This document shows positions 1 to 42,520 of a stretch of DNA of 42,520 nt, piece after piece (positions within the stretch are counted from its first letter, which is position 1; every line of letters begins with the position of its first letter). Under the pieces are notes generated by a model, which worked only from the letters and a program-made list of their open reading frames with translations, did no database searches and was not told the DNA's origin. The DNA lies in contig JAFSCM010000030.1 of the NCBI GenBank assembly GCA_017436765.1, forward strand, positions 1-42,520. The letters are read 5' to 3'. Source of the stretch: Oscillospiraceae bacterium (GTDB lineage Bacteria > Bacillota > Clostridia > Oscillospirales > Ruminococcaceae). The position numbers and the translations under genes were made by a program.

Positions 1-1
1 C

Positions 2-391
2 TCCGATGATGAAAAATACGGCGGTTTCGGCCAGATTGCACATATGACCTACCCTGTTAAAGAAATTGACGGTCAGAAAGTTATTGAACTCTATCTGCCT
101 GCGCGTACAGCTGTTGTGCTTGCAGAAGGTGAAATCAAAGACAAACCTGCAGAAGTAAAAGCTGAGGAAAAACCAAAACGCACAAGAAAAACAGCGGCAA
201 AAAAAGCAGCTGACAGCGAAGAAAAACCAAAGCGCACAAGAAAGACAAAGGCTGAAAAAGAAGCAGAAGCTGTAGCTGAAGAAAAGCCAAAGCGCAAAAG
301 AACAACAAAAAAAGCAGCTGAAACAGCAGAACCTGCAGAAGAAAAGCCGAAAAGAACAAGAAAAACAAAGAAAGCAGAAACTGCAGAATAA
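2..391 (+). CDS. glgB: 1,4-alpha-glucan branching enzyme, C-terminal end (partial), with basic repeat tail
   Basis: The reading frame is open from the first bases of the window, so the 5' part of the gene lies outside. The first ~42 codons (SDDEKYGGFGQ, then a strand ending LYLPARTAVVL) match the C-terminal all-beta domain of GlgB-type branching enzymes, where a 'NSD..YGG' turn is followed by a final strand ending in a hydrophobic 'TAVVL'. GlgB makes alpha-1,6 branches in glycogen. The frame then runs another ~85 residues into a low-complexity tail with four copies of an EEKPKR(T/K)R-type unit separated by Ala/Lys/Glu-rich spacers, rich in Lys and Arg. Such a tail is not part of the usual enzyme. 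The first in-frame ATG (position 44) is internal to the beta domain and is not the start. A different GH13 enzyme cannot be excluded from so short a fragment. Confidence 0.7.
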   Translation, partial: SDDEKYGGFGQIAHMTYPVKEIDGQKVIELYLPARTAVVLAEGEIKDKPAEVKAEEKPKRTRKTAAKKAADSEEKPKRTRKTKAEKEAEAVAEEKPKRKRTTKKAAETAEPAEEKPKRTRKTKKAETAE

Positions 392-401
392 TCACTGAAC
401 A

Positions 402-440
402 AAAGGTGCATCGTAACTGACGGTGCACCTTTGAATTTTG
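402..440 (+). terminator. Intrinsic terminator after glgB
   Basis: AAAGGTGCATCGT and ACGGTGCACCTTT form a 13-bp stem (one G-U pair) around a 5-nt loop at 402-432, followed by a T-rich stretch. It starts 10 bases after the TAA of the branching enzyme gene. Confidence 0.75.
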
Positions 441-446
441 CGGCAC

Positions 447-475
447 TTGCGTATGTATATACCGTATGGTAAGAT
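447..475 (+). promoter_or_regulatory. Sigma-A type promoter for the GNAT gene
   Basis: TTGCGT (447-452), a 17-bp spacer and TAAGAT (470-475) preceded by an extended -10 TGG. It lies between the glgB terminator and the acetyltransferase start, 44 bases upstream of the ATG. Confidence 0.5.
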
Positions 476-518
476 ATTATCAGAAATATGTTTCAATAAA
501 ATATACAGGAGACGGAGT

Positions 519-965
519 ATGGAACTTAGAATTGTAGATAAAGACAGTGCCGATTTTATTATGCTTGCAGACAAACTTGATGAATATTATTTTGAAATTG
601 TAGGTCCTGTTCAGGCGCGTTATGCAGAGGTTAACAAGCCTCACAATATGAACGGCCTTTGTGTTGTGTATGAAGATGATGAACCTGTTGCCTGCGGCGC
701 GTGGAAAAAGGTGGACGAAACCACAGCGGAAATAAAGAGAATTTATGTTCTTCCGCAGCACAGAAGAAAAGGTGCCGCATCCATGATTGTAAAAGGAATG
801 GAAGCAGATGCCGAAAAAGCAGGTTTTAAGCATTTTATACTTGAAACTGCGCGCACAACAATGGATTCCGCAAATCTGTATCTTTCCCTTGGATATAAGG
901 AAATTGACTATTACGGCAGCCCTGCAGGGGCAGAAAACTGCCGCTGCTTTGAAAAAAACATATAG
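519..965 (+). CDS. GNAT family N-acetyltransferase
   Basis: A 148-residue single-domain Gcn5-related acetyltransferase. The acetyl-CoA pyrophosphate-binding motif A is visible as LPQHRRKGAASMIV (R-x-x-G-x-A type) after the strand IKRIYV, and the C-terminal strand and helix appear as HFILETA...NLYLSLGYKEI, the usual 'GF/GY' end of motif B. The substrate cannot be told from sequence. The start is set at ATG 519 because AGGAG (507-511) lies 7 bases upstream; the longer frame beginning at 438 has no ribosome binding site and would add an unrelated 27-residue leader. It is a monocistronic gene between two terminators. It stops with TAG. Confidence 0.9.
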   Translation: MELRIVDKDSADFIMLADKLDEYYFEIVGPVQARYAEVNKPHNMNGLCVVYEDDEPVACGAWKKVDETTAEIKRIYVLPQHRRKGAASMIVKGMEADAEKAGFKHFILETARTTMDSANLYLSLGYKEIDYYGSPAGAENCRCFEKNI

Positions 966-997
966 TTATTTATAAAGCTGTAAATCAGTATTGCAGA

Positions 998-1036
998 AAA
1001 ATACCGCATCAGGATTTCCCGATGCGGTATTTTGTA
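998..1036. terminator. Bidirectional terminator between GNAT and PII-like genes
   Basis: AAATACCGCATC (from 998) pairs with GATGCGGTATTT (1021-1032) around a 10-nt loop, with A-rich bases on the left and T-rich on the right. It separates two convergent genes and can serve both. Confidence 0.8.
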
Positions 1037-1083
1037 CTTTTTATTGTATAAATATATTACAGAATTTTTCAGGATACTGCAGT

Positions 1084-1800
1084 TCAGCCTTCAAGAATTT
1101 CTTCGTCACTTGTAAAGCTCAGCCCCATTACCTTGTCGATAGGCAGGCTGAGCACAAGGCCTTTTGCATCGCTTTCCATACCGCAGTTTTCGCTGATAGC
1201 TTTCATAATGCGCAGTTTGCTGCGCTGGTCAGTAATAATCATAACAATTTCTTTTTCTTCGTGGAGAGTAACACCCCAGAAGCTTACAGCCTTTTCATTG
1301 CCGATGGCACGGCTGTGGATAACTGTGCCGCCTCTTGCACCGTATGCACGGGCCACATTCATAAGTTCTTCGCTGTAGCCGTTGTTTACGGCTGCAATAA
1401 TAAGAGAATGTTTATATTCAGACATAGAATCATCGTCCTTTCGTTCAAAATTTGAAAAATCGCCGCCTTCAAGGTCTTTCAGCAGCTGTACCATGACGCC
1501 GCTGCCGCTGTCGATTGGTATTGTAAAGGCAATACCGCTGCCCGGAACACCGAATGTCAGTTTGCGGTAGATGTTTTTCAGCATTTTGTTTGCAGATGGT
1601 GTTGGCAGAATACTCAGCAGCATATGCTTGTCAGGGTTGCCAACCCCCAGAATATCAAGCATTTCGCTTGGAGCAGTGCCCTTTGCATCATTTATGGTGT
1701 AGTGCAGCGGCACCTTGTTTTCCACAAAAAGGTCAGTGGCCTTGTCTGCAAATTTAGGAGCAGCAATCATTACAAGAATACGGTATCCGTTATTATTCAT
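1084..1800 (-). CDS. Tandem PII-like (GlnB-fold) protein, partner of DUF1538 membrane protein
   Basis: A 238-residue soluble protein that appears to hold two GlnB-like halves. Each half opens with a hydrophobic strand (YRILVMIAAP near residue 6 and HSLIIAAVNNG near 131) and closes with a similar strand (SGIAFTIPIDSG and KGLVLSLPIDKV). The second half carries GARGGTVIHSRAIG, a segment common in PII-like proteins. PII proteins are small ligand-sensing regulators that often sit on membrane transporters. The ATG at 1800 is preceded by a strong AGGAGGG; the TAG of the upstream DUF1538 gene (1813-1815) is part of that site, so the two are probably translationally coupled. The job of the pair is not established; I infer that this protein gates or senses for the membrane partner. 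The ligand is unknown. Confidence 0.8.
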   Translation of the reverse strand: MNNNGYRILVMIAAPKFADKATDLFVENKVPLHYTINDAKGTAPSEMLDILGVGNPDKHMLLSILPTPSANKMLKNIYRKLTFGVPGSGIAFTIPIDSGSGVMVQLLKDLEGGDFSNFERKDDDSMSEYKHSLIIAAVNNGYSEELMNVARAYGARGGTVIHSRAIGNEKAVSFWGVTLHEEKEIVMIITDQRSKLRIMKAISENCGMESDAKGLVLSLPIDKVMGLSFTSDEEILEG

Positions 1801-1812
1801 ATTTTAACCCTC

Positions 1813-3327
1813 CTAAAATTCAATAATGTCATCAAGACCAAAGCTTGCTTCTGCACGCACAAGGTCTTTCTGCATCTTGTTAAGTTTGAACTTGAACTGA
1901 AGCCCCATTATCTGAATTGCGATAAGCGGGGTCAGTGCAACAAGGCTTACAACGCCAAAAGCGTCGGTCATAATATTTCCGCCAACTGTTTCGCAGGCGC
2001 CGATACACAATGGCAGCAGGAATGTTGCCGTCATAGGACCGGATGCTACACCGCCGGAGTCAAAGGCAATACCGATGAAGATAGGCGGAACAAAGCGGGA
2101 CATTACAAGGGCTATGATATAGCCCGGGATAATTATGTATGGCAGAGGAATACCTGTTATAACCCTCAGCATAGCAAGGCCGACAGAGATACATACACCG
2201 ATGGACAGACACATATTCATACTTTTTGCGGAGATTGTGCCGCTGGTTATGTTCTGCACCTGACGGTTGAGAATCTGTATTGCAGGTTCTGCTTTGACAA
2301 TAAAGTAACCGATAAGCATACCGATAGGCACAAGCAGCCATTTCTGGCCTGTTGCCGCAAGGTTTTTGCCAATCATAGTACCTACAGGAGCAAAACCTAC
2401 ATTTACACCGCACAGGAACAGCACCAGGCCGATATATGTATAAACAAAACCTACGGTAATACGCAGACGCTGTGTGCGCTGGTAACGTTTGGTTAGAAAC
2501 TGGAACACAAGAAACATTACAAAAATCGGAATAAGTGCCATAAACACTTCTTTTACAAAGTGTGGAAGCTGGGAAGCAAATGCCTTTGCAACATCCTGTG
2601 TTGTGCCTACCTGGGCAACTTCACTGCCGCTGTAAACTGCGCTGTCAGGTTTGTAGAACAGACCAAGCAGCATAACTGCAAGGATAGGGCCTATACTGGA
2701 AAGAGCAACCAGACCGAAACTGTCGTTGGAGGCGTCCTTGTCGGCACGGATCATGGAAAGACCGATACCCATTGCCATGATGAACGGAACGGTGATAGGG
2801 CCTGTTGTAACACCGCCGGAGTCAAATGCAACTGCAAGAAATTCTTTAGGAATAAAAAATGATATTATAATTGCAAGGGCATACAGCACCATAAGCAATC
2901 TGGAAAGGTCAAATCTGTAAACAATTCGCAGAACTGCAACGGTAAGAAAAATGCCTACGCCTATTGCAACAGTGAATATAAGCGTTATATTCGGTATAGC
3001 AGGCACCTGGTTTGACAAAACCTGCAGGTCAGGTTCGGCAATGGTGATAATCATACCCATAACAAAGCTGACAAGACACATAAGCAGCAGATTCCGGGAT
3101 TTGGAAACTTCAACACCTATGCCTTCACCGATAGGTTCCATAGATATTTCCGCGCCAAGCTGGAACATGCCCATACCTACAATCAGAAGAAAAGCGCCTA
3201 CAAAAAACATAACAGCAGTGCCTATCTCCAAAGGTACAAGAAAGATGCTCAGCACCAGTACAATCCCTGTAATTGGCAATACAGCGGACAAGGATTCATG
3301 AATTTTGGATTTTAGCTTTGAGTTCAG
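1813..3327 (-). CDS. DUF1538 integral membrane protein (internally duplicated)
   Basis: A roughly 504-residue polytopic membrane protein of the DUF1538 family, made of two homologous halves. The motif AFDSGGV(T/A)(T/S)GP occurs near residues 167 and 421, and EP-x-h-Q-h-L-x-x-QV (EPDLQVLSNQV, EPAIQILNRQV) occurs once in each half. This is an inverted- or direct-repeat transporter-like layout; the substrate is unknown. The start is set at CTG 3325-3327 because AGGAGGAG lies 6 bases upstream (3334-3341) and because the added N-terminus (NSKLKSKIHE before SLSAVLPIT) resembles the basic leader I recall for the family. The next in-frame start, TTG at 3291, has no ribosome binding site and would remove that leader. 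It is transcribed ahead of the PII-like gene, with which it nearly overlaps. Confidence 0.85.
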   Translation of the reverse strand: MNSKLKSKIHESLSAVLPITGIVLVLSIFLVPLEIGTAVMFFVGAFLLIVGMGMFQLGAEISMEPIGEGIGVEVSKSRNLLLMCLVSFVMGMIITIAEPDLQVLSNQVPAIPNITLIFTVAIGVGIFLTVAVLRIVYRFDLSRLLMVLYALAIIISFFIPKEFLAVAFDSGGVTTGPITVPFIMAMGIGLSMIRADKDASNDSFGLVALSSIGPILAVMLLGLFYKPDSAVYSGSEVAQVGTTQDVAKAFASQLPHFVKEVFMALIPIFVMFLVFQFLTKRYQRTQRLRITVGFVYTYIGLVLFLCGVNVGFAPVGTMIGKNLAATGQKWLLVPIGMLIGYFIVKAEPAIQILNRQVQNITSGTISAKSMNMCLSIGVCISVGLAMLRVITGIPLPYIIIPGYIIALVMSRFVPPIFIGIAFDSGGVASGPMTATFLLPLCIGACETVGGNIMTDAFGVVSLVALTPLIAIQIMGLQFKFKLNKMQKDLVRAEASFGLDDIIEF

Positions 3328-3333
3328 GGGAAA

Positions 3334-3341
3334 CTCCTCCT
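3334..3341 (-). promoter_or_regulatory. Ribosome binding site that decides a CTG start
   Basis: On the minus strand this reads AGGAGGAG and lies 6 bases before CTG 3325-3327. No in-frame ATG, GTG or TTG occurs within range, so it points to CTG as the initiator of the DUF1538 gene. Confidence 0.65.
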
Positions 3342-3402
3342 TTGCCGTGGGAATATAAACAATAAGATTATATAATAATTCTATTATTTGCTATTACTAT
3401 TT

Positions 3403-3432
3403 ATTATACATTTTAAAATGTGTACAAATCAA
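3403..3432 (-). promoter_or_regulatory. Promoter with embedded palindrome upstream of DUF1538
   Basis: On the minus strand TTGATT (3427-3432) and TATAAT (3403-3408) are 18 bp apart. The spacer is largely filled by the perfect palindrome ACATTTTAAAATGT (3408-3421), a place where a repressor or activator dimer could act. The 5' leader to the CTG start would be about 70 bases. Confidence 0.45.
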
Positions 3433-3494
3433 GGGAATAGACCACATAATCACTTAAAATTCATAAAAGAACGGTGTTAAAATTTTGATTTTTG

Positions 3495-3523
3495 TTTACA
3501 TAAAAAACTTTTTGTGATATAGT
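3495..3523 (+). promoter_or_regulatory. Sigma-A promoter of brnQ
   Basis: TTTACA (3495-3500), a 17-bp spacer and TATAGT (3518-3523) with an extended -10 TGA. No T-box-like leader fits in the ~50 bases before the brnQ start. Confidence 0.65.
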
Positions 3524-3581
3524 GTAAAGGTTATTATGATTAACGATAAAAAGTATTATTTACATACAGGAGAAATTTGAT

Positions 3582-4898
3582 ATGAAACTTACAAAAGGCC
3601 AGATGCTCACAGTCAGCTTTATGCTGTTCAGTTTGTTTTTTGGCGCAGGCAACCTTATATTTCCACCGTTCCTTGGTCAGAATGCAGCACAGAATACAGT
3701 GCCTGCACTTATCGGATTTCTGATAACAGCGGTAGTACTGCCTGTTCTTGGCGTTATAGTTGTTGCACAGTCAGATGGTCTGGACAAGCTTGGTGCAAGG
3801 GTGAACGGCAAATTTGCCATTGTATTTACAATGCTTATCTATCTTTCAATCGGTCCGGGTCTTGGTATTCCAAGGGCAGCAAGTGTTCCTTTTGAAATGG
3901 CAGTTGCGCCATATCTTCCTGAAGGCGCATCCTTTGGCCTGTTTATGCTCATCTATTCACTGGTGTTTTTTCTTATCGCTGCCTGGCTTGCACTCAACCC
4001 AAGCAAACTTGTAAACCGTATCGGTCATTACCTTACACCAAGCCTTCTTACACTTATAGTATTTCTTTTTATCAGCTTTGTGGTAAAAGGAACAATGGGA
4101 GTTGCACCGGCACAGCCTGAATATCAGTCTGCGGCATTCCTCAAAGGCTTCTGCGAAGGCTATCAGACAATGGATACAATAGCCGCTCTCAACTTCGGTC
4201 TTGTAATATCCATCACACTTCAGTCTCTCGGCATAAAAGAGAAAAAAGGTATTATCGGTCACACAGTGGCAGCAGGTATCGCAGCAGGTACAATCCTTAC
4301 CGCAGTATATGTTATGCTCACATTTATGGGTATGCAGTCCAGCGGTATCTATCCGATACAGGAAAACGGCGCATGGACACTCCGCCAGATTGTTTACCAG
4401 CTCTTTGGCGAATTCGGCGCAATCATTCTTGCGGCTATCTTCACGCTTGCCTGTCTTACAACCTGTGTAGGTCTTATCAACTCCATTTCACAGTATTTTT
4501 CAACACTGTTCAAAGGTATAAGCTACAACAAATTTGTGCTTGGTATCACAATATTCTCCTTTGTGATATGCAATCAGGGCCTTACAACAATCCTCAGCAT
4601 TTCCGTGCCGGTGCTCAATGCAATCTATCCGGTTTCCATTATGCTCATTGTGCTCGGCCTCTGCGATAATTTTATCAAAGGCAACAGATTTATCTATCCG
4701 CTTACAATCCTCGGCACAGCGGTTATCAGCGTAATCTATGCAGTTGACGGCATCGGCATTTCCCTTGGCTTTATCAGCACAATATGCCGTTCCCTGCCGC
4801 TTTATGACCTTGGCTTCGGCTGGGTTATCATAACAGCAGCAATGCTGGTTATCAGTTTTGTACTTAATGCAGTTATGGGCAAAAAGCAGAATGCATAA
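3582..4898 (+). CDS. brnQ: Branched-chain amino acid transport system II carrier protein
   Basis: A 438-residue protein of the LIVCS family, cation-coupled symporters for leucine, isoleucine and valine in the cytoplasmic membrane. The N-terminus SFMLFSLFFGAGNLIFPP is the family signature, followed by LGQNAAQN and the conserved SIGPGLGIPRAASVPFEM in the third helix region. About 12 hydrophobic segments are spread evenly along the chain, and the length matches family members (about 430-450). The start is ATG 3582 with AGGAGA at 3569-3574. It has its own promoter (3495-3523) and terminator (4915-4946), so it is monocistronic. Confidence in the family is high; the exact amino acid preference and Na+ versus H+ coupling are not visible. 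Confidence 0.95.
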   Translation: MKLTKGQMLTVSFMLFSLFFGAGNLIFPPFLGQNAAQNTVPALIGFLITAVVLPVLGVIVVAQSDGLDKLGARVNGKFAIVFTMLIYLSIGPGLGIPRAASVPFEMAVAPYLPEGASFGLFMLIYSLVFFLIAAWLALNPSKLVNRIGHYLTPSLLTLIVFLFISFVVKGTMGVAPAQPEYQSAAFLKGFCEGYQTMDTIAALNFGLVISITLQSLGIKEKKGIIGHTVAAGIAAGTILTAVYVMLTFMGMQSSGIYPIQENGAWTLRQIVYQLFGEFGAIILAAIFTLACLTTCVGLINSISQYFSTLFKGISYNKFVLGITIFSFVICNQGLTTILSISVPVLNAIYPVSIMLIVLGLCDNFIKGNRFIYPLTILGTAVISVIYAVDGIGISLGFISTICRSLPLYDLGFGWVIITAAMLVISFVLNAVMGKKQNA

Positions 4899-4914
4899 TA
4901 ATCTGTTGAAAATA

Positions 4915-4946
4915 AAAACTCTCCGCGATTTTTCACGGAGAGTTTT
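4915..4946. terminator. Bidirectional terminator between brnQ and VanZ-like gene
   Basis: AAAACTCTCCG (4915-4925) pairs with CGGAGAGTTTT (4936-4946) around a 10-nt loop, flanked by A and T runs. It lies between convergent genes. Confidence 0.85.
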
Positions 4947-4960
4947 AATTTTGCAGTACT

Positions 4961-5638
4961 TTATTTTAAATTTTCGGAAAGTATTCTGGCTGCATCGCTG
5001 TTCAGTACAGCCTTAAGCTGTTCTGCTTCAGCAGCTTTTTCAGCCTCCAGCTTATCCTGCTGTGCAAGAAATGCCCTTGCACGGTCAATTTCGGCTTTTT
5101 CCTGTGCCATAGCAGCTTTTCTGCGTCTGTTGCGCTTTCTGCCCCAGAAAATCCAGAACAGGAAGGAAAGGGCAAACACAATGGCTATTGCCACACCTGT
5201 GCCGCCGCATACACCTATAAAGTCGATGAAAATATCTTTTATGGAACTTCCGCGTCCCGGAACAAATCTCTGCAGAAACTCATCGCACACTGCAATAAAC
5301 AGGCCGAAAAGCAGCGGCCATGCACAGAAGGCGATAAGGCGTTTTGTATATACACGCAGACAGAAGGTAAGAAGAAAACCCAGCATTGCAAATTCTGCAA
5401 TATGTGCCAGCTTACGCACCTGATACTCTGAAAGAACAATATCAAAGGGTGTAAAGGACAGTGCCTTGTTTATAAGTGCGGTAAAATACTGGCTGTATTG
5501 GCTGGAAACCTCCGCCACCTGGGATGAATTGTAAAAGATAAATGCTATTGTCATAAATACCGCTGCGGTAAATATAATTCTGAATAATATGATGAAAAAC
5601 ATCATAACCTTGCTTGGTTTACAGTACAGGTCAGACAT
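4961..5638 (-). CDS. VanZ-like family membrane protein
   Basis: A 225-residue protein with about five hydrophobic segments. The VanZ family signature is clear: RKLAHIAEFAMLGFLL near residue 75 and DEFLQRFVPGRG followed by D-x-x-x-D-x-x-G (DIFIDFIGVCGG) near 120-145. In place of a short end it carries a ~60-residue charged, Ala/Glu/Lys-rich C-terminal tail (after FWGRKRNRRRK) that should form a cytoplasmic helix or coiled coil. VanZ confers low-level teicoplanin resistance in enterococci, but most family members are chromosomal proteins of unknown function; I make no resistance claim. The start is ATG 5638 with AGGAG at 5644-5648. Confidence 0.85.
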   Translation of the reverse strand: MSDLYCKPSKVMMFFIILFRIIFTAAVFMTIAFIFYNSSQVAEVSSQYSQYFTALINKALSFTPFDIVLSEYQVRKLAHIAEFAMLGFLLTFCLRVYTKRLIAFCAWPLLFGLFIAVCDEFLQRFVPGRGSSIKDIFIDFIGVCGGTGVAIAIVFALSFLFWIFWGRKRNRRRKAAMAQEKAEIDRARAFLAQQDKLEAEKAAEAEQLKAVLNSDAARILSENLK

Positions 5639-5743
5639 TTATGCTCCTTTCAAAAAAATGAAAATATGGTATATAATAACATATATGTGTTACCATTTAA
5701 CTATCTTTTGGTGTTTATAATGTGAATTAATACCGTGTTCAGA

Positions 5744-5772
5744 TTGTTTGACGGAAAAATTTATGCTACAAT
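5744..5772 (+). promoter_or_regulatory. Promoter of yqeG-nfo pair
   Basis: TTGTTT (5744-5749), a 17-bp spacer and TACAAT (5767-5772) with an extended -10 TGC. It lies about 52 bases upstream of the yqeG ATG. Confidence 0.5.
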
Positions 5773-5824
5773 TTAAACATCTTAAGCATTTTATCACTAA
5801 ATAATAATTTTGCAAGAGGTTTTT

Positions 5825-6337
5825 ATGATTTTGAAATGGTATAAGCCGGATTATATCTTTGAAAAAACAACCAATATAACTCCTCAGTTTTTAAGGGAGA
5901 GAGATATCCGCTGTATCTTTCTGGATGCAGACGGCACCATGCGCCGCCACAAAAAGCTGGAAGCGGCAGATGGCATCCCTGAATGGATTGACCTTATGCA
6001 TAAAAACGGAATAAAACTGTTTATCACATCAAACAACTTTAAAAAGAAGGTGCAGCCTTTTGCGGAAATTGTAAAGTTGCCCTGTGTGACCTTCAGCGCA
6101 AAGCCTACGCCGTGGGGGTTTATAAGAGCAAGGTTCAGAACAAAAGTTCCATTCAGGAATACACTTGTGGTGGGGGATCAGATTTTTACTGATATTCTCG
6201 GTGCTCATGTATCCGGAATGAAAGCCGCAATGGTGCTGCCCCTGTACCACGAAACAGGCAAAGGCTTTGATATGAAGCGCAGTTTTGAACAGCAGTATAT
6301 AGATTTATATTTAAAGGAACATGGAGAGTTTTTGTAA
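5825..6337 (+). CDS. yqeG: YqeG family HAD IIIA-type phosphatase
   Basis: A 170-residue haloacid-dehalogenase superfamily protein. Motif I is visible as FLDADGT near residue 38 (nucleophile and general acid Asp), motif II as the threonine/serine region LFITSNN, motif III as the lysine in AKPTPWGF, and motif IV as VVGDQIFTDILGA, which is close to the YqeG pattern GDQ(L/I)FTD. YqeG proteins act on phosphorylated substrates; the physiological one is uncertain. The start is ATG 5825 with AAGAGGT 4 bases upstream; the TTG at 5810 precedes the ribosome binding site and is rejected. The TAA is one base before the ATG of the next gene, so they form an operon. Confidence 0.88.
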   Translation: MILKWYKPDYIFEKTTNITPQFLRERDIRCIFLDADGTMRRHKKLEAADGIPEWIDLMHKNGIKLFITSNNFKKKVQPFAEIVKLPCVTFSAKPTPWGFIRARFRTKVPFRNTLVVGDQIFTDILGAHVSGMKAAMVLPLYHETGKGFDMKRSFEQQYIDLYLKEHGEFL

Positions 6338-6338
6338 T

Positions 6339-7190
6339 ATGGTAAAATTCGGTACAGCAGGGCTGGATAATAACTTTGCTCAGATGGGATTCAAAAAGAC
6401 GATAGAAGCACCCCTCTATCTTGAAAAAATGGGGCTGGATGCATTTGAATATCAGTGCGGCAGAGGTGTCCGTATAAGTGAAAAATCAGCATCAGAGTTC
6501 GGTGCTGCCTGCAGGGAGAAAAACATTACGCTGTCCCTCCACGCGCCGTATTATATTTCTATGTCAAGTCTTGAGGAAGAAAAACGCCTCAACAGCATAA
6601 ATTATATTCTGGACAGTGCAAAGGCGGTAAAGGCTATGGGCGGAAGCAGGGTGATTTTTCACTCAGGCTCCTGCGCAAAACTTTCAAGGGAGGCTGCTCT
6701 CGCAAAAGCAGTTGACACAATGAAGCTGATTATGAAGGCACTGGATGAAAACGGCCTTGGCGATATAACGGTATGTCCCGAAACTATGGGCAAGGTGAAT
6801 CAGCTTGGCACACTGGAGGAGGTGCTTACCCTTTGCGGCGTCGATGAAAGGATTGTTCCCTGCATAGATTTCGGTCATCTCAACGCAAGGGACCTGGGCA
6901 GCATAAAATCCATAGATGACTATAAAAATATAATCGGAACAATGGAAAAACGCATAGGTGCAGACAGAACAAAAATTTTCCACTCCCATTTTTCAAAGAT
7001 TGAATATACAACAGGGGGAGAGAAACGCCACCTTACATTTGAAGATGATATCTACGGTCCGCAGTTTGAGCCCCTTATGGAGATTATTGCCCAAAAAAAC
7101 CTTTCTCCTACAATAATCTGTGAATCGGACGGCACCCAGGGCCCGGATGCAGCACAGATGAAAAGGTACTATAAAAGTCTTGTCAGATAG
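6339..7190 (+). CDS. Endonuclease IV-like TIM barrel protein (AP endonuclease family 2)
   Basis: A 283-residue protein related to Nfo, which cuts DNA at abasic sites using three zinc ions. Metal-ligand positions can be traced: H68 (SLHAPY), H108 (IFHSGS), E148 (CPETMG), D177 and H180 (IDFGHLNAR), H215 (FHSHFS), H231 and E262 (CESDG). At the Asp-Arg-His site of the E. coli enzyme (D229-x-H231) this protein reads KRH, so one expected zinc ligand is replaced by lysine. The start is ATG 6339, chosen for GGAGAG at 6323-6328 and the one-base spacing from the yqeG stop; the earlier ATG at 6321 lies inside yqeG. It may be a DNA repair enzyme or a sugar-isomerase-like relative. It stops with TAG. Confidence 0.8.
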   Translation: MVKFGTAGLDNNFAQMGFKKTIEAPLYLEKMGLDAFEYQCGRGVRISEKSASEFGAACREKNITLSLHAPYYISMSSLEEEKRLNSINYILDSAKAVKAMGGSRVIFHSGSCAKLSREAALAKAVDTMKLIMKALDENGLGDITVCPETMGKVNQLGTLEEVLTLCGVDERIVPCIDFGHLNARDLGSIKSIDDYKNIIGTMEKRIGADRTKIFHSHFSKIEYTTGGEKRHLTFEDDIYGPQFEPLMEIIAQKNLSPTIICESDGTQGPDAAQMKRYYKSLVR

Positions 7191-7222
7191 AATTTTTTGT
7201 ATCTTACACTGTATTTTTTCAC

Positions 7223-7279
7223 AAATAGCTATATTTTATATAAATAGCTATTGAAAAATGGCAATATTTAATGTAAAAT
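7223..7279 (+). promoter_or_regulatory. Promoter of efp with tandem AAATAGCTAT boxes
   Basis: TTGAAA (7251-7256), a 17-bp spacer and TAAAAT (7274-7279). Immediately upstream are two copies of AAATAGCTAT (7223-7232 and 7242-7251), 19 bp apart; the core ATAGCTAT is itself a palindrome. The boxes end at the -35 and could be an activator site or an UP-like element. Confidence 0.5.
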
Positions 7280-7352
7280 TATATAGGTATAATATAATCA
7301 CATATTATGTTAAAAATTATAATAAGTTTTAAAACTTTTTGGAGGTAATATT

Positions 7353-7925
7353 ATGATTTCAGCAGGCGATTTCAGAAACGGTTTGACATTTGAAATTAAC
7401 GGCCAGCCACATATCATTGTGGAATTCCAGCACGTAAAACCAGGTAAAGGTGCTGCTTTCGTTAGAACAAAATACAAAAACCTTATCACAGGCGCAATCA
7501 GAGAAGAAAGCTTCAACCCAACAGCTAAATTCTCCCCGGCACGCGTTGACAGAGCAGAAATGCAGTATCTGTACAACGACGGCGAAGTTTACTATGTAAT
7601 GGATACAGAAACATTCGACCAGATCACACTCCCAATGGCAGAATACGGCGAATACTTCAAATTTGTAAGAGAAAACACAAATGTTAAAGTTCTCTCCTAC
7701 AACGGTAAAGTATTTGGTGTTGAACCGGAAAACTTTGTTGTTCTTGAAATCACAGAAACAGAACCAGGTTTCAAAGGCAACACAGCTACAAACACACTCA
7801 AACCTGCTACAGTAGAAACAGGTGCAGAAGTTAGAGTTCCTCTCTTTATCGAACAGGGCGAACTTATCGAAATCGACACAAGAGACGGTTCCTACATGGG
7901 TCGTGCTAAATCCTACGACAAATAA
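7353..7925 (+). CDS. efp: Translation elongation factor P
   Basis: EF-P binds between the P and E sites of ribosomes stalled at polyproline and stimulates peptide bond formation. The 190-residue protein shows the three-domain pattern: an N-terminal KOW-like domain, with the modified-lysine loop HVKPGKGAAFVRTK putting K32 at the tip, and two OB domains ending with the family close IEIDTRDGSYMGRA. The length is near the usual 185. The start is ATG 7353 with GGAGGT 6 bases upstream. It is followed after 44 bases by the CD1247-type gene with no terminator between, so the two are likely co-transcribed. Confidence 0.97.
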   Translation: MISAGDFRNGLTFEINGQPHIIVEFQHVKPGKGAAFVRTKYKNLITGAIREESFNPTAKFSPARVDRAEMQYLYNDGEVYYVMDTETFDQITLPMAEYGEYFKFVRENTNVKVLSYNGKVFGVEPENFVVLEITETEPGFKGNTATNTLKPATVETGAEVRVPLFIEQGELIEIDTRDGSYMGRAKSYDK

Positions 7926-7969
7926 TATCTTGCGTATTTAACTAAACAAAGAAAGGTAGAGTGGATACT

Positions 7970-8494
7970 ATGATGACACTTACAGAAAAACTCGCTTACA
8001 TCAAAGGCCTTGCAGAAGGTCTTGGCGTTGACGGCGCAACAAAAGAAGGCAAAGTTCTTCTTGCTCTCGTTGATCTTCTTGATGACGTGACAACTGCTGT
8101 TTCCGAACTTGAAAGCGATATGGACCAGGCTTACGAAGAACTTGACGCTATCGATGAAGACCTCACAGATATCGAAGATTTCCTCTGGGAAGATGAAGAT
8201 GAAGATGAATGTGACTGCTGCGACTGCGACGATGACTGGGATGATGAAGACTGGGACGACGAAGATGAATGCTGCTGTGGCCACGACCACGACGACGATG
8301 ACCTCTTCGACGGCGGTATCTACGAAATCACATGTCCGAAATGCGGCGAAATTGTATGCATGGACGAAGAAATGCTCTTCAGCCCTGACTGTGGCTGTCC
8401 AAACTGCGGCACAAGCTTTGAAGTAGACTTTGACGGCGTTGAATGCTGCGACGATGAAGACTGCTGCTGCCACGACCACGACGACGAAGAATAA
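7970..8494 (+). CDS. CD1247 N-terminal domain-containing, Cys/His/Asp-rich zinc-ribbon protein
   Basis: A 174-residue protein. The N-terminal helical part (TEKLAYIKGLAEGLGVD, then an acidic coiled-coil-like helix) matches the CD1247 N-terminal domain often found downstream of efp in clostridia. The C-terminal part has a zinc ribbon, CPKCG...CGCPNCG, flanked on both sides by a repeated acidic metal-binding-like motif: CCCGHDHDDDD before it and CCCHDHDDEE at the very end, plus CDCCDCDDD upstream. The function is unknown; metal binding is inferred. The start is ambiguous: AAAGGT at 7952-7957 could serve GTG 7961 (close) or ATG 7970 (more usual alignment). I chose 7970. A terminator follows at 8515. 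Confidence 0.8.
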   Translation: MMTLTEKLAYIKGLAEGLGVDGATKEGKVLLALVDLLDDVTTAVSELESDMDQAYEELDAIDEDLTDIEDFLWEDEDEDECDCCDCDDDWDDEDWDDEDECCCGHDHDDDDLFDGGIYEITCPKCGEIVCMDEEMLFSPDCGCPNCGTSFEVDFDGVECCDDEDCCCHDHDDEE

Positions 8495-8514
8495 TTCTTA
8501 AGTGAATAAACCTG

Positions 8515-8545
8515 AAAGGCATCGGATATCCGGTGCCTTTTTATT
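8515..8545 (+). terminator. Intrinsic terminator of efp-CD1247 operon
   Basis: AAAGGCATCGG (8515-8525) pairs with CCGGTGCCTTT (8530-8540) around an ATAT loop and is followed by T residues. Confidence 0.85.
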
Positions 8546-8553
8546 TGGCATAT

Positions 8554-8629
8554 ATTTAGAATAATATCTAAATATATATTGACAACTTTCTAAATACATG
8601 GTAGTCTGTATTTAGAAAATCATCTAAAT
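8554..8629 (+). promoter_or_regulatory. sdpRI promoter with array of inverted-repeat operators
   Basis: Two perfect copies of ATTTAGA-N6-TCTAAAT lie at 8554-8573 and 8610-8629. A third, half-perfect copy (5/7 on the left arm) lies at 8576-8595. The promoter TTGACA (8579-8584), 17 bp, TAGTCT (8602-8607, with TGG extension) sits among them. The arms also make an 11-bp perfect inverted repeat, TTTCTAAATAC/GTATTTAGAAA (8587-8618), centred on the -10. This is the expected layout for autorepression by the ArsR-type SdpR encoded just downstream. Confidence 0.7.
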
Positions 8630-8689
8630 ACGGATGATTTTCATATCAGCAGATTGCTGTTAAGCATTCAGCAGTAAAGGAGAAATAAG

Positions 8690-8965
8690 ATGCTTCAGGA
8701 CACTTTAAAGGCATTGTCGGATCCTACAAGAAGAAAAATACTGGAGCTGCTCAAAAAAGGTCCTCTTTCCGCAGGGGAGATAGGCGACCATTTTGAGATG
8801 ACAGGTGCAACACTTTCACACCATCTGTCAATACTGAAAAAAGCAGGTCTTGTGGACGACAGCAAAAAGGGCACCTTTGTATATTACGAAATCAACACCT
8901 CCGTTATGGAGGATATACTTACCTGGGTTGCAGGTTTTATGGAGGATAAAAAAGATGAAATTTAA
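8690..8965 (+). CDS. sdpR: ArsR-family autorepressor, SdpR-like
   Basis: A 91-residue winged-helix repressor. The start (ALSDPTRRKILELLKKGPLSAGEI) is the SdpR/ArsR signature, the recognition helix is in GATLSHHLSILKKAGLV, and the wing is DSKKGTFVYYEIN. No metal-binding ELCVCDL-type cysteines are present, so it is the non-metal SdpR type. In Bacillus, SdpR represses sdpRI and is sequestered at the membrane by SdpI bound to the SdpC toxin. The ATG at 8690 follows AAGGAG at 8677-8682. Its 3' end overlaps the sdpI start by 11 bases. It is probably autoregulated through the operators at 8554-8629. Confidence 0.9.
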   Translation: MLQDTLKALSDPTRRKILELLKKGPLSAGEIGDHFEMTGATLSHHLSILKKAGLVDDSKKGTFVYYEINTSVMEDILTWVAGFMEDKKDEI

Positions 8966-9599
8966 ATTTACGGATATTATTGCGGTGCTGGTGGTGGTTG
9001 CCAGTCTTGTTCACCTTATTGCTGTTTATCCGTCATTGCCTGCAGAAGTGGTTACCAACTGGGGTTTTAACGGAAATGTTGACTACAGCAGCAAAAGCAC
9101 ACTTTGGGTTTTATGGGCTGTAAATGCAGGTATGATTCCACTGTTTTTTATTATGCCCAAAATTGACCCAAAAGGAAAAAGTTATGCAAAGGTTGACGGA
9201 TTTTACGCATATTTTCGCCTTGTAACTGTAATTTTCCTTGCAGTGATGATGGAAATAACAATACTTTCTGCAAATGATCCTCACAGATTTAACGTAGGCA
9301 AAATTGCTGAAATAGGCATAGCATTGCTGTTCATTTTTATAGGCAACTATCTGCCAAAATGCAAGCAGAGTTTTACATTGGGCATCAAAACAATGTGGAC
9401 ACTTTCTGATGAAAGGGTGTGGAACAAAACACACCGTCTGGGAGGTGTGCTGTTTGTAATTGCCGGTGTTGTAACCCTTGCTGCAGCCTTGTTCTGTGGT
9501 GAAAAGGTTATGTTTGTTGTTACGATGGTTACAGTGCTGGGAACAGTTATAGTAACAACAGTGTACTCATATATATTGTATAGAAAATACAATCAGTAA
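8955..9599 (+). CDS. sdpI: SdpI family membrane protein (immunity/signal-sensor type)
   Basis: A 214-residue protein with about six membrane segments. It begins with a DUF1648-like part (TDIIAVLVVVASLVH, then LPAEVVTNWGFNGNVDYSSKS with the conserved 'P..ip.HwnfnG..D' feel) and ends with an SdpI domain: IGNYLPKCKQSFTLGIKT, WTLSDERVWNKTHRLGG, close to the family pattern GN.mpk...N...GiRtpWTl.se.vW.kTHr..G. In B. subtilis SdpI protects against the SdpC killing factor and also titrates SdpR. No sdpABC toxin genes are seen nearby, so here it may answer to another signal. The start is ATG 8955, with GGAGG 9 bases upstream inside sdpR. Confidence 0.9.
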   Translation: MKFKFTDIIAVLVVVASLVHLIAVYPSLPAEVVTNWGFNGNVDYSSKSTLWVLWAVNAGMIPLFFIMPKIDPKGKSYAKVDGFYAYFRLVTVIFLAVMMEITILSANDPHRFNVGKIAEIGIALLFIFIGNYLPKCKQSFTLGIKTMWTLSDERVWNKTHRLGGVLFVIAGVVTLAAALFCGEKVMFVVTMVTVLGTVIVTTVYSYILYRKYNQ

Positions 9600-9629
9600 A
9601 TACTATACAATTTTATACAAAAAGTAGTC

Positions 9630-9665
9630 AAAAACTGTCGGATTATATGGTTCGACAGTTTTTTT
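9630..9665 (+). terminator. Terminator of sdpRI, also carrying inverted 0A-like boxes
   Basis: AAAACTGTCG (9631-9640) pairs with CGACAGTTTT (9653-9662) and is followed by a T run. The arms contain TGTCGGA (9636-9642) and TTCGACA (9651-9657); the second is a perfect reverse-complement Spo0A box. Confidence 0.8.
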
Positions 9666-9684
9666 ATGCCTTTGATTATATAAT
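9651..9684 (+). promoter_or_regulatory. Likely Spo0A-activated spoIIE promoter with 21-bp spacer
   Basis: TCGACA (9652-9657, 5/6 to TTGACA) and a perfect TATAAT (9679-9684) are separated by 21 bp rather than 17. The -35 overlaps a perfect 0A box, TTCGACA (9651-9657, the complement of TGTCGAA). In B. subtilis, spoIIE and spoIIG use sigma-A promoters with over-long spacers (21-22 bp) that need Spo0A~P. The match in position and spacing is the basis for the call. Confidence 0.6.
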
Positions 9685-9720
9685 CTGCCATAACATATAT
9701 TATATGCAAAGGACTGTAAA

Positions 9721-11949
9721 ATGATGACAGGAACACAGCTGAAAGGAAGAAATATATACAGGGCAGGAAAGGGCAGGGTTCTGAAGATTCCTGAAAAACA
9801 TATAATACTGTTGTGTGCAGCATCGGTTGTGACTGCGTACAGTGATATTAATTTTGCATCGCTTCCACTGATTTTTGTGGTTATGTGCAGGGAAAGAACA
9901 AGCAGATATATCTGTGCATCGTCGGCACTGCTCTGCTTTGCCTCCACTGTTGTTACCGGCAGCTTTTACATACCCTATATGTCCTTTGTTTTCATATACC
10001 TGATTGCCGACTGTCTGCTGATGCAGAACAGCAGATACTCTATATATTTTTCATCAGCAGTCTTTGCTGCGGTAAAGGGATATGTGCTTTCCTTTGGATA
10101 TTCTTCGGTGTACTGGGCTGTAATGGCGCTGGAACTGGCGGCATTTTTTCTTGTTCCCAGGGCGGTGCAGTCGGGTGTTGAACATCTCAGGGAAAACAGC
10201 GAGGTGCTGACTTCTGTGCAGACAGCAGAATGTGCGGCAGCGCTTGCGGTTGCGTCAATGGCACTTGCAGGAGTAAAGGTGTGGGGGATAAATATCCCTT
10301 TGTGCTTTCTTATGAGCTGCTGCTTTTTCTACGGAACAAAAAACAATATGCTGCTGTCGGTGCTGTCTGCGGTGATGACCGCATTTGTGCTGTGTAATGA
10401 AAAGCATTTTTCTTTTATTTTTATCGGTCTTTTGCTTACAGCCACTGCGGCTTTTGTATTGCTGCAGAAAGGAAATGCAGGGTATTTTGCAACTTTTGCA
10501 TCGGCTCTGGCTGTCGCCATTGTATTTATGCCACGGTTCAACAGCTCTGTTATAATAGTCACAGTTTCGGTTTCCCTCACAGTGTGTTTTGTTGCGGTAA
10601 AATACAGCAAACCTGTAAAAAAGAATACTGACAGGGACACAACAGGAGAAAATGATTATTACAGACTTATAGGAAATGTGGACAGACTGGGGAGGGCTTT
10701 CCGCTTTCTCGGGCATACCGTAATGGATATTTCTGACCTTATATCAAAAAATACGGTACCTGCGGAAATGCAGGATATTGTTGCAGGCGAGGTATGCCGC
10801 AGATGTGCGGAAAACCATATCTGCTGGCAGGAAAATTACAGCTGTACACAGAAGCAGTTTTCAGAGCTGGAAAAAGCAGCAAAAAAAGGTGAGCATTTCA
10901 GTTTTGAACCTCTGTTTGCTTCGCGGTGCGGAAAAACCGATAAACTTGCGGAAAGTTTTGAAGGGGCAGCAAAGCTGGTATCAACACAGCAGCTTATCGG
11001 CCGTGCAGGACAGCACAGCAGGCAGATACTGCAGAACCAGTTTCTCGCCATGGCGCAGACACTGCAGGACATAGTGTCCCACTCCTGCCGCAGCGGTATT
11101 GCAAATACGGCTTTTACCCATACTTTAAACAGTTTTCTTGCTGCTATGGGGAAAAAGGTAAACTACTGTATATGCTTTCAGGACAGCGGCAGGTGCGTTA
11201 TAAGCACAGCTGATTATTTCACCCCGTCGGAAACGGAGCGGATAAAAACAAAGCTCGAAAGTGTTTACGGCACAAAGTTTGACCTTCCCTGTAAAGAGGA
11301 TGAAAGCGGCGGAACAGTATATACATTTATTGAAAAAGCGGGATATACCACCGAGTTTTCCTGCCGCAGTAAAAGCAGATACAAAGTGTGCGGTGATGTG
11401 TGCGAAGAATTTGCAGCGGAAGAATACAGATATGTTGTTCTGGCAGACGGAATGGGCACAGGCAGCTATGCATCGGCAGAAAGCAGAACAGCTGTGGCTA
11501 TGCTTAAAAAGCTGCTTACAGCAGGTATCAGTCCGCTTACCGCAGCGGAGATAACGAATATCGCTCTGAACCTTAAGGGAACAGGGCAGTCCTGTGTGGC
11601 GGCGGATATACTGCAGATAAACTGTTATAGCGGAAAATGTGCACTGTACAGTGCAGGCGGCGCTCCGGCCCGTCTGATAAGCGGAACAAAAAGCAGAATA
11701 ATATATAAAGAAAGCCTGCCCATAGGTATCCTCAGGGATACAAAGCTGGCAAAGACAGAGTTTGAACTGAAAAACGGAGATACCGTTGTGCTTATGTCAG
11801 ACGGTGTCAGGACAGACGGAATACTGTCCGGAAAGCTTGCGCTTATGGCAGAAAAATGCACAGCTGAAGAGATGGCGGAATTTATCATCTCACATCAGGA
11901 TTCTGCGGATGACGCAACTGCAGCAGCAGTGAAATTTACAAGAATATAA
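9721..11949 (+). CDS. spoIIE: Stage II sporulation protein E (SpoIIE) phosphatase
   Basis: A 742-residue membrane-bound PP2C-type phosphatase. In Bacillus it dephosphorylates SpoIIAA at the polar septum, which releases sigma-F in the forespore. The N-terminal ~300 residues hold about ten hydrophobic segments, then comes a central regulatory region with a cysteine pattern (CRRCAENHICW), then the phosphatase domain. Metal-binding aspartates are visible at D559 (CGDVC), D576 (LADGMGTG), D694 (MSDGV) and D730/D731 (DDATAA). It is shorter than the B. subtilis protein (about 827) but in range for clostridia. The ATG at 9721 follows AAAGGA at 9708-9713. It is preceded by a Spo0A-like promoter and followed by a terminator. 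Confidence 0.93.
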   Translation: MMTGTQLKGRNIYRAGKGRVLKIPEKHIILLCAASVVTAYSDINFASLPLIFVVMCRERTSRYICASSALLCFASTVVTGSFYIPYMSFVFIYLIADCLLMQNSRYSIYFSSAVFAAVKGYVLSFGYSSVYWAVMALELAAFFLVPRAVQSGVEHLRENSEVLTSVQTAECAAALAVASMALAGVKVWGINIPLCFLMSCCFFYGTKNNMLLSVLSAVMTAFVLCNEKHFSFIFIGLLLTATAAFVLLQKGNAGYFATFASALAVAIVFMPRFNSSVIIVTVSVSLTVCFVAVKYSKPVKKNTDRDTTGENDYYRLIGNVDRLGRAFRFLGHTVMDISDLISKNTVPAEMQDIVAGEVCRRCAENHICWQENYSCTQKQFSELEKAAKKGEHFSFEPLFASRCGKTDKLAESFEGAAKLVSTQQLIGRAGQHSRQILQNQFLAMAQTLQDIVSHSCRSGIANTAFTHTLNSFLAAMGKKVNYCICFQDSGRCVISTADYFTPSETERIKTKLESVYGTKFDLPCKEDESGGTVYTFIEKAGYTTEFSCRSKSRYKVCGDVCEEFAAEEYRYVVLADGMGTGSYASAESRTAVAMLKKLLTAGISPLTAAEITNIALNLKGTGQSCVAADILQINCYSGKCALYSAGGAPARLISGTKSRIIYKESLPIGILRDTKLAKTEFELKNGDTVVLMSDGVRTDGILSGKLALMAEKCTAEEMAEFIISHQDSADDATAAAVKFTRI

Positions 11950-11981
11950 AACGGCATTAAATATAATATCCCCTGAAAATC

Positions 11982-12015
11982 AAAAAACACCTGCTCATCC
12001 GAACAGGTGTTTTTT
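11982..12015. terminator. Bidirectional terminator between spoIIE and DUF1904 gene
   Basis: AAAAAACACCTG (11982-11993) pairs perfectly with CAGGTGTTTTTT (12004-12015) around a 10-nt loop. Confidence 0.9.
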
Positions 12016-12036
12016 GCTGAAAAAAGTTATTATCAT

Positions 12037-12363
12037 CTAACACTTTTCGCCGTTTTCGTAGTAGCGGTCTCCATCAAAAATGTGGAAACTGATCTGGTCA
12101 GCATGAAAACCCATCTTTTCAAACTGACGGTGAAGGTATCTGGCAACCTTGTCCTGAATTTCCATAGGCCGTTCAAACCACCATACCTGTACAACAGGGC
12201 AGTGTTTGATTCTGCCGCCTTCATCATAAAAGCGGCTGTGGATAAGGTCAAAAACAAACCAGTCACTTGGGCATCCCACAATTTTTGCAAGTTCAGGTGC
12301 AGCTTTTACGCTGAGTTCAGCACACTGTTCCTGAGTGATACCTTTAACGATAATCTGAGGCAT
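12037..12363 (-). CDS. DUF1904 domain-containing protein (tautomerase-like)
   Basis: A 108-residue protein that begins MPQIIVKGIT, leaving a proline at position 2 once Met is removed, as in the tautomerase/MIF superfamily to which DUF1904 is related. The body (ELAKIVGCPSDWFVFDLI, then VVQVWWFERPMEIQDKVA and a 'D.ISFHIFDGDRYYENG' end) fits DUF1904 proteins in order and length. The function is unknown; a Pro-2 catalytic role is inference. The start is ATG 12363, with AGAGGG at 12371-12376. It is separated from the glycan operon by a terminator. Confidence 0.8.
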   Translation of the reverse strand: MPQIIVKGITQEQCAELSVKAAPELAKIVGCPSDWFVFDLIHSRFYDEGGRIKHCPVVQVWWFERPMEIQDKVARYLHRQFEKMGFHADQISFHIFDGDRYYENGEKC

Positions 12364-12502
12364 AATAAAACCCTCTTTTCTTTAAATCTTGGTTAAATCA
12401 TACTCCTTTAAACTGAAATAAGCCATTGAAAGAAAAATCCTATATATGGATTATAAGGGCATACAAAACGGAGTTTATATTTACTGCATTAAGTTTATTG
12501 CA

Positions 12503-12532
12503 TAAAAAAGGCATATTCTTTCCGAATATGCC
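12503..12532 (-). terminator. Terminator of the surface-glycan operon
   Basis: Read on the minus strand, a 9-bp perfect stem GGCATATTC/GAATATGCC (12510-12532) with a 5-nt loop is followed by a run of six T. It lies just after the DUF2304 stop. Confidence 0.85.
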
Positions 12533-12538
12533 AATGTT

Positions 12539-12910
12539 TTACTGTTTTTTTGTTTTTTCTTCCAGCTCGCGGACTCTTTTTTCAAGGATGGCGTTTGCCT
12601 GTGCCAGCTGTTTGATTTTTCTGCTGAAACCTGAAATAACCGCCGAAACGGAAAGCAGTATAAGCAGAATAAAGATAATCTGTGTAAAGAATATAAAGTT
12701 TACAGGGTCAATCACACCTGCTATATCGTTGAGTATCAGCACTGTATAAGGAAAACAGGCGAAGATGAGCATACACAGGCTGAATGCCAGCCAGATAATT
12801 GAATATTTAACCTCAAGTTTACCCTTTTTCATAAGATAAAGAATAAACAGCAGAAAAGCGACCGAGCCGATGATAACTATGGCGTGGAGAGATAAATCCA
12901 TTGGTTTCAT
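12539..12910 (-). CDS. DUF2304 domain-containing membrane protein
   Basis: A 123-residue small membrane protein with three hydrophobic segments (about residues 9-27, 36-58 and 68-92), the conserved middle KKGKLEVKYSIIWL, and a C-terminal coiled coil (AQANAILEKRVRELEEKTKK). DUF2304 proteins are typically encoded next to a dolichyl-phosphate-mannose-synthase-like GT2, as here, and the coiled coil probably binds or positions that enzyme at the membrane. The gene starts 2 bases after the GT2 stop (ATG 12910), a coupled arrangement. It is the last gene of the operon. No enzymatic motif is seen. Confidence 0.88.
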   Translation of the reverse strand: MKPMDLSLHAIVIIGSVAFLLFILYLMKKGKLEVKYSIIWLAFSLCMLIFACFPYTVLILNDIAGVIDPVNFIFFTQIIFILLILLSVSAVISGFSRKIKQLAQANAILEKRVRELEEKTKKQ

Positions 12911-12912
12911 AT

Positions 12913-13623
12913 TTATTTACCGCCTTTCTTTCCTGCAAAGGAGATTCTGTTCACAACAAGTGCAAGGCAAACCTTTATCATATAGTAAGCACTTTTCAGA
13001 CTGCGTATGGAGGATACACCGCCCTGTCTTTCTTCCATGACAACGGCAACTTCGCCAACGGAAAATCCGTTTACAATACAGGCCATAATGGCTTCAGGTT
13101 CGGGATAATCGTCAGCATAGTTTCTTGCAAAAAATTCAATCAGCTTTCTGTTGCAGGCACGGAACCCGCTGGTGGTATCCTTTATGTGCTTGCCTGTAAG
13201 TACAAGTATAAAGGCAGAGATTATATTGATGCCGAAACGGCGCATAAAGCTGGTCTGAAAACCTTCTTTTTCGATAAAGCGGCTGCCGATAGCCATATCA
13301 AATTTCCTCTCTGCAACAGGTGCAATAACCTTGTTAAGATACTTCGGGTCGTGCTGGCCGTCTCCATCCATCTGTACCGCAATATCGTAGCCGTACTGCT
13401 GTGCATACAGATAACCAGCCTGCACACCGCCGCCGATGCCAAGATTGATTGGGTTGTTGATATAGTTAAAGCCGTTTTCCTTCAATATTTTTTCTGTATT
13501 GTCTGTGGAACAGTCATTTACAATCAGGTAATCCACATCTGGGGCGTTGCTTTTCAGATTGTTTATAACATTCACAATGCTGTCCTGCTCGTTGTAGCAG
13601 GGGATGATAACCAGCGTTTTCAA
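12913..13623 (-). CDS. Glycosyltransferase family 2 (DPM synthase-like)
   Basis: A 236-residue GT-A fold transferase. It opens directly with the family start KTLVIIPCYNEQDSI; the nucleotide-binding Asp is in LIVNDCSTDNT (near 37), the DxD-type metal site is in QMDGDGQHDP (D86, D88), and the later SGFRACNRK (152-160) is typical of polyprenyl-phosphate glycosyltransferases. It likely moves a sugar to a lipid carrier or onto a lipid-linked glycan. The start is TTG 13623, with GGAGGA 7 bases upstream (13631-13636); the ATG at 13728 would add a leader that overlaps the 3' end of the preceding gene and matches nothing. No C-terminal membrane helices are obvious; the DUF2304 partner may supply them. 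Confidence 0.88.
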   Translation of the reverse strand: MKTLVIIPCYNEQDSIVNVINNLKSNAPDVDYLIVNDCSTDNTEKILKENGFNYINNPINLGIGGGVQAGYLYAQQYGYDIAVQMDGDGQHDPKYLNKVIAPVAERKFDMAIGSRFIEKEGFQTSFMRRFGINIISAFILVLTGKHIKDTTSGFRACNRKLIEFFARNYADDYPEPEAIMACIVNGFSVGEVAVVMEERQGGVSSIRSLKSAYYMIKVCLALVVNRISFAGKKGGK

Positions 13624-13645
13624 AGGAAAATCCTCCGTAGTAGTT

Positions 13646-13759
13646 TTAGTTGAATATAAAGTCGATAAGATTTCCGAGAACCTTGTTGCGCTCGTGGTGT
13701 TCAAGGTGATAACTGAACGCGTTGTCACCGAGAACTTTTCTTTCTTCGGCAGACATGGT
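13646..13759 (-). pseudogene. Stranded C-terminal end of the wbuB-like glycosyltransferase, behind an in-frame amber codon
   Basis: Directly after the TAG at 13760-13762 the same frame stays open for 37 more codons (TMSAEERKVLGDNA, then SYHLEHHERNKVLG, then LIDFIFN) to a TAA at 13646-13648. This is the expected C-terminal helix of WbuB-like GT4 enzymes, where the joint usually reads 'KLY.MS.EER'. A single base change of a Tyr codon (TAC or TAT) to TAG explains it. The TAA is well placed 9 bases before the ribosome binding site of the next gene, which supports it as the ancestral end. Confidence 0.85.
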
Positions 13760-14866
13760 CTAAAGCTTCAGGATGTTTTCTGCCAGCTGTGTGCTGTTGC
13801 CGCTTTCACCTGTAAGGCCTGCCTGTGCCTTTTCTATAACAAGGCTTCCCTCGCCGTCAATGCAGGTGATAACAGGTTTTCTGCCGGCCATATAGCTTGT
13901 AACCTTTGCAGGTATTGTCAGGCCGATAAGGTCACTTTTTGCAAGTGGGGCAAAAAGACAGTCGGCAAGGGTGTGATAAACAGGCATATCGGTAACTGGT
14001 TTTGAACCGAGAAAATCAAAAAATTCCATCACACCTTTTTCGGCAACATATTTTTCAATGTCACCGCGGGACATACCGTCGCCTACAATGATAAATTTTA
14101 TATCATTTATTCCCTTTTCTTTAAGCAGAACCGCTGCGTCAACCGCAACCTCAAGATTCTGTGCAGGGCTTATGTTGCCTGCGTATACAATTTTAAAATA
14201 ATCTTTGTATTTTTCTCTCAGAGCGGCATCTTCGATTTCCTGCTCATAGAACTTTTCACAGTACTGCGGTATAACCGCAATCTTTTCTTCTGTTTTGCCT
14301 GTAACGGCCATCAGCCTGTCCTTCAATGACGGGCTCATGGCAATAAGCCTGTCGCTTTTTTTATAGTGCCAGTGGCTTGTCACTTCGCATACCTTCTGCA
14401 GAAATTTATTCTGTATGGGAAGTACGGAATACAGATTTTCGGGCCATAAATCCAGCACATATGTAGTAAGGGGAACTTTTTTTATTTTAGAGTAAAAAAT
14501 TGCAGGGAAAATCATATACACAGGGCTGGTTTCGTAGCAGAAAACAGCGTCATATTTTTTGCCCATAAAGGCCAGTGTCTTGAATGTGGCAAAAAACGGG
14601 TAGGAGATGTAATTGAGAAAAATCCTTACAGAAGAATTTCCCTTTCTTGTAATCTCCCAGCATCTGTGCACATTTACACCCTTGTAATTCTGTTTTAAAT
14701 TTTTGAAAAATCCGTATCCTTCAGGAATATTGCCATTGGGATAGTTTGGTATGCCGCAGAGCACATCAACCTCAATCTCATTTTCGGCAAAACCCTCTGC
14801 AATATCGCTTATACGGAAATTTTCAGGCCAGAAATGCTGGCTGACAATCAAAACTCGTTTTTTCAA
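13760..14866 (-). CDS. wbuB: Glycosyltransferase family 4, WbuB-like (putative L-FucNAc transferase), truncated by amber
   Basis: A GT-B fold transferase, 368 residues to the amber codon, 405 if read through. The N-terminus (KRVLIVSQHFWPENFRISDIAEGF) and VDVLCGIPNYPNG match WbuB-type enzymes, which transfer N-acetyl-L-fucosamine in O-antigen and capsule pathways. The C-terminal nucleotide-sugar domain shows KIVYAGNISPAQN and GDGEGSLVIEK-like acidic motifs (here IDGEGSLVIEKAQAG). Its neighbours capE, capF and capG make UDP-L-FucNAc, so this is the expected transferase. The start is TTG 14866 with AAGGA about 7 bases upstream. The last ~37 residues are cut off by TAG; the core Rossmann domains are complete, so activity may be reduced rather than lost. 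Confidence 0.85.
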   Translation of the reverse strand: MKKRVLIVSQHFWPENFRISDIAEGFAENEIEVDVLCGIPNYPNGNIPEGYGFFKNLKQNYKGVNVHRCWEITRKGNSSVRIFLNYISYPFFATFKTLAFMGKKYDAVFCYETSPVYMIFPAIFYSKIKKVPLTTYVLDLWPENLYSVLPIQNKFLQKVCEVTSHWHYKKSDRLIAMSPSLKDRLMAVTGKTEEKIAVIPQYCEKFYEQEIEDAALREKYKDYFKIVYAGNISPAQNLEVAVDAAVLLKEKGINDIKFIIVGDGMSRGDIEKYVAEKGVMEFFDFLGSKPVTDMPVYHTLADCLFAPLAKSDLIGLTIPAKVTSYMAGRKPVITCIDGEGSLVIEKAQAGLTGESGNSTQLAENILKL

Positions 14867-14940
14867 AGCAGATTCCTTGTATTTTTATTTTATATGAAGC
14901 GGATATATGGATTCACCAGCTTCAGTCTGTATAAGACAGA

Positions 14941-16083
14941 TTAATATTTTCTCCAGACCATCTTGTTTACCACACCTGTGTAGCTCTGGATAAGCTTAAC
15001 CAATTTTGTGGAAACATTTTCGTCTGTGTAGTTTGGTACAGGAATACCATAGTCGCCGTTTGCGTTCATCTCAACAGCTGTATCAACTGCCTGCAGCACC
15101 TGTTCTGTTGTTATGCCTGCAAGGATAAAGTTGCCTTTGTCCAGTGCTTCAGGTCTTTCTGTGGATGTGCGGATACATACAGCAGGGAACGGATTGCCTA
15201 CAGAAAGGAAGAAACTGCTTTCTTCAGGCAGAGTGCCGCTGTCGGATACAACCGCAAATGCGTTCATCTGCAGGTTGTTGTAATCGTGGAAGCCAAGTGG
15301 TTTGTTCTGTATAACGCGCTTGTCAAACACAAAGTTGCGCTGTGCAATAAATTTTGCACTTCTCGGATGGCAGGAGTAAAGGATAGGCATATCGTATTTT
15401 TCTGCCATAGCGTTTACAGCGTTCATCAGGTTGAAGAAGTTCTGTTCTGTGTCAATATTTTCTTCCCTGTGCGCGGAAAGAAGAATATATTTTCCTTTTT
15501 CGAGACCGAGTTTTTCCAGAATGCGGGAAGATTTTATCTGTTCAAGATTTTCGTGGAGAATTTCTGCCATAGGGCTGCCTGTAACATATGTTCTTTCCTT
15601 TGCTGTGCCTTCGCTGTTGAGATAACGGCGGGCGTGCTCGGAATAGCAGAGGTTTACATCTGCAATATGGTCAACAATTCTGCGGTTTGTTTCTTCCGGC
15701 AGACATTCGTCAAAGCAGCGGTTGCCTGCTTCCATATGGAAGATAGGAATATGCAGTCTCTTTGCACCGATAGCGGAAAGACAGCTGTTTGTGTCGCCGA
15801 GAATAAGCAGTGCATCAGGTTTCTGCTCCACCATAAGTGAATAGCTTTTTGCGATGATATTGCCGATTGTTTCACCAAGGTCCTTGCCAACGGCATCAAG
15901 ATAGAAGTCAGGTGCACGCAGACCCAGATCATCAAAGAAAACCTGATTCAGCTCATAGTCATAGTTCTGACCTGTGTGAACAAGAATCTGGTCAAAATAT
16001 TTGTCGCATTTTTTGATAACGGCAGCAAGGCGGATAATTTCAGGTCTTGTGCCGATAATTGTCATAAGTTTAAGCTTGCTCAT
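14941..16083 (-). CDS. wecB: UDP-N-acetylglucosamine 2-epimerase-type enzyme (CapG/WecB/WbjD family)
   Basis: A 380-residue non-hydrolysing 2-epimerase. Motifs: GTRPEIIRLAAV at the start, GDTNS (catalytic Asp), HMEAGNRCFDECLPEETNRR (two Glu), SAHREEN (His), and SDSGTLPEESSF at the nucleotide site. The divergent NRCFDECLPEE instead of the 'LRT....PEE' of WecB/MnaA fits the CapG/WbjD branch, which makes the last step, the C2 epimerisation that yields UDP-L-FucNAc; the adjacent capE and capF support this. The ATG at 16083 overlaps the stop of the acetyltransferase gene as ATGA. The gap of 74 bases to the next gene has no clear feature. If it is instead a plain WecB it would make UDP-ManNAc. Confidence 0.9.
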   Translation of the reverse strand: MSKLKLMTIIGTRPEIIRLAAVIKKCDKYFDQILVHTGQNYDYELNQVFFDDLGLRAPDFYLDAVGKDLGETIGNIIAKSYSLMVEQKPDALLILGDTNSCLSAIGAKRLHIPIFHMEAGNRCFDECLPEETNRRIVDHIADVNLCYSEHARRYLNSEGTAKERTYVTGSPMAEILHENLEQIKSSRILEKLGLEKGKYILLSAHREENIDTEQNFFNLMNAVNAMAEKYDMPILYSCHPRSAKFIAQRNFVFDKRVIQNKPLGFHDYNNLQMNAFAVVSDSGTLPEESSFFLSVGNPFPAVCIRTSTERPEALDKGNFILAGITTEQVLQAVDTAVEMNANGDYGIPVPNYTDENVSTKLVKLIQSYTGVVNKMVWRKY

Positions 16084-16616
16084 AGCTTTTCTCCCGATTG
16101 TTTAAAGTTTAAAGAGTTGTTGAGGATAACCTGTCCGGCTTCTATCTTTGTCAGCGGCGGTACATCGTTGTAGCCCTTGACCACACTGTTGAGACACAGG
16201 TGGCAGCCCTGGCGGATGATGACATCGTGGTCCACCACAGCGCCGAAGTTGACGATAGTTCCCGTATCTATTCTGGCAGTGGCATTCACTGTTGCATTGG
16301 GAAGCACGGCGCAGCCTTCGCCGATTGTGGCATTGCGGCTTACATAAGCTTTCGGGTGGATGATTTTTGCCACCTGAACACCCTTCTGCAGCCATTCATA
16401 AATCCAGCCTACACGCAGTGCATTGTTGCCGAAAGCAGGGTAGAACCATGTGTTTTCAGATACATATTTTGCATAGTCAGAGCATTTGCCCTGTACCTTT
16501 TCATCAGTGGACCCGTCGTCAAGAAATACAATTTCATCAAACAGTCCTGCATCCAGCACCACATCTTCAATTGTTTTGCCGTAGCCGCCAAAGCCCAGAA
16601 TTACCAGTCGTTTCAT
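16080..16616 (-). CDS. PglD/NeuD-like sugar acetyltransferase (left-handed beta helix)
   Basis: A 178-residue protein with an N-terminal nucleotide-sugar-binding Rossmann part (KRLVILGFGGYGKTIEDVV) and a C-terminal hexapeptide-repeat beta helix (YVSRNATIGEGCAVLPNATV...). The histidine in NFGAVVDHDVII is at the place of the catalytic His of PglD and NeuD. These enzymes acetylate amino or hydroxyl groups of nucleotide sugars or sialic acids. The last coils are short (KGYNDVPPLTKIEAGQVI) compared with the family. It sits between capF and capG and overlaps the latter by 4 bases, so it probably decorates the same glycan. The target is not known. ATG 16616 has AAAGGA about 10 bases upstream. Confidence 0.82.
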   Translation of the reverse strand: MKRLVILGFGGYGKTIEDVVLDAGLFDEIVFLDDGSTDEKVQGKCSDYAKYVSENTWFYPAFGNNALRVGWIYEWLQKGVQVAKIIHPKAYVSRNATIGEGCAVLPNATVNATARIDTGTIVNFGAVVDHDVIIRQGCHLCLNSVVKGYNDVPPLTKIEAGQVILNNSLNFKQSGEKL

Positions 16617-16634
16617 AAAGTTATCCTTTGTCTG

Positions 16635-17801
16635 TTACAAATCCACTTTTGTATAGTATGTGTCAGGATTCTGCGGGTCAAAAATCTGGTTGGACCAGAA
16701 CAGGCATATCATCTCTTCATCGCCTGTATTTGTGATGTTGTGTGTATAGCCCACAGGTATATCCACAACTGTAGGTTCGTCACCGCACACATCATAGCGT
16801 ATAATATCGTTTGTAATCATATGGCGGAAACTGATTGTAGCCTTGCCCTTGATAACAAAGAATTTTTCTACCTTTGTATGATGCCAGTGGTCACCGCGGG
16901 TAATGCCCGGTTTTGTTGTGGAGATGAAAATCTGTCCGAAGCTTTCACTCTTGATAAACTCTGCCAGCCAGCCTCGGTTGTCCTCGTTTTTCTTCAGCTT
17001 GTAGGAGAAGTTGTCTGTGTCAAGATAGGACAGATATGTGCCGTAAAGGCGCTGTTCCATAAGTCCGTTAAGATTCGGCATAACAAGGGTATCCCTGTTT
17101 CTGCCAAAGCTCTCAATGGTTTTTGCAAGTCTGCCGAGAGTGATTTTGTGGAGGGTGTCAATTTCAAAGAAACCTTCCTTATGGTCGGCTGTATTTTCCA
17201 TAATATCCACAAACTTTGCCACAACATCGTCAATGTAGCAGAGTGTCAGTTCCCTGTCAGGGTCATTTATCTGCAGCGGCAGGCCGTGTGCAACATTGTG
17301 GCAGAAGGTTGCCACAACTGTGTTGTAGTTGGGTCTTGACCATTTGCCGAACACGCCGTAAAGGCGCACGATATATGCAGGGTTAAAGCCGTTTGCAAGG
17401 AACAGGTCTTCGCCCATCTTCTTGCTTTTGCCGTAATCGTTGTCCAGCAGTGCCTGAATGGATGAAGAAACAATTACAGGGCAGCAGTTGCCTGCTTTTT
17501 TAAGTGTCTCCAGCAGTTTTGCGGAAAAATCTGTATTGCCTTCATAAAATTCCTTTGTGTCAACAGGGCGGTTTACACCTGCAAGATGAAATACAAAGTC
17601 ACAGTCTGCACAGTATCTTTCAAGCTCTGCTTCGGTTGAGTCTCTGTCGTAAAGATAAAGGTCTGTATAACCTTTCTGCAAAAGTGTGGCGGTCAGGTTT
17701 TTGCCCACAAAGCCGCCTGCACCTGTGATTAATATCTTTTTATTACGCTTGTCGTAACAAGGTTCTTGAGCGTTTGTACGCGAGAGGTTCTTATTTTCCA
17801 A
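16635..17801 (-). CDS. capF: CapF-like bifunctional reductase/cupin enzyme of UDP-L-FucNAc synthesis
   Basis: A 388-residue two-domain protein. The N-terminal short-chain dehydrogenase domain has the NAD(P) motif GAGGFVG (27-33) and the catalytic YGKSK (Y123, K127); the C-terminal cupin has the metal-binding GDHWHHTKVEKFFVI near 302-316. This pairing is diagnostic for CapF/WbjC, which epimerises at C3 and reduces at C4 in the UDP-L-FucNAc pathway. The start is TTG 17801, inside the end of capE (11-base overlap), with GAGGAG about 10 bases upstream; no ATG or GTG is available in frame. The N-terminal ~20 residues before KKILITGAGG are longer than in the S. aureus enzyme. Confidence 0.92.
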   Translation of the reverse strand: MENKNLSRTNAQEPCYDKRNKKILITGAGGFVGKNLTATLLQKGYTDLYLYDRDSTEAELERYCADCDFVFHLAGVNRPVDTKEFYEGNTDFSAKLLETLKKAGNCCPVIVSSSIQALLDNDYGKSKKMGEDLFLANGFNPAYIVRLYGVFGKWSRPNYNTVVATFCHNVAHGLPLQINDPDRELTLCYIDDVVAKFVDIMENTADHKEGFFEIDTLHKITLGRLAKTIESFGRNRDTLVMPNLNGLMEQRLYGTYLSYLDTDNFSYKLKKNEDNRGWLAEFIKSESFGQIFISTTKPGITRGDHWHHTKVEKFFVIKGKATISFRHMITNDIIRYDVCGDEPTVVDIPVGYTHNITNTGDEEMICLFWSNQIFDPQNPDTYYTKVDL

Positions 17802-18837
17802 GTTTAGCCAGCTCCTCTTTGATATAGTCTGTTGTCATCATTTTTGCTTTTGTGCCTTCAACATCAAGGCGTTCTGTGTTGTGGCTGTTGTACTGATGCA
17901 GGACTTTTTCCTCTGTTCTGCCTTCAACAAAATATTTGTCATAGTTAAGGTCACGGTTGTCTGCAGGAACGCGGTAGTATCCGCCCATATCAATAGCTTT
18001 TGCTGCTTCTTCTTCAGTAAGCAGTGTTTCGTAAAGTTTTTCACCGTGTCTTTCACCGATGATTTTGATGCCTGTATCACCGAAAAGTTCCTGTGTTGCC
18101 TTTGCAAGGTCGCCTATTGTGCAGGCAGGTGATTTCTGAACAAAAAGGTCACCCGGCTGGCCGTGTGTGAATGCAAATACAACAAGGTCAACAGCTTCGT
18201 CAAGGTTCATAAGGAAGCGTGTCATTTCAGGGTTTGTGATTGTCAGCGGTTTGCCCTGTCTTATCTGGTCGCGGAAAAGCGGGATAACACTGCCGCGGCT
18301 GCACATAACATTGCCGTATCTTGTGCAGCAGATTGTTGTCTTTTCAGGGTCAACTGTTCTGGATTTTGCCACAATAACCTTTTCCATCATAGCTTTGGAG
18401 ATGCCCATTGCATTGATAGGGTATGCTGCTTTGTCTGTGGAAAGGCATACAACTCTTTTTACGCCGTGGCGGATTGCGCTTGTAAGCACATTTTCTGTGC
18501 CCAGAACATTTGTTTTAACAGCTTCAACAGGGAAAAATTCGCAGGAAGGAACCTGTTTCAGCGCTGCAGCATGGAATATAAAGTCAACACCGTGCATAGC
18601 GTTGTCAACACTGTTGATATCCCTTACATCGCCGATGTAGAATTTAACCTTCTGGCTTTCAACGGGATACTGTACCTGCAGGTCGTGGCGCATATCATCC
18701 TGTTTCTTTTCGTCACGGGAGAAGATGCGGATTTCGCCGATATCTGTTGTCAGAAAGTGTTTCAGCACTGTGTGGCCGAAACTGCCTGTGCCGCCTGTAA
18801 TCAAAAGAGTTTTACCTGTAAAAACTGAATTTGACAT
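17791..18837 (-). CDS. capE: UDP-GlcNAc 4,6-dehydratase (inverting), CapE/WbjB family
   Basis: A 348-residue extended SDR that carries out the first step from UDP-GlcNAc toward UDP-L-FucNAc. The NAD motif is TGGTGSFG (14-21); the active site has S-T-D-K (133-136) and, instead of the usual YxxxK, M144-x-x-x-K148 (AMGISKAMMEK), which is the known feature of the CapE/FlaA1 inverting dehydratases. The C-terminal part (EERHGEKLYETLL-type segment) fits the family. The start is ATG 18837, with GGAGGA 8 bases upstream; the ATG at 18858 lies before this site and is rejected. It is the first gene of the operon, under the regulatory region at 18880-18910. Confidence 0.93.
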   Translation of the reverse strand: MSNSVFTGKTLLITGGTGSFGHTVLKHFLTTDIGEIRIFSRDEKKQDDMRHDLQVQYPVESQKVKFYIGDVRDINSVDNAMHGVDFIFHAAALKQVPSCEFFPVEAVKTNVLGTENVLTSAIRHGVKRVVCLSTDKAAYPINAMGISKAMMEKVIVAKSRTVDPEKTTICCTRYGNVMCSRGSVIPLFRDQIRQGKPLTITNPEMTRFLMNLDEAVDLVVFAFTHGQPGDLFVQKSPACTIGDLAKATQELFGDTGIKIIGERHGEKLYETLLTEEEAAKAIDMGGYYRVPADNRDLNYDKYFVEGRTEEKVLHQYNSHNTERLDVEGTKAKMMTTDYIKEELAKLGK

Positions 18838-18879
18838 ATAATTTATCCTCCAAAGCATAGCTTTTATTTTACAAAATCA

Positions 18880-18910
18880 ATATGCGGACGCATATATTCA
18901 ATTTATTCTA
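18880..18910 (-). promoter_or_regulatory. Promoter and palindromic operator candidate for the glycan operon
   Basis: On the minus strand TAGAAT (18905-18910) has an extended -10 TGT; the -35 region is poor. Just downstream, near the predicted transcript start, lies the perfect palindrome ATATGCG-GA-CGCATAT (18880-18895), well placed for a repressor. Confidence 0.45.
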
Positions 18911-18964
18911 ACACATTTTTTGTAATATTAAAAGTATATGAAGTGAAAATACCACAAAAATGTA

Positions 18965-18991
18965 TTGATTTTTTTTATTTTGTGGTAGAAT
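18965..18991 (+). promoter_or_regulatory. Promoter candidate of pepT
   Basis: TAGAAT (18986-18991) with an extended -10 TGG. A TTGATT at 18965-18970 is only 15 bp away, so recognition probably rests on the extended -10. It is 75 bases upstream of the pepT ATG. Confidence 0.4.
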
Positions 18992-19066
18992 ATAGGCAGA
19001 AAATAAACTGCGGTGATATCGGCGTAAAGCAAAGAAAATCCGCAGCACAGATAAAGGAGAATTACC

Positions 19067-20284
19067 ATGAGCGTTCTGGAAAAATTTTTAAGTTACATAA
19101 AAATTTCTTCACCATCTGATGAAGAATGTGAAAGCTGTCCTTCTTCAGCCTGCCAGCTTGATGTGGCAGAGTTTGTTGCACAGCAGATGAAAGAAACAGG
19201 TCTTTCAGATGTGCGCATTGAAAAAGGCTATGTTTACGGCAGACTGCCTGCAACAAAAGGATATGAAGATGTTCCCTGTATCGGCCTTATTGCACATATG
19301 GACACAGCCCCTGAATTCAACGGCTGGGATGTTAAACCGCAGATTATCGAAAATTACGACGGCGGCGATGTTCTGCTTGCCGGCAGCGGCGATGTTTTAA
19401 GCCCTGCGGATTTCCCTGAACTGCTTGGTTCCAAAGGCCATACACTTATCACAACCGACGGTACAACCCTTCTCGGTGCTGATGACAAGGCAGGTATTGC
19501 GGTTATTATGCAGGCTGTGGAAGAAATCATCAGCAGCGGTATGCCCCACGGTGCTATAGCTGTGGGCTTCACACCTGACGAGGAAATCGGCCGCGGTGCA
19601 GACAATTTCAATGTGGAAGGTTTCGGTGCACAGTTTGCATACACAGTTGACGGCGGTCTTCCGGGTGAAATCGAATATCAGAACTTCAACGCATATTCTG
19701 CAAAAGTAACAATTACAGGCCGTTCCATCCATCCGGGTTCCTCCAAAAACCAGATGATAAACAGCCAGCGTGTAGCTATGGAGTTTGACCGTATGCTGCC
19801 GGAATTTGAACGCCCTGAATACACAGAAGGTTTTGAAGGTTTCTATCACCTTATCGGCTTTGACGGCTGTACAGAAAAAACAACATTAAGCTATATTCTC
19901 CGCGACCACGATGACGACAAAATTGTGGCAAAATGCCGTCTTATGCAGGATGTTGCTGCCTTCCTCAACAAAAAATACGGCAGGGAACTTGTTGCAGTGG
20001 AAACAAAGGAAAGCTACCGCAATATGAAATGTCAGATTCTTCCTCATTTCCACCTTATTGAAAATGCACAGAAAGCTGTTGAAATGGCAGGCATTACACC
20101 AAAGAATATTGCAATCCGCGGCGGCACAGACGGCGCACGCCTTTCCTTTATGGGCCTGCCTTGTCCAAACCTTGCAACAGGCGGTATGAACTTCCACGGC
20201 AAATATGAATGTACAACAAAGGAAAATATGGAAATCTGCACACAGGTTGTCAAAAACATAATTTCCCTTTATGCACAGAGATAA
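19067..20284 (+). CDS. pepT: Peptidase T (tripeptide aminopeptidase)
   Basis: A 405-residue M20B zinc metallopeptidase that removes the N-terminal residue from tripeptides in the cytoplasm. Metal and catalytic residues are visible: HMDTAPEF (His, and Asp two later), LLGADDKAGIA (bridging Asp), TPDEEIGRGAD (catalytic Glu and ligand Glu), VDGG (Asp) and NFHGKYE near the C-terminus (His). The dimerisation lid domain (ITGRSIHPGSSKNQMINS) is intact. Length and order match PepT (about 405-410). The ATG at 19067 follows AAAGGAG at 19054-19060. It is monocistronic and ends before a strong terminator. Confidence 0.96.
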   Translation: MSVLEKFLSYIKISSPSDEECESCPSSACQLDVAEFVAQQMKETGLSDVRIEKGYVYGRLPATKGYEDVPCIGLIAHMDTAPEFNGWDVKPQIIENYDGGDVLLAGSGDVLSPADFPELLGSKGHTLITTDGTTLLGADDKAGIAVIMQAVEEIISSGMPHGAIAVGFTPDEEIGRGADNFNVEGFGAQFAYTVDGGLPGEIEYQNFNAYSAKVTITGRSIHPGSSKNQMINSQRVAMEFDRMLPEFERPEYTEGFEGFYHLIGFDGCTEKTTLSYILRDHDDDKIVAKCRLMQDVAAFLNKKYGRELVAVETKESYRNMKCQILPHFHLIENAQKAVEMAGITPKNIAIRGGTDGARLSFMGLPCPNLATGGMNFHGKYECTTKENMEICTQVVKNIISLYAQR

Positions 20285-20315
20285 AAGCATATAATTTTTT
20301 GGAATAATTAAAATC

Positions 20316-20343
20316 AAAAGGACGGTCGCCGACCGTCCTTTTT
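20316..20343. terminator. Bidirectional terminator after pepT
   Basis: AAAAGGACGGTC (20316-20327) pairs perfectly with GACCGTCCTTTT (20331-20342) around a GCC loop. It serves pepT and the convergent membrane protein gene. Confidence 0.92.
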
Positions 20344-20360
20344 CTCTGCGTTTTTTAATT

Positions 20361-20960
20361 TTAAAGAGGGATAATCAGATATATCAGCCCCAGGACATAT
20401 ATTGCCTTTGATATTCTTCCGACCCACAGATAATAGTTGTCATTTGCCGCTTTGTTTCTGTTGAAAAAGTTATAAACTTTGGTGCTGTACCGGTTTATAA
20501 AGAATGCTACGGCCATAAGCAGAAGGGTTAAAACCCACAATTTTCCGCCAAAGCCGCGGTTGCATTCTGCGCTCTGGTCGGCAATCATATCCCATCGGGC
20601 ATCGGGCAGAGTCTGGTTTACACCCATATCTCCTTCAACGGATACACCTTTGTCGCTGTCTACCGTCAGCACATAGTCATCCCCGACAGTGATAACTGAC
20701 CTGTTCGCCTGTTTCTGCAGCGTTATGGTTTTGTGCTGTACAAAAGGATTTCTGCAGGTATATGTCACGGTGGTAAGATTTGCCTCTTTTCTGTAGAAAT
20801 GCCCGTCCACATATATTCCTCTGGTAAAAAACAGAAACCAGAAGGCCACAAGATAAAGCAAAAGCAATATGGTAAGGATAAGATGCTTTGTAAGTTTTCT
20901 GATGAATGGTGTGATAATTTGTATGATGTGTTGTATGATGTCACCTATAAGCTGTTCCAT
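20361..20960 (-). CDS. Membrane protein of unknown function
   Basis: I do not recognise this 199-residue protein. It has a hydrophobic segment near residues 27-47 (LILTILLLLYLVAFWFLFF), an extracellular-looking middle of ~90 residues containing short beta-like strands and three cysteines, then two more hydrophobic segments near 142-157 and 182-198, ending in LIIPL. The start is ATG 20960 because GGAGG (20966-20970) is 5 bases upstream; the frame could be extended to 21014 but without a ribosome binding site. It is alone between a terminator and a palindrome-rich regulatory region. It may be a signalling or stress membrane protein; no motif supports a specific job. Confidence 0.65.
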   Translation of the reverse strand: MEQLIGDIIQHIIQIITPFIRKLTKHLILTILLLLYLVAFWFLFFTRGIYVDGHFYRKEANLTTVTYTCRNPFVQHKTITLQKQANRSVITVGDDYVLTVDSDKGVSVEGDMGVNQTLPDARWDMIADQSAECNRGFGGKLWVLTLLLMAVAFFINRYSTKVYNFFNRNKAANDNYYLWVGRISKAIYVLGLIYLIIPL

Positions 20961-20985
20961 AGCTGCCTCCGTAAAAACTGATAAG

Positions 20986-21032
20986 TATTGTGCACAATAT
21001 TTTATCACAGACAATCATACAATATACTGTGA
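20986..21032 (-). promoter_or_regulatory. Palindrome-rich promoter region of the unknown membrane protein
   Basis: On the minus strand TAAAAT (20999-21004) has an extended -10 TGA. The perfect palindrome TATTGTGCACAATA (20986-20999) overlaps the expected transcript start, and TCACAG-N16-CTGTGA (21005-21032) spans the region upstream of the -10. Both are operator-like; the binding proteins are unknown. Confidence 0.4.
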
Positions 21033-21139
21033 CAAAAATCAATTTGCTTAAAAATATTCAGCAGACGGGTGGAAAACAAAAGAGATAAAAATGTCATAAA
21101 ATTTATTTATAATGTACCATCTGTGCGTCAAATAAACAC

Positions 21140-21167
21140 TTGAAAAAAAAGCATAATAGGGTATGAT
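21140..21167 (+). promoter_or_regulatory. Promoter of the glmU-prs-pth-mfd run
   Basis: TTGAAA (21140-21145), a 16-bp spacer and TATGAT (21162-21167), 45 bases upstream of the GTG start of the GlmU-like gene. Confidence 0.55.
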
Positions 21168-21212
21168 ATAAGTGTATAGCTATGAATTTGTTAAGACAGA
21201 AGGTGATTTATA

Positions 21213-21911
21213 GTGTCCATAGCAGAAAAAGAAAAATTTTATCTGGATATCATAGAAAAACATGCTGCAAACGGCGTGGAATTTTTTACAAGTCACGGCA
21301 TCATCATTGACCCCAAGGTTAAAATCGGCAGGGGCACACAGATTCTCCCGGGAACAATCCTCAGAGGTGAAACCGAAATAGGCGAAAACTGTGTTATCGG
21401 CCCAAACAGTATGCTTACAGACTGCAAGGTTGGAAATGATGTTGTGTTCAACGCATCCCAGGGCACAGAATCGGTTGTGGATGACGGCGCAAAAATCGGT
21501 CCGTTCACACAGCTCAGACCAAACACACATATCTGCAGAAAGGTTAAAATCGGCGACTTTGTAGAGGTTAAGAACTCCACAGTGGGTGAAGGCACAAGTA
21601 TTGCGCATCTTACCTATATTGGCGACAGCGATGTGGGTAGACATGTAAACTTCGGCTGCGGCGTTGTTACCGTAAACTATGACGGTGCAAGCAAAAACCG
21701 TACAACAATAGGCGATTATGCATTTATCGGCTGCAATACAAACCTTATCGCACCGGTAAAAGTGGGCAATGGCGCATATACAGCGGCAGGTTCCACAATA
21801 AACAGGGATGTTCCTGACGGCGACCTGGCAGTTGCCCGTGCAAGACAGGAAAATAAGTCCGGATGGGCAGAGAAAAAACTCAGCGGATATATTGAAAAAC
21901 ATTCCAAATAA
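21213..21911 (+). CDS. glmU: GlmU acetyltransferase domain protein lacking the uridylyltransferase half
   Basis: A 232-residue left-handed beta helix equal to the C-terminal half of GlmU. After a short helical N-terminus (AEKEKFYLDIIEKHAANGVEF), hexapeptide coils run to the active-site region: HLTYIGDSDVG (catalytic His), NYDGASKNRT (acetyl-CoA/GlcN-1-P binding) and FIGCNTNLIAPVKVG. This domain acetylates glucosamine-1-phosphate to GlcNAc-1-phosphate. The N-terminal pyrophosphorylase domain (start motif G-x-G-T-R-M) is absent, and upstream DNA is a promoter, not a decayed reading frame. The start is GTG 21213 with AAGGTGA 6 bases upstream. Its place ahead of prs is that of the full-length gene in Bacillus, so it looks like a domain loss or split. 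Confidence 0.88.
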   Translation: MSIAEKEKFYLDIIEKHAANGVEFFTSHGIIIDPKVKIGRGTQILPGTILRGETEIGENCVIGPNSMLTDCKVGNDVVFNASQGTESVVDDGAKIGPFTQLRPNTHICRKVKIGDFVEVKNSTVGEGTSIAHLTYIGDSDVGRHVNFGCGVVTVNYDGASKNRTTIGDYAFIGCNTNLIAPVKVGNGAYTAAGSTINRDVPDGDLAVARARQENKSGWAEKKLSGYIEKHSK

Positions 21912-21993
21912 GGTTACAATATAACTGTGTATTTAAATTTTTAATTTAAAAATTAAACAATAGATTTTTAAACAAGAGAAAAAGAGGTACAAA

Positions 21994-22941
21994 ATGAACA
22001 TTCACGGTAAAGACATTAAGATTTTTGCTTGTAACTCCAGCAAGGAACTTGCAAAGAAAATTGCTGACCAGATGGGTTTGCCGCTGGGCAAATGTGAAGT
22101 AGGCACATTCAGTGACGGTGAAATTGCAGTTTCCATCAAGGAAACAGTTCGCGGCAGCGACGTTTTCATCATCCAGAGCACAAACGCACCTGTAAACAAC
22201 AATCTTATGGAACTTCTCATTATGATTGACGCTATGAAGAGAGCTTCCGCAGGCCGCATCACAGCAGTTATGCCATACTACGGCTATGCCCGTCAGGACA
22301 GAAAGAGCAAATCCCGTGATCCTATCACAGCTAAACTTGTTGCAGACCTTATCACAGCAGCAGGCGCAGACCGCGTATTGACAATGGACCTTCACGCAGC
22401 ACAGATTCAGGGCTTCTTTGACATTCCGCTTGACCACCTTGTTGGTATGCCAATTCTTGCAAGAATGTTTGAAACAAGAGAAATTGACGACCTTGTTGTT
22501 GTTAGCCCGGACCTTGGTTCCGTAACAAGAGCAAGAAACTTTGCAAGCTATCTTGATGCACCTATCGCTATCATCGACAAACGCCGTCCAAAGGCAAATG
22601 TTTCTGAAATTATGAACATTATCGGCGATATCAGCGGTAAAAATGTTGTTATCATCGACGACATCATCGACACAGCAGGCACACTCTGCAACGCTGCAAA
22701 TGCCCTCAAGGAACGCGGTGCAAAATCTGTAAGAGCATGTGCAACACACGGTGTTCTCTCCGGTCCTGCTATCCAGAGAATTGAAGAATCTGCTCTTGAA
22801 GAAATCATCCTTCTTGACACAATTCAGCTTCCAGAAGAAAAACAGATTGACAAAATCAAAGTTACATCTGTTGCAACAGTATTTGCTGATGCTATCAGAA
22901 GAATCTATGCAGACCAGTCTGTTTCCACTTTGTTTGACTAA
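21994..22941 (+). CDS. prs: Ribose-phosphate pyrophosphokinase (PRPP synthetase)
   Basis: A 315-residue class I PRPP synthetase, which makes PRPP from ribose-5-phosphate and ATP for purine, pyrimidine, His and Trp synthesis. Visible motifs: ATP/flexible loop [17 protein letters not shown], the R5P/metal site [12 protein letters not shown] and the PRPP-binding [13 protein letters not shown]. The length is typical. ATG 21994 is preceded by AAAGAGGT. The 82-base gap after the GlmU-like gene is very A/T rich, without a clear terminator. The pth ATG follows after 2 bases, so the two are closely coupled. Confidence 0.97.
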
Positions 22942-22943
22942 TT

Positions 22944-23534
22944 ATGTTTTTTAAAAAATCAAATCAGAGCATAGACTACATAGTCGCAGGGCTTGGAAAT
23001 CCGGGCAGCAAGTATAACAACACACGCCACAATATCGGCTTTGAAACACTGGACTATATTGCGGATAAAAACAATGTTTCGGTTACAAAGGCAAAGTTTT
23101 CCGCACTTTACGGTGTATGGGAGACCGATGGCAGAAAGGTTATGCTGCTTAAACCGCAGACCTTTATGAACCTTTCGGGCGAAGCAGTAATGCAGGCCGC
23201 AAAGTTCTACAAGGTTCCTGCCGAAAATATAATTGTTATTTTCGACGATGTATCCCTTGATGTGGGTAAGATGCGCATCCGTGCAAAAGGCAGTGCAGGC
23301 GGTCACAACGGCATCAAGAGCATCATCAGCCATATGGGACAGGAATTTCCGAGAATCAAAATGGGCGTGGGACAGAAGCCTCATCCCGATTATGACCTTG
23401 CAGACTGGGTGCTGGGCAAATTTACAGAGTCTGACAGGAAACTTCTGGCAGACCGTTTTGAAGATGCCCACAGAGCCGTGAAACTTATGGTCAGCGGCGA
23501 CAGCCAGAAGGCTATGAATTTATATAACAGATAA
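22944..23534 (+). CDS. pth: Peptidyl-tRNA hydrolase
   Basis: A 196-residue bacterial Pth, which recycles peptidyl-tRNA released from ribosomes. The catalytic set is complete and evenly offset from the E. coli enzyme: N19 (GLGNPG), H29 (TRHNIGF), N76 (QTFMNLSG), D102 (FDDVSLD) and N122 (GGHNG). The first ten residues (MFFKKSNQSI) are a short extra leader. The ATG lies 2 bases after the prs stop and has no good ribosome binding site upstream, so it is probably read by coupling with prs. The gene order prs-pth-mfd is that of Bacillus without ctc and yabK (fin). Confidence 0.96.
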   Translation: MFFKKSNQSIDYIVAGLGNPGSKYNNTRHNIGFETLDYIADKNNVSVTKAKFSALYGVWETDGRKVMLLKPQTFMNLSGEAVMQAAKFYKVPAENIIVIFDDVSLDVGKMRIRAKGSAGGHNGIKSIISHMGQEFPRIKMGVGQKPHPDYDLADWVLGKFTESDRKLLADRFEDAHRAVKLMVSGDSQKAMNLYNR

Positions 23535-23544
23535 TTTAACAGAA

Positions 23545-23576
23545 GCCGTACAGGGGTATCCGTATCCTTGTACGGC
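23545..23576 (+). promoter_or_regulatory. Very stable hairpin between pth and mfd
   Basis: Bases 23545-23558 pair with 23563-23576 (14 pairs, two G-U) around the tetraloop TCCG, a UNCG-type loop. No T run follows, so it is unlikely to be a simple terminator. It sits 10 bases after the pth stop. It may protect the upstream message or mark a processing site. The rest of the gap (to 23712) holds a weaker AATGCAAA/TTTGCATT stem (23594-23634) and no convincing gene. Confidence 0.6.
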
Positions 23577-23712
23577 AACTGCGCGTTATGGATAATGCAA
23601 AGTTTGCCGTAAAATGCAGGGCGGATTTTGCATTGTTACATAACAAAATGGCGGAAGAACAGATAAAAGAATTAGAAATGGTAAATTTTGCCGAAAACAA
23701 AAAGGAGTATAT

Positions 23713-26700
23713 ATGCTGCTTAAAGAACTTACAGGAACACAGGAATTTATAAAGCTTATAAACGAGATAAAGGTGTACAAATCGCCGATAGCTCTTTTTG
23801 GCCTGTCCCAGACCGCCCGTGCCGCATTTGTTGCAGCAGTTCAGCAGGTGACAGGGCGACAGGTTGTTGTGCTGACCAAGGATGAAAAAAGTGCAAACAG
23901 ACTCAATGAGGATATACTCTTTTTCGGAGAAAAATCACAGGTGTTTCCTGCAAGAGACCTTACCTTGCGTCCGCTGGAAGGCTTTTCAAGGGAGTTTGAA
24001 TACCGTCGCATAAAAACTATGGGTTATCTTGTGTCAAAACGCTGCAATGTTGTTGTGTCCACAATGGAAGCTGCCCTTATGTACACAATGCCAAAGGAAA
24101 AATTTCTTGAAAACACCCTTACCATAAAAACCACATCGGTAATCAGTCCCAAAGACCTTACACAGAAGCTGGTGAACGCAGGGTATATCAGAAGAGATAT
24201 GGTTGAAGGCCCCGGACAGTTTGCACAGCGCGGCGACATTGTAGACCTTTATACCCCGGATATGCCAATGCCTGTGCGTATAGAGTTCTGGGGAGATGAA
24301 ATTGACCGCATCAATACCTTTGAACTGGAGACACAGCGCCGTACAGAGCAGATTAAAAAGGTGCATATTTCCCCTGTAAAGGAGGTTCTGTTCACCACAC
24401 CGCAGGATGCACTTGCTGCCATCGAAGGCTGTCGCAAAAAAGCTGGCAGCAAAAATGTTGCTCAGTTTGATACTGCAGCAGAAAAGGATATCAACACCCT
24501 TAAAAATGATATGATGCCCCAAGCTATGGATAAATACATTTCCATGTGCTACGAAAAACAGTCAACACTGTTTGACTTTCTTGAAAATCCTGTTGTGTTT
24601 ATAGATGATTTCAGTGCAGCCAGGGAAAACTATGAACAGTTTCTGTGGCACAACGGACAGGACATAGAAACACTTCTTGCAGACGGCATACTGTCAAAAG
24701 GAATGACAGATTTCTATGCGCCTTATTCATATATTCTGGATATGGCAAAAACAGTGCCGACAATCGTTGCGGAAGACTTTGTGCGCAGTGTCAGCGATGT
24801 CAGCCTTTCCAATATTGTCAACTTTACCTGTCACAATCTGCCAAGCTGGGCGGGGGAATACAAGGTGCTTGCAGAAGATGTGGGAGAGCTGCTTAAACAG
24901 AACTACAAAATTGTTGTTCTTGCAGGTACAAAAAAATCCGCTCAGGGTCTTGTGCGTGACCTTGAAAGTTTCGGCTATTCCGCTTTTTATATGGAAAAGG
25001 ATGCCCTGCTCAGCCCGGGAACAATCGGCGTTGCCGCAGGCCACACACAGCAGGGTTTTGACCTGCCGCTGCATAAACTCTGCCTTATCACAGGCAGAAA
25101 GCTGGATGTGGGCAAACAGAACTACAAGCGCCAGAAGGCAAAGGATGCCCTGACATCAATAGACGAAATATCAAAAGGTGACTATGTTGTGCACCAGAAC
25201 TATGGTATCGGTATATATGACGGCATACACAATGTAAGTATGCAGGGGGTTACAAAGGACTATCTCAAAATCAACTTTCAGGGCAAGGACAGCCTTTTTG
25301 TGCCTGTAACCCAGCTGGACCTTATCAGCCGATACACCTATGCCCAGTCAGACGAAAAGGTTTCCCTCTCAAAACTCGGGGGAGAAAGCTGGAAAAAGAC
25401 AAAGGCCAAGGTAAAAAAGGCCACACAGGAGATGGCGGCAGAGCTTATCCGCCTTTATGCAGAGAGGGAAAAGGCAAAAGGCTATCCTTTTGATGAGGAT
25501 ACCGAGTGGCAGAAAGATTTTGAAGCCCGCTTTATCTACGACGAAACCGATGACCAGCTGCGTGCCATAAGGGAAATCAAAAAGGATATGGAAAGTCCTT
25601 ATCCTATGGAGCGTCTGCTCTGCGGTGACGTTGGCGTTGGCAAAACGGAAGTTGCCCTGCGTGCTGCCTTCAAGGCGGTTATGAACAACAAGCAGGTGGC
25701 AATACTTGTGCCTACCACCGTTCTTGCCTGGCAGCACTACAATACACTGGTACAGCGCATGGAAAGTTTCCCTGTCAATATCCAGCTGCTGTCCCGTTTC
25801 CGTACGCCGAAACAGCGTGAGCAGACAATAAAAGATATCAACAGCGGTGTTGCAAACATTGTTGTAGGCACTCACGCGCTTATTCAGAATAAGGTGAAAT
25901 TCAAGGATCTGGGCCTTGTTATCATAGACGAAGAACAGCGCTTCGGCGTTGCCCACAAGGAAAAACTGGTGGAAGGGTTCAAAGGGGTGGATGTGCTCAC
26001 CCTTTCCGCCACACCTATTCCCCGCACACTCAGTATGGCGCTCAACGGCATCCGCGATATGTCCACAATCGAAAAACCGCCGTTTGACCGCATACCTATC
26101 GAAACTTATGTAAGCGAATTTGACGAAAAGATGGTCAGCTTTGCCCTGAACAGGGAAATCAACCGCGGAGGACAGTGCTACTATCTCTATAACCGCGTGG
26201 AAACTATCGACAACTGTGCTCTCCGTGTACAGAAATACTGTCCCAATGCCAGAATTGCAGTGGCTCACGGGCAGATGGACGAAGCAAGCCTTTCCCGCGT
26301 GTGGCAGCAGCTTATCAACGGCGAAATTGATATTCTTGTATGCACAACCATTATAGAGACAGGTATCGATGTGCCTAACTGCAACACACTTATCATTGAA
26401 GATGCGGACAGAATGGGCTTAAGTCAGCTTTATCAGATACGCGGGCGCGTTGGCCGTTCCACAAGAAAGGCTTATGCCTACTTCACCTTCCAGCGCAACA
26501 AGGTGCTCAACGAAATTGCGGTAAAGCGTCTAAATGCCATCCGCGAGTTCACAAACTTCGGTTCAGGCTTCAAAATTGCGATGAGAGACCTGCAGATACG
26601 CGGCGCGGGCAGTATTCTTGGCAAGACACAGAGCGGCTTTATGGCTTCCATCGGCTACGACCTGTATGTAAAGCTGCTCAATCAGGCTATTGCGGTGGAA

Positions 26701-27168
26701 AAGGGCGAGGAGATAAAAACAGAAAAATCCGACTGCCTTATCGACATCACAGTGGATGCATTTATCCCGGAAAAATATATTCCATATACGCAGAACAGAA
26801 TCGAAAGCTACAAGCGCATAGCCAGTCTTGAAAATGACGAGGATGTTTCCGACCTGCTGGACGAACTTATCGACCGCTACGGCGATGTGCCGGACAGCGT
26901 TATGGGGCTTATTGACATCTCTCTTTTGCGTGTTATGGCGGCATCGGTTGGCATTCACGAGGTTGTGCAGCGAAAAGATAATCTGATGTTCTATTCAAAG
27001 GATTTTGCAAAGGTGGATGTGGCCTATGTTATGCAGAACACAAAGCACAGAATTGCCATAAATCAGGTGAATAAGCCATACATTTCCGCCCAGATTAAAA
27101 ACGGTGAAAGTCCGCTGGAGGTTATGAAAGATATGCTGCATCTGTTCAAGGCATCATCAGAACAGTGA
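23713..27168 (+). CDS. mfd: Transcription-repair coupling factor
   Basis: An 1151-residue DNA translocase that pushes stalled RNA polymerase off DNA lesions and recruits UvrA. Domains in order: an N-terminal UvrB-like module (to about 380), a CarD-like RNA polymerase interaction domain beginning near ISKGDYVVHQNYGIG (about 490), helicase domains with Walker A GDVGVGKTE (638-646), DEEQ box (739-742), SATPIPRTL and QIRGRVGRS, and a C-terminal TRCF domain. The length is standard. ATG 23713 has AAAGGAG 5 bases upstream. It is the last gene of the glmU-prs-pth run, after a 178-base gap; its own promoter was not identified. Confidence 0.98.
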   Translation: MLLKELTGTQEFIKLINEIKVYKSPIALFGLSQTARAAFVAAVQQVTGRQVVVLTKDEKSANRLNEDILFFGEKSQVFPARDLTLRPLEGFSREFEYRRIKTMGYLVSKRCNVVVSTMEAALMYTMPKEKFLENTLTIKTTSVISPKDLTQKLVNAGYIRRDMVEGPGQFAQRGDIVDLYTPDMPMPVRIEFWGDEIDRINTFELETQRRTEQIKKVHISPVKEVLFTTPQDALAAIEGCRKKAGSKNVAQFDTAAEKDINTLKNDMMPQAMDKYISMCYEKQSTLFDFLENPVVFIDDFSAARENYEQFLWHNGQDIETLLADGILSKGMTDFYAPYSYILDMAKTVPTIVAEDFVRSVSDVSLSNIVNFTCHNLPSWAGEYKVLAEDVGELLKQNYKIVVLAGTKKSAQGLVRDLESFGYSAFYMEKDALLSPGTIGVAAGHTQQGFDLPLHKLCLITGRKLDVGKQNYKRQKAKDALTSIDEISKGDYVVHQNYGIGIYDGIHNVSMQGVTKDYLKINFQGKDSLFVPVTQLDLISRYTYAQSDEKVSLSKLGGESWKKTKAKVKKATQEMAAELIRLYAEREKAKGYPFDEDTEWQKDFEARFIYDETDDQLRAIREIKKDMESPYPMERLLCGDVGVGKTEVALRAAFKAVMNNKQVAILVPTTVLAWQHYNTLVQRMESFPVNIQLLSRFRTPKQREQTIKDINSGVANIVVGTHALIQNKVKFKDLGLVIIDEEQRFGVAHKEKLVEGFKGVDVLTLSATPIPRTLSMALNGIRDMSTIEKPPFDRIPIETYVSEFDEKMVSFALNREINRGGQCYYLYNRVETIDNCALRVQKYCPNARIAVAHGQMDEASLSRVWQQLINGEIDILVCTTIIETGIDVPNCNTLIIEDADRMGLSQLYQIRGRVGRSTRKAYAYFTFQRNKVLNEIAVKRLNAIREFTNFGSGFKIAMRDLQIRGAGSILGKTQSGFMASIGYDLYVKLLNQAIAVEKGEEIKTEKSDCLIDITVDAFIPEKYIPYTQNRIESYKRIASLENDEDVSDLLDELIDRYGDVPDSVMGLIDISLLRVMAASVGIHEVVQRKDNLMFYSKDFAKVDVAYVMQNTKHRIAINQVNKPYISAQIKNGESPLEVMKDMLHLFKASSEQ

Positions 27169-27276
27169 TAATGCAGAAGATGATACAGACTATCACTAAC
27201 CGGTGGAATAGGGCAGTTTTTTTGAGAAAACAAGAATTTTTCACATTCAGACAGTAATATTAATCTGTTTTATATA

Positions 27277-27306
27277 TTGCCTTTGCCACACCATTTGTGG
27301 TAAACT
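27277..27306 (+). promoter_or_regulatory. Promoter of the PrsA-like lipoprotein gene
   Basis: TTGCCT (27277-27282), an 18-bp spacer and TAAACT (27301-27306) with an extended -10 TGG. A short inverted repeat CCACA/TGTGG (27286-27300) fills the spacer. Confidence 0.45.
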
Positions 27307-27352
27307 TATATAGTTGTTTTAAGTAATTAAAATTATTCAGGGGGGTAAAACC

Positions 27353-28399
27353 GTGATTATTAAAAGAATTGCAGCAGTTGTACTCACAATTGCTATGGCA
27401 GCAGCAACTCTTACAGGCTGCAGCAAAAACTATGAAAAGGTTGTTACAATCGACGGCGTTGATGTAGCACCAAATATGTATCTCTATGCACAGTATATGG
27501 CATATCTTGAAGCTGATGAACTGGTTGAAGATGAAGATGTTCTTTCTGCAACAATAGAAGAAACACCTGCAAAAGACTGGATTCACGCAAAAACAATCGA
27601 AAATCTTAAAAAATATATCTGGGTAGAAAAAACAGCTGAAGAAATGGGCGCAGAGCTTACAGCAGAAGATACAGAATATATCGACTATCAGTCCGAATAT
27701 TACTGGCCAATGGCAGAATCCATTATGGCGGCAAACGGTATCGGCGAAGAAACATACAAGAAAAACATTACAAACGAATATGTTTCCGAATATGTTGTTT
27801 TCCAGGGTCTCTACGGCACAGACGGTGAAAAAGAACCATCCGACGAAGCTGTTGTGGAATATATGGACGGCAAATATGCAAGAATCAAAGGCTTTGAACT
27901 TTCCAAAATGGTAAGCGGCACAGAAGACTTTATCGACGCACAGGGCCTTGCTGATATGACAGTTATTGCTGTGGAAGCAACAAACCGTCTCAACAACGGC
28001 GAAGATTTCAACACAGTTATGGTTGATGCACTTACAGCAGCTGCAGAAATCAACGGTGATGAAACAGAATATAAAGTTGAAGACGGCGCAAAATACACAG
28101 TTGAAAGATATCTTACAAAAGAAAATGTAGCTTCCTACGAAGAAGTTCTCACAGCAAATGCATTTACAATTGATGTTGACGGCGAATGGGTATATGACGA
28201 TGTAGAAAAGGAAATCGTTGTTTACCAGAGAGTTAAAAACCTCAAGGACCAGACAGAAATCGACTACTACAAGCTTTCCCTCACACACGAAATGTGTGCA
28301 GACGACTATGCTGACTATATTGCAGAACAGACAGCAGCATACGAAGTTATCGAAGATGCAGCAGCAGTTGGTTACTACTCTGTAGAAAAAATCAAATAA
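27353..28399 (+). CDS. PrsA/SurA-like foldase lipoprotein with divergent parvulin region
   Basis: A 348-residue secreted lipoprotein. The N-terminus has a signal peptide ending in the lipobox TLTGC, so the mature chain is anchored at Cys23. The following helical region (NMYLYAQYMAYLEAD... WIHAKTIENLKKYIWVEKTAEEMG) resembles the SurA-N/PrsA chaperone domain. A segment ARIKGFELSKMVSG... RLNNGEDFNTVMVDA recalls the start of a parvulin prolyl isomerase domain, but the catalytic core is not recognisable. The protein is notably acidic. PrsA-like proteins help exported proteins fold outside the membrane; a gene of this kind after mfd is plausible in clostridia. The start is GTG 27353, after an unusual GGGGGGT ribosome binding site (27341-27346). 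Confidence 0.72.
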   Translation: MIIKRIAAVVLTIAMAAATLTGCSKNYEKVVTIDGVDVAPNMYLYAQYMAYLEADELVEDEDVLSATIEETPAKDWIHAKTIENLKKYIWVEKTAEEMGAELTAEDTEYIDYQSEYYWPMAESIMAANGIGEETYKKNITNEYVSEYVVFQGLYGTDGEKEPSDEAVVEYMDGKYARIKGFELSKMVSGTEDFIDAQGLADMTVIAVEATNRLNNGEDFNTVMVDALTAAAEINGDETEYKVEDGAKYTVERYLTKENVASYEEVLTANAFTIDVDGEWVYDDVEKEIVVYQRVKNLKDQTEIDYYKLSLTHEMCADDYADYIAEQTAAYEVIEDAAAVGYYSVEKIK

Positions 28400-28406
28400 T
28401 TACCTT

Positions 28407-28439
28407 AAAGACAGACTTCAAGAGAAGTCTGTCTTTTTT
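28407..28439 (+). terminator. Intrinsic terminator of the PrsA-like gene
   Basis: AAAGACAGACTTC (28407-28419) pairs perfectly with GAAGTCTGTCTTT (28424-28436) around an AAGA loop, followed by T residues. Confidence 0.92.
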
Positions 28440-28471
28440 GTGTGCAAAATCCCGCTGTGTAATTTTATCAC

Positions 28472-28500
28472 TTTAAAAAATCTGCATAATATGGTAAATT
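28472..28500 (+). promoter_or_regulatory. Promoter of the flavoprotein-DUF1653 pair
   Basis: TTTAAA (28472-28477), a 17-bp spacer and TAAATT (28495-28500) with an extended -10 TGG, 40 bases upstream of the ATG. Confidence 0.45.
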
Positions 28501-28539
28501 TTTTACAGAATAAACAAAATCCTTTGTTGAGGTGACGAT

Positions 28540-29409
28540 ATGAAAAACAGTTACGACATAATAATTGTGGGTGCAGGTCCTGCAGGTGTATCTGCAGCGC
28601 TGTATGCACACAGGGCAGGTGCCGACACCCTTGTTGTCGGAGGAGAAAGTGTTGCCCTGTCAAAAGCGGAAAAAATAGACAATTACTACGGCGTCCCTAA
28701 AGGTACAAGCGGGAAAGAGCTTTTTGATATAGGCATAAATCAGCTTGCCGAAAACGGTATTGATATGGAAAAAGGACAGGTGGTTTCAATCGAGTGGACG
28801 GGCGATTACACAGTAAAGACACCGGACAGCACATACACGGCAAAAAGTGTGGTTCTTGCCACAGGCACAGGGCGCAGAGCCCCTAAAATAAAGGGACTTG
28901 CAGAGTTTGAAGGCCGCGGTGTAAGCTACTGTGCTGTCTGCGACGGATTTTTCTACCGGGGAAAAACAGTTGCTGTTCTGGGAGAAGGGGAATATGCCGC
29001 TGAAGAGGCATTGTACCTTAAAAATCTTGCGGAAAAGGTGTATATACTGACCGACGGAAAACAGCCTGCAAAGACGGTGGACGGCATCGGATATATCGCC
29101 AAAAAGCTTGCGGAAATAAAGGGCGAAGCCACCGTGACATCGGTGGAATTTGAAGACGGCAGCGCCATTGAAACAAGCGGTCTCTTTGTGGCGGTCGGCA
29201 TTGCAGGAGCAGGGGATTTTGCACGCAAGCTTGGTGCGGAATTAAACGGAAATTCCATTGTCACAGATGAAAAATGCAGTACAAATATCCCCGGACTTTT
29301 TGCAGCAGGGGACAACACAGGTGGTATGCTGCAGATAGCAAAAGCAGTTTATGAAGGTGCGGTGGCAGGCAGCGAAGCGGCAAAGTTTGCACGCAGTATG
29401 AAAGGATAG
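28540..29409 (+). CDS. Thioredoxin-reductase-like flavoprotein (possibly ferredoxin-dependent)
   Basis: A 289-residue two-domain flavoprotein. The FAD-binding motif is VGAGPAGVSAALYA near residue 11, the redox-active CxxC is C-A-V-C-D-G near 129-134, and the C-terminal FAD motif is IPGLFAAGDNTGG. The normal NADPH motif GGGDSA is replaced by LGEGEYAAEEALYL, and the HRR-x-x-x-R motif by ILTDGKQPA. Loss of these motifs while keeping FAD and CxxC is a feature of ferredoxin-dependent flavin thioredoxin reductases described in clostridia; that assignment is inference. The protein is shorter than NADPH TrxB (about 310). The ATG at 28540 follows GAGGTGA at 28529-28535. No thioredoxin gene is adjacent. 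It stops with TAG. Confidence 0.85.
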   Translation: MKNSYDIIIVGAGPAGVSAALYAHRAGADTLVVGGESVALSKAEKIDNYYGVPKGTSGKELFDIGINQLAENGIDMEKGQVVSIEWTGDYTVKTPDSTYTAKSVVLATGTGRRAPKIKGLAEFEGRGVSYCAVCDGFFYRGKTVAVLGEGEYAAEEALYLKNLAEKVYILTDGKQPAKTVDGIGYIAKKLAEIKGEATVTSVEFEDGSAIETSGLFVAVGIAGAGDFARKLGAELNGNSIVTDEKCSTNIPGLFAAGDNTGGMLQIAKAVYEGAVAGSEAAKFARSMKG

Positions 29410-29416
29410 AAAAAAG

Positions 29417-29626
29417 ATGATAGAAACAGGAAAATACAGACATTTCAAAGGCAATGAATACGAAGTTTTGTATGTAGCAAAACACTCTGAAACTCTGGAG
29501 GAAATTGTGGTTTACCGCGCTTTATATGGTGAAAAAGGGGTATGGGTACGCCCTGCATCCATGTGGGATGAAACCATAACCCGTGAAGGCAGAACCTTCA
29601 GAAGATTTGAAAAAATAAGCGATTGA
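29417..29626 (+). CDS. DUF1653 domain-containing protein
   Basis: A 69-residue protein, all of it one DUF1653 domain: GKYRHFKGNEYEVLYVAKHSET, then LEEIVVYRALYG, then WVRPASMWDE and a final FRRFEKIS. These are small beta-rich proteins of unknown function found alone or in pairs. It begins 7 bases after the flavoprotein stop and is probably in the same operon; AAAGGA at 29400-29405 serves as ribosome binding site. The operon ends at the nested-stem terminator at 29678-29749. Confidence 0.88.
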   Translation: MIETGKYRHFKGNEYEVLYVAKHSETLEEIVVYRALYGEKGVWVRPASMWDETITREGRTFRRFEKISD

Positions 29627-29677
29627 TACAGCTTATCTGCAAACAAGAAAGTGTAACCCTGATTTCAGTACAAAAAG

Positions 29678-29749
29678 GCTGGTACAGCGTCAGAAACCCT
29701 GCATCGTATAAGGCGGTGCTGTATGTTTCTTACTGTACCGGTATTTTTT
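29678..29749 (+). terminator. Three-tier nested-stem terminator or small structured RNA
   Basis: Three stems are nested: 29678-29687 with 29733-29742 (10 pairs), 29692-29697 with 29725-29730 (6 pairs) and 29701-29706 with 29714-29719 (6 pairs, loop TATAAGG). Six T follow at 29744-29749. It is far more elaborate than the other terminators in the window. It ends the flavoprotein-DUF1653 operon but could also be a separate small RNA. The bases from 29750 to 29872 are A/T rich and show nothing I can name. Confidence 0.65.
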
Positions 29750-29872
29750 GTGCAGAATATAAAAAAGTGTATCCCGTAGAATATTGAAAACATACTGAAT
29801 TCCGGTGAAGATTCCAGGATAAATTAAAAATAAATTGCATACAATCTATAGAAAAACTGTATATTAACAATG

Positions 29873-29901
29873 TTGAAAAATTCATCATAAAGTGGTAAAA
29901 T
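29873..29901 (+). promoter_or_regulatory. Strong promoter of the giant surface protein gene
   Basis: TTGAAA (29873-29878), a 17-bp spacer and TAAAAT (29896-29901) with an extended -10 TGG. Transcription should start near 29908, giving a leader of about 110 bases. Confidence 0.65.
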
Positions 29902-29912
29902 TTACAATAGGG

Positions 29913-29980
29913 ATTTATGCCTGAAGACACAGGATAAATGTCTGACTGCAAAGCTGATGTATACTGTGGGCAGAAGACAT
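29913..29980 (+). promoter_or_regulatory. Structured 5' leader of the giant surface protein gene
   Basis: Two hairpins are possible back to back. The first pairs ATTTAT and CCTG with CAGG and ATAAAT (29913-29939, loop AAGACA, one bulged G). The second pairs ATGTCT with AGACAT and CTGC with GCAG (29938-29980, 20-nt loop). They share two bases, so they may compete. I do not recognise a known riboswitch. The ribosome binding site AAAGGAGG (30003-30010) lies 22 bases beyond. Confidence 0.45.
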
Positions 29981-30020
29981 AAATTGGGCAAATATCAACA
30001 ACAAAGGAGGCGCATACAAT

Positions 30021-33000
30021 TTGGAAAAGAACATTAAAAAATTGTTTAAACGCATAACCTCAATGGTTCTTGCAGTGATGATTTTTGTCGGCGCAGTTCC
30101 GGCAATGCCACTGACAGCTTATGCGGCCACAGCAGTACCGGATGACCCTGCAAAGCTTGTGGATAATTCCACAGCCAACGACTGGAAGAATATCTTCTAT
30201 TCAACAGGCGCTGCTGACAACAAAATTACAACTGCAAACGCAGGCGCAGTATGGACAGACAAATCCGTATTCAAAACCGAAGAAGAATTTATGAAGATGA
30301 TAAAGGACGCTACAGGTGATGATTTCGGTTACGGACATTCGACAGGAAAGGTTTCAGCAGATGAATTCAATCTGGCTGACAACAGCTTCCTGGTGTCTTT
30401 GTCTGCAATGGCAGCCAATGAAACAGTAGTGGGCAGGTCAGCAGCTCCTACCGATACAATGATTATACTGGATATTTCCAGCTCTATGTATAATGGCACA
30501 AGCCTTGACCCTAGCACATTGCAGACAATGTTTGAGGCGGTTAATAATACGATCACATCTCTGCAGGCTTTGCACCAGAATAACCGTGTAGGTATTTCTG
30601 TGTACTTCGGCCGTGAAAATCTGGCACAGTCCACAGAAGCTCACAGTATGCTTCTGCTTCCGCTGGACAGATACACACCTGTAGACGGCAAGTATGTTAA
30701 AGTTAACACAAAAAGCGGAAAACTTGAGGGCATACAGGTTGTAAGCGGTGTTAAAAACAGCAGCGGCAGCAATGCTTCTGTTGTAAAATACGATGTGAAA
30801 TCTATTGCAGGTACATATGCACAGATGGGTATTCTCCATGCTCTCAAACAGTTTATGAGAGAAGATATTTCTGACAAGGCAACAGTTGGCAGCATGAAAG
30901 TAGACAGAACACCTGTATTTCTGTTTATGTCTGACGGTGAGCCGACAGCTGCATCTGTAGACTATACCACATATCCTGACTACAACCACAGCACAGGAAC
31001 AGATGTGGACGGCATAGACCGTATGGCAGATATGGGTAACAACCAGGTTGACAACAGAAACCCTGCAGAAACAGACTTCCTTACACAGCTTACAGCAGCT
31101 TATGCAAAAGCTGTAGTTGATGAAAAATATGTGGCAAAAACACCTCTGTTCTACACACTCAGCCTTGGTACAAGCATCAGCCTTGATGTTATGGACCCTA
31201 AAGGCAACGATGCAACAAGTGAAGAAATACTGAAAAATCCTTCTGCATATACATCAACACAGGTTGCAAAAGCCAATGAAAACAGAACAATTGTAAAATA
31301 TTGGGAAGATTTGCTGGACGGTGATAACAAAGCTACAGTCAATACAACAATACTCAGCGCAACACTGTCAAACCCATGGGGAAGTTCCAAAGTTGATAAG
31401 AAGTTTACTGTAAACCGTGTTGATAAAATCACAAGTGCAGCCCAGAAATATTATGTTGACAAGCACTTTACAGCTGCAAACGCAAGCAACCTGAGTGAAG
31501 AATTTACAAAGATTGTTTCCGATATCGGCCTGCAGTCCAAATATTTCCCTACACTTGTAAAGGACAACGAAAACCTGGAAGGCTATATCTCCTTTGTAGA
31601 TAAAATCGGCGAATATATGAATGTTACAGAGATAAAAGGTCTTGTAATCGGCGATAAACTCTACACAGGTGCTTCCTTTGCAAGCAAACTCAACACAGGT
31701 GCTCTGGGCACAGTTACAGAGGCTACAGACCTTGGTGATGAACTGGTATGGTCCATCGAACAGCGCCTTGGCAATGTTGATGCAGATACAGTAAGAACAC
31801 TTATCGACAACGCATACAATGCAGGTCAGCTCAGCTATACAAGCGATACAGAATATTCCAACTATGTGGGCTGGTATGCAAATGCTGACGATGAGTTTAT
31901 CGGCTTCTGGAAAGAGGGCGCAGCTCTGCCTGAAAAGACAGGCGATGCAAAGAAAGACCCAGCTTTCTATGTAAAATCATACATATATCTTGGTGAAACT
32001 GATGGCGACCATCATATTGCCGACTCCGATATGATGTACGCAACTGTAAGATGGAGAAAAAATATTGAAACAGGTGAAGAATCTGTTGCCTTTGCAGTTC
32101 CTGCAGCGCTTATCCCTACAGTTACATACAATATCAAACTTAACGAAAGCTATAATCTTGAATCCCTTTCAAGACAGGATGCAACACCAATCCGTCTTGT
32201 TTACGAAGTATCCCTTGATTCCGCAATCACAGCAGACACAGTGCTGGATGTTGTAAGCAGCGATTATATCAATGCAAAAGGCAACAAGGACGGTGAAGGC
32301 AACATCTACTTCTACACAAACCAGTACGATGTTGAAAACAAGACAGGCTACGGCACAGACAACGCATACTCCTATTTTGCTCCTTCAAGATACAACAGCA
32401 AATACTACTATCAGCAGAACGAACTTGTTTATTCAAACAATACAGGCTCACTTTATAAGGGTGATTCTGCACCGACAGCAGGTTTCCGCAGATATACTGT
32501 TTTTGAAAAAGACGGTTCAGCGCTGAAAACAAATACAGTTTACCGCAAACTGTCCGATGCAGCTCTCGGCACAGCGGTTAAAAACACAGACGGCACATGG
32601 TATATCCCACAGGGCAATGTCCATGTAAACCTTGACGGCTTTATCTTTGATAAAACAGAAAATATCACAGATACAATCACAAGAAGCAACGAATCCTTTG
32701 TTGACACACACGGCGGTGCTATCCCTGTAAACCAGACAACACACAACTTTGTTGTTGGTTCCACACTGGGCAACAACGGCCGTATGGCAGTAAAACCTTC
32801 CACAGGCATTGTAATAACAAAGGTTGTGGACAGCTTTGCAGCAGGTGATGGTGCAGCAAAAGAATTTACATTTGTTGTTACAAGACCTGCAGCAGATACA
32901 GCAGCAGAATCCTTTGCAGTTACAAAGGTAGCCAAAGACGGCACAAAGACTGCCGCAGCACTTGAATTTGCAGCAGGCAGCACTGCAGCAGAAATCAAAC

Positions 33001-36000
33001 TCAAAGACGGCGAAACAGCATATATTTCCGGCATGACAGCAGGCAAAACATATACTGTTTCTGAAAAATTTGAGGAAAACTATGTTGTTTCAGATGTTAA
33101 GGTTGACGGCGAAAGCCAAAGCGCAGGCGCAACAGACGCAACAGTGACAACTGTTACAAACAAACTTGTTAAAGTTCAGCTCAACAATGCTCCAAGGGGC
33201 AAAGGTCAGCTGACAGTTTCAAAATATATCACAAACGAATACGGCAGCCTTGTATCCTTCCCTGAAGATTTGAAGTTTGAATTTACAGTTACATTCAAAC
33301 TGAACGGTGCTGAACTTAAAGGTGAAGATTTTGCCGTTACAACAGGTGAAAGCACTGTTACAAAAACAACAGATGACAACGGCAAATTCACATTTGAACT
33401 CAAGGATACAGAATCTGCACAGATTGCTGATATCCCTGAAGGCACAGAGGTTACAGTTGCTGAAACAGCAAACCCACAGTTTAAAACATCATATAAAGAA
33501 AACGGCGAAGACGGTGACGGCATTGTTGTTGTAAAACGCAACATTTACGAATCCGTTGCTGTATACAACGAATACATACCGGATGATGATATCAATGTTC
33601 CGCTTGTAATCACAGGTGAAAAAACAGTTAAAAATGCAGGCGGCGATGACAAATGGGCTGACGAAGTGTTCAAGGTACAGCTTCAGCGCCGTGAAGGGGA
33701 CAGCTGGGTAACTTTTGCCGAAAGAGAAATTAAAAACGAAGACGGCAAGAGAACATTTGACTTCTCCGCAGAAATGCAGGCAGAAAAATTCACAAAACCT
33801 GGTGTTTATGCATATCAGCTGGTTGAGTTTATCCCTGCAGACGCAGACAGGTATGGTCACATTGTTTATGACCGCACAGAACACACCTTCTCCATCACAG
33901 TTGCAGACCTTAACGGCGACGGCAAGCTGGAAATCAGTGCTGTGCGTTCCAACCATACAGCAACAGATATTCCGTTTGCAGATGGTAAATATGAAATTAC
34001 AGCAGACCTTAAAAATGAATATGTAAACTATATTCCTGCTGTGGTTACACTCAAGCTCAACAAGGCTATGACAAATGATTCAGACAGCCCTGTTCCGACA
34101 CTCAACGGCTACAGATTCGGCATTTATGATGATGCAGAATGTACAGGTACACCTGTTGCAACAACAGAGCCGACCGATACTGTAGGCGAAACATCAAAAG
34201 CACTTACATTTGATGCAGATACATTTACAGCAGGTCAGACTATAACCTACTACATCAAGGAAATTGATGACGGCAAACAGAGCATCAGCTACAGCAGTGA
34301 TATAATTAAAGTTGTTATCACATTTGCAGACGGCGGCAGCGGCAAGCTGGTAGGTACACCTAAATACTTTAAAGGTGACAGTGAAATCGCAGATGTTGTG
34401 TTCACAAACGAATACAAAGTTGCAGAAACAACAGCAAGCTTTGGCGGCACAAAAACACTGGAAGGTAAAGCACTCAAAGACGGTGACTATAAATTTGAAG
34501 TTAAAGCTGTGACAAGCGGCGCACCAATGCCTGCACAGGCAGTTGTTGCAAACAGCGGTGCAAACTTCCGCTTCGGCGATATTACCTTCGACAAAGTGGG
34601 CACATACAGTTACACAGTATCCGAAGTTATCCCTTCTGAAGCTGTAGACAACAGACATAACGGTGTTGAATACGACACAACAGTTTACAATGTTCATGTT
34701 ACAGTAACAGATACAGGTAAAGATGCAGACGGCTGTTCCTGCGGCAGAAACCACCTTGCAGCAACAGTTTCTGTTGACGAAATCACAGGCACAGAAATGC
34801 CTTTCACAAACGACTACACAGCAGACCCTGTTGAAGTTACAATCGACGGCACAAAGAAACTCGAAGGCAGAGATATGTTCCTTGGCGAGTTTACCTTTGA
34901 GCTTTACGAAACAGACGAAAACTATGCAATCCCATCAGGTGCAGCGCCTGTTCAGAGTGTTCAGAACAATGCTGATGGCACATTTACATTTGCACCTATC
35001 AAATATGAGCCACAGGGATACGACTATGAAGCTACATTCTACTATGTTGTAAAAGAAAAAATTCCTGAAGGCGCAGACAGCAATAATGTTTACAATGGTG
35101 TAACATACGATGCAGCCGAATACAGAGTTGCTGTTGAAGTGGAAGATGACTACAGCGGTGAACTTGATGCAGATATTATCGTAAATACCGTTAAAGACGG
35201 CGATATTACCTTCAGCAACAAATACACAGCACGCGAAGGCAAAATCAGTATTCCTGGTACAAAAACACTTACAGGCAAAACTCTTGCAAACGGTATGTTC
35301 TCCTTCAGACTTGAAGCAGTTACAGAAGACGCACCAATGCCTGACAAAACAACAGTTGCAAACACAGGCAGCAGCTTCAGCTTCAAAGATATCAGATTCA
35401 CAAAAGCAGGCACATACACTTATAAAGTAAGCGAAGTTCTCCCTGCAGGCATCAATGAAGAAAACAGATTTGAAGGCACAACCTACGATACATCCAGCTA
35501 CACAGTTGAAATCACCGTAACAGACAACCTTAAAAAAGGTGAACTGGAACCTGTAATCACAGGCATATACACAGCAACCGGTGCTATTGCAGAAAATGTT
35601 GCGTTTACAAATGTATACGAAGTTCGCGATAAAACTGAAATTACAATAGCAGGCCAGAAGAAAATTACAGGTATGGCACTGGAAGATGGTGCATTTACAT
35701 TTGAATTGTACAAAGCAGATGACAGGTTTGAAATCACAGACAGTACACCACTGCTTACAACAACAAATGACCAGCACGGCAACATAGTATTTGATACTAT
35801 CCACTACAAAGGCAGCGATGTGGGCAACCACTACTATGTAGTAAAAGAAAAAGTTCCTGCAGAAGCAGTGGACAATGTTCTCAACGGTATCACATACGAT
35901 ACAAGAGAATTCTGTATCACAGTTAATGTTGCTGACAACGGCAGGGATGACCTTACCGCAAATATTACATCTGTAGCAGCAAAAGGTGCAGCAACAAGGG

Positions 36001-39000
36001 CACTGGCATTTTTCTTTACATTTGAAAACAGCTACAACACAGAGGATGTTTCCGTAGTGCTGGACGGTACAAAAACACTTACAGGCAGAGATTTTACACA
36101 GACAGATATTTTTGAGTTCGGTCTTTACGAAGCAGCAGTTGCTCAGGGCGACGAAATGAAAGCCTGGACTGTAGGCAGAAATCTCCAGAATGTAAGCACA
36201 ACAGCTGCAGACCTTGAAACATTCAAGTTTGCAGAAATCAAATATGAAACAACCGGAACATACTACTATGTAGTAAAAGAAACAGTTCCGGCTGTAAAAG
36301 CACAGGGCATCACATACGACAGTACAGAATATCTGTACAAGGTTGTGGTGGAAGACAACGGTTACGGCGCACTTGTTGCTGACAAGGCAGTTGTGGCAAA
36401 ACGCACACCAAAAGCAGAAGGCAGCGGCTATGACTATGCAGCAGCAACAGCAGCAGCATTTACAAACACCTTCACACCTGAACCGGTGACAATTGCCATC
36501 GACGGTGTAAAGATTCTCACAGGTGACAGCCGTGAAGCTGTAAAAGCAGGCGAATTTACATTTGAACTTTATGAAACAGGTGAAAACTTTGTTATTCCGC
36601 AGAGTGCAGCAGCAGACAAGGTAACAGCAACAGGCTATATCGGCGACGATAATACAGTTGACCTTGCAGCAGACACAAAAGCAGCTGATGCAAACAGCAA
36701 CGGTGTTGCGGATGAATTCGGCTTTGCAGCAAAAGCAGGCGACAAGAATGATATCTTCTACTTCGACGCTCCTGAAACCCGTTACTATGTGGTTAAGGAA
36801 CAGAAAGGTGAAGACAAGACAATCACCTACTCACCTATCGAACACAACTTCAAGGTTGTAGTTACAAAGAATCAGTCAACAGGCATACTTTCTGCACATA
36901 TTGAAGAGGTAAAAACCAAACTTGATTCTGTAACCATCACAAATGTTTACGAAACAAAAGAAGCATCAACTGTTATCGGATTCAGAAAATACCTTGAAAA
37001 CAAAACAGGTGTTGAAATAGGTCTTGATACATTTAAGTTCGGTGTTTACACAGACGAAAACTGCAAAACTGCATATAAAGAAAACGGCGAAGCTCTTGTA
37101 ATCACAGCAGACAAAAACGGCTACAGAGAACATACCTTCACCTTTACAGATGCAGACTACAAGGTAAGCGATAAATATGTTTACTATCTCAAAGAAATCC
37201 CGGGCACAGTTCCTGGCATGACATACGATAAAACAGTTTACAAGCTTACAATCACCCTCACATTTGACAGTGAAAACAATCTTGTGGCAACACCTGTGCT
37301 TGAAAAAGTCGGTACAAGCAGCATTTCTGCAATGGGCGGCGCACCGTCACTGATGATGGCTGATATTGTGGCAGATTTCTACAACAAGTATGAACTCACC
37401 AAGACAGATATAAAAATTGAAGGTGAAAAATCCTTTACAAGCCTTGTAAGCGGCTGGGTATGGGAAGATGAAGATACATTTACAATCGAACTGTACAAAA
37501 CAGATGCAGGCCTGAACTATGTGGAAGGCAGAAAACTTGGCGAAGCTGTTATCAGCAATACAAACAAGAAATTCAGCTTCACATCCACATCAATTCCTGA
37601 ACTTGAATTTACATCGGCAGGTACATATTACTTTGTTGTAAGAGAAATTCACGGCGGCAAAACAATAGACGGCATAGTATATACAGGCAAAGAGTATGCT
37701 GTTGTGGTAACAGTGGCAAAAGGCGACAACGGTGATGCAGATGCACTTGAAAACAACCTTGTTGCAACTGTAAAAACACATCTTGTAGGCCACGATGCAG
37801 CAATCAGCAATTACATCGTATTTGCAAATGAATACAGCATACCGGACGATTCCGTACAGCAGGCAATTATCAAGGCGAAAAAATTCCTTGAAGGCAGAAA
37901 TATTGTTGACCATGAATTCAATTTCGAACTGTACGAAGCAACAGCAGACGCATCCGGCAGGCTGACAATCAAAGCAGGCAAAGAAGATGAACCTCTCAAG
38001 GCAACAACAAATACAGGCAATACAGTAACATTCCCTGCAATAAGCTACAATGCGCTGGATATAGGTGAACATTACTACATCATCAAAGAAGCAGACACAC
38101 ATAACCCTACAATTACATATTCAAGCGACGAATATGGCGTAAAAGTTGTAGTGGATGATGAAGACGGCAAGCTCAAGACACCTGTGATTACCTATATGGA
38201 TATAAACGGTAATGCAATAGGTGCAGAACAGGTAGAGTTCAAAAACACCTACAGATCACAGAGTGTAGAAGTTATTGTTCCAATCGAGAAAGAATTTGTA
38301 AACAACACAGGCGTTACACTTAACAAGGATAACGGCGGCAAATTCGAATTTGGTCTCTACACAGATGCAGCATGCACAAATCTTGCAGATAAGAAAGAAA
38401 TCGTGCTCAGCGGCAACGCAGAATTTAAACTTACATATACTGATACAGATGTTCCGGCAGGAAAAGCATATCTTGAAAAGGAATACTACCTGAAAGAAAT
38501 TGTTCCTGATACACCTAAACCGGGTATGATTTATGATGACACTGTATACAAGGTATATGTAAAGGTTGGTTTTGAAGAGGTTGATGAGGATAACAATCCT
38601 GCAACACCTGCAGTTGTAAAACTTACAGCCAGATCAGAAATCACCCGTGCAGATGACAGCAGAGCAGCACTTTACAGCGCAACATTCTCCAACAAATACG
38701 AACTTGCACACGCAAATGTAGTAATTGAAGGCAGAAAAGAACTTGCAGGTCACGATGCACTCAAGAGCGATTTTATGTTCCGTCTCTATAAAGCAGACAG
38801 CAGCTGGAATATAGACAGCAGCGCAGAACCGCTCAGAGCAGCAAACGACTATAAAGTTGACCCTGCTGCACCAGGCGAAGATTATGACAAGTTTGTATTT
38901 GCATCTATCCCTTACAGCAAGGCAGGTACATACCACTATGTTGTAAAAGAAGAAAAAGGCTCACTTGGCGGCGTAACATATGACGACAGCGAATACCGCG

Positions 39001-40640
39001 TAACAGTTACAGTTACAGCTGATGACAGTGACGCTGACAATGACGGTAAATACGATGAACTTATCGCAGATGTTGATGTAGCCAAAGTTGATGCAGCAGG
39101 CAATGCTGTAACAGCAACAGACGACCTTGACGAAAACGGCATTGTTGATATCGAATTCAACAACAGCTATGTTCCTGCTGGCAAATTCTCCATTTCCGGC
39201 AGCAAGGAAATTGCAGGACGCGACTGGAGAGAAGGCGACAGCTTCGGCTTTGAAATCTATCTTGCAGACAGCAGCTTCAACCCTGTTGATGCAGACGGCG
39301 ACAGCACAAACGGTGTAACACCTGCAGCAGAAGACGATGTTAAGTTCGCAGACACAGACAGAATCTTTGAATTTGTTGATATCGCTCTCACAGGCGAAGT
39401 TCTTGTGGACGGCAATGCAGACAACGATAAATTCTACTTTGTTGTAAAAGAAAAAGCAGGCAGCATTCCTGCAATGGAATACGACACAAGAGAATACCGT
39501 GTAACGGTTGCAGCAACAGACAACAAGGACGGCACAATTACATTTGCAGCACCTGTTATCGAAGTTGGTACACAGACAACATCCTTCATCTTCTTCACAA
39601 CAACACAGTGGACAGCAGCAGATGAAATCAAGTTTGTAAACAGATATATCACAGAACCTACAGCTGTAACCTTCAAAGGTACAAAAGCTCTCACAGGTTC
39701 CCTGACAGGCCGCACAATCAAGGACGGCGAGTTTACATTTGAACTTTACTCTGCAGCAGTGGATGCAAGCGGTGTATGGACAAAAGACACTCTTGTTAAG
39801 TCTGTGGAAAACAAAGGTACAGAATTTGTATTTGCAGGCGACTATCTCAAACTCAGCCAGCTTGGCACAAGCTACTTTGTTGTAACAGAAAAAGCAGGCG
39901 AAAACAGCATTATCGGCTATGACGACACTGAACACAGAATCAAGGTTGTTGTTGAAGAAGCTGACAATGCAGCAACACCTGACAAAGCAGAACTTAAAGC
40001 AACAGTTTACTATGTTGCAGAAGACGGCAGCGAAACAGAAATTACAGAAACTGTAAAACTTGAATCCATGCTGGGCTTTGAAAACAGCTACAACGACACA
40101 GAGGTTGTAATTGAAATCAACAAAGATGTTCTTTGTGAAGATGATGCTGAACACGGCAAAGGCGGCTTCGAATTCCAGCTTGTGCGTACAACTGACAACA
40201 AGAAGTACGAAAAAGCTGTATCCGACAGCAACGGTAATACAAGTTACACACTCCGCTTTGACGAAAGAGATATCGGCAAGACATATACATACCGGCTCAC
40301 AGAAATTGACCAGGGCGAAGACGGTATGGAATACGACGAAACTGTATTTGAATTTGTGATTGTTCTCACAGCAGATAATGCAACAGACAGCCTCGTTGCA
40401 ACAATCACACAGAACGGTACAGCAGTATCCAGAGGCGAAGTAAACTTCTACAATACTTACGATGGTGAAACACCTCCTCCACCGGAAGAAGATGACCCGG
40501 GCAAGGATGTAGTGGTTGAAACAGGCGACATTTCCAATATAGGTCTTTACGGTATGGCTATGACATTGAGTGCAGCAGTTATCGCAGCAATCTTTATCTG
40601 GCGCAGAAAAAAAGATGACGAAACTGAAAACAATGCATAA
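30021..40640 (+). CDS. Giant VWA-tipped, multi-domain isopeptide (pilin/FctA-type) surface adhesin
   Basis: A 3539-residue cell-surface protein. In order: signal peptide (1-36, cut near YAATA), a von Willebrand A domain with MIDAS D151-x-S153-x-S155 and D305 (FMSDGEPT), a ~500-residue region I cannot assign, two Cna-B-like segments (about 925-1060 and 1060-1185), 16 tandem FctA/Spy0128-type domains (1186-3480), a proline/acid stalk (PPPPEEDDPG), the sorting-like motif VVETG (3498-3502), a membrane helix and the tail RRKKDDETENNA. The domains are of the kind that form internal Lys-Asn isopeptide bonds, so the chain is probably a stiff, protease-resistant fibre with the VWA tip binding host or matrix ligands. 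The start is TTG 30021, with AAAGGAGG 10 bases upstream. No sortase gene or second pilin is nearby. The gene has its own promoter, leader and terminator. Confidence 0.9.
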   Translation: MEKNIKKLFKRITSMVLAVMIFVGAVPAMPLTAYAATAVPDDPAKLVDNSTANDWKNIFYSTGAADNKITTANAGAVWTDKSVFKTEEEFMKMIKDATGDDFGYGHSTGKVSADEFNLADNSFLVSLSAMAANETVVGRSAAPTDTMIILDISSSMYNGTSLDPSTLQTMFEAVNNTITSLQALHQNNRVGISVYFGRENLAQSTEAHSMLLLPLDRYTPVDGKYVKVNTKSGKLEGIQVVSGVKNSSGSNASVVKYDVKSIAGTYAQMGILHALKQFMREDISDKATVGSMKVDRTPVFLFMSDGEPTAASVDYTTYPDYNHSTGTDVDGIDRMADMGNNQVDNRNPAETDFLTQLTAAYAKAVVDEKYVAKTPLFYTLSLGTSISLDVMDPKGNDATSEEILKNPSAYTSTQVAKANENRTIVKYWEDLLDGDNKATVNTTILSATLSNPWGSSKVDKKFTVNRVDKITSAAQKYYVDKHFTAANASNLSEEFTKIVSDIGLQSKYFPTLVKDNENLEGYISFVDKIGEYMNVTEIKGLVIGDKLYTGASFASKLNTGALGTVTEATDLGDELVWSIEQRLGNVDADTVRTLIDNAYNAGQLSYTSDTEYSNYVGWYANADDEFIGFWKEGAALPEKTGDAKKDPAFYVKSYIYLGETDGDHHIADSDMMYATVRWRKNIETGEESVAFAVPAALIPTVTYNIKLNESYNLESLSRQDATPIRLVYEVSLDSAITADTVLDVVSSDYINAKGNKDGEGNIYFYTNQYDVENKTGYGTDNAYSYFAPSRYNSKYYYQQNELVYSNNTGSLYKGDSAPTAGFRRYTVFEKDGSALKTNTVYRKLSDAALGTAVKNTDGTWYIPQGNVHVNLDGFIFDKTENITDTITRSNESFVDTHGGAIPVNQTTHNFVVGSTLGNNGRMAVKPSTGIVITKVVDSFAAGDGAAKEFTFVVTRPAADTAAESFAVTKVAKDGTKTAAALEFAAGSTAAEIKLKDGETAYISGMTAGKTYTVSEKFEENYVVSDVKVDGESQSAGATDATVTTVTNKLVKVQLNNAPRGKGQLTVSKYITNEYGSLVSFPEDLKFEFTVTFKLNGAELKGEDFAVTTGESTVTKTTDDNGKFTFELKDTESAQIADIPEGTEVTVAETANPQFKTSYKENGEDGDGIVVVKRNIYESVAVYNEYIPDDDINVPLVITGEKTVKNAGGDDKWADEVFKVQLQRREGDSWVTFAEREIKNEDGKRTFDFSAEMQAEKFTKPGVYAYQLVEFIPADADRYGHIVYDRTEHTFSITVADLNGDGKLEISAVRSNHTATDIPFADGKYEITADLKNEYVNYIPAVVTLKLNKAMTNDSDSPVPTLNGYRFGIYDDAECTGTPVATTEPTDTVGETSKALTFDADTFTAGQTITYYIKEIDDGKQSISYSSDIIKVVITFADGGSGKLVGTPKYFKGDSEIADVVFTNEYKVAETTASFGGTKTLEGKALKDGDYKFEVKAVTSGAPMPAQAVVANSGANFRFGDITFDKVGTYSYTVSEVIPSEAVDNRHNGVEYDTTVYNVHVTVTDTGKDADGCSCGRNHLAATVSVDEITGTEMPFTNDYTADPVEVTIDGTKKLEGRDMFLGEFTFELYETDENYAIPSGAAPVQSVQNNADGTFTFAPIKYEPQGYDYEATFYYVVKEKIPEGADSNNVYNGVTYDAAEYRVAVEVEDDYSGELDADIIVNTVKDGDITFSNKYTAREGKISIPGTKTLTGKTLANGMFSFRLEAVTEDAPMPDKTTVANTGSSFSFKDIRFTKAGTYTYKVSEVLPAGINEENRFEGTTYDTSSYTVEITVTDNLKKGELEPVITGIYTATGAIAENVAFTNVYEVRDKTEITIAGQKKITGMALEDGAFTFELYKADDRFEITDSTPLLTTTNDQHGNIVFDTIHYKGSDVGNHYYVVKEKVPAEAVDNVLNGITYDTREFCITVNVADNGRDDLTANITSVAAKGAATRALAFFFTFENSYNTEDVSVVLDGTKTLTGRDFTQTDIFEFGLYEAAVAQGDEMKAWTVGRNLQNVSTTAADLETFKFAEIKYETTGTYYYVVKETVPAVKAQGITYDSTEYLYKVVVEDNGYGALVADKAVVAKRTPKAEGSGYDYAAATAAAFTNTFTPEPVTIAIDGVKILTGDSREAVKAGEFTFELYETGENFVIPQSAAADKVTATGYIGDDNTVDLAADTKAADANSNGVADEFGFAAKAGDKNDIFYFDAPETRYYVVKEQKGEDKTITYSPIEHNFKVVVTKNQSTGILSAHIEEVKTKLDSVTITNVYETKEASTVIGFRKYLENKTGVEIGLDTFKFGVYTDENCKTAYKENGEALVITADKNGYREHTFTFTDADYKVSDKYVYYLKEIPGTVPGMTYDKTVYKLTITLTFDSENNLVATPVLEKVGTSSISAMGGAPSLMMADIVADFYNKYELTKTDIKIEGEKSFTSLVSGWVWEDEDTFTIELYKTDAGLNYVEGRKLGEAVISNTNKKFSFTSTSIPELEFTSAGTYYFVVREIHGGKTIDGIVYTGKEYAVVVTVAKGDNGDADALENNLVATVKTHLVGHDAAISNYIVFANEYSIPDDSVQQAIIKAKKFLEGRNIVDHEFNFELYEATADASGRLTIKAGKEDEPLKATTNTGNTVTFPAISYNALDIGEHYYIIKEADTHNPTITYSSDEYGVKVVVDDEDGKLKTPVITYMDINGNAIGAEQVEFKNTYRSQSVEVIVPIEKEFVNNTGVTLNKDNGGKFEFGLYTDAACTNLADKKEIVLSGNAEFKLTYTDTDVPAGKAYLEKEYYLKEIVPDTPKPGMIYDDTVYKVYVKVGFEEVDEDNNPATPAVVKLTARSEITRADDSRAALYSATFSNKYELAHANVVIEGRKELAGHDALKSDFMFRLYKADSSWNIDSSAEPLRAANDYKVDPAAPGEDYDKFVFASIPYSKAGTYHYVVKEEKGSLGGVTYDDSEYRVTVTVTADDSDADNDGKYDELIADVDVAKVDAAGNAVTATDDLDENGIVDIEFNNSYVPAGKFSISGSKEIAGRDWREGDSFGFEIYLADSSFNPVDADGDSTNGVTPAAEDDVKFADTDRIFEFVDIALTGEVLVDGNADNDKFYFVVKEKAGSIPAMEYDTREYRVTVAATDNKDGTITFAAPVIEVGTQTTSFIFFTTTQWTAADEIKFVNRYITEPTAVTFKGTKALTGSLTGRTIKDGEFTFELYSAAVDASGVWTKDTLVKSVENKGTEFVFAGDYLKLSQLGTSYFVVTEKAGENSIIGYDDTEHRIKVVVEEADNAATPDKAELKATVYYVAEDGSETEITETVKLESMLGFENSYNDTEVVIEINKDVLCEDDAEHGKGGFEFQLVRTTDNKKYEKAVSDSNGNTSYTLRFDERDIGKTYTYRLTEIDQGEDGMEYDETVFEFVIVLTADNATDSLVATITQNGTAVSRGEVNFYNTYDGETPPPPEEDDPGKDVVVETGDISNIGLYGMAMTLSAAVIAAIFIWRRKKDDETENNA
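33576..40460 (+). repeat. Sixteen tandem isopeptide-forming domains within the giant protein
   Basis: Domain ends were placed at each closing F-x-N-x-Y-type strand. By residue the domains end at 1334, 1465, 1599, 1735, 1866, 2005, 2151, 2310, 2457, 2605, 2744, 2893, 3050, 3209, 3357 and 3480, giving lengths of 123-159. All 16 have a Lys in the first strand (type GTKTLTG), a Glu in the YYVVKE-type strand and an Asn in the closing strand. DNA copies are well diverged, so this is an old protein-level repeat, not a recent DNA expansion. Confidence 0.85.
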
Positions 40641-40680
40641 CAGTCTGTAAATTCTCTTTACGGAGATTTATAAATGACAG

Positions 40681-40711
40681 AAAAATCCCTTGAGAAATCA
40701 AGGGATTTTTT
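40681..40711 (+). terminator. Intrinsic terminator of the giant gene
   Basis: AAAAATCCCTTGA (40681-40693) pairs perfectly with TCAAGGGATTTTT (40698-40710) around a GAAA tetraloop, followed by T. Confidence 0.92.
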
Positions 40712-40744
40712 GTCTGCTTATAAGATTATAAACAGGTGTTGATA

Positions 40745-40773
40745 TTGACTATGTGGTTGTAAAATAATATAAT
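40745..40773 (+). promoter_or_regulatory. Near-consensus promoter of asnS
   Basis: TTGACT (40745-40750), a 17-bp spacer and a perfect TATAAT (40768-40773). Only 45 bases separate it from the ATG, leaving no room for a T-box leader. Confidence 0.75.
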
Positions 40774-40818
40774 ATAAGTTAAGGTTTTTTAAATTATTTA
40801 TTAAAGGGACAGAAAATT

Positions 40819-42207
40819 ATGAAAAGAACAGAAATCAAACAGTTGTTTGCGAACATGCCTGCTGACGGCACAACCGTAAAGGTTGAAGGCTGGGCAAGAA
40901 CAGTTCGTGACAGCAAAAACATCGGTTTTATCGAACTCAACGACGGCAGCTGTTTCAAAGGCGTACAGATTGTTTTTGAACAGGCTAAAATCGAAAATTA
41001 TACAGAAGTTGCAAAAAGCGGTGTTGGCACAGCTTTCTCCGTAACAGGTAAGGTGGTTCTCACTCCACAGGCAAAACAGCCTCTTGAAATCAATGCTGAC
41101 ACAGTGGAAGTTATCGGTACATGTCCAAGTGACTACCCACTGCAGAAAAAACGCCATACACTTGAATATCTGCGCACAATGCCAAGCCTTCGTCCAAGAA
41201 CAAACACATTCTCTGCAGCATTCCGTGTAAGAAGTACAGCTGCATACGCAATCCACAAGTTCTTCAACGAAAACGGCTTTGTATATATGAACACACCGCT
41301 CATCACAGGCTCCGACTGTGAAGGTGCAGGTGAAATGTTCCAGGTTACAACAATGGACCTGAACAACATCCCTAAAACAGAAGACGGCAAAATCGACTTC
41401 TCCCAGGACTTCTTCGGCCGCAGCACAAACCTGACAGTTTCCGGTCAGCTTGAAGGCGAAGCTATGGCAATGGCTTTCGGCAAAATCTACACATTCGGTC
41501 CTACATTCCGTGCAGAAAACTCCAACACACCTCGTCATGCTGCAGAATTCTGGATGATGGAACCTGAAATGGCTTTTGCAGACCTGAGCGACTATATGGA
41601 CAATGCTGAAGCTATGATTAAATATGTTATCGGCTATGTTCTCGAACACTGTCCGCAGGATATCGACTTCTTCAATCAGTTTGTGGACAAAGGGCTTAAA
41701 GAAAGACTTACAAACCTTGTAAACAGCGAATTTGTTCGTCTCACATACACAAAAGCAATAGAATTGCTCGAACCTCACAATGACCAGTTCCAGTACAAAG
41801 TGGAATGGGGTACAGACCTTCAGACAGAACATGAAAGATTCCTTACAGAACAGATTTACAAAAAACCTGTTTTTGTTACAAACTATCCAAAGGAAATCAA
41901 ATCCTTCTATATGCGTCTTGATGACGACGGAAAAACAGTTGCAGCAGCAGATATGCTGGTTCCAGGTGTTGGCGAACTCTGCGGCGGCAGCCAGCGTGAA
42001 GAAAGATACGATGTTCTCCTGCAGAGAATGGAAGAATGCGGTCTCAACCGTGAAGACTATGAATGGTATCTTGACCTTCGCAAATTCGGCGGCGTAAAAC
42101 ACGCAGGCTACGGTCTTGGCTTTGAAAGACTTATTATGTACATCACAGGTATCTCCAACATCCGCGATGTAATTCCTTTCCCAAGAACAACAGGCACACT
42201 TGCTTAA
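40819..42207 (+). CDS. asnS: Asparagine--tRNA ligase
   Basis: A 462-residue class IIb aminoacyl-tRNA synthetase that charges tRNA-Asn. The N-terminal OB fold ([24 protein letters not shown]) binds the anticodon. The catalytic domain shows motif 2 ([17 protein letters not shown]) and motif 3 ([15 protein letters not shown]), and the AsnRS-type loop after [17 protein letters not shown] distinguishes it from AspRS. The length matches AsnRS (about 465). ATG 40819 has AAAGGG about 10 bases upstream. It is monocistronic, with a near-consensus promoter and a strong hairpin terminator downstream. Confidence 0.97.
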
Positions 42208-42215
42208 TAAAAGTT

Positions 42216-42448
42216 AAGGAGACAGCCAAAGCGGCATCCCGATAAGAAAACATAAATATCCGCCATATCACAGTAATGTGATATGGCGGATACATTTTTG
42301 CCTGTTTTTACAGAAAAAGTGCTGCTGCAAGGCAGAGACACGCAGCACTACTTTGTGTAATGCAGGTGACGATAACACAGCAGCAGCCTCTTTGTGTCTG
42401 AAATCAGGTTTGTGTTTTCTTGTTGGGGGGCGCCAAAGCTGTCTCCTT
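42216..42448. repeat. Inverted-repeat-bounded structured non-coding segment
   Basis: AAGGAGACAGC (42216-42226) is matched by its exact complement GCTGTCTCCTT (42438-42448), and the next bases inside also partly agree (GCG-x-C). Between them lie the asnS terminator hairpin and a second stem AGTGCTGC/GCAGCACT (42318-42325 with 42342-42349). T-rich DNA follows the right arm. It could be a small MITE-like element or a structured RNA. I see no convincing gene from 42208 to the window end; a TATAAT at 42484-42489 lacks a good -35. Confidence 0.45.
42257..42299 (+). terminator. Long perfect hairpin after asnS
   Basis: Sixteen bases at 42257-42272 pair perfectly with 42277-42292 around a GTAA loop, and CATTTTTG follows. 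It works as the asnS terminator. Confidence 0.8.
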
Positions 42449-42520
42449 TTTGTTTTGCACATATTTGGGTATTGTTTTTTGTCTATAATCACAAATGTAA
42501 TAATATGTAAAATAAGGTAA

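What the first reader, a model, noticed from the sequence alone, without database searches (positions are those of the whole stretch)
30021..40640. A single 3539-residue adhesin built as a 16-link isopeptide chain with a VWA tip
Most sortase-dependent pili are polymers of separate pilins with a VWA tip protein. Here one polypeptide appears to hold both: a MIDAS-bearing VWA domain at the N-terminus and 16 consecutive FctA/Spy0128-type domains. I checked each domain by eye. All 16 keep a first-strand Lys, a Glu in the K/S/T/R-E strand and the closing-strand Asn, so 16 covalent Lys-Asn bonds are possible. Conservation of the whole triad while other positions and loops diverge suggests selection for every bond. 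A self-contained 'pre-polymerised pilus' without any pilin or sortase gene nearby is unusual.
Basis: partly seen in the sequence, partly recalled or inferred. Interest (0 to 1): 0.8.

Follow-up and report, generated by a model that had tools for sequence, protein, structure and literature searches.

The report
A whole pilus in one protein
This bacterial gene encodes one 3,539-residue protein that joins a head predicted to fold like a pilus-tip adhesin to sixteen pilus-shaft-type domains, each keeping the three residues that would lock it with an internal covalent bond, so a single molecule likely does the job of an assembled pilus; searches found over 200 large relatives.

Summary
Confirmed: 30021-40640 is one open frame (3,539 aa) with 16 FctA/Spy0128-type domains; Lys, Glu and Asn are kept in 16 of 16. 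A profile aligns them with Spy0128's bond residues, and an AF2 model of two of the domains (pLDDT 90.5) matches FctB and Spy0128. Two more CnaB-like domains and the head carry conserved triads too, so up to 19 bonds are possible. The head's best Foldseek match is PitA, a streptococcal pilus-tip adhesin (E 1.2e-23). Tip and shaft folds in one chain are therefore supported.

It is not isolated: the head finds 203 proteins of giant size. In 118 of the 120 listed, a profile finds 1,118 FctA domains (5-32 per protein); 1,059 of 1,061 fully aligned ones keep Lys-Glu-Asn. The first, second and last links are conserved as caps while the middle varies. A published S. salivarius protein already has 17 FctA domains, and VWA-headed fibrillar adhesins are a known class. 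The genome has a pilus locus and a class B-type sortase on other contigs; the protein's own sorting signal is atypical (VVETG). Verdict: new variant of a known kind. Bonds, ligand and anchoring are untested.

The parts
29873..29901 (+). promoter-like site (TTGAAA-17-TAAAAT)
   Evidence: such sites are no more frequent there than in shuffles (2 found, 2.7 expected)
30005..30010 (+). ribosome site AGGAGG, 10 bases before the TTG start
   Evidence: sequence
30021..40640 (+). giant single-chain fibrillar adhesin, 3,539 aa
30021..30128 (+). predicted signal peptide, about residues 1-36
   Evidence: read from the sequence (hydrophobic stretch ending AYAA); no predictor run
30129..32810 (+). head, residues 37-930, predicted PitA/SpaC/RrgA/GBS104-type fold
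   Evidence: AF2 pLDDT 83.6, Foldseek PitA E 1.2e-23, VIA
30423..31535 (+). VWA domain, about residues 135-505
   Evidence: VIA match range 99-469 of the model; GBS104 profile hit
30471..30485 (+). MIDAS DISSS, residues 151-155; T265 at 30813-30815 and D305 at 30933-30935
   Evidence: 169-171 of 171 heads
30261..30263 (+). K81, candidate head isopeptide Lys; D527 at 31599-31601; N767 at 32319-32321 or N792 at 32394-32396
   Evidence: K81 171/171, D527 171/171, N767 163/164, N792 163/163; bond inferred
32793..33200 (+). CnaB-like domain, triad K934/E1015/N1056
   Evidence: DUF7601, two stretches in all; 30 of 30 in A2
33201..33587 (+). CnaB-like domain DUF7601, triad K1068/E1148/N1183
33588..34028 (+). 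FctA D1 (cap), K1201/E1269/N1332
   Evidence: first domain in 109 of 113 relatives
34023..34421 (+). FctA D2 (cap), K1348/E1414/N1463
   Evidence: second domain in 76 of 90 relatives
34416..34823 (+). FctA D3, K1478/E1535/N1597
34818..35231 (+). FctA D4, K1612/E1679/N1733
   Evidence: AF2
35226..35624 (+). FctA D5, K1748/E1805/N1864
   Evidence: AF2
35619..36041 (+). FctA D6, K1880/E1943/N2003
36036..36479 (+). FctA D7, K2018/E2087/N2149
36474..36956 (+). FctA D8, K2164/E2260/N2308
36951..37397 (+). FctA D9, K2323/E2392/N2455
37392..37841 (+). FctA D10, K2470/E2542/N2603
37836..38258 (+). FctA D11, K2621/E2690/N2742
38253..38705 (+). FctA D12, K2757/E2826/N2891
38700..39176 (+). FctA D13, K2906/E2977/N3048
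39171..39653 (+). FctA D14, K3062/E3144/N3207
39648..40097 (+). FctA D15, K3222/E3290/N3355
40092..40466 (+). FctA D16 (cap), K3368/E3428/N3478
   Evidence: last domain in 71 of 84 relatives
40512..40637 (+). C-terminal sorting signal: VVETGD, hydrophobic stretch, RRKK tail (residues 3498-3539)
   Evidence: sequence; compared
40681..40710 (.). symmetric stem with A/T runs on both sides, terminator-like
   Evidence: listed on the - strand; 1 found, 0.3 expected

Best explanation
[quoted passage not shown] Shown: one frame with a hydrophobic N-terminus, complete MIDAS, two CnaB-like domains, 16 FctA domains with K/E/N in each, and a C-terminal TG-hydrophobic-RRKK tail. Predicted from models and profiles: the head has the PitA/SpaC/RrgA/GBS104 fold with the VWA domain nested in a second domain, and the FctA domains have the Spy0128/FctB fold with Lys in the first strand and Asn in the last (modelled for D4 and D5). 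Inferred: after secretion each domain closes its bond by itself with Glu as catalyst, giving a stalk of roughly 90 nm that resists stretching and proteases and holds the metal-dependent head away from the cell. It would do what a tip-plus-shaft pilus does without subunit polymerisation. Across relatives the length appears to change by gain and loss of interior links while the first two and the last link stay as caps.
Confidence: 0.8

Rival explanations
1. It is one subunit (for example the tip) of a heteropolymeric pilus: the separate pilus locus in the same genome, with a class C sortase, would link it to shaft pilins.
For: The genome encodes a SpaA-type pilus locus with a class C sortase, and the head resembles pilus tip proteins.
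Against: That locus has its own 1,678-aa LPSTG protein and lies on another contig; the giant already carries a shaft of 16 domains; no YPK[NHD]-type pilin lysine motif was found in it (though the local pilins did not match that pattern either, so this is weak); its signal (VVETG) differs from LPSTG, LPETG and MPNTG of that locus.
Confidence: 0.08
2. The stalk is right but the protein is poorly anchored or shed: VVETG is a weakened sorting signal, so it works mainly released into the medium.
For: P stands at that place in 88 of 153 C-termini with a TG/TN motif that also end TGD; genus relatives have VPNTGD, VPNTGD, VPDTGD and PPVTGD; NVQTG was not cleaved by C. difficile SrtB in vitro (PMC4155245, passages).
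Against: The same VVETG is kept in the near-identical allele P0002 (22 listed differences, none there), and the hydrophobic stretch and RRKK tail are intact. Streptococcal pilin sortases acting on Spy0128 take a motif with V at that place (EVPTG, recalled).
Confidence: 0.15
3. Only some links are bonded: Lys, Glu and Asn are kept for folding, and bonds form in a minority of domains.
For: No bond was observed; a shared fold does not show chemistry. Some domains of another isopeptide family (DUF11/CLIPPER) appear to lack the bond (PMC12617251, passages). One family domain (P0073, 1723-1843) lacks the Glu.
Against: K, E and N are 3 of the only 4 invariant columns and present in 1,059 of 1,061 across the family while most of the domain varies.
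Confidence: 0.1
4. The 16 repeats are an assembly artefact of fewer domains.
For: Repeats can be mis-assembled in draft genomes.
Against: Domains share 15-43% identity, too divergent to mis-assemble; a near-identical 3,541-aa protein is in another record (P0002). Genus relatives vary (17, 16, 6 and 11 FctA domains).
Confidence: 0.02

Closest known systems
Streptococcus pilus islet 2: PitA (VWA tip) and PitB (FctA-type shaft)
   Same: The head model's best Foldseek hit is PitA 7w6b; stalk domains match PitB 7w7i/4s3l and Spy0128. VWA tip plus FctA-type shaft.
   Different: There tip and shaft are separate proteins encoded with dedicated sortases (PMC10548224, passages); here they are one chain with no pilus gene found in the window.
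Spy0128 major pilin of Streptococcus pyogenes
   Different: A two-domain subunit polymerised by a sortase (recalled); here 16 domains in one chain.
Fibrillar adhesins with VWA head and SpaA-type stalk (PMC8286594, passages)
   Same: N-terminal adhesive domain, repeated stalk domains, sortase-type anchor, one chain spanning the fibril.
   Different: FctA does not occur in that paper's text (0 occurrences); this protein is below the Pfam VWA_2 cut-off and has a non-LPxTG signal, so such a screen could miss it.
SALIVA_1475 of Streptococcus salivarius F6-1 (PMC5847202, passages)
   Same: Listed with 17 FctA domains.
   Different: Combined with 10 Antigen_C domains and listed over three gene numbers; no VWA is mentioned in that paper (0 occurrences).
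Isopeptide proteins of the AlphaFold DB survey (PMC12617251; abstract, section 2.2 and passages)
   Same: FctA and DUF7601 are listed as isopeptide families; tandem arrays and fibrillar adhesins noted; GBS104's Lys188-Asp597-Asn692 has the same order as our K81-D527-N767/N792.
   Different: The survey held no model above 1,280 aa, so this size class was not examined.

Membership tests
FctA / Spy0128-type isopeptide domain (PF12892) | Profile match over the curated cut-off | tested here: met
   16 matches over 22.1 bits
FctA / Spy0128-type isopeptide domain (PF12892) | Lys, catalytic Glu and Asn at the Spy0128 positions | tested here: met
   16 of 16; aligned to 3b2m positions (the second Glu, E258, was not aligned)
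FctA / Spy0128-type isopeptide domain (PF12892) | CnaB-like pilin fold | tested here: met
FctA / Spy0128-type isopeptide domain (PF12892) | Lys-Asn bond actually formed | not testable with these tools
   Needs mass spectrometry or a crystal structure
Fibrillar adhesin | Adhesive domain near the N-terminus | tested here: met
   VWA with full MIDAS and tip-adhesin-like model; binding itself untested
Fibrillar adhesin | Stalk-like region forming a rigid rod | tested here: inconclusive
   16 + 2 stalk-type domains shown; rigidity not shown
Fibrillar adhesin | Surface anchor | tested here: inconclusive
   TG motif, hydrophobic stretch and RRKK tail present, but VVETG is atypical
Sortase-polymerised pilus | Separate pilin subunits and a pilin sortase encoded together | tested here: not met
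   Sortase matches in the genome are all on other contigs and FctA matches all lie in this one frame; the pilus locus is on contig C19. What lies beyond the window was not seen
Class B sortase substrate | (S/P)PXTG-type signal as for C. difficile SrtB | tested here: not met
   VVETG in this protein; 88 of 153 C-termini in the set have xPxTGD

The most novel reading that the evidence does not exclude
A widespread family of 'monomeric pili': tip, shaft and anchor of a PitA/PitB-like pilus fused into one giant chain, in which every link is kept bonded, the first two and last links are fixed caps, and the reach of the adhesin is tuned by gaining or losing interior links (5 to 32 seen).
Probability: 0.6. 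Interest if true: 0.65.

Novelty: new variant of a known kind. Interest (0 to 1): 0.5.

Why it matters
The AlphaFold DB isopeptide survey stopped at 1,280 aa, and these proteins run to 5,256 aa, so this size class went unexamined there. The near-absolute retention of the triad (1,059 of 1,061) makes a directly testable claim that an unbonded link is not tolerated in such a stalk, and the fixed-cap, variable-middle pattern suggests how bacteria change adhesin length. They are also natural one-chain fibres in which every link may be covalently locked.

Tried and rejected
Measuring Lys-Asn distances: models came back without coordinates (one search found no model file), so strand order, fold match and profile alignment stand in. 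The head sequence alone found nothing in the PDB; a head profile found GBS104. I read 23 of those 40 by eye: in 22 the residue stands beside the aligned column (alignment slips), one (P0073, 1723-1843) lacks the Glu. The unmasked profile gave two exceptions of 1,061: that one and P0095/880-995, which lies before the stalk and is probably not FctA. The 1,118 therefore include a few false stretches (P0002 is counted with 17, by hand 16). No Rfam family in the window, no PHROG, GC like its surroundings: no sign of a mobile element. Promoter-like sites upstream are no more than shuffles give. Paper searches listed no description of a VWA-headed FctA giant; that is all the claim of scarcity rests on. 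One search found 1,079 papers and listed 12, so it tests little, and most subscription papers are not held.

Rows dropped before counts: P0046 and P0048 (same head, no FctA) of 120 proteins; P0002 (the window's own near-identical allele); P0173-P0181 (about half-length head matches). Searches scored only the candidates sharing most words, and one search listed 120 of 203. Genome counts include the window's own genome.

Full report
What is there. The frame 30021-40640 runs 3,539 codons from a TTG with a good ribosome site (AGGAGG 30005-30010). A promoter-like site lies at 29873-29901, but such sites are no more frequent there than in shuffles; a symmetric terminator-like stem at 40681-40710 follows the stop. 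The named neighbours are a thioredoxin-reductase-like gene upstream and asnS downstream, so it looks like a single-gene unit. From N to C: predicted signal peptide (about 1-36), head (37 to about 930), two CnaB-like domains (about 925-1189; DUF7601, two stretches), 16 FctA domains (1190-3482), an acidic, proline-rich spacer and a TG-hydrophobic-RRKK tail.

The 16 links. Aligned, the domains share 25% identity on average (15-43%); K, E, N and one Tyr are invariant in 16 of 16 (positions). A profile of adjacent domain pairs aligns to Spy0128 (3b2m) with Lys, Glu and Asn on K36, E117, N168 and the second Lys and Asn on K179 and N303 (counted by hand; numbering offset and bond residues recalled; E258 was not aligned). 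The AF2 model of D4-D5 has pLDDT 90.5; its best structural matches are FctB and Spy0128, strongest on D5, and Spy0128 in Foldseek (E 1.6e-10; over both domains rmsd is 12.6 A, so the angle between domains differs). In both domains Lys falls in the first long strand (model 13 and 149), Glu at the end of a middle strand (80 and 206) and Asn in the last strand (134 and 265). This supports bonds; it does not show them.

A family. A head search found 203 giant relatives and a search at smaller size 60, some named partial by their source. In 118 of 120 listed giants a profile finds 1,118 FctA domains, 5 to 32 per protein, median 8. Of 1,061 with all three columns aligned, 1,059 are K, E, N. A profile blind to these columns finds the same number, so detection does not depend on them. 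Loci fetched with their DNA add 127 domains without an exception among aligned letters (L021 is a goat-cecum genome). D1, D2 and D16 match the first, second and last domain of relatives in 109/113, 76/90 and 71/84; D3-D15 match interior domains of any rank. Of 196 head pairs at 70% identity or more, 76 differ in domain number (some proteins are partial, such as P0072). In the window protein no recent duplication is seen (best internal pair 43.8% in the allele P0002). The family is patchy: 5 of 16 genomes of the genus, 15 of 297 of the family, 32 of 394 of the order with residues 109-533 alone. P0046 and P0048 carry the same head on other stalk domains, so head and stalk behave as modules.

Anchoring. 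The genome has a SpaA-type pilus locus with a class C sortase (contig C19) and a class B-type sortase (C143; 153.5 bits against a cut-off of 153.75). Matches to the latter occur in 16 of 16 genus genomes, some only 30-33% identical, and 16 of 17 genomes with a head relative have a sortase match. In L021 a class B sortase gene is the second gene upstream of the giant, and in G014 a sortase-type gene is the next one upstream. Relatives mostly end in xPxTGD (88 of 153 with a TG/TN motif), like the (S/P)PXTG signals of C. difficile SrtB (PMC4155245, passages); this protein has VVETG. Anchoring by the class B-type sortase is the likely reading, and the V is its weak point.

How it likely works. Inferred: the chain is secreted, each link closes its own Lys-Asn bond, and a stalk of roughly 90 nm (16 domains at 11 nm per two, from PitB in PMC10548224, passages) presents the metal-dependent head. 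The ligand is unknown. Host: where the closest mfd relatives have names they are Ruminococcaceae/Oscillospiraceae genomes from metagenomes (88-89% identity; the closest, 94%, is unnamed).

Known or new. Works like: a VWA-tipped, FctA-shafted pilus. Is: by its parts a fibrillar adhesin, with rod and anchor untested. Prior art: VWA fibrillar adhesins (PMC8286594, passages), a 17-FctA protein (PMC5847202, passages), isopeptide families (PMC12617251; abstract, section 2.2, passages). New here, as far as the searches reach: tip fold and shaft fold in one chain, the near-absolute triad rule over 1,061 domains, and fixed caps with a variable middle.

Noticed in passing
L012 (G000:C19) 226-10471: Separate pilus locus: signal peptidase I-like protein, 1,678-aa LPSTG protein with His/Cys-rich repeats at its N-terminus, SpaH/EbpB-type pilin (LPETG), class C sortase, Cna_B protein with proline-rich spacer (MPNTG) and a weak second sortase.
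   Followed up: partly
L021 7375-19472: In a goat-cecum relative the giant (2,597 aa) has a class B sortase gene two genes upstream and a thioester-domain (TED) surface protein downstream.
   Followed up: partly
L051 (G257): Head and FctA stalk lie in two different reading frames of one contig (876 and 1,333 aa); a broken gene, a split gene or a sequencing error. Described only, not joined.
   Followed up: no
P0046, P0048: Same head on other stalk domains (PF09479, PF03442, PF18676) without an FctA match: heads and stalks may be exchanged as modules.
   Followed up: no
window 34215-34244: Against the near-identical allele P0002, changes cluster in one short block of D2 (residues 1399-1408, with a two-residue length difference); the triads are untouched.
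   Followed up: partly
P0115: 5,256-aa relative with 32 FctA stretches; links 9 and 14 are 92% identical, which suggests recent duplication of a block of links.
   Followed up: no
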